Assembly: GCF_042453785.1 (NCBI RefSeq)
Contig: NC_091661.1
Coordinates: 30,371,501-30,435,500 of the forward strand
Direction: 5' to 3'
Length of the DNA: 64,000 nucleotides
Origin: Malus domestica
Lineage: Eukaryota; Streptophyta; Magnoliopsida; Rosales; Rosaceae
Below, one piece after another: positions 1-64,000 of this stretch (within the stretch, counting starts at the first letter, position 1; the number at the start of each line of letters is the position of its first letter). Both the position numbers and the translations under genes were made by a program. Below the pieces are notes generated by a model. It made no database searches and was not told the DNA's origin. It saw only the letters and a list, made by a program, of their open reading frames with translations.

Positions 1-2230
1 TTAAAAAAATATCAGACAATGATGAATGATATTCTTCATAATTGAAAAGATCAATGACGTCTTTCTCTGTATTTGCAAAAATTAATCTACATTTATTCAC
101 ACGTTTTGGATCTCAAGGAACAAGGAGCCTATGATGGTATATAATAATATTGTTAGATACATTGTTTCCCAGATAATTTATATCAAGAAGCTTAGGATGG
201 AATCGAATATTACGTTCATGGAAGGGACCAATTCGCCGCCGTGGAAGACCGGCCACCCAAAGGCCAATTAAGTTAAATCATCACACTGGTAACAATAAAC
301 AATGACTGAAAATAACAACTAGGGTTTGGTATTATATGGTATGATATTATTTGATATACGCAACCTTGGTGCCCCTGGAAATTAAGTCCTTGTTCGAAAT
401 ATTATGATATGGTCGTTTAATCCTTTAGTTAGCTAGCATGGCCAAGGTGATACCTCTACTATATATACACTACAAGTTCCCCGAATTAAATATTATCCAG
501 TTGACGATTTGATGGATTTTGGTTCAAAAGGGAACTGAGCTGTTTTGCATCGTTGGATGAACATAATAATCCATCCTAGAATTATTTTCATACATTTGTA
601 ACTGGTAAGAGAGTTTATATCAAACATGAGTTTAATCATGATATAAATTGAGTTTTAACTTTAATCATCCAGTTCATCCTAAATTTTGTATTACTTTTAT
701 CTGTTTAGGTCATAAATAAAAACAAGGCATATGTTATGGGACCAAATTATTTTTATTTACGCAAAGTTGCATGACTCTGGCCCACCAACTTCAAAGCCTA
801 ATTAAGGATCATATTCTAGGGCTAGGACAACCACCTCACTCCACTCTAACCCGTCTGAGGCTTGAACAGGTTCTTCCTTGATGCGCTTCTGCCATACAGA
901 CTGTCAAATCTGGGAATATGTTGCATACTTAAATGTCGATGCACACGTCATCCTACACACTAATGTTGCCATATCAATCGTGCGAAACTCCACTAGACAT
1001 AACACCTACCAGGAATTACAGCCATTATCCGCCAATAAATTATCTATCCCGGCTCCAGCTCAGCAATAAGATCGATTTCCTTCTCCACTGTATAAATAGA
1101 ACTAGAGGTCTTCAAGCTCGGGGCCTTCGTTAAAATCAATCTCTATGATTATACAAAACCTTGAGTAATTCTTCAATCAATCCAACTGCTTTTTAGCAAA
1201 CTCTTAGCTCTTCAGCTACAAACTCAAAACTTTCTTTCAATGCACACTGATTGGACCCCTAAGATCTTAAATTTTTATAGCTCTCCCAGCTTGTGTTATG
1301 ATTCAGTTTACTTGCACCTTTCACAAGCACTTAAAACACAAACAATGTTTGTTGACAACCGCTAATAGTGACACATCTATTCTCTCTCTCTCTCGCCATT
1401 ATGTGGCAACAAAGTTGAAAGCAACATTTGGAGCAAATACGTGTTAAACCCAATCTAGATCTCCGTCTGAGTTTTGACACCAACATCATCATCATTACAT
1501 GATTGTTTTTAGAGTCGAATACAATAGAGCTTCCAAAGTATTCTTAAGATCCTAGCTGCATGTATATATGTGTGTGTGTATGAATGTCCTTGTTTTCCCA
1601 GTATCATGGGAAGCTTGTCACCCCCTCAAACTGCGAATATTTTAAACTTGAGCGACGCAACTTCGTCCTAGTATTACATGCCTTCTGCGTGAAATATTCT
1701 ATATCACAATATGTGACATTTCAAACTCATCTCTCTGACTCTCTACCTCACTCTGAGCTCAACACACTCTGTCATTCGACTTAGTCGCCCAATAGGAATT
1801 AGGTTAGGTAATTACTATACACTTTTTCACTCACAAGCCACACCATACCTCCTATATAAAACCTTAGTTCTGAGTTGTGAACTAAACAATTTTCTGTAGT
1901 TATCTCATAATTTATATTTATTTTTCAGATATACCATAATTAAAATCATCATGAGTAACCTACTTTATTTATTTATTTTATTGTTATTAAAAACATAAAT
2001 AAAAAAAATACTCATTTCAGTAACTATTATTTACCGAGTTTCAAACACTCGAAGCTTGTATAAATTTGTCTTACAAAAGTTTAGTTTATTTCAAATAACG
2101 TCTAAACATTTTTAGAACAAATTGAAATAAAAAAACCCGTTAGGGCGAACTCAGCTAGAAAATGGATTATGTAAGGCCCGTCCAACATCCAAAATATGAA
2201 AATATAGCAAAAAAAACCCTACAAGGTCCA
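1..2230. other. 5' gene-free stretch
   Basis: AT-rich sequence without a credible gene. The only open frames are short (under about 70 codons), overlap one another and show no recognisable domain. A short CT microsatellite lies near 1380-1394. I see no clear transposon ends, although the patchy composition suggests old repeat remains. Confidence 0.5.
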
Positions 2231-2239
2231 CAGCCCTAT

Positions 2240-2247
2240 TATAAATA
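2240..2247 (+). promoter_or_regulatory. TATA box of the LEA_2 gene
   Basis: The sequence TATAAATA lies about 110 bases before the start codon of the intronless LEA_2 gene. It is followed by a C/A-rich leader typical of a plant 5'UTR (2270-2356). The position fits a start of transcription near 2270. Assignment is by sequence and spacing only. Confidence 0.6.
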
Positions 2248-2356
2248 CACTTTCCTTCTTGCACTAAATTGACAACACCTTCAAACCAAACCAACAACAA
2301 AAGGAAAGCCTCTACTTCCCAATCTCAGTCCAAACCAGATCCAGAATCATTACAAC

Positions 2357-2929
2357 ATGACCGGAACCGACGATTCGCACCGAAAGCGAAATAGGTGCTT
2401 GCTTTGCATAGCCGCCGGGATCATAGTCCAAACCGTTATCATAGTCCTCTTTGTGGTTTTCGTCCTCCGAGTCAAAACTCCCAAAGTCCGTTTAGACTCG
2501 GTTGCAATCAACAGTAACACACTCGTGATAAACTCCAGCTCCTCCTCTCCTTCCTTCAAAGTTCAATTCACCACCGTCGTTGCGGTCAAAAACAACAACT
2601 TTGGACACTACAAGTTCGAGAGCAGCAAGGCAACTTTCTCGTACGAAGGCACCGAAGTCGGCGAGGGAACCATAGATAAGGAAAAGGCTAAGGCTAAGAA
2701 AACAAAGAGGATTGATGTTTTAGTCTCGTTGAGTTCGAACAAGATTTCGAGCCACTCTCAGTTGAGTAGCGATCTGAGCTCTGGGAATTTGACTTTCACA
2801 GCGTACGCTAAGTTGGATGGGAAGGTTCATCTGTTGAACATTATCAAGAAGAAGAAGTCTGCTGACATGAACTGCACCGTAAATCTTGATACTAAGGCCA
2901 AAACGGTCCACGTCTTGACTTGCAAGTGA
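2357..2929 (+). CDS. LEA_2 / NDR1-HIN1-like protein
   Basis: Intronless 190-residue protein. A short basic N-terminal tail (residues 1-13, with KRNR) precedes one strong membrane segment at about residues 14-38, then a C-terminal domain of the LEA_2 (late embryogenesis abundant, hydroxyproline-rich glycoprotein / NHL) type. It carries the family-typical stretch VAVKNNNFGHYKFESSKATF and ends in a conserved Cys-Lys. Members are type II membrane proteins, at the plasma membrane or ER, tied to stress and pathogen responses; a specific role cannot be read here. The start is the first ATG after a clear TATA box and a clean leader, and the length is normal for the family. A broken paralogue lies 3 kb downstream on the same strand, so the locus was tandemly duplicated. 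Confident in family, not in subfamily. Confidence 0.9.
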   Translation: MTGTDDSHRKRNRCLLCIAAGIIVQTVIIVLFVVFVLRVKTPKVRLDSVAINSNTLVINSSSSSPSFKVQFTTVVAVKNNNFGHYKFESSKATFSYEGTEVGEGTIDKEKAKAKKTKRIDVLVSLSSNKISSHSQLSSDLSSGNLTFTAYAKLDGKVHLLNIIKKKKSADMNCTVNLDTKAKTVHVLTCK

Positions 2930-4377
2930 TCAAATTATTAAGTCCTTGATTAATTTTCGTCTTTCTTCTTTTCTTTTTATTGGGTTTTCTTGGGAATTAT
3001 TTTTCATTTCATTTTTATGGGTTTGAAGTTTGGTTGTTGTTGAATATTAATTTGTATTCTTAGTTTTTCATATGGAGGGAAATATTATAAGTATGTTGAA
3101 GGCTGTGCAAGTTTTCATCTTTTGCATATTCTTTGTACAATATTGGTTTAAATTTTTGAGATCCACAGTATTTGCTTGCAACGAATTATTCATTAACTTT
3201 TCGAACAAAAAAAAGAAAAGAATTATTCCATTAACTAACTTCAAATTTGTTCAATTAAAGATTAGGACTACTGTATCTGCATTTCTTTTCTCCCTGCGTT
3301 TTTTTAACTACTATTTAACTTGTAATAAACCTTAAGTCTCAATAAGGAGAAAAAAGTCTTAAGCAAATTTGTGGTCTCACCACTATTCTCAAAATTGAAT
3401 CATTTATCTTGTTGTTTAAATAAATTTAATGTAGATAATAAACGAATTTTCAAGTAGATAAGATCGGTCGCGTGGTCTCCGTTGGAGATGGGGTTGCGTG
3501 TGTTTATGGATTGAACCAGATTCAAGCTGGGAAATGGTTGAATTTTCCACCAATGTGAAAGGAAGAATATTCTCACTTGTATGCCTACCTGGCACATTAA
3601 CCTCTTTTTCTTAACTTCGTTCGATTTTTGCCTTTGCTTCATTTTCTATCACCTCAGAGCATTCAAGCATTCGAACGCATTCTAGAAGGCTTATATATAT
3701 GGTAAATGATTATCGCAACAACGGCAAAAAAGAACATTAGTGCACTATGGTGTGGGCTCAACCCCCACTGATCCCAATCTCGTTAATATTTAACAATTTA
3801 ACCAATGACACAATCGTTTTATCAAAAAAATTATATATTTATATATATGAATAAAAAAAAAATAGCAAGCTGGAGCTTGAAATTGATAGGATGACATTGA
3901 CAGTAACGAGAGCATGAATTATTTAGGTTGTACCTGCCAGCTTGAATTCAACTAGCCAAATGAAATGAAAATCATGTTAACCACATTCGCATGTAATGTC
4001 GGGCTGATGGCCCGCTGGTAGTGATTGCCTACGAATATTGTCGCATCTGCATATATCATGATCATACGTAAGAAGGAAATGATGACTTTTATATTCAAAT
4101 TTCGGTTGAAGAAAATAATTAGGGTAAAAAGTTGCGTGAATTTGATAAAGTACTGTATTTACTGTGTGCACTTTTGATAACCGAACACACCTGGATTTCA
4201 TGGCTGTTTATAAAAAAGCACTGATCTAATTTTGCAGACCTGAGACCTGTATACTTACGTTGAGTGGATAGAGATTTCAGTCTACTAATGTAATGTTATG
4301 TAAAGAAATTTACATATAACATTGTGCTATTGGATCGTATAAATAAAATAATTGAGAAATTGATCATATTTTAAAGG
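2930..4377. other. Gene-free stretch after the LEA_2 gene
   Basis: The 3'UTR of the LEA_2 gene probably fills the first 150 bases. The rest is AT-rich with short unrelated open frames. No domain, RNA gene or clear element end was seen. Confidence 0.4.
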
Positions 4378-4700
4378 TTTTTTTAATCAAAATAGTCTTT
4401 GAGATTGACATAACTCTTCATTTTGGTCCATAATAATAAAAATTGATAGAAATAGTCCATGAGTTTATCCACCATAAATCATTTTGATCATTCCTTAAAA
4501 AAATCTGTCAATATACCCGTTAAGTAAAGGGGTTGGTTTGACAAAAATATCTTCAAAGGTGATCACATGATCGTTCACGTAACAATTTAACAAGCATATT
4601 GACAAATTTTTCTCAGAATGATCAAAATGATTTGCAGTGGACAAACTCAGTGACCTGTTTTACGATTATCATTGTAAGGGACCAAAGGCTTATTTGGAGC
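4378..4700. repeat. MITE-like repeat, copy 1
   Basis: About 320 bases resembling the inverted-repeat element at 6552-6894. Shared words include 'gagattgacataact', 'aatgatcaaaatgatt', 'atttgcagtggacaaactcagtgacc' in diverged form, and 'aaaaatctgt'. The two ends are only weakly self-complementary, so this is an older or internally decayed copy. The two copies bracket the broken LEA_2 paralogue. Confidence 0.55.
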
Positions 4701-5734
4701 GGAATAGAAGGATAAAGCCTTTATGTAGCCTGATGATCTGCCTTACCAGCTTTAGGTGAAGAGGAAAATTTGACAGTATTTGATTGACATAGATTTCTCA
4801 ATTAGATTGAGAAGGAGATGATTTGTGATCAATTTCAGCTGAAAAAGTAGATGATCTATGCCAGACCTTGCTTGCCCATCACCCCAAGCATCTTCATAAA
4901 GCTCTTGCTTCATCAACACAAAGGGAAGAGTCAAGTTGATAGAACAATCATATCTGGGACCCTAACCTTTCCCACGGCTTCAATTTGATTGCTTGAATTG
5001 GATTTAAATTCCAACCTGTTCACTCTAACAGAAAATTACAAACAGAGAAAAGAATATGCACTAGTGGATTGATTGTCTATAGAAACTTTTCTGAGAATAA
5101 AAATCATATGGTATACCATCCACGCGTTATATTTTAAGTGAGAAAATAATATCCGATGATTTTATAACTATTTTCATTTTAAATAGATTCCGAGTATCTA
5201 CATTTAACATCGATGCACTTACCCGTATTTAACAAAATCATGACCATTTGATTGATCCAGTGGCACTGACACTGATACATATAACAGTGCGTATAAGAAC
5301 ACGACCTGTTTCAATACCATGATCTTTTCAACGCGTCACAGTTGAATTGATCATATCTAATTAGCCGCCTTTGGGATATTTCTTATAGAGCTTGTGTATG
5401 CCACTTACTTTTTCTCTTATAAATATCGTTGAAGTTTCCTTCTGTCGACAGACTCGAAGCATACTTTTCCTACTTCCAGAACAGGTAATTTACAAGTCAA
5501 ACGCTCTATTAAGCTACCTAATTGGGCCAAATAATAATTACAGTAAAAATAATAATAATAATACGTTAACATTTTCGCCACCATCATGCAAAATATTTTG
5601 ATTAATTAGCATGAGGTTCAATCTGCAATGTCATTAGGCTGCTGATATTCTCTTACGATTATAATTTATATGCTTACTAATAAAATAAAAATTGGTTTTG
5701 CAAGTGATGGATTGTGTTAGTCGACATAACCTTT

Positions 5735-5820
5735 TTCAATTCAATAGTTTAGCTTAGAGTAGAAATATCATTTGTAAAATTCAATAGTTTAGCTTAGAGT
5801 AGAAATATCATTTGTAAATT
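5735..5820. repeat. 42-bp tandem duplication
   Basis: Two near-perfect adjacent copies of a 42-base unit beginning 'attcaatagtttagcttaga' and ending 'catttgtaaa'. It sits directly upstream of the broken LEA_2 paralogue, where the promoter and the N-terminal coding part should be. Confidence 0.85.
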
Positions 5821-5837
5821 TGTATGTATAATCTTGT

Positions 5838-6320
5838 CTTAGTCAAACTTCAAAGCCGACATCCGCTTCAGTGGCAAGAAAAAGACAAGAAAGAGGAACT
5901 TTGCTGATCCCACTTGCAAAATACGTTGGCAGTGTGACGAGCCCTTCATTTAACCTTGTAATGGATGTTCAGTTTGGTGTGAAGAACACCAACTTTGGAC
6001 ACTTCAAGTACGGGGATGGAATTGTTGAGTTCGATTACAGGGGAACAAAAATTGGACAGACTTAAGTGTACGAGGCCCATGCCAGGGCTCTATCGACTAA
6101 AAAGGTGGACATCTCTCTGTACTTAAGTTCGAATGAGTTGAAGGGTAATTCTCAATTAGCGAGTGATATTAGCTCGGGGATTATTCTGGTTACGTCCACT
6201 TCTAGATTGGAGGGGAAGATACATTTGATAAAGGTGATCGAGAAGAGGTCTGCTCAGCTGAATTGCACCATGGAAATCGTTCTTGCAACGCAGTCGGTGC
6301 AAAATATTGTCTGCAAGTGA
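5838..6320 (+). pseudogene. Broken LEA_2 paralogue
   Basis: The reading frame matches the C-terminal LEA_2 domain of the gene at 2357-2929: FGVKNTNFGHFKYGDG against VAVKNNNFGHYKFESS, then VDISLYLSSNELKGNSQLAS, and a final Cys-Lys. An in-frame TAA at 6063-6065 splits it after the sequence GTKIGQT, and the frame continues with no shift to the stop at 6318-6320. The membrane segment and an ATG start are missing; the upstream frame (from about 5838) shows no match to the paralogue's N-terminus, and a 42-bp tandem duplication lies there instead. One stop plus N-terminal loss make a pseudogene much more likely than a functional gene. A single-base assembly error could explain the stop but not the missing start. 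Confidence 0.85.
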
Positions 6321-6551
6321 TACTTCATACGTATACTGTTTAATTCATTTTTCATTTTTAGATTGTTTTGTGAGATATGAGACATTTTGCAGCTGTACAA
6401 TGTAGTCCGTTATTAATTTTCCTATCTAATATTCTTTGTTTGTGATTAGTGATTCGAAAGTGGTTTGAAGTGTTAATAATATTGAATTCAATTGCATATT
6501 GTTATGATTGATGGTTTCAAAATCTTATAGCTTGTCATTAACCATTATGGT

Positions 6552-6894
6552 TAGGCTCTTTAGTTAAAATGGTCTCTAAGATTGACATAACTATTTATTT
6601 TAATCCATGATATTTAAAATCGATAGAAGTGATCACTGAGTTTGTTCATCGCCTCATTTTGTCATTTCATTAAAAGTCTCCGTTAAATTAAAAGTATTTT
6701 TGTCAAGTCAACCCCTTCACTTTCGTGAAAAAAATCCTCAGTTTAACAAAGATTTTTACGGAATGACCAAAATGATTGATGGTGGACGAACTGAATGACC
6801 AATTCTATCGATTTTAAATCTCAAATACTTAAACAAGGAGTTATAATTTATGTCAATCTCAAAAATCATTTTAACTAAAAAAAACCTTCAGGTT
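6552..6894. mobile_element. Palindromic MITE, copy 2
   Basis: The two halves are inverted repeats of one another: the left end 'ttagttaaaatggtctc' and 'agattgacataact' returns at the right end as 'tgtcaatctcaaaaatcatt' followed by 'ttaactaaaa'. The inner parts also match, including 'aaaatcgatagaa' against 'ttctatcgatttt'. No coding capacity. The shape (about 340 bp, long arms, short centre) is that of a foldback MITE. A related, more decayed copy lies at 4378-4700. Confidence 0.75.
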
Positions 6895-8214
6895 ATGCCC
6901 TTGTTTAAATTTTGGTTTCAAGTAGACCCATGAAGTAGCCCAAATAAAAGATTTCGGCCTAATTATACCTCTCCACTGGGCTGTAATGATTTTTTCGGAA
7001 CCTTCAAAAAACAGAGAAAAATGATTGTCCGGGCCTTAACAGTTTGGGTTGCCAGGTACATAATTCGATGCTATTTTCATTCTCGACTTCAAGTGGTTTA
7101 TAGTTGTTGGGTGAGTTCTGAGTAGTCCGGCTTTACATTTACTAGAAAATAGAAATTTTTAATTCAATTTTGACCGTTTATTTTTAATAAAATTTTGCTT
7201 GTGCTTGGGTTTTTTATTGGAAGGAGTCGTTCTTTTCTACAAATTACAATTTTATATGTATAGACGGTCTAAAGCACGAGCCGGTACTTTGACATTGTGT
7301 ATAGATTGTCTGAAGCACGAGCCGGTACTTTGATATTGTTTGAACGTTCCGGAAAGCTTGGCCGATGATTGAGACAGATCCAATGAACTGCAGCAAAAGA
7401 AATCTAATTCGAATCCTAATGTTTCCTAAGAATGTTGATTTACCCTAAAAAGAAAGCTAAAGTTGGAAAATGAGCTCACATGACATGATCATAGACACGG
7501 ATGCTAATGACCTAACACAATAGTTTATCGTGTTCATCATTTTTGTATCATACCTATTATTTTAACAGTTCGTTCATACTAAATTCGTTATCTTAACTGG
7601 TTCTTAACAAGTGAGCCAATAATGACCCGATTCGTTAGTAGGTTGTGTCAGGTTAACGGGTCATGGAAGAAGTTGTCATGCATAATGTCTAGATATAGCA
7701 AATAATATCTTATATGGTTCTTAACGAGTAACCTGATAACGACTTGACTTGTTAACAGGTGATCTGATAACGACCTGACTCGCCAATAGATTGACACAAA
7801 ATCAGTTATTTTCATGTCACTGTGTGTCAGGTTAACGAACCGTAGAAGAAATTGTCAAGATTATTTGGTGCTAATATTGTCCCAGAAGTTTATATATTAT
7901 CACCAGACACGATATCTGTGGAGGAAACACAGCAAATCTAATTGTCCTCGGTTGAAAATATGGTGTCGGGTGTCTGTTTGTGTGGTGTTTCGTGGTGCAT
8001 TGCATTCATCTGCGTATATATAATTAATCACATTTCTTGATTGAAACACTTAAACTGAATCATGTCTTTCTGCTGCTCCAACTTGTGCAGATGCAGTGAA
8101 CAGTAGCATTTGCCTCGACTTATCAACTCTTCTTTTGTCCTAATTTAGGCACTCAGGAGTTAGGAGTTAATATATTGTTTAAAAATATGAAGCCCACCTA
8201 AAATACAAATGAAA
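6895..8214. other. Gene-free stretch with short tandem repeats
   Basis: No gene recognised. A 43-base unit containing 'gcacgagccggtactttga' is repeated twice in tandem at 7258-7341. Between 7600 and 7860 degenerate copies of 'ttaacgagtaacctgataac' and 'gtgtcaggttaacg' recur, suggesting decayed transposon sequence. Confidence 0.5.
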
Positions 8215-8350
8215 AAGGTTTAGAAACTTTGAGTTTTAACGATAAGGATAAAATAAATAATAAAATGAATAGTACCACGATTAACTTTTTAATATAAAAA
8301 TATGATTTTTCGTTAAAATGAACAGTACCGAGAGTTTTTCGTTGAAGTTT
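8215..8350. repeat. Dispersed short repeat family R1, copy 1
   Basis: About 135 bases around 'aacgataaggataaaataaa', 'gaatagtacc' and 'tttttcgttaaa'. The same family recurs, in the other orientation, at 19920-20085 and in a shorter form at 23685-23825. No coding capacity. Probably an AT-rich MITE. Confidence 0.65.
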
Positions 8351-8578
8351 CTAAAATACTAACCATAATACACCATCGCTACTATCTTGTCATAGAGAAC
8401 TTGGAATACTTGTAAGAGTACCAAGAAACACAATCTAAAAATCGATTTTGTGGTGTTTTGTATTGTGTTCACATTGCGTCGAGCATTTTGTCAACCATAA
8501 TTCAATAAATTTATAACAATTCTGTTAGTGTAGTTTGCACGTAGGTACATGGCACTTACCATTGTGAATAAGTGCAAA

Positions 8579-8780
8579 AGCATCTTCAACGGAGTACGCA
8601 AATGAGTAGCTCCAATGATGTAGTCAATTGGGTAGGCAAATTTTGCCTAGACCCAATTATAGGCAGATGAGGCCTTGTCACTATTTTATGTGAAGAAAGG
8701 AAAAAAAAAATAGAAGACACGTCAACCTTTGTAGTACAATTTTGCCTATTTTCTTTGCCTAAACCATTAGAGATGCACTA
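8579..8780. mobile_element. Small MITE with 'gcatcttcaacgg' ends
   Basis: The left end 'agcatcttcaacgg' is the diverged inverse of the right end 'accattagagatgca'. Inside, 'gtaggcaaattttgcctaga' and 'aattttgcctattt' form further partial inverted pairs. The length is about 200 bases with no coding capacity. Ends of the form GAGCATCTCCAATGG are common on plant MITEs, so the assignment rests on that similarity. Confidence 0.55.
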
Positions 8781-9480
8781 ACAAAACTATTTGTACTCAG
8801 GGTCATCTCTGAGATTTTGAAGGTGCTATGCGAAATTTATAAAAAGATCCCTCCTTAAAATAATTTTAAAAAAAAGATAGAACAATGTATTTACGCTACT
8901 TTATATCATGTCGAAAAAAAAGAATAACTTTAGGATTTATCCTCCTTTGCAGATGCATATTCATTTAGTGGAACGAATTGGGTGAGTTGAAGACAACTCA
9001 ACATAGATAATTTTGGTCTAATTGAAACCGGCATTAGAAAGTAGGGTACCTCTAAAGGACTACATGAAACTGAGGGACGTAAATATGGTAGTGTCTTAAA
9101 TCTACCACAATTTCTCATTTCTTTTATCACATGATATCGCATAGTTGGTATGGAACGCCGACAACTTCACATTCTCGTTTCATGTAAGTCAGTCTCACTT
9201 AACTTGTGACTAGATAATGGTCTCAACTGTGAAGTTGAAATCTATTGGTGCCCGAGCTATGTGGTTTCCTTTTTGTTTTTTGTCATATTTTCTTCTTTGG
9301 CATGTCTGCAATGTGGTTCACCGTGATTGCATTCGTGTCTCCGATGGAATTTTGGGGCCACAAATTTTGGTGTCTTTTTTGGCATTTCTTGCTCATCATA
9401 ATTATGTGTTTGAACTGCAGTGCAAGTGCATGCCTTGCTCCTTTTGATTTACTGATATGATTTTTATATAAATTTGAGGG

Positions 9481-9912
9481 TTTGTTATAATTTCGATCAT
9501 GAATTCTAACATTAAATTCTATAGTCCTCAGTTTTAGACTCAAAATCTAGATGTAGAGAAGCTCTTAGTGTTAGCTGAAGTGGCGCGGAGAGAGGGGTAA
9601 TATGTTAGGATTATGGGAGGTTTAGAGTTCGACTCCTCTTTATATAACCGTGACAGGTAAAACTACTAGTATAGCTTAGGAAAGAAGAAAATTTTTCGAG
9701 TTTGTTATAATTTCGATCATGAATTCTAATAATAAATTATTTAGTCCTCAATTATAGACTCAAAATCTACACGTAGAGAAGCTCTTAGAGTTAGCTGAAG
9801 TGGTGCAGTGAGTGGGATATTACGTTAGGATTATAGGAGGTTTAGACTCCTTTCAATATAACTGCGGACAGATAAAACTACGGGTAGAACTTAGGAAGAA
9901 TGCAGTAAAATG
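9481..9912 (+). repeat. Tandem pair of tRNA-derived SINE-like copies
   Basis: Two adjacent copies with a period of 220 bases, each starting 'tttgttataatttcgatcat'. Copy 1 carries an A-box-like TTAGCTGAAGTGG (9571-9583) and, about 50 bases later, a B-box-like GAGTTCGACTCC (9625-9636), the layout of an RNA polymerase III promoter. Copy 2 keeps the A box (9791-9803), but its B box has lost the central GTTCG. This is not a functional tRNA gene: no acceptor stem pairing is visible. A SINE-derived tandem duplication is the best reading. Confidence 0.6.
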
Positions 9913-10583
9913 CATGTAAAACTTTGGAAGGGGAGAATTTGTAATTAAAAAATGACGATCCCAACTTAACAAGACTCTTCGTTTTACGAGAGTCTCAATT
10001 GTACATCGTTTACTTTTATTTTATAAAAAAAATTATTTTCACAACTTGAATCCTTAACTTTTTAATTGCAAAAAAAATAACTTTTTTGTTGCACCAATGA
10101 TCGCATAGCCCTTCCACTGCTGCAACAGTCAGTCAAAAGTTGAATTGAATCTCTCCTCTCCAGCCAACCCAGCTACCATAACCAGATGGGATGGGTGGCC
10201 ATAGAGACTGGGGGAGAGAGTGTCAGCATCTGCCACCTTCTGAATGCTTTTCTTTTGTTCACTTTGAAACGAAGTCAGATTTTAATAAAAGCCAAATAAA
10301 ATGCTTCTTTCGCAATTCAAAAGCACTTTATATTTATAAAAAGAAAAAATGCTGTCGGGATCGAATTAACCAAATTTTCCCCAGGTTAGTGGTGATCATA
10401 AATCTTCATTTCTTTGGCACACTCATATTTCATTCCTTCTAAACTTCTGAACGTGAGACAATTAATTCACACCCTTCACATGCTCATATGCTCTTGTTTC
10501 TTAAATTTTAAGTTTTTTTAGTGACGTGTAGCATACGAGGCCGCTAAACTTCCCTAGTATGTTTCTTAAAGATTCAAGATTTC
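9913..10583. other. Gene-free stretch
   Basis: AT-rich sequence with short open frames only; no domain, RNA gene or element ends recognised. Confidence 0.4.
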
Positions 10584-11020
10584 ATCCAATACAACTTACT
10601 TATAAGCCTCGTTTCATAACTTGCACACATGCGACAATTCTTTACATCATTTTGGATCCATTAATATCAAGACTTTATGAATGACATAGAATCAAAACGA
10701 ACGTCCATTCAATAGCCAGATTATTATAGGCAACAACCAAAATTAATTTCCAACTGCCAGTTTTTATGAGGAATTAGAAAACAAGCATCTGATTCTATCC
10801 AATACAACTTACTTGTAGGCCTCATTTCATAACTTACACAACTTACACACGTACAATAATTCTTTACATGTTACTTTGGACCCAATAATATCGAAACTTT
10901 ATGAATGACATGGCAACAAAACGAACGTCCGTTCAATAGCCAGACTAATACAGGCAACAACCAAAATTAATTTCCAACTACCAGATTTTATGAGGAATTA
11001 AAAAACAAGCATCTGATTCC
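10584..11020. repeat. 213-bp tandem duplication
   Basis: Copy 1 (10584-10796) and copy 2 (10797-11020) begin 'atccaatacaacttactt' and share 'cgaacgtcc', 'caatagccaga', 'ggcaacaaccaaaattaatt' and 'acaagcatctgattc'. Similarity is high, so the duplication is fairly recent. No coding capacity in either copy. It lies about 0.7 kb downstream of the 3' end of the MAKR gene (which is on the other strand). Confidence 0.85.
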
Positions 11021-11686
11021 ATCCTCTTTCAATTCTCCTGGAAAGTGAAATCCCCAAAAAAAGGAAAGGGATCTGATTCCTTCCCTCAAGATCCACAAAT
11101 CCAGACCTTTAAAAAAATTTCTAACGTCTACAAACAAAAATATCCCATTAAAAATTATATTAATTTTAACCGTTGAATTAAATTTCAAGATACAGGCATG
11201 AGAATTAAGTAGAAAGTATCCGGAGAGAATTCCTTTCCCAAACAAAAAACCAAACCAAAAGATGCCAACTTGCCGAGTCAAATCAAAATCTCAGAGAACT
11301 CAGAAAATAATGTCACACATCCTTCTGATTGATTTAAACACATTTTCTTTCATCACACATTCATTTCAAACGCAACATGATGTGCTTCAGAGCAGAAACC
11401 CTAAACCAAAAAAGATCCCCAAAATCTCAGATTTTTTTGTTTTGTTTTTCTGCAGTTTTTTCATCATGACACCACTTTACAGACTAGAACAGGCGAACCC
11501 CATATGCTGTGCTCACCCGTCATCATAGCTAAAAACCCTAGAAGCTAGAATACCAAAAACAACCCTAACCTAACCTTATATTTTCCTTTTCATTTCTTCC
11601 GTGGTTTTTACAGAAGCACAGAGAGAACAGAGTGCCATGGTTCCTCTGCTTTTCCCGCGTTTTATCTATTAAAATCCAACAAAGGT

Positions 11687-12915
11687 TCAGATTTCAGCAC
11701 TGTACCCATCCTCGATCGAGTTTCTTGCTGATTTGTCCTGGGATTCACTTGCAAACCGCGACAACAGAGAACAATCTGCAAAATACGTTAAAATTTCTGT
11801 AAATTTTTAAAATTTGAAATTTCACTTGATTTGTTCGAAAAAAACAAAGTGATTTCCACCTGTAGAATATGATTTCGTAGAGGAGGAATCACTGGTTGAT
11901 CGTGACAACGAAGACAAAGAATCTGAAACCAAATTAAACATTCGAAATTAATTAATAAACATCATTAATTTTAGTAAAATACGAATGAAAATTTGAAACC
12001 TTTAATTTTAAAACTCTCAGTACCTCTAGAGTTGAACGATCTCTTGCAATGCAGAATGGCGCTCTGAATCCCATCGTTGTGCAGCAGCAAGGAATCGTCC
12101 CTCCGTTGCACCGGCGGCGCCACCATCGCCGTGGCCGACTTGCTCTTCCCCAAGTTCTTAGAGACAACTCTAAATCCCGCCGGAAAGTTCCCCTGTTTGT
12201 CCTTTTTGGGCGAACACATAGAGAATATCGGCATCGCCGGCGACGCCGTCGGTGAGTCTACAGAAGGTTTCACCTTCTCGGTAGACCTCCTGGAAACCTT
12301 CGAGTACAGAGGTTTGATCAGATTAAGGTACTTCTGCAAAACATCCTTGGAAAATCTCTCTGTTTTCGGGTCTTCCAGCCTCGGATTCTGCAATCCGATT
12401 CCGCTTCTCATGGAGCTGTTTTCTCGGGTGAGCTTAGGTGGGTTTTGAGCCTCTTCTCCGGCGAGCTGTTTCGCAATTACTACTTTGGTTTTCTGCTTGT
12501 GGGACTCCATCGAAACCTCCGGCTCTGCTTTTTCCCCTGTTTTTTTCTCGGTTTTCTGTCTGGGTTTTTTGAGCATTAAAGCTCCGAACTTTGGGGCGGA
12601 TTTAAGGAGAGCGATGGGGGACTGAGGAGGCTTGGAAACTGGCTCGATCGGGAGGATTTTTCTTTTGGAAATCGGATCGGAGGTGGACACAGAAAGGGTT
12701 GGTTTGCCGGCTGTTTTGTCCGAGGTGTTTGATTTTGGTTTGGATTCGAAGATGTTTTCTTGTGGGGTTTGGATGAGGTCGAAACTTAATTCCAAGTCGA
12801 AGAAAGAATCTTCTTCTTCTTCTTCGACGTCGTTTTCTTTAGCTACGGAAGATTTTGGAGGTGTGGCGGTGGAGGCATTGGGTTTCCAGAACTTGAGGAA
12901 GTAGAGAGTTTCCAT
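11687..12915 (-). CDS. Membrane-associated kinase regulator, MAKR2/5 type
   Basis: Three exons: 12915-12024, 11922-11860 and 11775-11687, all GT-AG with phase-1 introns, giving 347 residues. Family traits seen: N-terminal METLYFLKFWKPN, an acidic run (EEEEED, 31-36), a Ser/Lys/Arg-rich disordered middle, the conserved KYLNLIKPLYSKVSRR (195-210) and the C-terminal block SAILHCKRSFNSRDS with a serine-rich tail. In MAKR/BKI1 proteins the basic middle tethers the protein to the plasma membrane and the C-terminal block contacts receptor kinases; MAKR5 acts in CLE45-BAM3 root signalling and MAKR2 has been linked to auxin-related responses. Those roles are family knowledge. The start lies in a good context (GCCATGG) after a GA/CT microsatellite leader. 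An uninterrupted read of exon 1 would run 17 residues into the intron; the spliced form restores the conserved tail. Confidence 0.9.
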
Positions 12916-12922
12916 GGCTATG

Positions 12923-12943
12923 GAGGAGAGAGAGAGAGAGAGA
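12923..12943. repeat. GA microsatellite in the MAKR 5' leader
   Basis: About ten GA units just upstream of the MAKR start codon (reads CT on the coding strand). More GA runs follow at 13108-13125 and 13155-13167. CT-rich leaders are common in plant genes and may influence transcription. Confidence 0.85.
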
Positions 12944-13738
12944 CGGATGGGGGTTTAAGAGACGGGTAGGGTTTCGATGGGTTTTATACGAGGAAGGAGT
13001 GAGTGACAGGGAGAGGAGGGTAACGTGAAGAAATTAGTGAAATAAAGAGGTGCTTTATTTAAAAATTTCACTTCGTTTTATGGCGTTGCGTTTGCAGCAT
13101 CGAAAACAGAGGAGAGAGAGAGAGAGGGAGGACACAAGCTTTTCTTTTGCTTTTTAGAGAGAGAGAGATTGCTTTTTGTTTTCTTTTTGTATTTGGTAGG
13201 TTCTCTGTTTTTGTTTACATGGCTTGATTACGTGATTCTAAAAGTACACACCAACAGTCGATAGCACAGAATCGATAGGCTTGGCCTATGATTTGAGAAA
13301 AACTTGGATGGTCATATATAGCGTTTTATGTTAATAAAATAAAAATATGTAAATTTTATTTATGAACCTTTTATTTATATTTTGTTTTATTGATAAGAGT
13401 AGTTGCACGCATAGACGGATGCACATTAGAATCGAACTACTCATAGTTTATAAAATGTACATTAAAGGTCTACGGATGATTCTCTGAATGTGTTTAATGT
13501 AATACTTGGTAAACATATCTCAACAGGTTACATGGAAAATACTCAACAAATTCTCTTGATATAATTTGTCAATTGTTTGACAAAATGGCTCAGTGAATAA
13601 ACTGAAAAAATATTTGGTTCTATTTTTTTCTGAAAAACTTGAGCCTTTAATACTAAAATCACACAAGATTCAAATCCTAAACTAGCCACTTACGGCACCT
13701 AAGTTCACATGTTCTTGTTTTATCCAACAAGATCCTCT

Positions 13739-13925
13739 TCGAATCCTTTTGGTGAAGACTATGGAGATCCGTAAATCATATCCGTTCATCGTACATTGTA
13801 CAATCAGTTTTTATCAAGTATTTTTTGTATTTAATTTTAAATAAAAATATTTAAAATAATTTCAGACCGTACAAAAAACGATAAACGAATATAATTTACG
13901 AATCTCTGGAATCCTCAAAAAAAAA
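13739..13925. mobile_element. Inverted-repeat MITE
   Basis: The left part 'ggagatccgtaaatcatatc' and 'cgttcatcgtacattgtac' comes back on the right as 'gtacaaaaaacgataaacga' and 'atataatttacgaatctct'. Arms are about 75 bases and the AT-rich centre is about 40. No coding capacity. The outer flanks 'gaatcctttt' and 'ggaatcctc' also mirror each other. Confidence 0.7.
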
Positions 13926-16900
13926 ATCCGACGAGTATCTGGATTCTTGTATTATGAAGGGATGCTCTGAGAAACGTTTCAGAATCGAGAGGTGTAGGTC
14001 ATACGTGTATGTACAGATTCATACACTGTTTTATGAAAAAAAATGGAGGTTTGATTTTCAGAACTTTTGGTGAAGAGATGACGCAGAGGTTTTCTCTCAT
14101 TCAATTGCTGGCCCCCACGCTCCGTCGCATGACTTTGAACTTTGAACTTTCATTTGCAGAAACTTTCGACCACAACGTGATGTTTTTGTTGTTTGCTGCA
14201 CAAGTGGACCACGAGTCCCTCTATACTTTCCTCTAGTATAAAAATTCAATTTTTTTCGACAGTCGAATAAAATAAGTTTAAAAAAATTAAATTATAGAAA
14301 TTTATAAAAAGTATATGAGCGATAAAAAAAAATGTGTGTCTAGCACTATTCTTCTCTATTCTTTTTAGTTGCGTTTTTTTAAGATTAGTTGTGTTGTTTG
14401 GAAAAAAAAACTATAATTCGTCGTCTTAATGTTGACGTGAGCATGGCCAACTGAGTTATAAGTCGTTCACAATGCAAATGAAGCCCTTGAATTTTGTTTT
14501 AAAGTTGATTTCATGAAGATAAAAATACCAAACAAAGAAGATAAACTAACACAAAGGTGTTGAAATTTATAAATATATTTGGTCAAATGATCTTTTTTCC
14601 CTTGTGGAAAAAAAAAACAGAGTAAAGTTAAACGAGCTTGGTTAAATGATCTTTTTGGAACTTTATTGGAGAAGAGCTTGATGGTGAATTGAGTACAAGG
14701 TGTAGTTCCCAATCTAACAAGTCCTACTTCTGAAAATAAATTTCAGTGTGTCGGAAACACGATCTGATTCATAAAATGTCATAATATAAGTTGTTAAACA
14801 CTTAAAAAAGAATTTCAACCACTTATATTATGACACATGTATATCCGTCCGTGTTTCCAACGTTGTAAAAAATTCTCCTATTTCTGCATTGGATGTTTGG
14901 CCATGGAGGATGGTGACGAGAAACTTCCAAAAAGAAAGACAGAAAAGAGAGAAAAGAGAAAGAAAAATGAAAGAGAAAAGGCCAAAAAGAAAGGACTCCA
15001 ATGGCTTTAACTTTGCTTTTGCAGAGAGAGAGAGAGAGAGGTCAGAGAATTAGGGTTCTTTACAAGGCAAGGCATTGGTGTGCAGATGGGGCACGCTTCT
15101 CTTCTGCTTAAAGACTAAAGAAAGGGTCCAAAGTCTTTAATTTTTTATGGCCGGAAAGCAAATTTGGAGGGGGAGTGTTCAAGTTTTTGCAGTAAAAGGT
15201 TTGACTTGTAAAATTGGTTTTGTGTGGTGTTGGACTCTTGGCCAATCTGTTGGATCATTCAGGGCTGCATTCTGCAGAATACTACGGAGAAATGTCCTTC
15301 ACTTATTTTCCTCTTTCATTAATTGTTGTACCAAAATCTTCAAATTGATATAAGATATCGACACAGAGACATTTTCGATTTGAGTTAAGTTTCTCTGTCA
15401 TAGATAGTCGCTCAATAATATGCTTTCTTTGATTATGAATACTCATTAGGGTATGCAAGGTGATCCTTTAAATTCTTTTCAGCGAAAATACTGGCTTAAA
15501 AAATCGACACGTTAACAACTTCAATCGCATACTAAGGTGCTCTCCGCCGGTTGTTGGAACGACGCAAGATGAAGGGCCCCAAAAAATACAATATAAATAG
15601 GTGTTTAAAATATTCTTCACCTCATTGGAAACGGAAAACCGGATAGACATATCGATGTGATAGAGCATTTTCTAGTTTACTTGGTAAAGAACGATGAAGT
15701 CCATCCGAACCGTCCAATGAAGAATAAAGATGAGGAAAAAAAGAGTTAAAAAATCGATACAGTTACAACTCTAATTTATGAATAGATTAATTTACGTTTC
15801 TATCTATAGTATGTAAAAGTCATTAAAGTAGCGAGTGCATGACATAACATAGTTTTTTGAAATATAAAAAGTTGTATAGCATGAGCTGCAAAACATGACT
15901 TTGTTTTATATAATCTTTCCGACCATGTGAAGTAAAGAAATTCTAATTGGTTGGTTTAAGAGGAATGGGACATGTTGGATCGGATGCTCCAAGTGCCAAA
16001 TTCTTTGTCATTGGCTTTAATTTATATGGTAATTAAGCATATTCTTGTCATGTTTGTAGTCCGAAGCTACACTAATTTCACTGCCCTTCAAATTCTAGCT
16101 TTAAGCTTTTCACAAAGATATGAACCAAACTTCTGCATCATGTGGTCCTAAAATTGCTTCCACCGAAACCAGTCTCCCTCTCAATTTTCAGCGCTTTTGA
16201 CATACATTTTGACACACGTTTTAGTGTAACTCACTCTGTAATATATTTCAACAATTAAATAATATCTCATCTCAAAGATCATATCTATGAAAAATCAACC
16301 AAATTTGAAATCATATGATTGTTAAATTAAATATAATGTTTTTTGTAGAATCGTATTCGATTATTTTCTTCACTACAAACGAATGTCATAATGGTTTTGA
16401 ATTTGTCTATTTTTTTTTTCAAGAATAATGATTTATGAAAGATAAACTAAAATGTAGACAGTTTAAATTGTTAAAATACACTATGAAGTGAACTCTAGAA
16501 ATAAAATATAAAAAACGTATGTCAAAACGTGTGATTTGCAATGTTCACGACATAATAGAAAAGGCTATATTTTTACTAATCATGATTAAATCACAACATT
16601 TTTGTTATTAACATGACACATACTTATTAGAATAGGGAAGAATATATTAGTCCTATTTTTTAATTATGCTGTCCTAAACTTGTAAGATTCTGCACCCCAA
16701 CCCACCAGAACAATTCCTATGCATGAGGTCGTGTATTGTCACACACTTTGTGAGGGGTAATTTTTTTGGTCAAATCACATTATTCTGCACTCCAAATCAC
16801 AAGCGAAACTCCCATGTCATGATGTATTTTTCTTGAATACCATAAGGTCGTTAAGTACCGTATCGCTTCACGTTTAACCGTTAAATAAAATCTAACGACA

Positions 16901-19034
16901 TTAAAATGTTAATTGGTGACCATTGGATTTGATCCAATGACTTAAAAATGTCAACAGTTAATGTCTATAGGTACTATAAAGTTAAAAAAAAAAGAGTATG
17001 CAATATTCTGGAGTGTGAGATACTTCTGATTTTTCAAGTATTAGATCTTTGTTCAAAAATACAAAAATCAAAATTCGATAACTAGAAAATCAGAATTATC
17101 TCATACTTAGATGCAACATATAATTTTTATAGGACATAGATTCTCTTTGGATCTCACTGTCCGAAGCAAAAAAACCAAATAATTCGGACTACTCAAATTA
17201 AATCTGACGGTCCTCGTTAACTCATTTCGCTGTCACATCTCATACAAATTAAGAATTCTGATATCATTTTCACAAAAATCAAGAATTTTCTTATTCTTAA
17301 ACTTCGAACAGTAAAGTTTGGAAGAGGATTCAAATCACCATGATTATACACATCTTTGTGTTGGGTTTTGCATTTTTGTTTAAAAGCAAAGAAGGTGAAC
17401 CCCACCCATGATCAGATGTTCAATTTCTTTCTTGTTGTCATCTCAGGTGAATCAAACCAGTCCCCATCCAAACTCTCGTTTCCACTCACTTCTCAAGAGC
17501 TTAGCTTGACTTTTTAGGGTTTTTTCTGTACTCGTTTGGTTATTGTGCGTTTGGCTGTTGGGTTTCTGAGTCGGTGAAAGAAAGCTCATTGGTCTGCCTA
17601 AGAATTTCATATGCGGTTGGCTGGTCAAATTATGCCTCGAAGAAACTTAGTTGTTGGTGGGGTTTTCATGTTTAATTGGTGTTTTACCTAATGATGGTGA
17701 TGTTCACTTGCAAAATCCATGTTTAATTTGTCATGTTAAGGCGCCTGAATTTGAACTTATGACTCGTTTGAAAGTGTTTTTAGAAAAGTTAAAAGCTCTT
17801 TTGGGAGCTTTTGGTGAAAATGTTAGTGGAACCAATCCTTGGTAAAAGTGAAAGTGAAAAAGCTTGAAGTGCTTACTACAAGAAACACCAGTATGTTATT
17901 AGGCCAAAAATATTTTATCTAAAATCACTTTCAGTCATTTTAAAAATACGTTCAAACAAGTCCTTAATCTACACACTTTACTTTTTTTGGTTATTATGGT
18001 AAGGGGTTCGAACTATGAACCTAACCTACTTTCATCCACCCTCGTGAGTCGTTACTACACTTAGCCAAGTCGATTTACTTAATAAACCAGTTGCGTGGAA
18101 CCCAAAGATTGAAGAAATTAGTTTATCTAAAAAATGATTGAAGAAGTTAAGTTTAAAAAAAAAAAAAAAAAAGAAGAAGAAAGCTTTGGATCGGCCTAAA
18201 CCAGGCAGCCAAGAGCTTCTATTGGCCTTTTGAATTTTGTTGAATGGGCTACAAAGGCTATCTGGCAAAATTTAAACTTTGGGTCGGCGACCCAGATAAC
18301 TCTCCTCAATGCTATTGATCCCAACAGATTTCATGGGCTTGGGTCAATGAGACCTACTTTCATCATTTTCAAATTCTTTTCAATTTTGATCCAAATGAAA
18401 CGAAATGTGTTAGCAAATGTGAAATGTTTTTATTATCAACAATTGTCGTTTATTTACTTGAAGAAAAAAAAAATTGTCGTCGTCTACTGGACGCAGCGAA
18501 TTACTATGGTAGTTAGAGCTGTTCCGTCCTCAACACACTGCGTTCGGGTTCAAAGCATCCAAATAAACAAAATGGATTATCTAGCTAGTTGTGTGGTTGG
18601 TTAAAACTTAAATCAAATGAGAGAATAAAGAGATAAATCATATTCTTCTGTGAGGTTCCGTTATTCTATAACAACTATAGGCTTTTAGGTAAATTCTCCT
18701 TTTCTCCCATATGACTGGGCCAGATTGGCAACTCTTCTTCCTAAACATTTCTCTTCCGGAAGCAACAAGCCTTTTGCAGGGCAATGGATTTTAATCTAGA
18801 CCTAATCCGCCACCGCAATGTTGAGGCATGTCTCACGTCGAAAACCTGACAACGTTAACACGCAAAAACATCTACGACAGCTTGATCATTGTTTCACCAA
18901 TTCAAAATCGGCGAGTACCTCTTAACTTTGAACGGTAGCATCTATTTTACGTATTGTACATAATTTATTTCTTGCTGCACTTGCATGCCAATTCTTATCA
19001 CGACATTTTAGATTACTCTAAGGGAGACTTTAGA

Positions 19035-19730
19035 TGTGGTCCCTAGTTATGAACAATCTTTGACTGAAACCTTGTTGTTTTTCAATTTTTGATCCAAGTC
19101 CCTAAAATTAATTGATAATTTATTTCTATGTACGTTACTATATTTTTTAAATTAAAAATTAAAATTTATAGTTGTTTATAGTAATGAGATTTTAAATAAA
19201 AATCATAATTTGTGGGATTAAAAATATTAAAATATAAATATACTATTGTGTGTGTGTGTGTGTGTAAACATGGGTACATTCATAAAAAATAACCAAAAAA
19301 TTATTGTATCACAACATGGGTACATTCTTCAAAATGGGTACATTTAGCAAAAATAAAAATGGGTACAAATAAATAAAAAAATATGGGTACAATACAAATA
19401 AAACTTTAAAAAATATGGGCACAAAAAGAAATTAATATATGGGTACAAATTAAAATTGAAAGGAAAATTGGTACAAATTAAAAAAGGGTTGCAAATTAAA
19501 AATGGGTACAAACTAAAAATAAAAATATATGATAAAAAATTTAGCCATAAATATAAATATACTAATTGTAACATTTTTAATATTAAATGAATATATTTAG
19601 AAATAAAAAATATTTTATTATTGAAATAATTAATGATATTATTAATACAAAGGACCTTGATCAAAAATTGAAAAGTAATAAGGTTTTAATCAATAGAGTA
19701 GTATAAATAAGGATGAAAACCTAATTACTC
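19035..19730. mobile_element. TIR element with tgggtaca repeats
   Basis: About 60-base inverted ends: left 'aaaccttgttgtttttcaat' then 'ttttgatccaagtcc', right the inverse of 'ggaccttgatcaaaa' and 'attgaaaagtaataaggttt'. The AT-rich interior holds a GT microsatellite (19246-19265) and, at 19268-19515, about ten irregularly spaced copies of the word TGGGTACA or close variants joined by A/T-rich spacers of 10-40 bases. No coding capacity. Confidence 0.65.
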
Positions 19731-19919
19731 CTTACTCTAATTATGAAGAAAACTATCCAACTCGCATTTAAATGGAACTTGACGATCACACAGCCGTTCT
19801 AAATTAGTCTATGCTTCTTAGTTTTTTGATATCGTTATGCCAATAAACATCAAATGACGTCCCCGTTAGCCTCCTCGAGGCCCTCCACCTGGACCAGACC
19901 AACATGATTTTGGAGCCTT

Positions 19920-20085
19920 TTATTTATGGGAACTTTAACGAAAAGCACCCGGTACTGTTCACTTTAACGAAAAACCACATTTTTACACTAAAAAGTCAAT
20001 CCTGGTACTATTCACTTTACCATTTATTTTGTCCTTATCATTAAAACTCAAAGTTTTCAAGCCCTTTTCATTAGTTTTCCTTTTA
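19920..20085. repeat. Dispersed short repeat family R1, copy 2
   Basis: Reads 'gggaactttaacgaaaagca', 'cggtactgttcactttaacg', 'aaaaaccacatttttacact', 'ggtactattcactttacc' and 'ttgtccttatcattaaaact'. It is the inverted orientation of the copy at 8215-8350. The phrase 'actttaacgaaaa' occurs twice within it, so it also holds internal repetition. Confidence 0.65.
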
Positions 20086-21661
20086 TTTATTCGGTTCGAC
20101 CTCAACTTGTTTATTGTCACAGGCTCACAGCCAGGTGCTCACACGTTTTAAATTGAGTTTTTTTTTTCACCAAATTTATACCTGCACGGATTTCGCATTT
20201 AGTAATTTTTGTTCTGGCATTTCAATACTTAAATTTTTTTTCTTTAAAAAAGAATTTATCTGGTGAGTCACATTCAGTCTTCTGAAAGTTAGAAAGACTT
20301 AGAGATGAGTATCCATTAAAGACTTGTTTAATTTGATATCACCATAACATAGATGTGAGATTGATAGAGATAATGATGGTATAAGGTGAAATTAAACTAA
20401 ATGGGTCTTAATGGGTACCCATTAACAACCCAATAGGTTGATTTGTCACCTCTAAGACTTAGAGACATTTCAGCCTACTCAAGACCAACATTGTGTGATT
20501 CACCAGCAGTATGAACGAACAGAACCCAGGAAGTACCATGTAGAATACGAACTTGAAATTTATCTGTAGTCACTAAACCGCCACGTGGGAAAAACTAAAC
20601 TGCAACTAATAATCATATTGCATGTTCTAGTGAATAAGGTATTTCTCTTCAAACCAGTGCATTTTGGGCTCAAACCTTTGCTCATCCTCATTGTTTCTTA
20701 TTCATTACATAATGTGTATTTGGACATCTTTCCAGTATTTAATATTCTTTTATTGGTAGATTTTTTTTTTCTAATTGTCCATTTCTTTATGGTTCGCTAA
20801 AATTAAAGTTCAGGTGAAAAATTAACATCTCTTTGCGAGTTCAAAGAAAAACCGACAAATAGCTCTATATAAAAATATTTTGAAAAATTAGAATTTGATT
20901 GCAATTTGTATATGTAAAAATTAGAGAGATAACATTTTTAGTGAATGGAGCGAAGCAGATGTAAAATGTCACACTGAAACTATAGCACAAGCAGATAACA
21001 AATAAAAGATGGAGGAATACATGATGTTATTGATCTTTCTTTCTTTCTGTCCGTGTTTTGAAAGCATACAGATTGCTCTATTTATAGAGCAACTCCAATA
21101 CTGATGCATTAATTATGCATTGAAAATTTACAGCACCATTTTAGAAAATATAATCTCCTGCATCACCAAAGTCAATTTCAATATTTATGAGCATTGAAAA
21201 TGTGTGTGTGTGTGGGCATTCATAACAATGCCAACGGTCTCAACACAATTTAAATTGCTAAAAACATGAGACATAATTAGAAAAACAATCAAAAGTAATT
21301 AAAAATGTCGAGTAATTAATTAAGGGGATAGGTCACGCTCACGCTGTGATCACAGAAGCTCCGTAACGTGAGAATTTCCGCCCCGTAGTCCCTTCCTTGG
21401 TTTCTGTTATTTCCCAAACCAGTCGGTTCGGAGCACCCGCACCTGAGCCTCGGTTTCTTAACCATCTTCAACGGCCCAGATTTCATCTCCCTAACTTCTC
21501 GCTCTGAAAAACTTAAAATTACAAAACAACCCTTCCACACACACATTCATGGCACTCTGATATCAACGCTCTGGAAAATTAACACTTCCATTTCTCTCTG
21601 TCTCTCATCGATCAAAGGATCCACGGCGGAGCCAAAACCAACGCCCACGGCTGAATCGCTG

Positions 21662-23486
21662 ATGGACAAGATCTACAACCACCACTCTTCGTCGTCGTCG
21701 GACTCCGACGACGACAAGAAGTCCAAGCACGCTGCTTCCGTCAAAGCCAAGGTTGAAGACGAGAAGCCGTCGGCGCGCGATGCCGTCAAATCCAAGATTT
21801 TCAGGCTCTTCGGCAGGGAAAAGCCCGTTCACAAGGTCTTGGGCGGCGGCAAACGTACTATATTCTTTCCCTCTCTTAATCCGTTTATATATTGTTAATA
21901 TAATTTTTTTGCATGGATTTGATGGGCTGATCGGAAAATGTGGGAAATTATGAAGAAAATGAAATTATGAAAGTTGATTTCTTGATCATTTTGTTCGCCT
22001 GAATTGCATAGAAAGTGAAAATTTTCTTGAAATTATTGACTTGAAAGTTTGAGAAATGTACATGAATCTTCGTCTGAGCGAGCTGATCTCAGTTTATTCA
22101 GTCAATTTTTTTCTTCTTATTTGTATTGTTGTATGGCGCAACAGAAATGTTGCTCCTTTGTGGCTAAAAGGTCACGGTTCTGAAAATGGTGTCTTTGCAA
22201 ACTAAGGGTAAGGGTGCGTACGATAGACGTCCCTGAGAGAACATCGCCGATCCTCGCAAAGCAGGGAGTCTTGTTGGCTGGGGTTGTGGTTTGGTGAAGA
22301 ATGGTTGGCATTCTTTAAATGTTGATTTAAATAATAATAACTATGTATTGTTTTTTCTTTCTGATTTGTGTATACTGTAGAGATTGCCAATTGATGCAAT
22401 AAACATGCATTGATGGTGTTTCCTATTTTGTTCGGGTTTCCGATACGTAGCAATATGGACATCTTCAGTTCGAAGTTGGAAAATGGCGATTCGTTTTTAA
22501 TAATGTGCCTTAGAAAAGAGATTTTCCGCCACAGTTTTCCATTTGTGCGTTTATGAACAACGCCGGAGAGAAGAAACTTGGAAAGAAAATGCTGTCAATT
22601 GCGATCTAATGTTGGTCTTTCATTGCAGCTGCTGATGTTCTCCTATGGAGGAACAAGAAAATATCTGCAAGTGTGCTTGCCGGTGCCACTGTTTTATGGG
22701 TTTTCTTTGAGTTGCTCGAATACCATCTAATCACGCTGGTGTGCCATTTGTTGATACTTTCTCTGGCTGTCTTTTACCTGTGGTCCAATGCATCCAACTT
22801 TATCAACAAGTAAGGCATTGGGGTGTTCTAGCTTTTTGTTTTTTCGCGTATTTGATCCTTGATGCAATGCCGTATGGTCTTGACTTGACTTCGTTACTTA
22901 CTCAGGTCGCAACCACAAATCCCAAAAGTTCAAATTCCTGAGAAGACCGTCCTTGAGCTTGCCTCTGCTCTGAGAATTGAACTCAACAAAGGATTTTATG
23001 TTTTGCGGAATATTGCATCCGGGAGAGATTTGAAGGCATTCCTTGGTGTAAGTTGATCTTTTCTTTATGGTTATGCTGTACCCTGTATGTGTAGGCTATT
23101 ACTGGATTATAGACTCACTGCGCGCTCGTCTTATATCAGGTTATAGCCGTCTTGTGGATTCTGTCGGTGGTTGGGAAATGGTTCAACTTTCTGACCTTGT
23201 TCTACATAAGTAAGGACAGTTTCTTTTCAGTTTCAATTTTGTTTGTGCCTTTCTGAATTCAGACTCGGGAAACTTTCATTTCTGTCATTGACATCATCCC
23301 GAATTTTGAATTGCAGTTTTTGTGTTGCTGCACACGCTGCCCGTGATTTATGAGAAATACGATGACCAGATTGATGCCTTTGGCGAGAAGGCGTGGATCG
23401 AAATAAAGAAGCAGTACGCAGTGTTTGATGCCAAGGTTTTGAGTAAAATCCCCAAGGGTCCAGTGAAGGAGAAGAAGAAGGATTAG
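21662..23486 (+). CDS. RTNLB: Plant reticulon-like protein (RTNLB)
   Basis: Five exons: 21662-21854, 22629-22809, 22906-23047, 23140-23209, 23317-23486, all GT-AG and in frame, giving 251 residues from the first ATG. The N-terminus is acidic and Ser/Asp-rich ([14 protein letters not shown]). The reticulon homology domain begins near residue 66 with [10 protein letters not shown] and has two long hydrophobic hairpins (about 80-120 and 180-220), then [11 protein letters not shown] and a lysine-rich end (KEKKKD) of the ER-retention type. Reticulons wedge into and tubulate the endoplasmic reticulum. The frame stays open upstream of the chosen ATG for 13 codons back to ACG (21623-21625), reading [12 protein letters not shown], which looks like the usual RTNLB N-terminus; the family's normal ATG seems to be ACG here. 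Gene and domain are sure; the start is not. Confidence 0.93.
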
Positions 23487-23684
23487 ACGCATCATTCCGA
23501 CGTTAAGCGTTTACTAGGCTTCGCATTTAGTCACCGTTTTTAGTCGAATCGCTTAATTCCATTAGATCACTGTCTTACTGCGTTATGTTTTAGTGCAGTC
23601 CGGTTGCACGCAGATTACTGAATGTATGCATTTTAGATGGATGCCTGGAATTTTCGCTGTTAGTAGTATCTGAAAGTTTTTAGA

Positions 23685-23825
23685 GAGTTTTAACAAAACA
23701 TTTTCGGTACGGTTCATTTTTAACGAAAAATCACATTTTTACCTTTAATTGTCACTATTCACTATATCTTTAAAAATAGATTTTCATTAAAAGGGAAGTT
23801 TTTTTTAACTTTTCGTTAATTTTCT
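23685..23825. repeat. Dispersed short repeat family R1, copy 3
   Basis: A shorter, more diverged member with 'ttcggtacggttcatttt', 'aacgaaaaatcacattttta', 'gtcactattcac' and 'ttttcgttaatttt'. It matches the copy at 19920-20085 in the same orientation. It lies about 200 bases after the reticulon stop codon. Confidence 0.6.
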
Positions 23826-23849
23826 ACGTTACATTCGAAGTCTACTATT

Positions 23850-24032
23850 GCCACCTAGGCAATATTACGTTGATGTTCGAATTGATTCTTGTTGATGAAG
23901 TAATCGACCAAACTAATGAATATAATTTTATGTTTGGCTTGGCACCTAGGCAATATTACGTCGATGTTCGAATTGTTTCTTGTGGATGAAGTAATCGACC
24001 AAACTAATGAATATAATTTTATGTTTGACTTA
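23850..24032. repeat. 88-bp tandem duplication
   Basis: Two adjacent copies sharing 'cacctaggcaatattacg', 'tgatgttcgaattg', 'gatgaagtaatcgaccaaac' and 'taatgaatataattttatgt'. Only a handful of substitutions separate them. Confidence 0.85.
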
Positions 24033-24049
24033 TTTTTAGTTACATCGTT

Positions 24050-24492
24050 CTCTATGACTCAACTTTAATTTCATTTTGCCCCATCAAACTCGATTTTAAT
24101 TTTATCTTGTTTTTAAGACTCAAAAGTCTTTAATTTTATCTTGTTTTTAAGACTCAAAAGTCATCATTTTACTTCGTAAAACTTAAAATTCGCTTCACAT
24201 TGTCATAATTCTATTAATTCCGTTATGTGCGTTTGATTTGGGTGCACCAGACTAGTTCTTAATTTCTTTTTTTAAACTTAATATTTTCTTATTGTTGAAT
24301 GTTAATGCATAGTTGAGATTTATAATCAAATTCATTGACACATGTGAGTCGCACATATGTTCCAGGGACAATTTTTGAGTTTCAGGGAGAAAAGAGCCCA
24401 CAAGTCAAAAATGGACAAATTTTAAAGAGTAAAATGGTGACTTTTGAGTTACAGGGCAGAGTGAAATCCAAATCGAGTTCCATAGAGCGTTT
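24050..24492. mobile_element. Inverted-ended repeat element
   Basis: The left end 'ctctatgactcaactttaat' and 'ttcattttgcccc' matches the inverse of the right end 'gggcagagtgaaatccaaat' and 'cgagttccatagag'. Inside, the 34-base unit 'tttaattttatcttgttttt' plus 'aagactcaaaagtc' is duplicated in tandem (about 24094-24163), and its inverse 'gacttttgag' appears near the right end. No coding capacity. Confidence 0.6.
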
Positions 24493-24721
24493 CTAAAAAT
24501 AAAAATGATACTGATTCGTATAAACTATCTAAACTCGAAATAAAGATACTAAGTCGTATAAGTTGTTTACTAAACACATACCTAATTTTGTATGACAAAA
24601 GAAGTTCAGTTATCGTATAAGTTGATTACTAAACACATGCGATAGGTAAGTTTTTATCGTATCCACATCCCCCCTAATCAAGCATCACTACACACTGGTA
24701 TTCAGGTTTAAATGAAAGGTT

Positions 24722-26491
24722 TCACTGACTCTTGCTAAGGGGTCTTCTGTAGGCCCATAACCTGGAAAATGGCCCTTCATCTGAATCGCTATCACTGTCT
24801 GAAGAAGATATCATTGATATAGAATCATCCAACAGATATCCAACCACCTGAAAAAGATGGAGATACGGGATCGATGTAAGCTCACCGGAAATGGAACGAT
24901 GGTGTTCTCGTTGCTAGGTAACTAGTATTGACTACCATTACCGCCAGTATTCATTGAATCCCTACTCGTATTCAAATAGCTAAAACCGAAAAACTAGAGC
25001 AACGAGCACGTGAATACCTGATTAGGTAACACGGGCTTAATTTGATGGTTTTCCGAATTTTGTCCCCTATGTTCATTTGAACATTTCATGTTGTCAAGCC
25101 AAACAATCGTGTTGCAGTCTCTACAGTATCCCCTACCGGATTTCAATTTCTTCGACGAGCTGCCTGAAATCCAAGCAGATTAGGCAATGGTAAGAATTCA
25201 TAACTTCACACCTGCAATCCAACAGGAAGCAGAACAAATACACACACACACACACACGCATGTGTGAGCGTAATTGAAACACTAGTCTCTAGGGAAGCAT
25301 GAAAATACCTAAATATGCCCTTTTGAAGGCTTCTTTCCAAAATAGTGTGTACCCTTCTTCATCTTCAACCCGTCGACCACTAAGTTTCCGAGCCTTAATC
25401 AGCTTATCATCCTCAGACTTCCCGAAGAAAGTAGCGTATTGTGTCTCCCATAGATGGTTATCACTTGCCGCTATGTTCCACGACCTTCATCAAAACAATC
25501 AAGAAGCATTAGACCCAATTGGTGATTAAAAATGCAGTTTAAATCAAGGAAACTGAATACATGAACTTAAGTGAAGGAAATTGGGATTACCAGCAGACTA
25601 GTCCAACAGAGGCCAAGGATTGCATATCGAGGAACCCAAATATGTGAACAAGAACATCTTGTGGCAGCTGGGTCGAACCCGAAACTACAGGGAGAGGAGG
25701 CGAAACACTTAACAAGGACTACATTCTTCGATTTACATATCAAAGCAAGCAATTTCATGATCTCCAACCGACAAACTTCGAAAAACATCGAAAAATATTA
25801 AGATATGAGCAAACACAAAGTAAAATCTCGATACCCTTTTCTTCTTGCCGTGCTTTAGTGCGCCTCTTATGAGCAACCATTGCGTTCTTGTATTCTGCGA
25901 CAGCCAGATTCTTCTTTTGCTTCGGCAACGCGGCCTCGGCACTCTGGAGGAGGAGATGGGCTGCCAAAACAGCATTGCGCGTCTGCATTCTAGCTTCCCA
26001 GAAAAGCAAACAACTTAACACAATGCAACCAGAAAGCGAAAACACGAAATAAATTCTAAGATTAACAAAATTTCAGCTCAATCCAAATTACCCTCATCAA
26101 CAATTTGCATTAGAACAGAAAAACAACAAACAAAATCTCAAACTTTCAGCCCGAATTGTTATGAAGTTTCAATTTTGAATACACTTATCTCAGAATTCGA
26201 AAAACAGAGACAACCCAGATGCCAAAATCCTCTATCTTTCACAAATATCACAAGAAGAACAAACAGAAGTTACGAATTTTGAGAAATGATAAGGAAAATA
26301 GCTTACTCGGGAAGGAGACGAAAGGCCGTGAGAGTGTCTTGGAAGATGAGAGATTGGAGATTCTTGGGGAATTTCTTGTAAGCGCCTCTGAGGATTAAGC
26401 TGAGCTCTCTGCAGGCAAAAGGGTACCTGTGGATTTTGGGCAATGATTCTTTGAGGACAAGTTTTTGGTATCTCTCCAGTGGCTTTGACAT
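24722..26491 (-). CDS. F-box protein, At5g52880 type
   Basis: Six exons: 26491-26307, 25989-25835, 25684-25591, 25484-25309, 25163-25018, 24847-24722, all GT-AG, in frame, 293 residues. The N-terminal region (1-113) has a conserved helical block (LERYQKL, ACRELSLILRGAYKKFP, AHLLLQSAEAALPKQKKN). The F-box follows at about 119-160, beginning LPQDVLVHIFGFLDMQSLAS and GLVCWSWN. Next come LWETQYATFFG and a Cys/His cluster at about 216-236 (CRDC, then CSNEH) that could bind zinc, and a Ser/Asp-rich end before WAYRRPLSKSQ. As an F-box protein it should be the substrate-recognition part of an SCF ubiquitin ligase; the substrate is unknown. An in-frame ATG at 26512 would add seven residues; 26491 (MSKPLERY) looks more like the family start. 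Confidence 0.92.
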
Positions 26492-26512
26492 GCTTCTCCC
26501 TCTGAAATTCAA

Positions 26513-27780
26513 TGGCGAATAAAGGAGGAAGGAATAGAGAAGAGGGGAAAGAGTTCCCTTCAGATATTAGTATATTACAATAACTCTGATGGGCTAGTTT
26601 TGTCAACCAATAATATGATGGGCTCTACTTATTTGATTGGGCTACCTAAGAAGGACCAACAAGTTTCCATACAACTTTCATTTAAATTTCTTGTGATTGT
26701 TGGGAGAGCAACTCGTATGATGCACATCACTATAGTAGCGTTATATAGCAATGATACAATAAACTCGTAGAGAGTTAATCTGTCGTTGTATTGACAAAAA
26801 GAATATACATGTCTTTATATTATTAGCACGAAATGCTACTGTAACAGTGTTCTCGTGTTATACAAGTCATTCTCGACAAAGAAGAGGACTTTCCAAAACA
26901 CTACAAACTCATAAGACTCGGAAAACCTGCATTTTCATCACTCTTGTTAAGAAATATCAAGCACCAAACGCACGTGCTGATTCATCTACTACCAAAGATG
27001 AAGATGACCCACCACGTGAAACTCCTTGTGGTCCCGTTTCGTTCAAGATCAAGTATCGATGGCCCTTGAAGAAACTTCAAGCCCGATTTAAGATCAAGTG
27101 TTCATTGCCTTTGAATTTAATTCTACTTTGGGGATCGAATTAGAGGAATATTCTTCTAAAAGGATAAACCACATAGATTGTAACCCTAAACATTCATCTA
27201 ATACAAATATTATTTGCACATGTGTGTTTCTGTTATTCATTGCAGAAAATTTCATGTTTACACTTACATAGATGAAGATAATGTAACTTGGATACTAAAG
27301 TAATGATGTCCTAAACTAATCACACAATGCGAAGTAAGAAAGTTAAAAACATGAAGAGGTTCTCACCTTGGCATTCATGTTTTTGTTCTTAATTTTTATA
27401 TTTAAATTATGGATGGAACTGTCAGACGCTGATGCTACTTTCGTTTTTAATAAAACATCCAATTTGGTTATAGACTTGCAATTTTGCAGAATGATAATTT
27501 CATTTCATATATATATATATATATAATGAAAAAAAAAAAGCAGACTCTACATGCATAAAGAGCATTGCACCATCAAATAATTACACAATTTAAGAACAAT
27601 GTGCACAAATGCTGTTCGAATTCAGTTCAAGTTTCCTCTCACCAATCTGAAAATCCCACAAGCATCTCCAAACACCACACACATTTTTCACAGAACATAG
27701 ACTCAAAAATCCCAAATAACTGTGGCTATTGGACACCGTTAACCCACCCTCTCTTACACTTTGTACACTGATATACACGT
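26513..27780. other. Gene-free stretch between F-box and AAA genes
   Basis: The promoters of both minus-strand genes are not here: the F-box promoter starts this stretch, and the AAA gene's 3'UTR closes it. The middle (about 26700-27200) is AT-rich with one 98-codon frame lacking a recognisable domain, possibly old LTR sequence. An AT microsatellite lies at 27509-27525. Confidence 0.4.
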
Positions 27781-27983
27781 TCCTTGTGCTGCAAGCTTTT
27801 TCCTTCGCCGGAGGTTCCGAGCTGTAGCTGCTTCTAATTGATCGTCGCGTTGTTGCAAGCCGACGAACATTGTTGCCTTTTCAGGTGGAGTTTCCATCTT
27901 CCTCGAGACCTTCACATTCTTCCCCAAAGAATGAAGCTGATGCTAGTGCCTAAGATGCCGGCTTCCCCGTGTGTACTAATAGT

Positions 27984-30900
27984 TTACAGGAAATAAGTTA
28001 GCTGTTGCTTCTTCCTCGACCCACCCTCGCCATACAGTTCATTCCACTGTTTCAGCTCGCTCATTACTGATCCCTCTGAAGCGAAACTCGCAGCAACCTG
28101 CATCGCACCACAGACATGCATAAAGATACATGCAGAACAAACGAAAAATGATAGTTTTGTGGATAGTGTACGAAAAGAAGGTGAAATTTGTTACCTGATT
28201 CTTTGCCTGCCGCATATCTTCCATGTTTAAAGCCCTCAGGGTAATTACGTGCTCCTCTTTCTCTTCTTCTTTCGGTTCTGAAGCTTCTTCTGTGCCCTTT
28301 TCTTTTGCATCTTTCTTCTTCTTTTCCTGTAGTTCCAAGTTTTATCAAAATCGTTAAGCATTACCAGAATTGGGAAGAAAAACAATAAGAATATGCCGAT
28401 GCAGAGGAAGAGTGTGAAGGTAGCGAATTACCACATCCTTTTGCCTCTCCTGTTGTATAAGCTCCCTAACTGGTCGATAAGCTGCTGTCACGCACAAGTT
28501 CTGTTTTTCCAGGATTTAGTTTCGTGAGTTCGTTAGACTGGTCACAATTTAAGGTTGGTTATTAATATTGTTAACTCGAAAACTAACCTTAAGATCGCTT
28601 CCACTGTATCCTTCTGTCATGGTTGCAAGCTCCTTAAAGTCTAGATTTTCGACCTTTTCTTTCGAAAGAAGAGTTCTCAAGATCATTTCCCTGTTCTCGA
28701 CTGAGGGAAGGCCAACCATGACTCTGTTCAATAGGGAAAAAGATTTCGAATTAGCAGACAGTTAAAAAGAAGGAAGAAAAAATCTGAATGTAACACAATG
28801 TGGATCATTACCTCCGCTCAAATCGCCTGATGATTGCCTCATCAAGGTCAAATGGCCTGTTGGTTGCGGCGAGAACAAGAATTCTCTCCCCGGTCTTTGT
28901 CAAAAGTCCATCCCAGTGTGTCATGAACTCGTTCTTAATCTTCCTCATGGCCTCATGCTCCCCAACTCTGGTTCGCTGCCCCAGCATGCTGTCAACCTCA
29001 TCCACGAAGATAATAGTCGGGGAGACCTTTGCTGCAAGTGTGAACAGAGCTCGAACGTTCTTCTCATCTTCTCCAAACCATTTTGAGGTGATCGTGGACA
29101 TCGAGACGTTGATGAAACTTGCTCCTGCTTCACTTGCTATGGCCTTTGCCAGCATTGTTTTTCCAGTGCCAGGAGGACCGAAAAGCAATATGCCTCTGCA
29201 AGGCTTCAGAAGCCCACCTTTGAAAAGGTCTGGTCTTCGAAGCGGGAGCATGACCAACTCCTGAAGTGATTCTTTGATCTCATCCAATGCACCAATATCT
29301 GCAAATGTGACTCCAATCTCATTTGCAGGGATAACCTCCGGCCTTATGCGCTTCTCAAATTCATTGTCAGGTACCACTTCCTGCACAAACACCGTGAATT
29401 TTTTATAAGACAACGAAGATCTAAACAAAATAGACACTGTGAAACATGTGGATTTTATGGATAGTATTATAGGACTTGAACTTACTACTTTTGGAGGAGG
29501 TGGATTCTCGCTGTCCTTCTTCACCCCAGGACCAGATTTCTCGGCTTCACCTTTGTTTTCCGGTGCTGCAGTTTCAGACTTCGATTCAGTCTTTGCACCG
29601 ACGGCCTCTTCCCCTTCGGTTTCCTAAAATTTAAGAGAAATGATAAACCATTAAGTCATCAGAAGTTAAAAGCAGGTCCATTTAATCCGCGACTCAAAAC
29701 GTAAAACATCAAGAGGTTAGAAATGACAGTAGAAGAAAAACCTTGTTGGAATCGGCATTGGTCTCCAGTTTCAGAGAATCTTTCCCGCCAGATTTTCCCT
29801 CCTGGAATATACTCAATCCATGGGACAAACTGTTCCAGATTGAGAGTCGTAATTAGATAGATAAAATCATAAAACAGTCTGTTTTGCAGTGAAATATAAC
29901 CAAAGAAATTATGATACTGAGAATTTGGTATCTACCTCGTCGATGATATAACAAGCTTTCCATTTCGATATTCTGGATCCTTGTTTTGCATCAAATGATA
30001 AGATATTGCCGAAATCACAATCTCTTCTATGTAGTTGCTGACTACCATTGTGTCTGCGTGGCAGATTGAACCAAGATCATCACATTCAAGATCATTCGCC
30101 GCAAGCACCTCGGCTATGTGATTTTTGTTGTCATGAAATTGGATCATCTTCATGTCTTCTTCCAGTTGAGCCTTCCAGCTGACGAGATGAGTCTCATCTT
30201 CCGGGGGACTGATCTCAATATTGTAGGGGAACAAAGCAGCAAGCTTCTCGTCGACTTCTTTGCAATCATCTTCAGCGTCTACTGTCCGGGAACCAAGTAT
30301 CAACACTGACCCTGAAAGTCTCTTCAACATTTTGTTGAACAAATTGTAAAACCGCCGTGATTGGAGAAAAAGCTTCTCGACGTCCCTGAGGCATAAGATG
30401 ATGGAACGAGTTTCTGACATTGAAGATAAGACCTGTACAAGAAATAATATGAATGCCTATTAGTACTTTACTAACATTTTCAAGCAATATTACCTTGTAT
30501 CTAACAAAAAGAAAAGACATTACCTTGTAAAGTGAGTGCAGAAAAAGTTTCTCATCGAAACACCAGTTGTTCACGCGTTTGAGAGGAACTGAAAAAACGA
30601 AAGAATTACAGAGTGATAGTATAAATTTAAAGCAATTCTGCGCATAACTAATGTACAAATTACGTTCTTAAACAGCCAGTATTTTTCTGTAGGAACAAAC
30701 CTGAACTTGGCGAAGCAGATTTGGAACTGATGCTACTCATATCAGATGCAGAAGAACCATTTCTTTGAAGCGTTCGAGTTGGCCCTTCAGTGCCCCTGCG
30801 GGTATAAGATAGCGGTGTTTTAGAAACGACACATTTCATAAACACCGGCACATTTGATACAAGAATCAATCACCCAATACTGTACCTTGATTTGAGATCA

Positions 30901-32570
30901 GAAGAACTACTTTGCCGACATAATGCACCTGTAAGAAAACAATTAGTTATAAGACCAGTGAAGCGTTGACATTACCAATAGTCACTGAACTGAGGACATG
31001 TTGATCAGAGGAGCTTTAACGAAAAGATATAGCCATATTTCCTTTCGTACCTTTAGTGTCCCTGCTTGAAGGGAGCATTGAGAAGGAGCCGAGCAAATTG
31101 GACATTTGCTCCAATGTCACCTCTGAGATGGACCTTTTATGATGCTACAAAAAGAATGCAATGAATCAGAAACGAAACAAAAAAAATCCAATCGAGGTAA
31201 TTCGAGCTTTTCCTTTCAATAAAACTGCAGTACATTGACTAAGATACATGAAGTGCAGAAATGCATAACATTGAGTTTAAACAAAAAAGCATCCCACCAC
31301 ATTTGGATCCAGGTTTCATCACTTGCTAAACTTAAGATGTACGCTAAGACTCCGGAAAAGAAAAAACACGATGAGTTCCTCAGTAAGAAGCAGAGAACGC
31401 TTACTGTTTCTCTTTTGGCACATCCGTATTTACTCTGTATCTGCAAACATGTAGAATTCAGATTTTTTAGTACTACCGTATTACGAGCCAAATCTAACTT
31501 ATGTAAACATGTAAAGGTGACTGATATAGTACTGCTGTATTACAAATATTTACCCTGATCGAAAAATCAGTGATATCCAACAACAGCAACTTCGACTCAA
31601 AGTGATGCGCTAAAGCCTTGGCGAGCATTTGATGATAAAGTTCTTTGGGAAAAAAGAGATGAATTGGATTAGCTTAAGGAAAAGGTTAAGGTATGAATAT
31701 TTCAGCGGAAAATGCAAAAATCGGATAACGTTTTTAAGTAGCATACCTGCAGGTCCTGAGAGCAAAATAGCTCTACTTGCAGGGGAAAGATTCCGGGTGT
31801 GCTTGGACAAGTCGGAGTGCTTCAGATGAACATATGCAGCGCTTGTTAACAACATCCGAGTTCTCTCTCTGACATCGCCATCATCAAAACCAAAATTGTT
31901 AGATATGATCCAAAAATAAAACAGTTTAAAAACGAATCAAATATCAAATAAAAAAGGCTCAACATCCATACAAGCAAAGATTGGATTCAATAGCAATTTT
32001 GCAGAAGTACAATATCCATAGCTGAGGAAACTGATCATAAAAAATAAAATAAAATAAAAAAATCCAGAAAAATTAGGATAGCCTTTATATTAAAAGCAGA
32101 TATAATCCAACTTAATTAGTTTCAACTGGAAGCAGATTTTATGCGTACAAAATTTTACCGAGAAGGAAGATAAAAAATGAAAACTTGTGCAGAATTCATG
32201 GATTGTATTATTACAAAATTAGTAAGAAAATATGAACTTTAATAACATACAAGGAAAATTAGACATAAAAACACACCCATCTTCCATATGACCCTGCTCA
32301 TAAGATTGATGTAAAAATTGTGGCACTGGAGTTATAAAATCTCCAAATTTACCTTAGGTAATAAGGAAACTCCTCAAATGTAACTTTGCTGTCTCTGCCA
32401 TCCACAACCTGCCTCATCAACTCCTGCTCAATCTGCTCCGCCGTCACCTCATCCGCCGAGCAATTACCATTTACCCAACTGCTCACAGCCTGCCCGGAAG
32501 TCAACCCCAGCCCCACCCCAACCCCAACCCCAACACTCAGAGCAGACAGCAGAATGTGCTTCTGTTCCAT
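27984..32570 (-). CDS. AAA ATPase, ATAD1/spastin-like group
   Basis: Sixteen exons, in coding order 32570-32353, 31868-31747, 31642-31554, 31440-31405, 31144-31051, 30928-30886, 30795-30701, 30588-30524, 30432-29936, 29829-29742, 29623-29489, 29380-28812, 28723-28588, 28500-28432, 28326-28195, 28097-27984; all GT-AG, continuous frame, 833 residues. The N-terminus is hydrophobic and glycine-rich (about 8-27), a possible membrane anchor. Residues about 104-145 look like a degenerate first P-loop region ([14 protein letters not shown]). The active AAA domain spans about 515-690: Walker A GPPGTGKT (562-569), Walker B IIFVDE (617-622), then [17 protein letters not shown] with arginine fingers. Other parts are acidic Lys/Glu linkers. 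Such proteins are hexameric unfoldases or microtubule-severing-like enzymes; plant members (At5g52882, At4g24860) are poorly characterised. Confident in family. Confidence 0.93.
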
Positions 32571-32741
32571 CCTTCACCAACCCTTTTGAACAAACGCCTC
32601 CTCCTTCACGGCAGAGAACGAAGGTGGCGCTTTTTCACCGGACTTTCCGGCTAGATACAGAGCAAACGAGATTGATATTCAACGAATGGGGAAGAGATTC
32701 ATGAAGGGTTGGTGGGATTTCTTTTTGGACAAGCAAGGAAA

Positions 32742-32782
32742 CTTGGAGAGAGAGATAGAGATTGAGAGAGAGAGAGAGAGAT
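32742..32782. repeat. GA microsatellite upstream of the AAA gene
   Basis: GA repeats interrupted by AT and TT (CT-rich on the coding strand), about 170 bases before the start codon. This resembles the CT-rich leader of the MAKR gene and probably lies in the 5'UTR or core promoter. Confidence 0.8.
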
Positions 32783-34754
32783 TTGTTGTGTGTTTCTTGG
32801 GGTGCGTATGTATTTGTTACACAACACACGTTCGAATACAACGTTTTTGCTGTGAATTACTTATGTGCTTGGGGTTCTGTTCTGCAGCTATTTATAGCAT
32901 GCCTATTACAAATGGACGTTCAATGCTCGTCCAAGAAAAGAAAAACCAGATGAAAACGATGGAATTTACCGTTTGGTTCTTTTTTCACCTCTGGTACTAC
33001 TGGCTGTTTTTTTTTTGACTGGTCACCTCCAATTCTTTCTGGTGCCTTTTCCCCCCTTTCCTTTCTTTTCTTTTACTTTTCAATTTTGCTTTTTCCCCTC
33101 TCCTTTTAAAAGTAATTATTTTTCTCTTTTGCTCAATTTTTATACTAATATTTATTCTTAGGAATTTTCATGTACGAGCCCTTGATGACATTATACCAGA
33201 GAAAAATATTTCGAACCCAATAGTTTAGTAGAAGAGCTCCATTGACTTTGTAATTGGAGAAGGCATCGAAGGGTTTTGCAATCTGAGAATCAATTCGAGC
33301 ATGACAAGTAGATAGATAAAAGAAAATTATTCTTTAAAAATTTATAGTTATGGGAGATTTATTTCGTTCTAATTTACTTTATTGTTTATAAAACTTAATA
33401 TTTTATCAAGAACAAGATATTGTTTAGAATCAATTTAATTCTTTGTTTTGTAGTCGGGGAGAAAATTTTATATGTATTGGAAGCACTTGTCACGTGGTAT
33501 TGTTGGAGAATTTTATCCCATATCGGTCATATGACAAAATAAAATACAATTAATATATATGGGAATTTTCAGCTTTAATATCATCAAGGTATTTTGTAAT
33601 AAAACTCAATACCTAATAATAAGTGATTAAGTTAAAATAACATGGGTGATGTTAGTGGTAGACTATGCTGAGGTTGCAAAGTTTTCACGTCGACTGTTTG
33701 GAGTACACCGAAAAAATCTCTCGCGGATGAGTGGGATGATGAGAATGCATCCATATTTTTACAGACAAAAACAAAACAGAAAATTTAGGGATATTTTAAG
33801 TTGTGTCAGCAGGTAGCATGCATGGGACTTGCAATTGCATCTTGCAACTGTGTAGCTGAGTTGTGATTTGGTTGGGTTCAACAACCTTTTCATTTTTAAT
33901 TTTTTTTTCTGGCTTAAACAAAAACACAAAACTATGTTCTACTATTTTCTTATTTTTGGTACATGCTCAATTATTTTCTTGGGCATATACAACTGTACCT
34001 ACCTTGGTGTGGCCTCAAGTTCTCAATGATATAGTTGTTAATCGACACGTTTGGTTGTACATTAATGTCCATTAATAATTTCAATCAAATTTAGTAATTT
34101 GACGTACTCTTGTTCAACTGCCAAATATTAATTTTTTGAAATATTTGTTGAGATCTTGTAGTAAATGTACTTCTTTTTTTATTATATATATATATATATA
34201 TGTATATAACGCCTATAATTTATGGTTTTATTTTTTCCATTTTGGTTACTTAATTAGCATATCCAGTTCGTCGTTAAATCAACAAATGATTTGGTTTGAA
34301 GAACCACTTAATACAAATCCTATTTTTAAGAATAGTACAACTTTGTAATTTATTGGTGCGGAATGCTCTTTTTTTCTTCAACGGGTTGAAATCATCAACA
34401 AGATTTGTATCAATGCCCATTCTAAATGCACTCTATCATCCAATTTGTACGTATTCGTCTCTTTGTATAAACTAATATCGTACTTGTTAAAAAAAAAAAA
34501 AGCATATCCAGTTCGTAAATCATTGACTTGCTACCATCTTAATGTGTTTGATCGAATAACTATATACATTATCTCTGTTATTTGTATATAGTATGCAGTT
34601 CAATAATTCTCCATTTGTGCTGACAATTTTTCGTGATAAATGTGGGGGATTGGTATGTGATGGTAATGACAGATTTATTTGAGGATTAAATTGATATTTT
34701 CTTTCTTTCTTTTTAATGAAATTTACTTAAAACTCTTGATTTTTTTTTAAACAA

Positions 34755-34921
34755 ATGACATTAATTATCTACATTAAGGGGTGGAGGAGTGGGCTAAGCA
34801 TCACAATGTGCTAGCCATAATAATGTGGTTCAAATTCACTTTTGTCAATAATCGAACATGAGACCTCTCACTTACAAGTGAAGAGGAATTTCACTAGATC
34901 GTAGTACTAAGTGGCTAAAAC
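34755..34921 (-). mobile_element. SINE-like copy, reverse orientation
   Basis: Read on the minus strand it gives 'ttgtaagtgagaggtctcat', 'gttcgattattgac', 'aaaagtgaatttgaaccaca' and 'gcttagcccactcctccacc', ending in an A-rich tail. GTTCGATT in this setting resembles a polymerase III B box. The copy at 35255-35385 has the same order of words on the plus strand. Confidence 0.55.
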
Positions 34922-35150
34922 TCTTGATTTTATTTATTTAGGAAGGGTACATGGTAAGAAATTAAGGATGAGTTATAATTTGTTAGGTCTTGGGGATTAA
35001 ATACTTTAGCATTTGAGCTAAAAGTAACAGAAAGTGAAGAGAAATTTCACTAGACGGCTAAAACTCTTGATTTTATTTATTTAGGAAGGGTGCATGGTAA
35101 GAAATTAAGGATGAGTTATTATTTGTTCGGTCTGGCGGATTAAATACTTC
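34922..35150. repeat. Tandem duplication of about 125 bp
   Basis: Two copies with 'taaaactcttgattttattt', 'atttaggaagggt', 'catggtaagaaattaaggat' and 'gagttat', followed by 'ggattaaatactt' and 'atttgagc'. It lies exactly between the two oppositely oriented SINE-like copies. Confidence 0.75.
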
Positions 35151-35254
35151 ATTTGAGCAAAAAGTAAACGAAAGTTGTGTAAATAAAATTTACACAATTT
35201 AGGGTTGAGTTGCTATTTAGTATTACGGTTTAATAATATTTATTTTCATTTAAT

Positions 35255-35385
35255 TGTAAGTGAGAGATATTATGTTTGATTCTCGTCAAAGGTGAATTTA
35301 AATCACACTATTGCTAGCCCATTAAGAGGCTTAGCTCACCTCCCCCCACCTGTTAATGTAAATAATATCGTTTATTAAAAAAAAA
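35255..35385 (+). mobile_element. SINE-like copy, forward orientation
   Basis: Reads 'ttgtaagtgagagatattat', 'gtttgattctcgtcaaaggt', 'gaatttaaatcacacta', 'gctagcccattaagaggctt' and 'agctcacctccccccacc', then 'gttaatgtaaataata' and an A tail (35380-35389). It is the same family as the copy at 34755-34921, in the opposite direction. The A tail supports insertion by retroposition. Confidence 0.6.
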
Positions 35386-37283
35386 ATTAGGGTTGAGTTT
35401 CTTCTCACTTACAGGTATGTATGTCACCAGATGCTCCATTCCTATATTCTTCCAATTTCAGTCTTTGATAAAAGAATCATTTTGTATTATTATTGGCTTA
35501 TTTCTTTCTTTTAGGATTTCTAACAAAATCCCACTGCAGGAAGAGAGTGTACTCAAAGCATGCAAACTACAGACTTCCTCTCCTCCCAGACCTCCTAAAA
35601 ATTGCATTAAGTTTTTGGTTCATCTGCTTTTAAGTGATGGATATATAAGTGCTTATTCGGCTTTTCTTCCATCCACTCATTTAAACTGCAATTTGAACTC
35701 ACTAATTTACGGTTTTTATGTAGTCATCCACAAATCAAGAACAACGAGGACGAGGGAGAAATGGGAAGAGTGATTGACAAAGAGTCTTCTTTTTTGTTTT
35801 TCCGTTGTCCTATTGCTAATTAAGGATCCTAGCTATCATTTAATCTAGTTGTTTTAGAAACAGATTGAAGGAATTAAAATGTCCGCATTTGGTGTAGGTG
35901 ATCTTGATTTAGCAAATTAGTAACAATATTTAGAAGGAAATTGTACGCCCCGTTATAACTTGGACTGACTCATCCTATAAGAATTGCTTCATAAATTATC
36001 ATATGTAGATTCAAATATACCTCTTTGCAAATTATGTTTCTTTACAATTTGTAAAATTGAAATCCCCTAGAAACCGTAAATTAATGAAGCATTCAAACAA
36101 ATTAGTAAGAGACACGTCCTATACAATTTAACGTTAAAATTATTTTTATTTACTCATTTCTCGAGCATGAGTAAAAAATCTATATAGGCATGTAACGTCG
36201 GTAATTGAAAAAATAGTTATTATAATCCAAGAATCATATTATTATTTATCTTGGACTCTGAATATTATTGTTTCTTATTCAATTACTTTTTGTAGGGTTT
36301 TCATTTTTATATATTTTTACTTTCGGTCACTACTTTAGAAAGCACATGACTCAAAAAGGTATTTTGCACGTTTCGTCGTTCTTTTGAAGAAATATTTTGC
36401 TTTCAATAGTATTTAAGTTGCCACTACAGAAAGTGCAAAATGACCAAAAAGAGGCGGCTGCCGCAATACAAAAGTTATACGTTTTGTTAACTTCGTATCC
36501 ACACATTGTTGTTTCAAAAGGAGAAAAAAGTTACAACCCTAATCAAGCTTAATTACAATCCTAAAACGGTTTTGATAGATAATCCTTTATGAGTTTATAT
36601 ACAATTGAAGTATTTGGAGATATTATGGTTGCTTAATCATCAATTTTCATAGATTCCCTAACGCAAACCATATAATTGACATAACTTTTGCTAAGACAAA
36701 CTTCAAAACGATATTTTTTTTTTTTAACAAAGGATAGATATTTTACACAGTTGTAACCAGTGTGATTTAAGTCCAGGTTTGATAAAACGGCAATAACAGT
36801 GTTCAAGAATATATGCATATAAGCTTTTGTTCATCGTCAAAATTAATATTTGAAGAGAACACAGTCAATCTTAGAACCCTTCATACAATTTCAGCCCGTC
36901 CTACTTTTCTTGTTGTATACTTCACAACTTTATTTTCTGGTTTGTTTTTTGTGTGATGGCACTGATGTGTGAGTGGGGATCCATGTACTGTATCACTGTA
37001 GTGTAGCTAGCTTGTTAAAAATATGAAGGATTATGTTGTGGCGTCAAATTCTCCCATGTGAAGGCATGCAGGCAAAGGCGGTGACTTGTGATCGTGTGAA
37101 CTAAAAACTAAAGAAAAGGATGGCTTTTAGGGTTTTTACTTTGCTTGCACATACAGATACAGTCGCCAATAAGAAGCTTCGCGGAAAGAGCAAGTGAGCA
37201 GTTAGAGCTCTTATCATCAACTTATCAATCAAGAAATGCATTATATATTAGAGCATCTTTCCTCGATGGTTTTTGGGCAAAAT

Positions 37284-38046
37284 ATATATGCTTATTTTTA
37301 ATTAGGTATAACACCTCTACTCGTTATCAAGTCTCTCACTTTACTCTCTACATTTTATATTATCTCAACTTATTATTTGTACTCTTCCTTCGCATCCTCC
37401 CTTTACCCCCTATATTCTATATTGTCTTACTTTAACACTTACACTATTTCTCAATGTCCCACTTTATCCTATTGCGCCAAATAAGTTAAGAAAGTCATTA
37501 ATTGTTTTGACATACATGACATGTTCGTGGAACTCATGGGTAATAGGAGGTAGGTTAAACACAAATTAGGATTTGATTTCTCCATACTAAGAGAAAAATA
37601 TAAGAAGAGAAGGTTGAAATATAAAAAGAGAATGTTGAATTTCAAGATTCGCAAATCAATTTCAATGTTTTTAGATCCCTTCGCGAAGATTCTTAGGGTT
37701 CTGTCACGAGAATCTCTACCTATATCACTTTCTTTTTCTTTATTTTTCTTAATCTGAAAAATCAAACTCTAGTTTGAGCACGTCTTACTAACAAAGTTAA
37801 AAAGATTAAATTGTCCATGCGACATTAGCACAATTAACATCTCTTTTTAAATTATTTGACAACGTAGGATAAAGTGAGACATTGAGGAAGAATGCATGTG
37901 TTAAAGTGAGACAATATAGAGTGTAAGGGGTAAAGTGAGAAAAGAAGAAAAGAATGAAGGTGATAAATCGAGTCAAAATATAATGTAGAAACTAAAGTAA
38001 GATTTGACGAATAATACATGTGTCATAGCTAAAAATAAACAAAATG
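37284..38046. mobile_element. TIR element of about 760 bp
   Basis: Inverted ends of nearly 200 bases. Left: 'tatttttaattaggtataac', 'tctcactttactctctacat', 'ccctttaccccctatattct' and 'caatgtcccactttatccta'. Right, as its inverse: 'taggataaagtgagacattg', 'agagtgtaaggggtaaagtg', 'aatgtagaaactaaagtaag' and 'gtcatagctaaaaataaa'. The interior has no recognisable transposase, so this is a non-autonomous element. Target duplications were not identified. Confidence 0.75.
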
Positions 38047-39360
38047 TATATACTCTATATATAATATATGAGACAGATGATCTGAAATTACAAGACTAGT
38101 CACAGAGATTCCTTTGAGCATCCATCGTATCTTCTTGGTCCTTGAGGGCTTTTACACCTCAGCTGCACATGCTTTGGTTCACAAATCTTTTGTCCACATT
38201 TCCATTGGTGGGTTACACGCAATGCCACTTTAGCTTTTAACTACTTTTTGCTCAAGTACTCACTTGGTCACACACCACAGGTCCACAGTCCACGCCCCAA
38301 AAAGCTTCTTTCATTATAAATTAGGGTTTTGGCAAAGAATTAAGAGAAAAACAGCAATATAAAAGGAAAATTAGCACAGACCAAAAAAATATATATACAA
38401 TTAGCAGTTGTGGTGGTCATGGTCGGGTCAACACACATTCTTTTGTTCTTCTTTCTTTATTATTCAACAGGTTAATTAATTGGCTTTTTCTCCATATTTT
38501 TTTTTTATGAATTATCAACTTTCCCTCCCATGATATGGCAAATTGCATAGAGAAGTTCATCAACTAGTCATGATTGTGCGAGGATAATTTTCAACCATGC
38601 ATATAATTCTTCAAACTCCTTTACCTTTATTACAAACGGATGTGATTGTTGTTCTCACTAAGAGACAGCATATAGGTAGTCCAAAATATTTGTTGGCCAT
38701 ATAAACATTATTTGGCCCCAAACGGAAATATATCCAACTGATTTTATCTAGAATTTGACTCAAAACTAAAACAAGCTATGGTAATTAAAGGCTCAATTCT
38801 AATATTGCTATTGACAGTTTGTTAAGTAAGACGTTAATCAGTTTGTCTAATTACTTAGAGACTACGTCTTTTAGCAGAGATGTATATACAAGTCTTCTCA
38901 GTTCTGTTGTACAAATCATTCTAAAATCAATGCCTTTTTTAGAGGAGATGTTATGATTCACCAAACCTTTTTGTTTTTCCTATTCCATGCATGTTGGTTG
39001 TGCGTATATAATCTTTCAAATAATTTTATTTGCCGAGATCTCGATCATAAATTTCAGAAAGCGTAAAAAATTAAAAAAAAATAAAATTATGCATCCACAA
39101 TTTTTCACTTTAGAAAAAAGCAGTCAAAGTGTACTCCCTTGTTTTCCTTGTTGATGAAAAAGCAAAGTGTACTCCTTTCTTTATCTTGTTGATGTTTTGT
39201 TGCATGTCGCCTTTCCAATCAGCTAAGTAACTATTCTGCTACCCAACCAAAAATCAAATAAAAAACTTATAATACTAATGAAAACTTCACTCTAGTTAAA
39301 GGGCCTTTTTGACTCAATAATAAATAATATATACACACACATATTATTTCCATTTAGAGA

Positions 39361-42300
39361 CCTGGATTTCACTGTTATAATCTACGTATTTGTATTATTG
39401 AGATTTTAGATTATTTTTCGAGAATTTATTTTAAATTGTTTGAATTTAGATCTTAATTAGATTAGTTACGAAGTTGAAGTTTGGAAATTAATTATTTAAA
39501 ATTCGTAGACCGTTTGAGGTCACAAATTACATTTTCGAATAGAGATCGACCTCATGAACGCATAGGCGAAAACCGTTCGTGAAATGGAGTTATAATGAGG
39601 AAATTAGAGACGTGTTGGGAAATAAATATAGAAATGTTTAGAAGCTGCCAAGTGGCAGCAAGGGAGAGGGGAGAAAGGAGAGAGTGCGGGAGAGAAAAGG
39701 GGGGGGGGGGGGGTACAGCCCAATCAGAGAAAAAAGGAAAGAAAGAAAAGGAAATGAGAGGAAGGGGAAATGGGGAGAAAAGAAAAAAAAAAGGAAACCG
39801 GGTTTCCCTTAACCTGTGACTCGACCCGGTGGATTCTCCCATCTCCGGCCACCTTGGACGACTAGGTTAGTGTCAAAATGACCCTTACCACGAGGCCAAC
39901 CGATCCCTCTTCCGTTTTCTTGTGAGAATTGGGTGGAAATTTGGTGAATTTTGGGTGAAACCGTACAAAAGGGGGCGCATTGGTTGGGTTCCATTTTGCC
40001 ACGATTTGAAACTACCTCCTCCAATTACCACCACCAATAGACTCCCCTCAATCCCAGGAACAAATCCCAAGCAGTGGTGGAGGCATCGGAGCTCGTATGG
40101 AAGCCGAATCGAAACACAACCTTCTCTAGGGTTCCGGCGGGTTCATGGAGAATTGAGGCTTTTTCAGGACAAATTTGCCTTAGCCACATGTATGAAATTT
40201 ACTCCCCTCATTGAGATCTTCATTTCTGTAAATTTTGGTAATTTTTTAAAATAATTTATTTTTTCCGGCAAGTCGGGGCCACAGACCGCCACCCGCGGCG
40301 GCGGCCTGGCCAGTGGGCCAACAATAGATGCCTTGATTTCATAATTGATATCCGTATGACGTAATTTGATTGTTTGGACTTAGTTTCATTACGATACCTT
40401 ACTTGGTCAAAATATGAATCAACGATCCGACTGTTGGATCATCACCCAATCTTAATGCGTGATAGAACATAATATTTGTGTATCATAGAAACTGACGAAT
40501 TGGGAATCCGAAGTATGGATCTTCCGTAATTGGATTTCTAAGTTTGTAAAATTAAATGTCGGCCGCCACTTGAATTTGAAATTGGTGGATATCTGACCGT
40601 CGGATCGTAATGAAATTTTAGTATGTGGTTCTACAAACATAATGTGGACTTTGGGAAGTTACAGATCAAGAATCTAATTGGCGGATCTTCCGGTTTAGAT
40701 TTCTAGGGTTGTGGACCCTACTCTCGACCATGATCGATGGTTGACTTTTTAGTCAACTAGCTTGAGTTCTTCTAGCGTGCTATTGATCTTAGAGTGTGGT
40801 TGAGATGTTATGGAGCTTGATGGGCTCATCGTGATGACGTGTGTCCTTGATTGACGTGCACCTCGATTTACGTATTAATGACATTATATTGTTATATGCT
40901 TGTTTATTTTATGTGATTTGACGTGTGTATTGAAATGTTCTTCAAATTGAGGGCTAGTAGGAGACCATGACCCTACTTGGTTAATCCGCGATGAGGGGTC
41001 ACTAGTAGTCTCGCTTGGTTAATCCGCTATAGGGAACCATATTATTTATGGATCGTGCTTGGTTAATCAGCGATAGGCGATCCTTATGGCTATACATACT
41101 TAGGAGTGATCATGTTTGGTTAATCTGCGATGGGTGATCACTACCTAACAGTTCCGTAGGTGTGACTCTGCTTGGTTAATCTGCGATAAGGGGTCACTAC
41201 CTACTTAGTTATCTTGGTTCTGCTTGGTTAATCCGCGATAGGGGACCATATTTTCTATGGATCATGCTTGGTTAATCTGCGATAGGCGATCCTTATATCT
41301 TGGTATGGCCATACACACACTTAGAGGTGATCACTACCTAGAGCTATATGATACAGTCCTGCTTGGTATATCCGTGATGAGGGACTGTTAGGGGTGATCA
41401 TGCTTGGTATATCCGCAATGGGTAATCACTACCTAGAACTAGGATGTGGTCTGCTTGGTATATCCGCGATAGGGGACCATATGTATTCATAAGTGATCAT
41501 GCTTGGTGTATCTGCAATGGGTGATCATTGCCTGCACGACGAGATTATGCCTATGGTTCTGCTTGGTATATCCGCGATGGGGGACCATAAGCATTCTAGA
41601 GGTGATGATAATTAGTTGTATTTGGTATATTTGATAGGCGATCATATTCAGTTTGGTTCCATTGAGTGGTTCGGAACTCGAGGTTGTTGCATTTCGTAAA
41701 GTGGTCTGAAATCCCATTATTTGGAGAAGTAAGCTTGGCCTAACTGTGTCACTCTAGCCTTAGTTTTATATATATTTGTGTCAATGGTTTCGAGAATCTT
41801 GTGAATTGAGTTAGAAAAAATGTTGGACGTCTGGGTGACTCCTTCGGGATTTTCTACGATTCAATTATGATTTAATACAGTATGAATTTAGAAGATATGG
41901 AAATGATTGTTAGTATTTTGATCAAATTAGTTAATTAATGTGGCTAGAGAATAGTTTGTGCTTCGTCAATTCTTTAATATGATATATGTTGTGAATTGCG
42001 ATATCATGTTGAGACATAATGATTTATTTGTTGGATGGAAGAGAAATCGTGATTCTTCATGGGGGTTTGCTATGTAGCCCTGAGTCCAGAAATTTTATGT
42101 TGGTCAGGTTCTAATAAATGATTAAGGAATGCTATGCTTTTCTGTTTGAACTTAGTGTGATACATGCTTGATTTTGTGAGTGACGAACTACGAATGGCTT
42201 GATTCCAAATGAGGGTACGTAGGCAGTCTAACGAGAATGTTAGATGCAGCCATAAAGCTTACGAAAAATTATTATGAAATTTGGACCTTGAGTGGTCTTA

Positions 42301-42392
42301 TTTCATGTCCTGGAGGCGGGGTATATTGGATGTTTGAGTATGTAGTGACGTTCGTGGCAATCCTGGGCGTAGGTCGAGATCGGGGCGTGACA
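39361..42392 (+). mobile_element. LTR-like element, possibly a solo LTR
   Basis: About 3 kb with no coding capacity. The right end 'gatcggggcgtgaca' has the CA terminus seen on many Rosaceae LTRs, and 'ggtacgtaggcagtctaacg' shortly before it looks like an LTR tail region. The five bases after the end (AGAGA, 42393-42397) also occur at 39356-39360, a possible target duplication, but the left end there starts CCTGG, not TG, so the 5' boundary is uncertain. It includes a G run (39702-39713), GA-rich sequence, and the hairpin array at 40960-41650. Read as a large solo LTR or a truncated element. Confidence 0.4.
40960..41650 (+). repeat. Tandem array of hairpins with a constant loop
   Basis: About 13 units, spaced roughly 40-65 bases. 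Each has a conserved core close to CTTGGTTAATCYGCGAT or CTTGGTATATCCGCGAT. Most cores are flanked by short arms that pair, and the arm sequence changes between units while pairing is kept. Examples: GGATCG (41050-41055) with CGATCC (41078-41083); GTGATCA (41106-41112) with TGATCAC (41135-41141); CAGTCC (41354-41359) with GGACTG (41382-41387); TGGTC (41447-41451) with GACCA (41475-41479); GTGAC (41162-41166) with GTCAC (41193-41197). Units 1-7 carry TTAATC loops, later ones TATATC or GTATC. One unit near 41325 has lost its hairpin, and the one near 41008 has a mismatched arm. Confidence 0.85.
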
Positions 42393-44795
42393 AGAGAAGT
42401 CTTGGATCTTTATACATGTGGATGTTAATGGGATCTTCCACCAACATTAGCCAATGGAATTGCAGATCCGTTAGCTGCTGTGTGTGCCAATAATGAAACC
42501 ATTACCTCTGCCCTTTGATATTGGTTTGCACCCGGAGGATGTGAAGAAATAACTCATTGTAAAAGTTTATAAGTTATTATGTTACAAAAGAGTTAATTTG
42601 TTAACTCACGTAGTGAATCGTTAAATGCCACAAACAGTGAGGGATGTCGAGAGAGTGAATCCTAAATTGGGAATTAAGGGACCTTACATGTCCTTATAAA
42701 AAGTTGTACCACTCCTCTTATTTGCCAATTAATTTTGGGGTAAAACTACAACTCCCTTCACTATCATTCTAGCTAAACAAATTCTGTGTTACCATAGGAA
42801 TTTATAGCGATGAATTAAAAATGATAAGATTTCTTTTCTTGAGGCCCAAGTTTGCCTTTGGGTTGGTAAAGCTAAAGCAATATACAATGATGTTGATGTA
42901 GGACTTGATGCCAGCACATGGTTGGTTTAGTGTATAAGACAATGACTTTTAGAGAGAGAGAGAGAGAGTTATGAAGATTTGACATGTTCTCAAGTTCATA
43001 ATATAAAGCATGATTAATCAAAACAATTCATAATATAAAACATGATTAATCAAAACGATGTAATATGACCTCCATATGAAAGAGTTTCATACTAGAGAAA
43101 GCACTACACATAATTAGATCTAATCAAACATGCATTAATAAGGTGGGTGTTATGCATGTGAGTGGAGAAGGCACACAAAAACCGACCCACACAGGCTGTA
43201 AGACCTAATAAATCTTAATTAAACAAATAACAAAAAAATTGTAGACCAATAGTTTGCCCAGGTTGGCCCAGCCAGGAGATGCCGACTGTTTTTTTGTTGT
43301 TGTTTCTGGTGCCAAGTGACACATCCACACAGAAAGATGGAACTTAAGACCTAAGCATGTCTAAAATTAAGGTAGGCAAACAACAATATGACAACTATCT
43401 CACTTTTGAAAAAACCCTAAAAGTAAAACCCTAAAAGGTGCAGGCAAAGCCCTAAGAATTCAAATCCATATATATTTCATCAAGCTTAACTATCAATTTT
43501 TATTTCTTATTTTAAATATAAAATTCTATTCTTTTAGCCATCTTCCTGTGTGCTCGCGTGCGTCTGTGCATGTTTATGTGCTAGAATGTAGACCCGCCAT
43601 TTTCAGGGCCACACCCTAAAAGCAAAGGGGAGAAGTAAACCCATGCAGTAAAGCCATCGTTATCAGGTTATGTTAGGACAATATGCTTTCCTATTTCCAT
43701 GCCAAGTTGCAGTTGTAGCTTTCAACTAAGAGAAACAACTTTCGTGAATTTTCAACCCTTTCCCACTGCTTCGATCTATCGTTTTCCTTACTGTATGAAG
43801 TTTGATGGTCTTTCTCTTTCGTAAACAAGGAGAAAACGACCATCAAACACTATTGGCTCTCAAGATAAAGAGCGAGACTAAACAAACAAGTGCCGCCGAG
43901 GTTCCCCCAAAAAAAAAAAAAAAAAATTGTGGATCAACACTTTTTATTCTGAGAGCCCTTTAAAAAGTGGCAAATACATATATAGAAATTTAAAAGCAAA
44001 AAGTCCAAAATGAGCTAAGAAGTAAACCTTGTTAGGGCTTATAAAGAGTTAAATTACTATTATATTGTCAATTATCTTATAAACACATGCAAGGTTTGAC
44101 AAATTTTCAATACGAAACATACCTTCATATCTTGAGATGATAACTAATTTATTTATTTATATTATATTATTTGTTTGGGACTGTGTCTACCACTTCCTTG
44201 ATCGTAGCTAGGTACCTGTTGGACGCAAAATCACTGAAAATCGTGTCACATTCTCAATTGTATCTTGCATGATCGACTCTAAATCCCTGTTTTTAATTAG
44301 GTCATCGAAATGCATTAATGAATTAGTGGTAACAAAGATTGATGTGACAACATTTTGGTTGATGCTTTATACATGTAGGGCTTAGTGGTTTACATATATA
44401 TATTAATTGGGCATGGTATATATAACTGATAAATTGCCTCGGATATATGTTTCATTGGCTTCTTATAGTGCTGACTAGCTAGTGCTTGGTGGGGAAGAAA
44501 TCATTTGTTTAGGAAAAGAAATATAAAGATGCAATTTGACCACTAAACTTATGCCAAGTGCAGCAGTCCAGTACTTGTCCCACAAATTAAAAGATTCACA
44601 AGAAATTCCCACTCTTGTGCCTCCGATTCCGGTAGCTTAACAAATGTCCAGGAAGCCTTGGTTCCAAAAAAGTAGGGCCAAATTAAACCGTTTGATTGTT
44701 CATAAAATAGTTGTAAAATAAAGAATCTTGGTTAGGGTTTTATTCTCAAGAACAAAGGTGCTTGGAAACGAACCATAATCCTTTTTTTTCGCCGG

Positions 44796-44831
44796 GGGGG
44801 GGGGAGAGAGAGAGAGAGAGAGAGAGAGAGG
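44796..44831. repeat. G run plus GA microsatellite
   Basis: About eleven G followed by about twelve GA units, ending in a G-rich stretch. Compositional repeat only. Confidence 0.9.
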
Positions 44832-45258
44832 AGGGGGAGGTCGATCTTTCTATTGCAATGAGCAAAAAACTGGGGGAAAATAAGGTCAAGTCTTGGGGTA
44901 GGCCTGGACCAAAACCGAGGATTAACTGGATTTTAATTAGATTGCGCAATCTTTTATACAGTTTATGCTGGCCCAATATGTAATTAAAGAAAATATTGAT
45001 TAAACATGACCAACAAAAGGACAAAAAAGAAGAAGATCCTGCAATATTCTTGAGATTCTGTCGCGTTAGAATACCACGCCACTAATCAGATCATCTTTAA
45101 TCTTGTTTAATCAATAAAACATAATGTCGTTAGCCCCCATACCCAAAAGGAAAATGGCAACATGTCGAATGGCCTACTATAAAAGTGGCAATTGTTGGCT
45201 TCCCTCTCCAGTAGCTTCTACCCCATTGTACTAACATTGGAAAGAACTTGATGGGCAT

Positions 45259-45420
45259 TGTTAGGGTAGGAGAATCCGGTTATGATTTTATTTGACTAGG
45301 TTTTGTAATTCTTATGGATTTTATATTCTTTGAGCCCCAAGTTATAGACTTGTATATATATGTACCTTGTGATATCAATACAATATAATGCATTTCTAAG
45401 ATATTACATGGTACCAAAGC
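45259..45420 (+). mobile_element. Short LTR end plus primer-binding site
   Basis: Starts TGTTAGGGTAGGAG and ends '...gatattaca' at 45408, about 150 bases with TG...CA ends. It is followed directly by TGGTACCAAAGC (45409-45420), two changes from TGGTATCAGAGC, the common initiator-tRNA-Met primer-binding site of plant copia-type elements. No coding region follows, so this is the left end of a small or truncated LTR element. Confidence 0.55.
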
Positions 45421-46073
45421 ATGAAGATTTCCTACGATGCTCTCCACCAGACGAAGAAGTTCTGTCATGACACACATAAGTATACACTTACCGGATGATT
45501 CACAAGATTATGCCCTCTAGACGAAGCTTGTACCCTTCTAATTTTTAGCTAGGGAAAGCACGAAAGAGTAAATTTTTACTTCTATGTTTGTGGGGATGGG
45601 AAGGCCAAGTGAGTTGAGAGCATTGGAGCAAAAGCAAAAATGTTACGTATAGACCATGGGGTAATCGGTAACGTTTCAATTATTTTCTTTTTCTATTTTT
45701 TTAGAAACTTGGACGGAACAAGGAAAACAAATGCAACTATAAACAAAACAATAAAAAAATAACCTTCTTCATTTCCTCCGGAGATGAATATTGCTTGCAA
45801 GTGTGTTCAAAGGCTCCCATACGAAGAACATATTCGGTACTCAAGGAAATAGAGTTCACCCAAGTACCATGGCCCTGAACCATATATCAAAATGTGTAAA
45901 ACTAATTTCAAGATTGGAAAAGAAAATTTTAAAATGTCAATGCATTATGGAAAGATTAACATTCAATTGTGAGTCGTGACCATTGAATTTTTTGAAGAGT
46001 TGAGATTAGAAGCTTAGGTAAGATTAGGGAGCGATTGATTGCGATAGAAGCCAAACATAGTACTTTTTTTTTT

Positions 46074-47570
46074 GGGTAAAGTACAAAAAACTACCTTAAT
46101 TATTGGTTTCACGACACTTTCATACCTTATCTTTTAAAATTAACAATGTCATACCTCATCTTTAGAATTTGTGCCAATGTCATACATTCGTCAGTTTTTC
46201 TGTTAATTTTTCTGTTAAGTGTTGACGTGGCTACATGCAGGATCCACTCACTAATAATTAAATATATTTTTAATAATTAAAAATTAAAAAAAATAATTTT
46301 TTTAAACTCTCTCTCTCCCCCCTCTCTCTCCTCTCTCTCTTCCCATTTTTAATAGAAAGTCGTCCTCCCCCTCTCTCTTCCCCATCTTCTTGCAGGAGGC
46401 AGATTGTCTGCCCTCCTTTTACCATGCCCTTCCCATCCCCTCTTATTTGTGCGGTTATGGTTAAGCCATGTCAACATGTCTTATTATCTCTATAAAAAAA
46501 TCAATATAAAATGTTGATGTGGCTTAACCGTGACCGCACAATGTAGAAGGAGATGGGAAGGGCATGGTAATGGGAGGGCAGACAATCTGCCTCCCTTCCT
46601 GCAACCTAGAAAGAAGAAGGAGGAGGAAGAAGAAGAAGGAAAAAAAAAAAACCCAACCTAGTTCGTCCCCTCCCCCCCCCCCCCAACAAACCCAGAAAGA
46701 AGAAGAAGGAGGAACCACAAACCCAACCCCTGCAACCTAGAAAGAAGAAGGAGGAGGAAGAAGAAGAAAAGAAAAAAAAAAAACCCCAACCAGGCCCCCC
46801 CCCACCCAACCTGCAGAAGAAGAAGAAGAAGAAGAAGAAGAAAAGAGAGAAGGGAAAAAAAAAACAAAAAAGGACACCCAGTTTGTCCATCCCGCCCCCC
46901 CCCCCCCCCCCGATACCCACCCTCTTCCCTCCACATCTATTCCCTCCATTTTCTTTGCGCCCAAGTTCTTAACCTTCGAAATCGGCCTGGCGAAGGTTTC
47001 CCCATTTCACCTCAACGAGATTTGGGGGTTTTTTTTTTTTAAGTTGCAGGTAATGGGTGCGAGGTTGGGTGCAGAGGGTGGGTGGGAGGGTGGGGAGGTT
47101 GGGTGCGGAGAGTGGGTGCGGGGAGAAGAGGGGGTGGGGAGCGGGGAAGACAAATTGGTTTTTTTTTTTTTTTTTTTTTCTCTTCTTTTTCTGGGTTGAA
47201 GTTGCAGGAAGGGGGAAGAAGAAAAAGATGGGGAGAAGAGAGAGAAGGGGAGGAAGGGGCCGAACTGATTGTTGATTTTTATTTTTTATTTTTAACTTTT
47301 CTTTATTATTTTAATATTTAAAAAATATTAAACGATTTTTTTAGTTTTTAATAATTTTTTAATAGAAAATGGGCCCCGGATCAAGCCACATCAGCATTTA
47401 ACTGAGAAATTCACGCCAAGCTAACGGAAGGTATAACATTGTCACAAATTCATAAGATGAGATATGACATTGTCAATTTTAAAAGATGAGGTATGACATT
47501 GTCAATTTTAAAAGATGAGGTATGACAGTGTCGTGACACCAATAGTTGAGGTAGTTTTTTGTACTTAACC
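46074..47570. mobile_element. 1.5-kb TIR element with low-complexity core
   Basis: Inverted ends of about 150-190 bases. Left: 'gggtaaagtacaaaaaacta', 'ttggtttcacgacactttca' and 'taccttatcttttaaaatta'. Right, as its inverse: 'taattttaaaagatgaggta', 'tgacagtgtcgtgacaccaa' and 'gtagttttttgtacttaacc'. In the right arm the 30-base unit with 'gacattgtcaattttaaaag' is duplicated. The core is made of GAA/GGA microsatellites, poly-C and poly-T runs and a partly duplicated block (46600-46640 and 46731-46775), with no transposase. A foldback MITE is inserted inside (46395-46594). Apparent Gly/Phe-rich open frames here are microsatellite products. Confidence 0.75.
46395..46594. mobile_element. Foldback MITE family M1, copy 1
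   Basis: Exactly 200 bases, nearly a perfect palindrome: it opens GGAGGCAGATTGTCTGCC and closes GGCAGACAATCTGCCTCC, with 'accatgcccttcccatc' and 'ggttaagccatgtcaac' mirrored on the other side. It is flanked by 9-base near-identical repeats, CTTCTTGCA (46386-46394) and CTTCCTGCA (46595-46603), which look like a target-site duplication; nine bases suggests a Mutator-type origin. A second copy ends the window (63808-64000). Confidence 0.85.
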
Positions 47571-48461
47571 ATTTTTTTTATATGGATCAGTTAATGGTTT
47601 TACCACTGCAGTCCACTCTTCCGGAGGTCGGGAAGAGTCACAGAGGTATTTCAGCCTCTTCTGACCATATTTGGAGGCTAAAATGTGAACTTGTAGCAAC
47701 ATTTATGATCCGAACTGAGCATGAAAATTTCACATAGGACTCCGGTATAAGTTCTAGGAGCTCTTATTTTTAGCTAGGCTAAGCATAAAGATTCACAAAT
47801 TCACATAGCACTCTGGTATGAGTTCTATGTTCGCAAAATTGACCCAAAATAAATGCCCATGTTGAATTGGGCCAATTGAGTTGGGAACAATAATATTGAA
47901 TCAGGCCGAATTAGTTGAGAGCACCAATCCAAAAGCAAAAATGCCAAGTTGAGATCACTAGCTAGTACCAGTCTTAGTGGCATTTTCTCTTATTTATAAA
48001 TGAAAGATTTTATGTTTAATTTACATAAATAATGAATTAATATCTAATTATAACAAAAGGTTTTAATACTAATTCAGCAAGTAGCAAAGAATAGAAAATA
48101 TGTATAAAGTTCGACAAAGAAAAAAAAGCTAATCATGTATGTATGAAACTTTAAAAATAGTCTTAAAGTAGCATATTCATTCACGATTAATATAACATGT
48201 AAGATATGTACATCAACCACAGAAAAAAATAATTTTGAAAATATCTTTGCAACATACATGATCCACCACAAAAAACTTTCGAAAATATCTTCACAATTCA
48301 TACTAATGTAACTTTCGGTGGTTATATTGCATATTTTTTTTCGATTAATCGTGAGTGATTCATGACATCGATTAGGACTGCCCCCATATGCAAACGTTGG
48401 TAAATTGTTTGACTTAATTTGGCAGTTCTGATGCACTTAACACTTTGTGCTGCAAATTTTT

Positions 48462-50528
48462 ATGATGAAAAATAACAAAAATATGAATTCTGGAAAACAG
48501 AAATCCCTTGAACTTCCATGTCTCATCAAGTATATATTATCAAATGAAGAGGTTGGCTTTGGTGATGCTGAGGAGATTAGATCCGATGAACGTGAGCATT
48601 CTGTTGCTATTAGCATGCCAACATCACCAGAGGAAATCCATTTGCAGAACAAAAAAAGAAATCTCTTCATCGGTGGAATCCCAGCTTCTTCTGCCACACT
48701 TAAAGGTGCTAGCAGCAGCACACTGCCGAAGACAGCAAAATTTCACCTTCAGCCAATGGAAAAAAGCTCTGCATTTGAAGAGGAAATGAACACTGGACAT
48801 TTCCCTTCTCATCCGAGTATTGAAAGTTTGAAAGATAAGAGATATGATACTTTCAAAACATGGTCCAGAAAACTCGACAGGAAGATAACGCTTCTCCATG
48901 GAAATAGACCGGGGGAAACTGAATCTGAGAATGTTAATGGGAAAATCGAAGAAATCGAGCGTTTACCTGCAGACCGATACTTTGATGCATTGGAAGGGCC
49001 AGAATTGGATACTCTTAGGGTAATCTGTCTTTTGGGTTATGTTCCTATAAAATATTTGCAATATTTTGATATTGTTGTCTTTCATATGATTTTGGTTGTT
49101 CTCCTTTGAAGCTAACATATATATTTTTCCTCTCAACTTTTGATTTAACAGCCTTCAGAGGAAATACTGCTTCCGGAAGACAAACAGTGGCCATTTCTTC
49201 TTCGGTATCCAGTTTCTTCGTTTAGCATCTGCCTCGGCGTTAGCAGCCAAGCAATTTTGTGGAAGGCCCTGCCTACCTCTGCCTCAATGAAATTTCTCCA
49301 CATGAGCTTAACAATAAATATAGTTTTGTGGTGCATTTCAGTTGTCCTTTTAGCTATTGTTTCTTGCATCTACCTTGTAAAAGTAGCCCTTTACTTTGAA
49401 GCAGTTCGCCGTGAGTACCACCATCCAATCCGTATCAATTTCTTCTTTGCTCCATGGATAGCCCTCTTGTTCTTAGCTCTTGGAGTGCCACCTTCATTTG
49501 CTAACAACCTGCATCCATCTCTTTGGTACATTCTCATGACTCCGCTTCTATGTCTCGAGCTTAAAATCTATGGACAGTGGATGTTCGGAGGCCAGCGTAG
49601 GCTTTCAAAAGTGGCGAATCCTTTCAACCATCTCGCAATAGTTGGGAACTTTGTGGGGGCGTTGCTTGGTGCATCAATGGGACTACAAGAAGGACCAATA
49701 TTCTTCTTTGCTATAGGGTTTGTTCACTACATTGTATTATTTGTTACTCTCTACCAAAGACTTCCAACAAATGATACCGTGATCCCAAAAGAACTCCATC
49801 CTGTGTTCTTTCTCTTTGTTGCAGCACCAAGTATAGCTTCAGTAGCATGGGCAAAAATCCAAGGCTCCTTTGATCATGGCTCGCGGATTGCGTACTTCAT
49901 TTCCTTGTTCCTTTATCTCTCACTGGCAAGTATATATAACCTGAACTAAGATCTGATCATGTCCATTTTGTTAAGCCTGGCTAGTATTGAGTATTAATTT
50001 GTAACTTTTAGCTTTTCGTGCTCTTATAGGTAGTCCGGGTTAATTATTTCCGAGGATTTAAGTAAGATATCGCTTTCATTGCGCACTAAACTGAATCCAA
50101 ATTTTGTAATTTTTGGACTTGGATATTTTTCTGATCACATTCATTTGCATTTGTGTTTTCATAGGTTTTCTATGGCATGGTGGGCTTATACTTTCCCAAT
50201 GACTGGTGCTGCTATTGCAACCATCAAGTATTCAGATGAAGTCACAAATGTGGTAACACAAGCTCTGGCTGTCATACTCTCTCTCATTGCCATAATCACA
50301 GTCATTGCTCTTCTCATAACAACTATCTTGCATGGCTTAGTGCTTCAAAACCTCTTCCCTAATGACATTGCAATTGCCATTAGTGACAGAAAGCCAAACC
50401 CTAACAAGAAGTGGTTCCACGTAAATGGCTACGAGAACAACGATTCAGAAGCTGTCAAGATCGTGACCCATTTTGAGATGCAACCCCAAACTTCAGAGAG
50501 AAACTTGCATCGAGATGCCATGGTGTAA
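48462..50528 (+). CDS. SLAH2/3: S-type anion channel SLAH2/SLAH3-like, copy A
   Basis: Four exons: 48462-49019, 49152-49925, 50030-50061, 50165-50528; 575 residues in one frame. The N-terminal cytosolic part (about 1-190) has family words SVAISMPTSPEEIHL, DKRYDTFKTWSRKL and LPADRYFDALEGPELDTLR. The rest is the ten-helix SLAC1/TDT domain: LLPEDKQWPFLLRYPVSSF, YFEAVRREYHHPIRINFFFA, YGQWMFGGQRRLSKVANPFN and WWAYTFPMTGAAIA. The C-terminal tail is cytosolic. These are plasma-membrane nitrate/chloride efflux channels opened by kinase phosphorylation. Intron 2 starts GC rather than GT (GCAAGT at 49926). Compared with copy B, the first intron and about 30 neighbouring residues are missing without loss of frame. 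The start is the first ATG of the frame, parallel to copy B. Confidence 0.92.
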
Positions 50529-50680
50529 AATGTAATTAGCTGAAAAATAAAAGGATCTATGGTTTTTCATTTTTCATACAAGTGATATTCGAGTTTATAC
50601 TAAGGGTTTATTTAATTATCAATAATAGAGGAATAAGGAATTGGATAACTTCGGAATGAGAAAAGGAAAGGGAAGGAAAG

Positions 50681-51248
50681 TGTTGAAAATGAATCTCACA
50701 ATGATAGGAGGAGGGATCTTGCATGAGTTTGTCAGTAAATTGAGTTACCCTCATATTGCCAATTAGTTTAATGGTGGAACCTCAACTTTCTTCATGGTAT
50801 TAGAGTAGATTGGCCAGCGTGTGAAGCCTAACCGTCACACGTGCTCCACGTTAGCTAAATCATGTTGTCCATGTGTTTGACTTGAAAATTTGTTACACGT
50901 GAGGGGACGTGTTGAGAATGAATCTCACATTGACGAGAGGAGGAACCTTGCAGCTTATAAGAGGTTGGGCTACTCCCTATATTGCCAATTGGTTTTATGG
51001 TAGAATCCCAACTTTTTTCATGGTATCAGAGCAGGTGTCCTATGTGTAAAGTCAAACATCCACACGTGTTTCACGTTACTTCATTGTGTTGTCTATGTAT
51101 TAGACTTGAAAATTTGTCACATGTGAAGGGGCACGTTGAGAATGAATCACACATTGATAAGAGGAGACACCTTGGATGGACTTATAAGTAAGTTGGGCTA
51201 TTCCCCAGATTGACAATTGGTTTTATAATGAAACCTCAACTTTCTTCA
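50681..51248 (+). mobile_element. TRIM-like element with three LTRs
   Basis: Layout LTR-internal-LTR-internal-LTR. LTRs at 50681-50794, 50910-51020 and about 51134-51248 (111-115 bases) begin TGTTGARAATGAATC (the third is worn) and end '...ctttcttca' or '...tttttca'. After the first LTR comes TGGTATTAGAGT and after the second TGGTATCAGAGC, the tRNA-Met primer-binding site. Each internal part is about 113 bases and ends purine-rich (GAGGGGACG; GAAGGGGCACG), like a polypurine tract. No coding capacity. Flanks GAAAG (left) and AAAAG (right) may be a worn 5-base target duplication. Three LTRs with two internals point to unequal recombination between element copies. Confidence 0.8.
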
Positions 51249-51489
51249 AAAAGGGAATTGGATTAACATCTCCTCCCCTGATTAATCAAATTCCTGAAAT
51301 TGAGTTTATCCATTACGAATTTTAGGTAAGTCACGAAAAGAACCCATTTTTTTTTTCCATTCCCATTGCTTGTTAAATTTGGGTCAGTTACCAGATTCAG
51401 TGGCCTCTATTTCTCTTTGGGCATAAAATTTGGGATCAGTTTTATTCTATTTTATTTGCCTTTTTTTTTTGTTAAAGAGATAACTAATA

Positions 51490-51840
51490 TTAAATTCGAA
51501 TCAAAAGGTTTACATCCTCAGCTAAAGTATTAAACAGAAAAAGAGGACCAATACAATCCCACTCGAACGAGCCTCCCTCTTTAAATACAAACGCCGCCAC
51601 GAGTGTGCTGCTCGTTGCCTTCTCTCGGCGAGAACACAAACTCCACGGAACGAACGCATTCACTAAACATCCAAATATCATGAACTAAACCTTCCGCACT
51701 AGCATCCGGTCTCATCTCCTTATTCAGTACGCGAATCACCTCATGCGCATCAGACTCAATGATTAAGTCCTGTACTGCTTCCCTACAGCATGCCCGGAGA
51801 CCTTCGCGAATTGTTGCCATCTCTGCCATCTTCGCTGAGT
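51490..51840 (-). pseudogene. LINE-type RNase H fragment
   Basis: On the minus strand, 51829 downwards reads AEMATIREGLRACCREA, LIIESDAHEVIRVLNKEM and FSECVRSVEFVFSPREGN, typical of the RNase H-like domain at the end of plant non-LTR retrotransposon polyproteins (acidic residue in ESD, closing REGN-A-AH motif). At the REGN motif the frame shifts by one base, and the match continues as TLVAAFVFKEGGSFEW to a stop at 51490. No reverse transcriptase precedes it. A T run near 51461 on the plus strand could be the A tail of the element. It is a 5'-truncated, frameshifted LINE relic. Confidence 0.7.
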
Positions 51841-51849
51841 CACACTGCA

Positions 51850-52900
51850 GCTTATCGCTGCAAATTTCAGTAGACTTTGGGATTAGTTCTTAGTTTTCAG
51901 ATGGAGTATGCATGAAAGGTGGAATAACCCTATAAGAGGATATCTCATGATTTCCCGGACTTAGCTGTATTTTTTATTTTTTTAATCCGGCATACGCAAG
52001 GGCGAGGAAATCAGACGAACAAAATTGCACATTAAGACAAGTTATCGGATTGCTACAGGTTTAGATGTATTAATTTTATAATGTAAGCTTAGCTGCATTA
52101 ATTAGTACTTAATTAAAAAGTCCCAATTTTCCGGATTGTATTGGCAACCATGTTTGAATTTTTTAAAGAATATGCTAAGGCAATTGTCAGTCACCAAATA
52201 TTAGTACCTATCAATTCCCAGATATTCAGTAATTTTTAGTACTAAACTAATGTTAATCTTGTTGTTCTAGCTGTATGTGGGGACTGCTTCTTCTACTTGT
52301 ACGGTCCCTGTTTTTTGCATTAACATTTGACTAACAGCTGTTGATATTCTGATGTTTTGTAACCTTGCAAATTTGCAATTTTATTCCAGAGTGGTTGACC
52401 GACGATGAAATATAAATAGAGAAGGATTATGTTAATATCAAATAGTATTCTTAAAATAATCAAAAGCGTTTAAAAACGCTTATGATAATGCTTAATAAAA
52501 AAATTAAAAGTGATTTTGAGTTACAAAATGTGTTTAAAGTGTTTAATGAAATAAACAGGCTACGTGCTTATTTTAAGAAGCAATTAAAGTATTTTCTCAA
52601 TAAATATTTTCGTTTTTTAAGATCGATGCACTTCTAATAGAAAAACACTTATGAGAAGCAGTAGTATAAGAATGTACATTTCCTTTCATATAGTTTTCTG
52701 CTTTGGTTTGACTTGTGTATATTTTTCATTGCAGTGCAATTAACAAATTACAAGTTGTACTCAAATTTTTCATCGTCTTCTTTATTTGTTAAACAATTAA
52801 TATAAAATAGGTGATATCCCCTTCAAGCCACATGATGTGTCGGACGGTAATTCGATTGGGACAGCCTAGATTTGAAAAATTGGATAATTGTTGCGCCAGA
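51850..52900. other. Gene-free stretch upstream of SLAH copy B
   Basis: AT-rich spacer between the LINE relic and the second channel gene; it should hold that gene's promoter. No open frame of note, and no confident TATA box was assigned. Confidence 0.4.
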
Positions 52901-52978
52901 AAAAAGTGCTCATCTGTTTATATATACTGCACATTTAGCTACATTTCTTAATGTTTTCAGCTGTATTTCTTAACGGTG

Positions 52979-55224
52979 ATGATGGAGAACAGCAAAAATC
53001 TGGATTCTGGAAACCAGAATTCCCCGGAACTTCCGTCTCTTATCAAATATATATCATCAAATGAAGTGGTTGGATTTGATAATGTTGAGGAGTGTATATT
53101 TGTACAATCAAGTGATCATCAACCTATCAGTCCAGCCGAAGTAATTTATTGAAAACCTTCTTTTCGTGTGTAAGATTTACTTCTCTACTTTGTTTTCGTG
53201 TCAATTTCATCATATTGTAACTTCTGGTATCCAATTGTATGAGCAGGGAATTGAGATAGCTGCTTTAGAAAGCATAGTTGATGAATCCGAACTCCCAAAT
53301 CATCAAAGGGTTTATTCCATTTCTATTAGCATGCCACCGTCACCAATGGAAATTCATTTAAAAAACAGCAAAAGAATGCTCTTCGGTGGTGAAACAAGTT
53401 CCAACAATGAAATTCCAAATTCTTCTTCCCCAACTGAGATCAGCGGCAGCAAACAGCCGAAAGCCGTGAAATTTCACTCCCAGCCAATGCCAAAAAGAGC
53501 TGCAATTGAGCATGCGACTATCAATGGACATTTTTCTTATCATCCGAACATTGAAAGGTTGAAAGATAAGAGGTTTGATAGTTTCAAAACATGGTCCGGG
53601 AAACTTGAAAGGCAGATGACACTACTCCGTGGAAAGACGCCAAGGGAGACTGAAACAGAGAATGATAATGCGCAAAATGCAGAAGTTGAACGTTTACCTG
53701 CAGACCGATACTTTGATGCACTTGAAGGGCCAGAGTTAGACACCCTTAAGGTAATGTCCTTGATGTTCTTCAACATTTACAAATAATGTTTCATATTGCC
53801 TTGCTATTCAAATTTTTATCTCGCATCTTTAATTTGATCAAACAGGCTTCCGAGAAAATACTCCTTCCAGAAGACAAACAGTGGCCATTTCTTCTCCGGT
53901 ATCCTGTTTCCGCATTTAGCATATGCCTTGGTGTTAGCAGCCAAGCTATTTTGTGGAAGACCATTCCTACCTCTGCCTCCACGAAATATCTCCACTTAAA
54001 CTTAATACCAAATCTAGTTTTGTGGTGCATTTCAGTTGCTCTTTTAGTTGTTGTTGCCTGCATCTATCTTCTAAAGGTGACCCTTTACTTTGAAGCAGTT
54101 CGTCGTGAATACTACCACCCAATCCGTGTCAACTTCTTCTTTGCCCCATGGATAGCCCTCTTGTTCTTAGCTCTTGGAGTACCACCTTCATTTGCTAACA
54201 AACTGCATCCAGCTCTTTGGTACATTCTCATGACCCCAATCTTATGCCTTGAGCTTAAAATCTATGGACAATGGATGTCTGGAGGCCAACGTAGGCTTTC
54301 AAAGGTAGCCAATCCTGTTAACCATATCTCAATTGTCGGTAACTTTGTGGGGGCATTACTAGGTGCGTCGATGGGACTAAAAGAAGGACCGATATTTTTC
54401 TTTGGTGTTGGGATGGCTCACTACTTAGTCTTATTTGTAACTCTCTATCAGAGGCTTCCGACGAATGAAACTGTGATCCCAAAGGATCTCCATCCTGTGT
54501 TCTTTCTCTTTGTTGCAGCACCAAGTGTAGCTTCCATGGCATGGGCAAGAATCCAAGGTTCCTTTGGTTATGGTTCACGCATTTTGTACTTCATCGCGTT
54601 GTTCCTTTATCTCTCACTGGTAAGTATTACCTGAACTAATTAAGATACACTGCTTTAGAATTAACAAGACAATTTTGACAATCAATTCATCCATTTTGTT
54701 AAGACTAGCTTTTCTAATTTTTTTTCATCCTCCTTTGCTGCTTGTACAGGCAGTTCGGGTTAATTTCTTCAGAGGATTTAAGTAAGATGTCATTTCCATT
54801 CATTTCTCTGGCTAAAATAATACATCATTTATACGTCAGTTTTCTAGCATTCATTTACATTTGATTTTATAGGTTTTCATTGGCATGGTGGGCATATACT
54901 TTCCCTATGACTGGTGCTGCCATTGCAACCATCAGGTACTCGAACGAAGTCACGAATGCGGTAACACAAGCAATGGCTGTCATACTGTCAGTCTTTGCCA
55001 CAATCATAGTCACTATTCTCCTCATAGTAACCGTCTTACATGCCTTTGTGCTTCAAGACCTCTTCCCCAATGACATTGCAATTGCCATCAGTGACAGAAA
55101 GCCAAAAGCACAGAGGAAGTGGTTCCACCTCAGACATGGGAGCTCGGACTCCAGGGATATTGACAAATTCTTGAAGTCAGCAACAAGTTTAGAAAACAAA
55201 GATTTAGAAGATGCCAAGCTATGA
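52979..55224 (+). CDS. SLAH2/3: S-type anion channel SLAH2/SLAH3-like, copy B
   Basis: Five exons: 52979-53140, 53247-53750, 53846-54619, 54750-54781, 54873-55224; 607 residues, all introns GT-AG. The N-terminal cytosolic region is longer than in copy A (VGFDNVEECIFVQSSDHQ and GIEIAALESIVDESELPNHQ) and keeps SISISMPPSPMEIHLKN, KTWSGKL and LPADRYFDALEGPELDTLK. The SLAC1 domain follows with YFEAVRREYYHPIRVNFFFA, YGQWMSGGQRRLSKVANPVN, GSFGYGSRILYF and WWAYTFPMTGAAIATI. The role should be anion (nitrate/chloride) efflux at the plasma membrane; which tissue cannot be read here. Exon lengths of 774 and 32 bases are identical in both copies, showing recent tandem duplication. Two adjacent in-frame ATGs (52979, 52982) could start translation. 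The exon 2 acceptor could be three bases earlier, adding a Gln. Confidence 0.94.
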
Positions 55225-56089
55225 AGTTCGAGTAATGATAACTTTATATGATAGTATGCCACTACTCGAACATGTGAGGAACATAGGTTCGAAATTTCAT
55301 GGTTCCCGTGAACATGTGTAGAGTGAAAAACATATCTTAGGTGGTAAATCAATAAGATTAGGGCAAAATTATGATTGCTGAATTGTTGTGAGAGAAGGGT
55401 ACTGGCAATATAGTGTGTGTACGATAGTTTTCTGGAACCGCTAGAGAAAAAGGTCAATGATTTTGCTTAACCAATTGCATGCATTCTTGAGAATGACCGT
55501 ATTTAGGATTTACTTTGGCTCTATATGTTGTAAGTTTAGGCCTTTCATAAAAAATGGAAGGGAAAATTGGGAATTTTTGTGAGCATAAAAATGAAAAATT
55601 TGTTAACAACAGCCTTCGGAACAATTAGGGCATGATTCTGGTTGTTTTGAATCGTACTAGGGTTGTGGAGAAATACTAGCATTCGTCAAAGGTTACATCT
55701 TCATCACGAATAGGAATATCATATATAAGGACTCCTGATGCATCATCATTCGACAATCATGCTGGTCTCTTGCTGCGGGATTTCTCTCCATTGCCCTCGC
55801 CATCACCGCAATACTTCTCCATGCTAATTGCTATATCCACCAAAAACCCTAGCTTGGTAGGCTTTCCGATTTCTCAAGTTTCATGTGCTTAGCATTTTGC
55901 ACAACACTGCACCCTTTTAAAGGAATTTATTATGTTTTATTTATTTTCGTTTGGGCCACAGTGCCAGGCAGCCCATGGGTCTAAATATGAGAGTCCAATC
56001 CTAAAGTAGGGCTCCTCAAATTGATACAAAGACGTTATATTTGACGACAAAATTTCTTCTCGTAGAAAATGACGGGATGATTAAAACTT

Positions 56090-56350
56090 ATCCTTTTTTC
56101 TGTGGTATAAAGGCTTTTGGCTAAAAGCCATTGTTTACAATAAGTTTCTGAATTTTGTTATTTTGTTTCCATTTAGGGTTTCCTATTGGCGAGGGTTTGA
56201 AGTCACTATAAAAGCAACTTTAGCTTTGCTATTAAAGTTGTTATCTTCATATTATAAATCAATGCTTCTCTCATATATTTTCATAGATTTCGAACTTTTA
56301 TGTTTTAGGATTCCTTTTACTTATTACATTGCCTCCAGTGGTATCAGAGC
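56090..56350 (+). mobile_element. LTR-end-like sequence with primer-binding site
   Basis: A perfect TGGTATCAGAGC (56339-56350), complementary to the 3' end of initiator tRNA-Met, follows AT-rich sequence that looks like an LTR tail ('ataaatcaatgcttctctca', 'ttacattgcctccag'). The LTR's left edge is not clear. No retroelement coding region follows. Probably the remains of a copia-type or TRIM element. Confidence 0.4.
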
Positions 56351-59300
56351 ATGAATTTCAGCATATTGGGAGTGGCTAGGCTGCTAGCCAACAAAATGCA
56401 CAAATACTGGTGCTGGTTTTGCTAACAATTACATTCTTTACTCTTGATAATGATTTCTCACATAAATCAAAAGAAGCACTTTAAAGTTTTCATCTATGTT
56501 AAATTGCCGCGGCAGATGCATGAAACTAAAGCTTTTGATTTATGTCCGCATCAAGTATGTACAATATTATTGTTCATAATCTGCTTTAATTTCTTGTTCA
56601 TTAACACTGAATTTTGATTTCTGAAACCCTTACCCCACTTTAAGTGGGAGGGAGAGGTTCATGCATGCACTCAATCTCAATAGAAAACAATGTGATAAGT
56701 TGAAACGATACCGATGCATGCATGTAAGGGATGAAAGCAACATGTTTGGGGAATTGAATCCCATAAATATCAAATGGGAAAGGAGGACACTGTTCATGTG
56801 CTTGTGTTCACCAAAGAGCGGCATCCAAAATCGGTTAGGGTTTTTCTATTCCTGCATATACTGACATCTATAATTAGGATCTTCCGTGCTGAGATGGTTG
56901 CATTCATTCTTTCTCTGCTAAAACAATCAAACCACATCAATTGACTCCCTTGATAAGGACACTGCCCTACCTTTACCTTTGCAGGTCTCAACAAATACAT
57001 ATATATGAAGTTATCTGCATTTTTCATTGCGTGTCACAAGGATGCATGTAATCTTAATACTTCCGACACACGGCATATAACAAGTTTCTGGTCCCCCGGG
57101 CTCTCTCTTATTATCCTAGTTATGAGTTATGATGTTTCCTAAAGTTGTTCCCAAGAAGCCTTCTTGTTAATAGGGTTTTGGTAAGTCATCAAACTCTTTA
57201 CACTTGTCATAATCAGTTTGGGGCACAATGTGTGATACTATTAGAGCTTGTAAACTAATCATAGTATTGAAGACTGTCTTGTCTCTAAGCCCTAGAACTC
57301 GTAAATGATCTCTAATAATAAGTTGAAGAGTGTTACGGTCAATCGTACGTGATGACTAGTTTTAGTTGTTAATGCATATGGACAACAATGCATCATCAAC
57401 TTAGTATTACTCTACTAATTGAGAGTGTGAGAGTCCTGTGCGTATGGAATATATTTTAGGACATAACCACATAAATGTTAATCAACCATATCCTCAACTT
57501 GAGTCTCGATATTAAGACTTGGGCTAGTTGCTACAGTGACCGGAGGAAATAGCAGCGACAAATAGCATATACGGAGTTTTGGTCCCCACAAAAGGCTAGG
57601 AGGAGGGGCCTAAGAAAGGACTAGGGCCCCGGGGTGTTATAGCAACAAGGGGAAAACTAGATAATAAGCCATTCAATGTCGTGCTTCCTTGGCCACCAAG
57701 GAGAAAAAATCCAAAACGACGACGGAGAAATAAGTAGATAGAAACACAGAAGCAATGTCATCCAACTTTGGCATTTCTCTTAGGCACATTTTGTCCATGT
57801 CCCCCCTTATTTATCCTGCTTTGGTGACATGCATGTGACAAAATTCTCATCTCCTTCGTCTTAGCCTCATTTCTCTTACCATCATACCCCATTACCCACT
57901 GGCTAATATTAGGCCACACCCAAAACTCAGCTTCTTCAACTGATTGAAACAACAAGTAGGCATGCATGTGCTTAAAGGGGACCACTACATTTTTACTCTT
58001 ACCATCTTTTTTTTCTTCTAAATGTTGGATTAGTTTAATTGATTAGGTTAATGTGTCTTGTTCGCCTCTTGAAATCGAGTTTGTATTCCCATCTTCATGA
58101 ATAAGGGTGATTCAAAATAAATCACTTTGTTAAAAAAAAAGTTGCCTATCTTTTGGGGTTCAATGCATTCTCCATGACTATGACAATCTTTCCAATGTGA
58201 AATTAATAATCAATTCAATCAAATGAATCATCAAACAAAGCATTTTGGTCCCTTTTTGTAGCAGCATCACTACAATATATGAGCACAAAAATCACAAATG
58301 TATGCTGCAATATTATTGGTATATGGGCACAAGGAACCCATGGATATGATTATGTTGCAAACAATCCATATGGTCGACCATACTATTGATTACTTCAAAA
58401 AATGAGTCCAAAAGTACATTCCATATGTCTCTCAAGTCTCAAACTCGACAAACTCTATGCCATGTTACTCTCTTTCTTTCTTTTTTTTTCCCTTACAATA
58501 ATACTTTTCCTCTATTACAAGTCTCTTTCACACAGTTTGCACCCCGAGATAATAGAGAAAAATAAACAAAGAATCTTTCTATCTTTCACAATTGAGATGT
58601 ACAATTTTCCCAATTTGTTTTTGCTGAAAATCAAGATTTTGATTAAGATGCAAAATCTGAATTATGAAAAATATGCAAGGACGATCAGTTATCATATCCA
58701 ATCAATATCATATCCAGTCAAATTATTCCTAATATCAAAATCTCTATTCGTTTATATTGTTCACAGTCCACAGGGGCATGCTTAATTAAACATTTTGTTT
58801 GGCTGATGATTAGTTAGTCTAATGACAGCAGTTTCTACTTGTTTAAATACAATCTTAGAGGTACATGTAGCAAGTTTGATAACAAGTTATGACGTATTAT
58901 AGCTTGTTGTAGATAGATTAACGATTTGTTATAAACGCATCTTTGAAATATCAAAGTAAAAAAGCAAGGGATGTGTTATCTACACACATTTTTTTACTTT
59001 ACACACACCCTCTTAATTTGCAGATGTCGGATCGACTGAATTAAAGAAGATCAAAGGGAAAAAATTAACAAATGATGTGTGAGAAGTAAAAATGAGTATG
59101 TGAATAGCACACCCAAAAGGAAATGGTAATATTCTGCTTGTTGGTATTATAAAATATGTGTGTTGTGGCACGTGGAGCAGAAAGAGAGAAAGGACTGACA
59201 AGGGGCAACAAATGGATATGAATTTCATATTACTATTTCCAACTAGAAAAGATTATAATTAGATAATTGAAATGAAGTAGATTGAAGGTCTTGAGTTCGA

Positions 59301-59546
59301 AATCCGCTGCTAGTGCGAAAATCAAACTTGTGGTCAAGGAGAGGTTAAAATGTTTCCATGAGTCTTCCCGGCTCTCGAAAGGAAATGAATAACCATGACT
59401 TGCTACCAGTTGTTTCATTTAAAAAAAAAAAAGAAGTAGATGGATTTGTCAGATCAAATCTTTTGGTTCTAAAGTCTGGTGGCCTGCTTCATTCTTTATA
59501 TTTCATAGCATTTAAACTGAACAAAACCAAAACAATCCTGCTGTAA

Positions 59547-59550
<4 letters not shown>

Positions 59551-59587
<37 letters not shown>
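59551..59587. repeat. AT microsatellite
   Basis: About 18 uninterrupted AT units. Likely highly polymorphic. It lies about 250 bases downstream of the MAKR6-like gene's stop codon. Confidence 0.95.
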
Positions 59588-59589
<2 letters not shown>

Positions 59590-59610
59590 AATAAGGAAAT
59601 GTTCATAGCC

Positions 59611-59680
59611 ACCATCCTCAAAAACAAAATTAATTTACATTATCATCCTCAAAAACAAAATTAATTTACATTATCATCCA
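59611..59680. repeat. 31-bp tandem duplication
   Basis: Two copies of 'atcctcaaaaacaaaattaa' plus 'tttacattatc', followed by a partial third start ('atcc'). It lies in the 3' flank of the MAKR6-like gene. Confidence 0.85.
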
Positions 59681-59835
59681 GGAAATATATATGGAGAGAG
59701 TGAGGAAGATGACAAAGAACAAGTGGCTGATGATCTTCTGGACTTGTGACCTCTCATTTCCACTCTTCCCATGTGAATTCTTCTTCCTCTCCCTTTCTCC
59801 TATTGCTCTGCTATGTATCGCATCCCTCAGTCCAT

Positions 59836-60662
59836 TTAATTTCCTGAAATTAACAATGTTTCAACAGATATTAGTTAAGTGGCTCATTCTTTCTTAAAAA
59901 AGGAGAAAATATGAGACTGATGAAAAAATTAAGTGAAGAAAAAAGTAACATACCTATGGATCTTTTGCAATGGATAACTGCCTCATAGATTGAGCTCTCA
60001 GAATCACATGACATCCGCCAATCATCGGCAGAATATGCTACACTTATTCTTGGAGATTGACTAATTTCCGATGAACGCACCCTGCAGTTCTTTACCGAAT
60101 GGCTTCTTTTATCAAGATTTCCACCTTTAGGATTTGCTTTGTGTTGATGGTTGTGATCACCTCTGATCCTTTTGTACAAGGGCCTAAGAAAATTCAAGTA
60201 CTTCTCGAATATTCTTCGCGACAATCTTCTACACCTCCTCAATGATTTAGAGCAATCTCTAGAATTATGATTACCGGTTGGAGCAGCATCTTTTTGTAAA
60301 TGGGAAGGGAGTGGACTGGAATTTGAGGCCTCATCACGATGATATGCCTCCATCTTCATTAAGGACTCAACAGAAAGAGGCAAAACATAGCCGTTGGAAA
60401 TGAGCTCATCCGCATGAACAAGGGTAGTGAGAGGAGATTGTGAAATGGCAGCAGGGAAGTCAAATTTGAAATCCTGCTGGGAATTCATAAAGAACCTCTG
60501 AGAGGGCGGCATTGTTGGGTCCATCTCGATGAAGGAAGCTTCATCGTACGCATCAAGCGAGGTTCTGACAGAGTTGTCAAGGCTCTCCAGAGAAGCTGGT
60601 TTAAGGTTTACTAACCAACTATATGAAAAGCTTTCAATGGAAAGAGGCTGGGATGCTTCCAT
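59836..60662 (-). CDS. MAKR6: Membrane-associated kinase regulator, MAKR6 type
   Basis: Exon 1 (60662-59954) codes 236 residues. It starts MEASQPLSIESFSYSWLVNL, typical of the MAKR3/MAKR6 branch, and carries a basic cluster with RRLSRRIFEKYLNFLRPLYK (about 145-164) and the C-terminal kinase-contact block YEAVIHCKRSI (226-236). A GT donor follows with phase 1, as in the MAKR2/5-type gene of this window. The nearest good acceptor (TTTCAG at 59844) gives a coding remnant of only eight bases (59843-59836): Gly-Asn-stop, for 238 residues. Without splicing the frame would add 27 hydrophobic residues. An upstream in-frame ATG at 60740 exists, but the family start is the internal one. Role by family: a plasma-membrane-tethered regulator of receptor kinase signalling. 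The short last exon is the weak part of the model. Confidence 0.85.
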
Positions 60663-60769
60663 GGCTTTCAAACTTGTATGAGAAAGATATGAACATACAA
60701 ACAGGCTGGAAAATTTGCTAATTTCTAGCAGATCAGGCACTCTTGCATGTGGAACATATCTCCTGCTCC

Positions 60770-60791
60770 ATATATATATATATATATATAC
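60770..60791. promoter_or_regulatory. AT run in the MAKR6-like promoter
   Basis: About 11 AT units roughly 110 bases upstream of the chosen start codon. It could serve as the TATA region for this minus-strand gene; CT-rich sequence lies next to it (60795-60830). By position only. Confidence 0.4.
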
Positions 60792-60959
60792 CTTAATATC
60801 CTCCCTCTCTTCTCTCCTTCTCCTCTCTCCAACAGTTGTGTATGTGGTTGTCGGGCAAGAGATACTGAGTTTTGATAATTTAGAAAAAGAGAAAAGGAGG
60901 AAAGAAACAGAGAAATGTGAGCCCCCACAAGCATCTATAATGTTGTGTCTGCATCAGTA

Positions 60960-62990
60960 GTTAACCCCACTTTTCCTTTTAATTCTTCTTGAAAGTTCAC
61001 AAAGATGATGTTTTATTTTTACATTTTCAGTTTGCTTTCAAATGAAAAAAAAAAAAAATTAAAACAGGTTCATGCATGCTCTATTAATTAATAAGCCGGA
61101 TTTGACTAAGAGCTTAATCAAAATAAGTTCCTAAATGTAGAAGTACACACAGATATTAGTGTATAAGGCAAGCAGATTCATGCACGTCTGTACAAGCTCC
61201 ATTATTTATCCAATTCCAACCTATATTCTCTCACAAGTATATCATTATCTTTTAATGTATTATTATTAATAGAGAAAGTGAATGGTTCGAAACTATTACA
61301 ATAATTTAAGGAATGAGGACGTTTCGAACTAAAGACGGGTGAATAGAAACTTAACATTCTATCCACTAAGATATTGGACCTTATACAACATTACCTGTAT
61401 TATATGTATTCGAGAAAATGTTAGTTGAATTTGTTTAGAAAGATGTCATTGTCTAATTGTTATGTTTTTTTTTTTATCGAGATTTGGTGTTACATTGTGT
61501 TTATCAAAAAGTTTGGGAAGGGTTTAGACCAGTTTTGAGAGGATGGTTTCAACATAAGATGTTCACTTGCGAACTACCTCAGCACAAACCTCAGCCTAAA
61601 CAATGTATAATACTATTCTATTATGTCGCAATCATTATATGCTGTATGCAACTATAGTGTGTTCCGACTTCTGAATAGTTATCAATGTCGCAAAGATGTA
61701 ATTAGGTTCTAGAAGGGGCAGACCTGTTATTAGCAAGTATTCTGGGGAGGTTTTATCATACAACTAATCAAGAATTTTTATTTTTTTATTTTTATCTCTC
61801 TTATTATGTGATCACGTATTTAGCGTTATAAAAATGTATGATAAATCTCTTGTTACACCCATTAATCTTTGCGTTTTGCGTGCCGGGTAAATCAACACAA
61901 ATTTAGGAGGGAAAAGGGAAACGTTTATTAGTGCTTTAAGCCTATGCATACAGACAGCAGATACATTGGACCATGAGCATGAGGAAAAGAGAAACCAGAA
62001 CCTGAGGTGTTTCCTTTGTTAGGTTTAATAGACCACACCTGGCTACTAAAGGGAAAAATGAAAGAGAAGAAAAGGATAGAAAAGTTCAAACATCATGATT
62101 ACCTATGACTTCTATAGATCACACGATTCAAAATTCATGCACAACTTAGAAAATTTCTTGTAAGTGTAGACGTAATCACATTGACTCATTGAGATGTGCA
62201 CCCTTCTATGTATTCGAGTTTCAATTCTCTACTAGGTGATGCTCCTTCCGCAATTTTTTTCAACAATTAAAACCGTTTATATTTTAATATATGATTCATT
62301 GATTATCCTTGTCGAAAATTAATTTAAAGACAACAGAATATTTTTAGATATCAGAACTGGCTAGGCAAGCATTCTCATGGTCCTCTAGTATATTACAATG
62401 CAAGGACAGCGAAGTGAAATCCTACACACAAATGGAAGGAATTAAAAGAAGACCATCGTCATAAACAGCTCAATTTTGTCCTTGAATCAGTAATATACAG
62501 ATGTATCGAAAATCTGTAGCAGAAAAGAAACAAGAAAATATCACAAAGCTTTCCTGGTGAGGAAATCTCAAGCTTTTTCATCCACTACTAAGCAGTATCT
62601 TCTCATGCTCAAATTAATTTTCAGAGAAATTTGCATCCTTTTAGTCCAAACTGAACCATTTAATAAAACAAATCGCTACAAGTAAAAGTAGACAGGGGTC
62701 CCCGGGGATGTCGGAGAAAGAACTCGACATGAACCCAGGATTTAGTGACAACCCAGAAAAGGAGAGTGATTTGAAACCAATTGGTCCCCCTCTTCTGTCC
62801 CCCTTTTAAGACAATAAGCAAATGCTAAAATTCCAAACATTCATAATATTATGGTATTTTGCTTCTGTGAGAATGCTCATCATCAATCATCAGTTAAAAT
62901 TTCTTTGGAAATTGGTTTAAATGATCATAATCAAATCCCAATTGATAGACTGGTCAAAATTAAATATCAACGATATATCAATCAAATATC
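60960..62990. other. Gene-free stretch
   Basis: AT-rich with short open frames. A stretch at 61320-61385, read on the minus strand as 'tcttagtggatagaatgtta' then 'tttagttcgaaacgtcc', resembles a tRNA-derived SINE head (A-box and B-box-like words). Nothing else was recognised. Confidence 0.4.
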
Positions 62991-62994
62991 AACA

Positions 62995-63230
62995 ATATAA
63001 CGGTTAAAGATTATTGACTTAACAATCAGATATCAATGACATACTTAAAAAGTTCATGCAAATTTGAAAATTGGTATTTTGGCCAATTTCCCAGACCTCT
63101 TTTTTTTTTGGAATCAACAACATAACGGTCAGAGATTATTGACTTAACAATCAGATATCAATGACATACTTAAAAAGTTAATGCAAATTTGAAAATTGGT
63201 ATTTTGGCCAATTTCCCAGACCTCTTTATA
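62995..63230. repeat. 108-bp near-identical direct repeat
   Basis: The unit 'acggttaaagattattgact', 'taacaatcagatatcaatga', 'catacttaaaaagtt', 'gaaaattggtattttggcca' and 'atttcccagacctcttt' occurs at about 63000-63105 and again at 63125-63228, separated by a T run. The copies differ at very few bases, so the duplication is recent. Confidence 0.9.
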
Positions 63231-63807
63231 ATAACAACATTTAGATCCCAAACGTACATAAATAAATCAACGTGCTTGTTTCTTCTTTGTATGCCGTTGA
63301 TTCCATACGCCACAGCACAAGAACATCCTATACTTTTGGTCCCACTAAATTGTACAGAAGGGATTAACCTAAAAATTTCACATCTGCTTAGTCAACCTCT
63401 AAGCCTTTTTATATGTTATAGTTTCCCTCAAATCCTGATTTGTTAAGTTCCCTCAGCCCTTGTTTCCTGTGTTGGACTCCAAATTTATTTCCAACATTTA
63501 AATTGCAACAGTAAAGATCAACGTTTGAACATGACATCGATTTGCAACAAAAAATGGGGCACAGGAACCCTAAACTTTTCAATCACACAGTATGAATTCC
63601 AATGCAATTACTTGCACCCCATATCACTTGTTAGTTGCCATGTCTGTGAATAAATTCTCTCCAGCTATAAGGAGCAAAGCTCACACACAGCGGCTGATGG
63701 AGGGCGGGATCGCATTCACTTGTTTTCAAGCCATCCTGGCAAGCACCTCCAAACTAAGGGTTTTCTAACTCATCTTTATGTGGGCCACTTGGTACGTATT
63801 ATAGTTT
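63231..63807. other. Gene-free stretch before the terminal MITE
   Basis: No open frame with a recognisable domain and no RNA gene. Confidence 0.4.
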
Positions 63808-64000
63808 GGAGGCAGATTCTCTGCCCTCCCACTTCCCATGCCCTCCTATTTTGTGTGATCACGGTTAAGCCACGTCAGCATTTTATATTATATTTTTTTA
63901 TAGAGATAATAAGACAAAAAAGAATAGTAATATAAAATATTGACGTGACTTAACCGTGACCACACAAACAGGAGGGTGGGAGGGCAGAGAATCTGCCTCC
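63808..64000. mobile_element. Foldback MITE family M1, copy 2
   Basis: Opens GGAGGCAGATTCTCTGCC and closes GGCAGAGAATCTGCCTCC, with mirrored inner words 'cacggttaagccacgtcagc' and 'gacgtgacttaaccgtgacc'. It is clearly the same family as 46395-46594. Its right end coincides with the end of the window, so the right target duplication cannot be seen; the nine bases on the left are TTATAGTTT. Confidence 0.85.

Follow-up and report, generated by a model that had tools for sequence, protein, structure and literature searches.

The window analysed here is the whole 64,000-nucleotide stretch of the Malus domestica genome, and all window positions are counted from its first letter. It contains a solo LTR of an LTR retrotransposon carrying a tandem array of short hairpins, which occupies approximately nt 1604–2288 of the LTR and consists of 12 units and a decayed 13th (Table 1). 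In each unit, a stem of 6–7 bp closes a 22-nt loop whose core is constant. Elsewhere in the window, two related gene copies (48441–50528 and 53145–55128) lie about 4.7 kb apart, with stretches 78–85% identical, the first of them encoding a SLAC1 anion-channel domain (Pfam). An AAA ATPase domain (Pfam AAA) is encoded on the minus strand at 28808–29623, and a 125-bp unit is present at 62988–63227 in two head-to-tail copies with 96% matches.

Table 1. Features of the solo LTR and its hairpin array (window coordinates).
Feature	Position	Strand	Remark
Target-site duplication AGAGA, left	39356..39360		
Solo LTR of LTR retrotransposon, 3.03 kb	39361..42392	+	both ends common to relatives with 5-bp target duplications
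Hairpin array	40964..41648	+	order M P G D S P G / (loopless D arms) / Q D P D P
Unit M, core 40976	40967..41002	+	arms TGACCC/GGGTCA
Unit assigned to P, core 41014	41005..41040	+	broken stem
Unit G, core 41058	41049..41084	+	arms GGATCG/CGATCC
Unit D, core 41115	41106..41141	+	arms GTGATCA/TGATCAC
Unit S, core 41171	41162..41197	+	arms GTGACTC/GGGTCAC, one G-U pair
Unit P, core 41223	41214..41249	+	arms TGGTTC/GGACCA, one G-U pair
Unit G, core 41267	41258..41293	+	without innermost pair
D-type arms fused, loop absent (GGTGATCACTACCTA...)	41326..41346	+	repeat family D5; at junction of two array types
Unit Q, core 41362	41353..41388	+	arms ACAGTCC/GGACTGT; opens TATAT part
Unit D (TATAT loop), core 41403	41394..41429	+	1 stem mismatch
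Unit P (TATAT loop), core 41454	41445..41480	+	stem off by one base
Unit D (TGTAT loop), core 41502	41493..41528	+	
Unit P (TATAT loop), core 41562	41553..41588	+	arms ATGGTTC/GGACCAT, one G-U pair
Decayed 13th unit	41609..41648	+	covariance model from the 12 units, E 0.0004
Target-site duplication AGAGA, right	42393..42397		
Single hairpin of second kind	41656..41677	+	GTTCC - ATTGAGTGGTTC - GGAAC

The core pattern CTTGGTWWATCYGCRAT, allowing up to three mismatches, was found 13 times in the window, with 12 of the matches located in 40976–41578 of the plus strand. Shuffled sequences gave a mean of 1.79 matches and none of 100 reached 13, which rules out chance for the cores. The 12 units could be aligned without gaps across 42 columns. 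In this alignment, 85.7% of the 84 cells of the 7-bp stem were paired in comparison with 69.0% in shuffles (0/500 as high), and sliding the 3' arm by 1–3 columns lowered the pairing to 27.4–51.2%, so chance is ruled out for the arms as well. Only one stem was plainly broken (core 41014) and one was off by one base (core 41454). The observation of the earlier note that the core is constant while the arms differ and yet stay complementary was thus confirmed, and the arm pairs quoted there are all present, G-U pairs included. The covariation score of the 12 units was 0.628 versus 0.302 in shuffles (0/500 as high), and two-sided change was detected at six of the seven stem pairs (mean of 3.5 in shuffles, 11/500 reaching six). 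No excess was observed for further pair types (11 versus 10.6 in shuffles, 279/500).

In the folding proposed in the earlier note as a check, z was between -0.67 and -4.33 for nine of the 12 units folded singly (cores 40976, 41014 and 41403 left out). The fold of the entire array as plus strand (-223.6 kcal/mol, z -1.79, 1/20 shuffles as good) was not exceptional. The array as minus strand folded with -158.7 kcal/mol (z -0.76), and the difference between the strands mostly reflects base composition, as their shuffles differed nearly as much.

The host of the array is an LTR retrotransposon, as evidenced by target duplications and by complete copies with two LTRs, a primer-binding site and a purine tract. 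The window LTR ends with GGGGCGTGACA, the 3' terminal CA being present. The 5'-most ~14 nt of its relatives (TGTGAAATCCCG...) are absent, the 5' terminus, TGTGAAATCC-like in the relatives, having been lost in this copy. Among eight places read at both ends, the 5-bp target duplication was exact in six (the window, L011, L015, L017, L024 and L072) and had one mismatch in two (L009 and L023). The search of the genome (651 Mb in 19 contigs) with the LTR 5' end revealed 340 matches with up to three mismatches versus none in the reversed control, and the loop core gave 2467 matches with up to two mismatches versus 122 in the reversed control. Other copies of the host element do carry the array, a point which the earlier note had left for checking.

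L072 is a complete copy. Its LTRs lie at 505–3484 and 6407–8831, a primer-binding site is located at 3492, purines precede the second LTR and the target duplication is ACTTG. The matched parts of its LTRs are 91–93% identical and a stretch of about 0.57 kb is absent from the second one. The two LTRs of this copy flank the hairpin array, which follows the primer-binding site rather than being part of an LTR. No open frame of at least 120 codons was found on either strand of L072, which leaves it without recognisable gag-pol coding capacity, and the open frames of L082 reach at most 128 codons. No helper element was found in searches at the nucleotide level. In L073, the array belongs to the first LTR and thus precedes the primer-binding site, which is intact (TGGTATCAGAGC). 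One end of this LTR is doubled over 146 bp, with the primer-binding site behind the second end; the interior is about 0.73 kb long and has a purine tract, and the second LTR could be matched over 366 bp only. The LTR end and the primer-binding site are separated by 7–8 bases in L072 and L073. A junction pattern with four bases in this place gave a single match (C17, one mismatch), its spacing being unlike that of the two copies. In L084 (C10), 10 core matches lie upstream of a related internal part.

The surroundings of the arrays were also inspected. In 21 loci, 30 open frames of at least 150 codons were present near arrays. The longest, with 1264 codons, adjoins an array in L025 (5185–8976) and resembles, by eye, a plant disease-resistance gene. 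Three arrays with near-identical spacing lie on C3 (27834793, 27883397 and 27930907) some 48 kb from one another, as if a large segment had been duplicated repeatedly. A pair 33 kb apart (C11, 1379296 and 1412630) was present among the LTR 5'-end matches listed.

For the comparison of units, 545 of them were collected from the window and 60 loci (L009–L068) chosen non-randomly, for their core matches or for a resemblance to the array of the window. Units were included if the core had up to four mismatches, and the arms played no part in the choice. They represent 517 distinct 42-mers, and a stricter variant analysis took 505 units. Loci L001–L008 (overlapping L009–L011), L069–L071 and L072–L084 were kept outside the unit counts. 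The layout of the unit is fixed: a 5' arm of 6–7 bases, two bases (TG in 457/545), the 17-base core, three bases (GGG in 221/545 and AGG in 207/545) and the 3' arm.

Based on the arms, seven stem types were distinguished, P (151 units), D (135), G (85), S (74), M (32), K (31) and Q (17), with 20 of the 545 units fitting none. Six types occur in the window, more than the about four arm classes counted earlier. Across the window and the 60 loci, the types follow the fixed order (M)PGDS-PGDS-K. Two types of array exist. Arrays with the TTAAT loop (400/545 units) mostly comprise (M)PGDS once or twice, often with K at the end, and those with the TATAT loop (115/545 units; types P, D and Q) mostly consist of alternating P and D with one Q. 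Arrays such as those of L056, L057 and L059 have no TTAAT unit at all, the exact TATAT core was found 607 times in the genome versus none in the reversed control, and L081 has 13 consecutive core matches, 12 of them TATAT, with mostly different flanks. Both array types are joined in the window and in L029, L030 and L031. Since the TATAT array type is a separate one and the window array joins both, the change from TTAAT to TATAT along the window array is a recombination junction. Its earlier explanation by local homogenisation had to be rejected, given the 607 exact TATAT cores and the several loci without TTAAT units. The fused arms at this junction are probably D arms whose loop was lost, as a D unit is expected from the order PGDS after the last G and ahead of Q.

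The type arms show two or three Watson–Crick forms at each of pairs 1, 3, 4, 5, 6 and 7. At pair 2, M carries C-G and S carries U-G, and the last S unit of the leader form, in L072, L074 and L080, has U-A. If the types share one ancestor, parsimony requires at least eight two-sided replacements between them. In the majority forms of nine type-by-loop groups, all 54 inner pairs (six in each) stand, 51 as Watson–Crick and three as G-U pairs, the latter in S, K and the TATAT-type P. Among the 517 distinct units, 86.4% of the cells of the stem were paired versus 41.5 ± 6.9% (maximum 60.1%) in 100 tree simulations with independent columns, and the pairing with slid arms was 31.6–48.3%. Double changes from one Watson–Crick pair to another occurred three times on internal branches versus 0.3 in simulations (maximum 2). 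The tree-based G-test (our own implementation in the manner of R-scape, with 60 simulated sets) was not significant for the 517 distinct units, the best stem pairs having E = 0.5 and 0.77 and the best score overall belonging to a non-stem pair (E = 0.4). The covariation check suggested in the earlier note was answered in part: two-sided differences do exist between types, but the tree-based test did not reach significance.

Among single changes away from a Watson–Crick pair, 16/49 on internal branches and 103/272 at tips led to G-U, and pair-keeping in the unit tree was no better on internal branches than at tips. An excess of Watson–Crick pairs over shuffles was observed at pairs 1, 3–7 and 10 and hardly at pairs 2, 8 and 9; pair 2 was Watson–Crick in 65.3% versus 64.2% in shuffles and G-U in 28%. 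At pair 4, A-C (6.1%) was commoner than G-U (2.8%). Variants confined to a single locus numbered 10 for G-U and nine for A-C, and the non-CpG variants common to at least four loci (12 G-U and six A-C) are too few to decide, on a plus strand rich in G and T. Pair-keeping variants were more frequent among shared (13/26) than among single-locus variants (11/51; Fisher p = 0.018), a difference confounded by recurrent transitions. Pairing fell as core mismatches rose, from 91% at none (235 units) to 83% at three (31 units). The non-significant G-test points to compensated differences between types that are few and old, followed by amplification and then by decay of the copies. The alternative offered in the earlier note, amplification of a few hairpin types that already differed, was also right, with seven types found in fixed order at 61 places and an E of 0.5 for the best stem pair. 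Old compensated changes between types and copying of types that explains most of the later pattern hold together.

The position of the array behind the primer-binding site is not confined to one copy. L072 and L080 both have it after the leader with the primer-binding site; L074, whose leader is 96% identical, retains one unit. For L075–L079, with leaders 74–85% identical, no core with up to three mismatches was found within the 1.5–1.8 kb fetched. The single hairpin of the second kind, next to the window array, has similar motifs in a scan of 21 other loci, 11 of which show one downstream of their array. A second array was noted in the LTRs of L072 (1901–2305 and 7242–7672 of the oriented copy), with GATTC/GAATC arms around a TTGAGTGATGGTC loop, its units showing a motif related to this second hairpin.

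The fact that other copies keep these stem types, and keep them in an unchanged order, suggests an RNA signal used while the element was active. Judging from the sequence, we tentatively favour, with something less than even confidence, the array being a cis-acting RNA module of this retrotransposon lineage, read by a protein, with the involvement of Gag as the weakest step. Each unit of the element transcript would fold in the cell into a short stem presenting the same 22-nt loop. As nothing beyond pairing would be required of the stem, its letters could have drifted through compensated steps; the part read by a partner would be the loop core. Multiplication of units as ordered blocks would provide many putative binding sites per RNA. 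Should the long LTR have the same organisation as in rice Retrosat2, the array would lie in R, and both of its positions would then be transcribed into the RNA leader. The partner is most likely a protein, since the loop is constant across stem types and exact complements of four 8-nt loop-core words were absent from nine element stretches. As the complete copy L072 has no gene-sized open frame, the Gag of a helper, which would package the RNA, is the natural candidate for this protein.

Two other partners of the loop were considered and rejected. For pairing elsewhere in the element, the nine stretches contained no exact complement of the four words, and one-mismatch complements numbered 0–6 per stretch (six in L072). 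Pairing of the core with 18S rRNA, judged by eye on an rRNA stretch, would be broken by the TATAT form. As for kissing-loop dimerisation, with a self-complementary loop kept through change, each of the two loop forms contains a palindrome (TTAA or TATA), but this may reflect one change and offers only four A-U pairs. A TATA box near 41768, just downstream of the array, was dismissed, being common only to L029 among 17 other aligned rows (two of them the same place).

The array could instead be the product of passive, satellite-like amplification, in which a replicating LTR gave rise to the types, unequal exchange and template switching at reverse transcription spread them, and the pairing is a functionless relic. 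The ordered block-wise duplication, the chimeric window array, the tree-based test, the unexceptional whole-array fold and the decay at tips, with single-locus G-U and A-C variants equal (10 and 9), all agree with such an origin. It is nevertheless rather unlikely, as the majority form of every one of the seven types is paired throughout the six inner positions, at least eight two-sided replacements are required under a common ancestor and the loop core stayed constant over types while the arms differ. An RNA module with another role, acting through a host protein in translation, export, poly(A) choice or stability, draws on the same structural evidence as the packaging-type signal and would suit an array located in the long LTR and in the leader; since nothing points to any single one of these roles, we regard it as unlikely. 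Enhancers made of repeated sites are known from LTRs, and the constant 17-nt core would fit a DNA-level module to which a transcription factor or chromatin protein binds repeatedly. A reader of the double-stranded core would need no complementary arms, however, and the G-U pairs in the majority forms of S, K and TATAT-type P and the array behind the primer-binding site make such a module quite improbable. Hairpin-templated correction, in which a polymerase or reverse transcriptase copies one arm from the other, would keep the arms matched without selection and may have acted on other pairs, but as the general cause it is very improbable, because S has kept its G-U pair (GTGACTC/GGGTCAC in 28 units from 25 loci) where templating would lead to Watson–Crick pairs.

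Returning to the RNA signal read by a protein, a more general proposal, for which we see only a rather small chance, is that gene-less plant retrotransposons use a transferable, ordered one-loop array as an amplified packaging signal in competing for helper capsid protein, and that this module moves between LTR and leader and recombines between families. To our knowledge, little is known of the RNA signals of plant LTR retrotransposons. The 2,467 core near-matches present in one genome on several interchangeable stems constitute a natural mutation series, from which one could learn what a binding partner recognises and in what way elements without genes may exploit others.

Satellite repeats born inside plant LTR elements are likewise tandem and amplified block-wise, but in the window array neighbouring arms differ while pairing is kept. 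No Rfam family (e.g., the retrozyme hammerhead) was matched in the window at the gathering score or in 40900–41750 at E ≤ 1. No match to a longer pattern was found in prokaryote genome contigs, and three exact core matches in viral contigs, one per contig, were taken for chance. In the literature on LTRs, hairpins, packaging and Malus, covered by titles and the starts of abstracts, no such array was named, and the core letters matched the available literature text once, in a paper on podocytes. The author of the earlier note knew of no described plant family of this kind, and none was found in Rfam or the literature searched. Rice Retrosat2 has LTRs of more than 3.2 kb (about 3.3 kb), in which its authors assigned U3 to nt 1–244 and R to nt 245–2266 (PMC3485330). 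It resembles the apple element in the LTR longer than 3 kb, the many solo LTRs and the tandem repeats within the LTR, but its repeat is a CTTTTT motif and the word "hairpin" is absent from the main text (PMC3485330). BARE2, having no Gag of its own, is said in the excerpted text to keep the packaging and dimerisation signals and to be packaged (PMC3735527). Such signals of BARE (PMC3735527) and MMTV (PMC8096270) are likewise placed in the RNA of the element; however, no ordered many-unit array with one loop is described in the excerpts of these papers, and the role of Gag in apple is putative. The packaging stem-loops of satellite tobacco necrosis virus share a common loop motif on variable structures, but, in the part of the paper covered, the loop is a short AxxA and the stem-loops are dispersed instead of tandem (PMC6475782). 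Hairpin signals and tandem repeats in LTRs were known already; what appears to be new, relative to Rfam and the portions of the literature searched, is an ordered array in which one loop is carried on several exchangeable stems.
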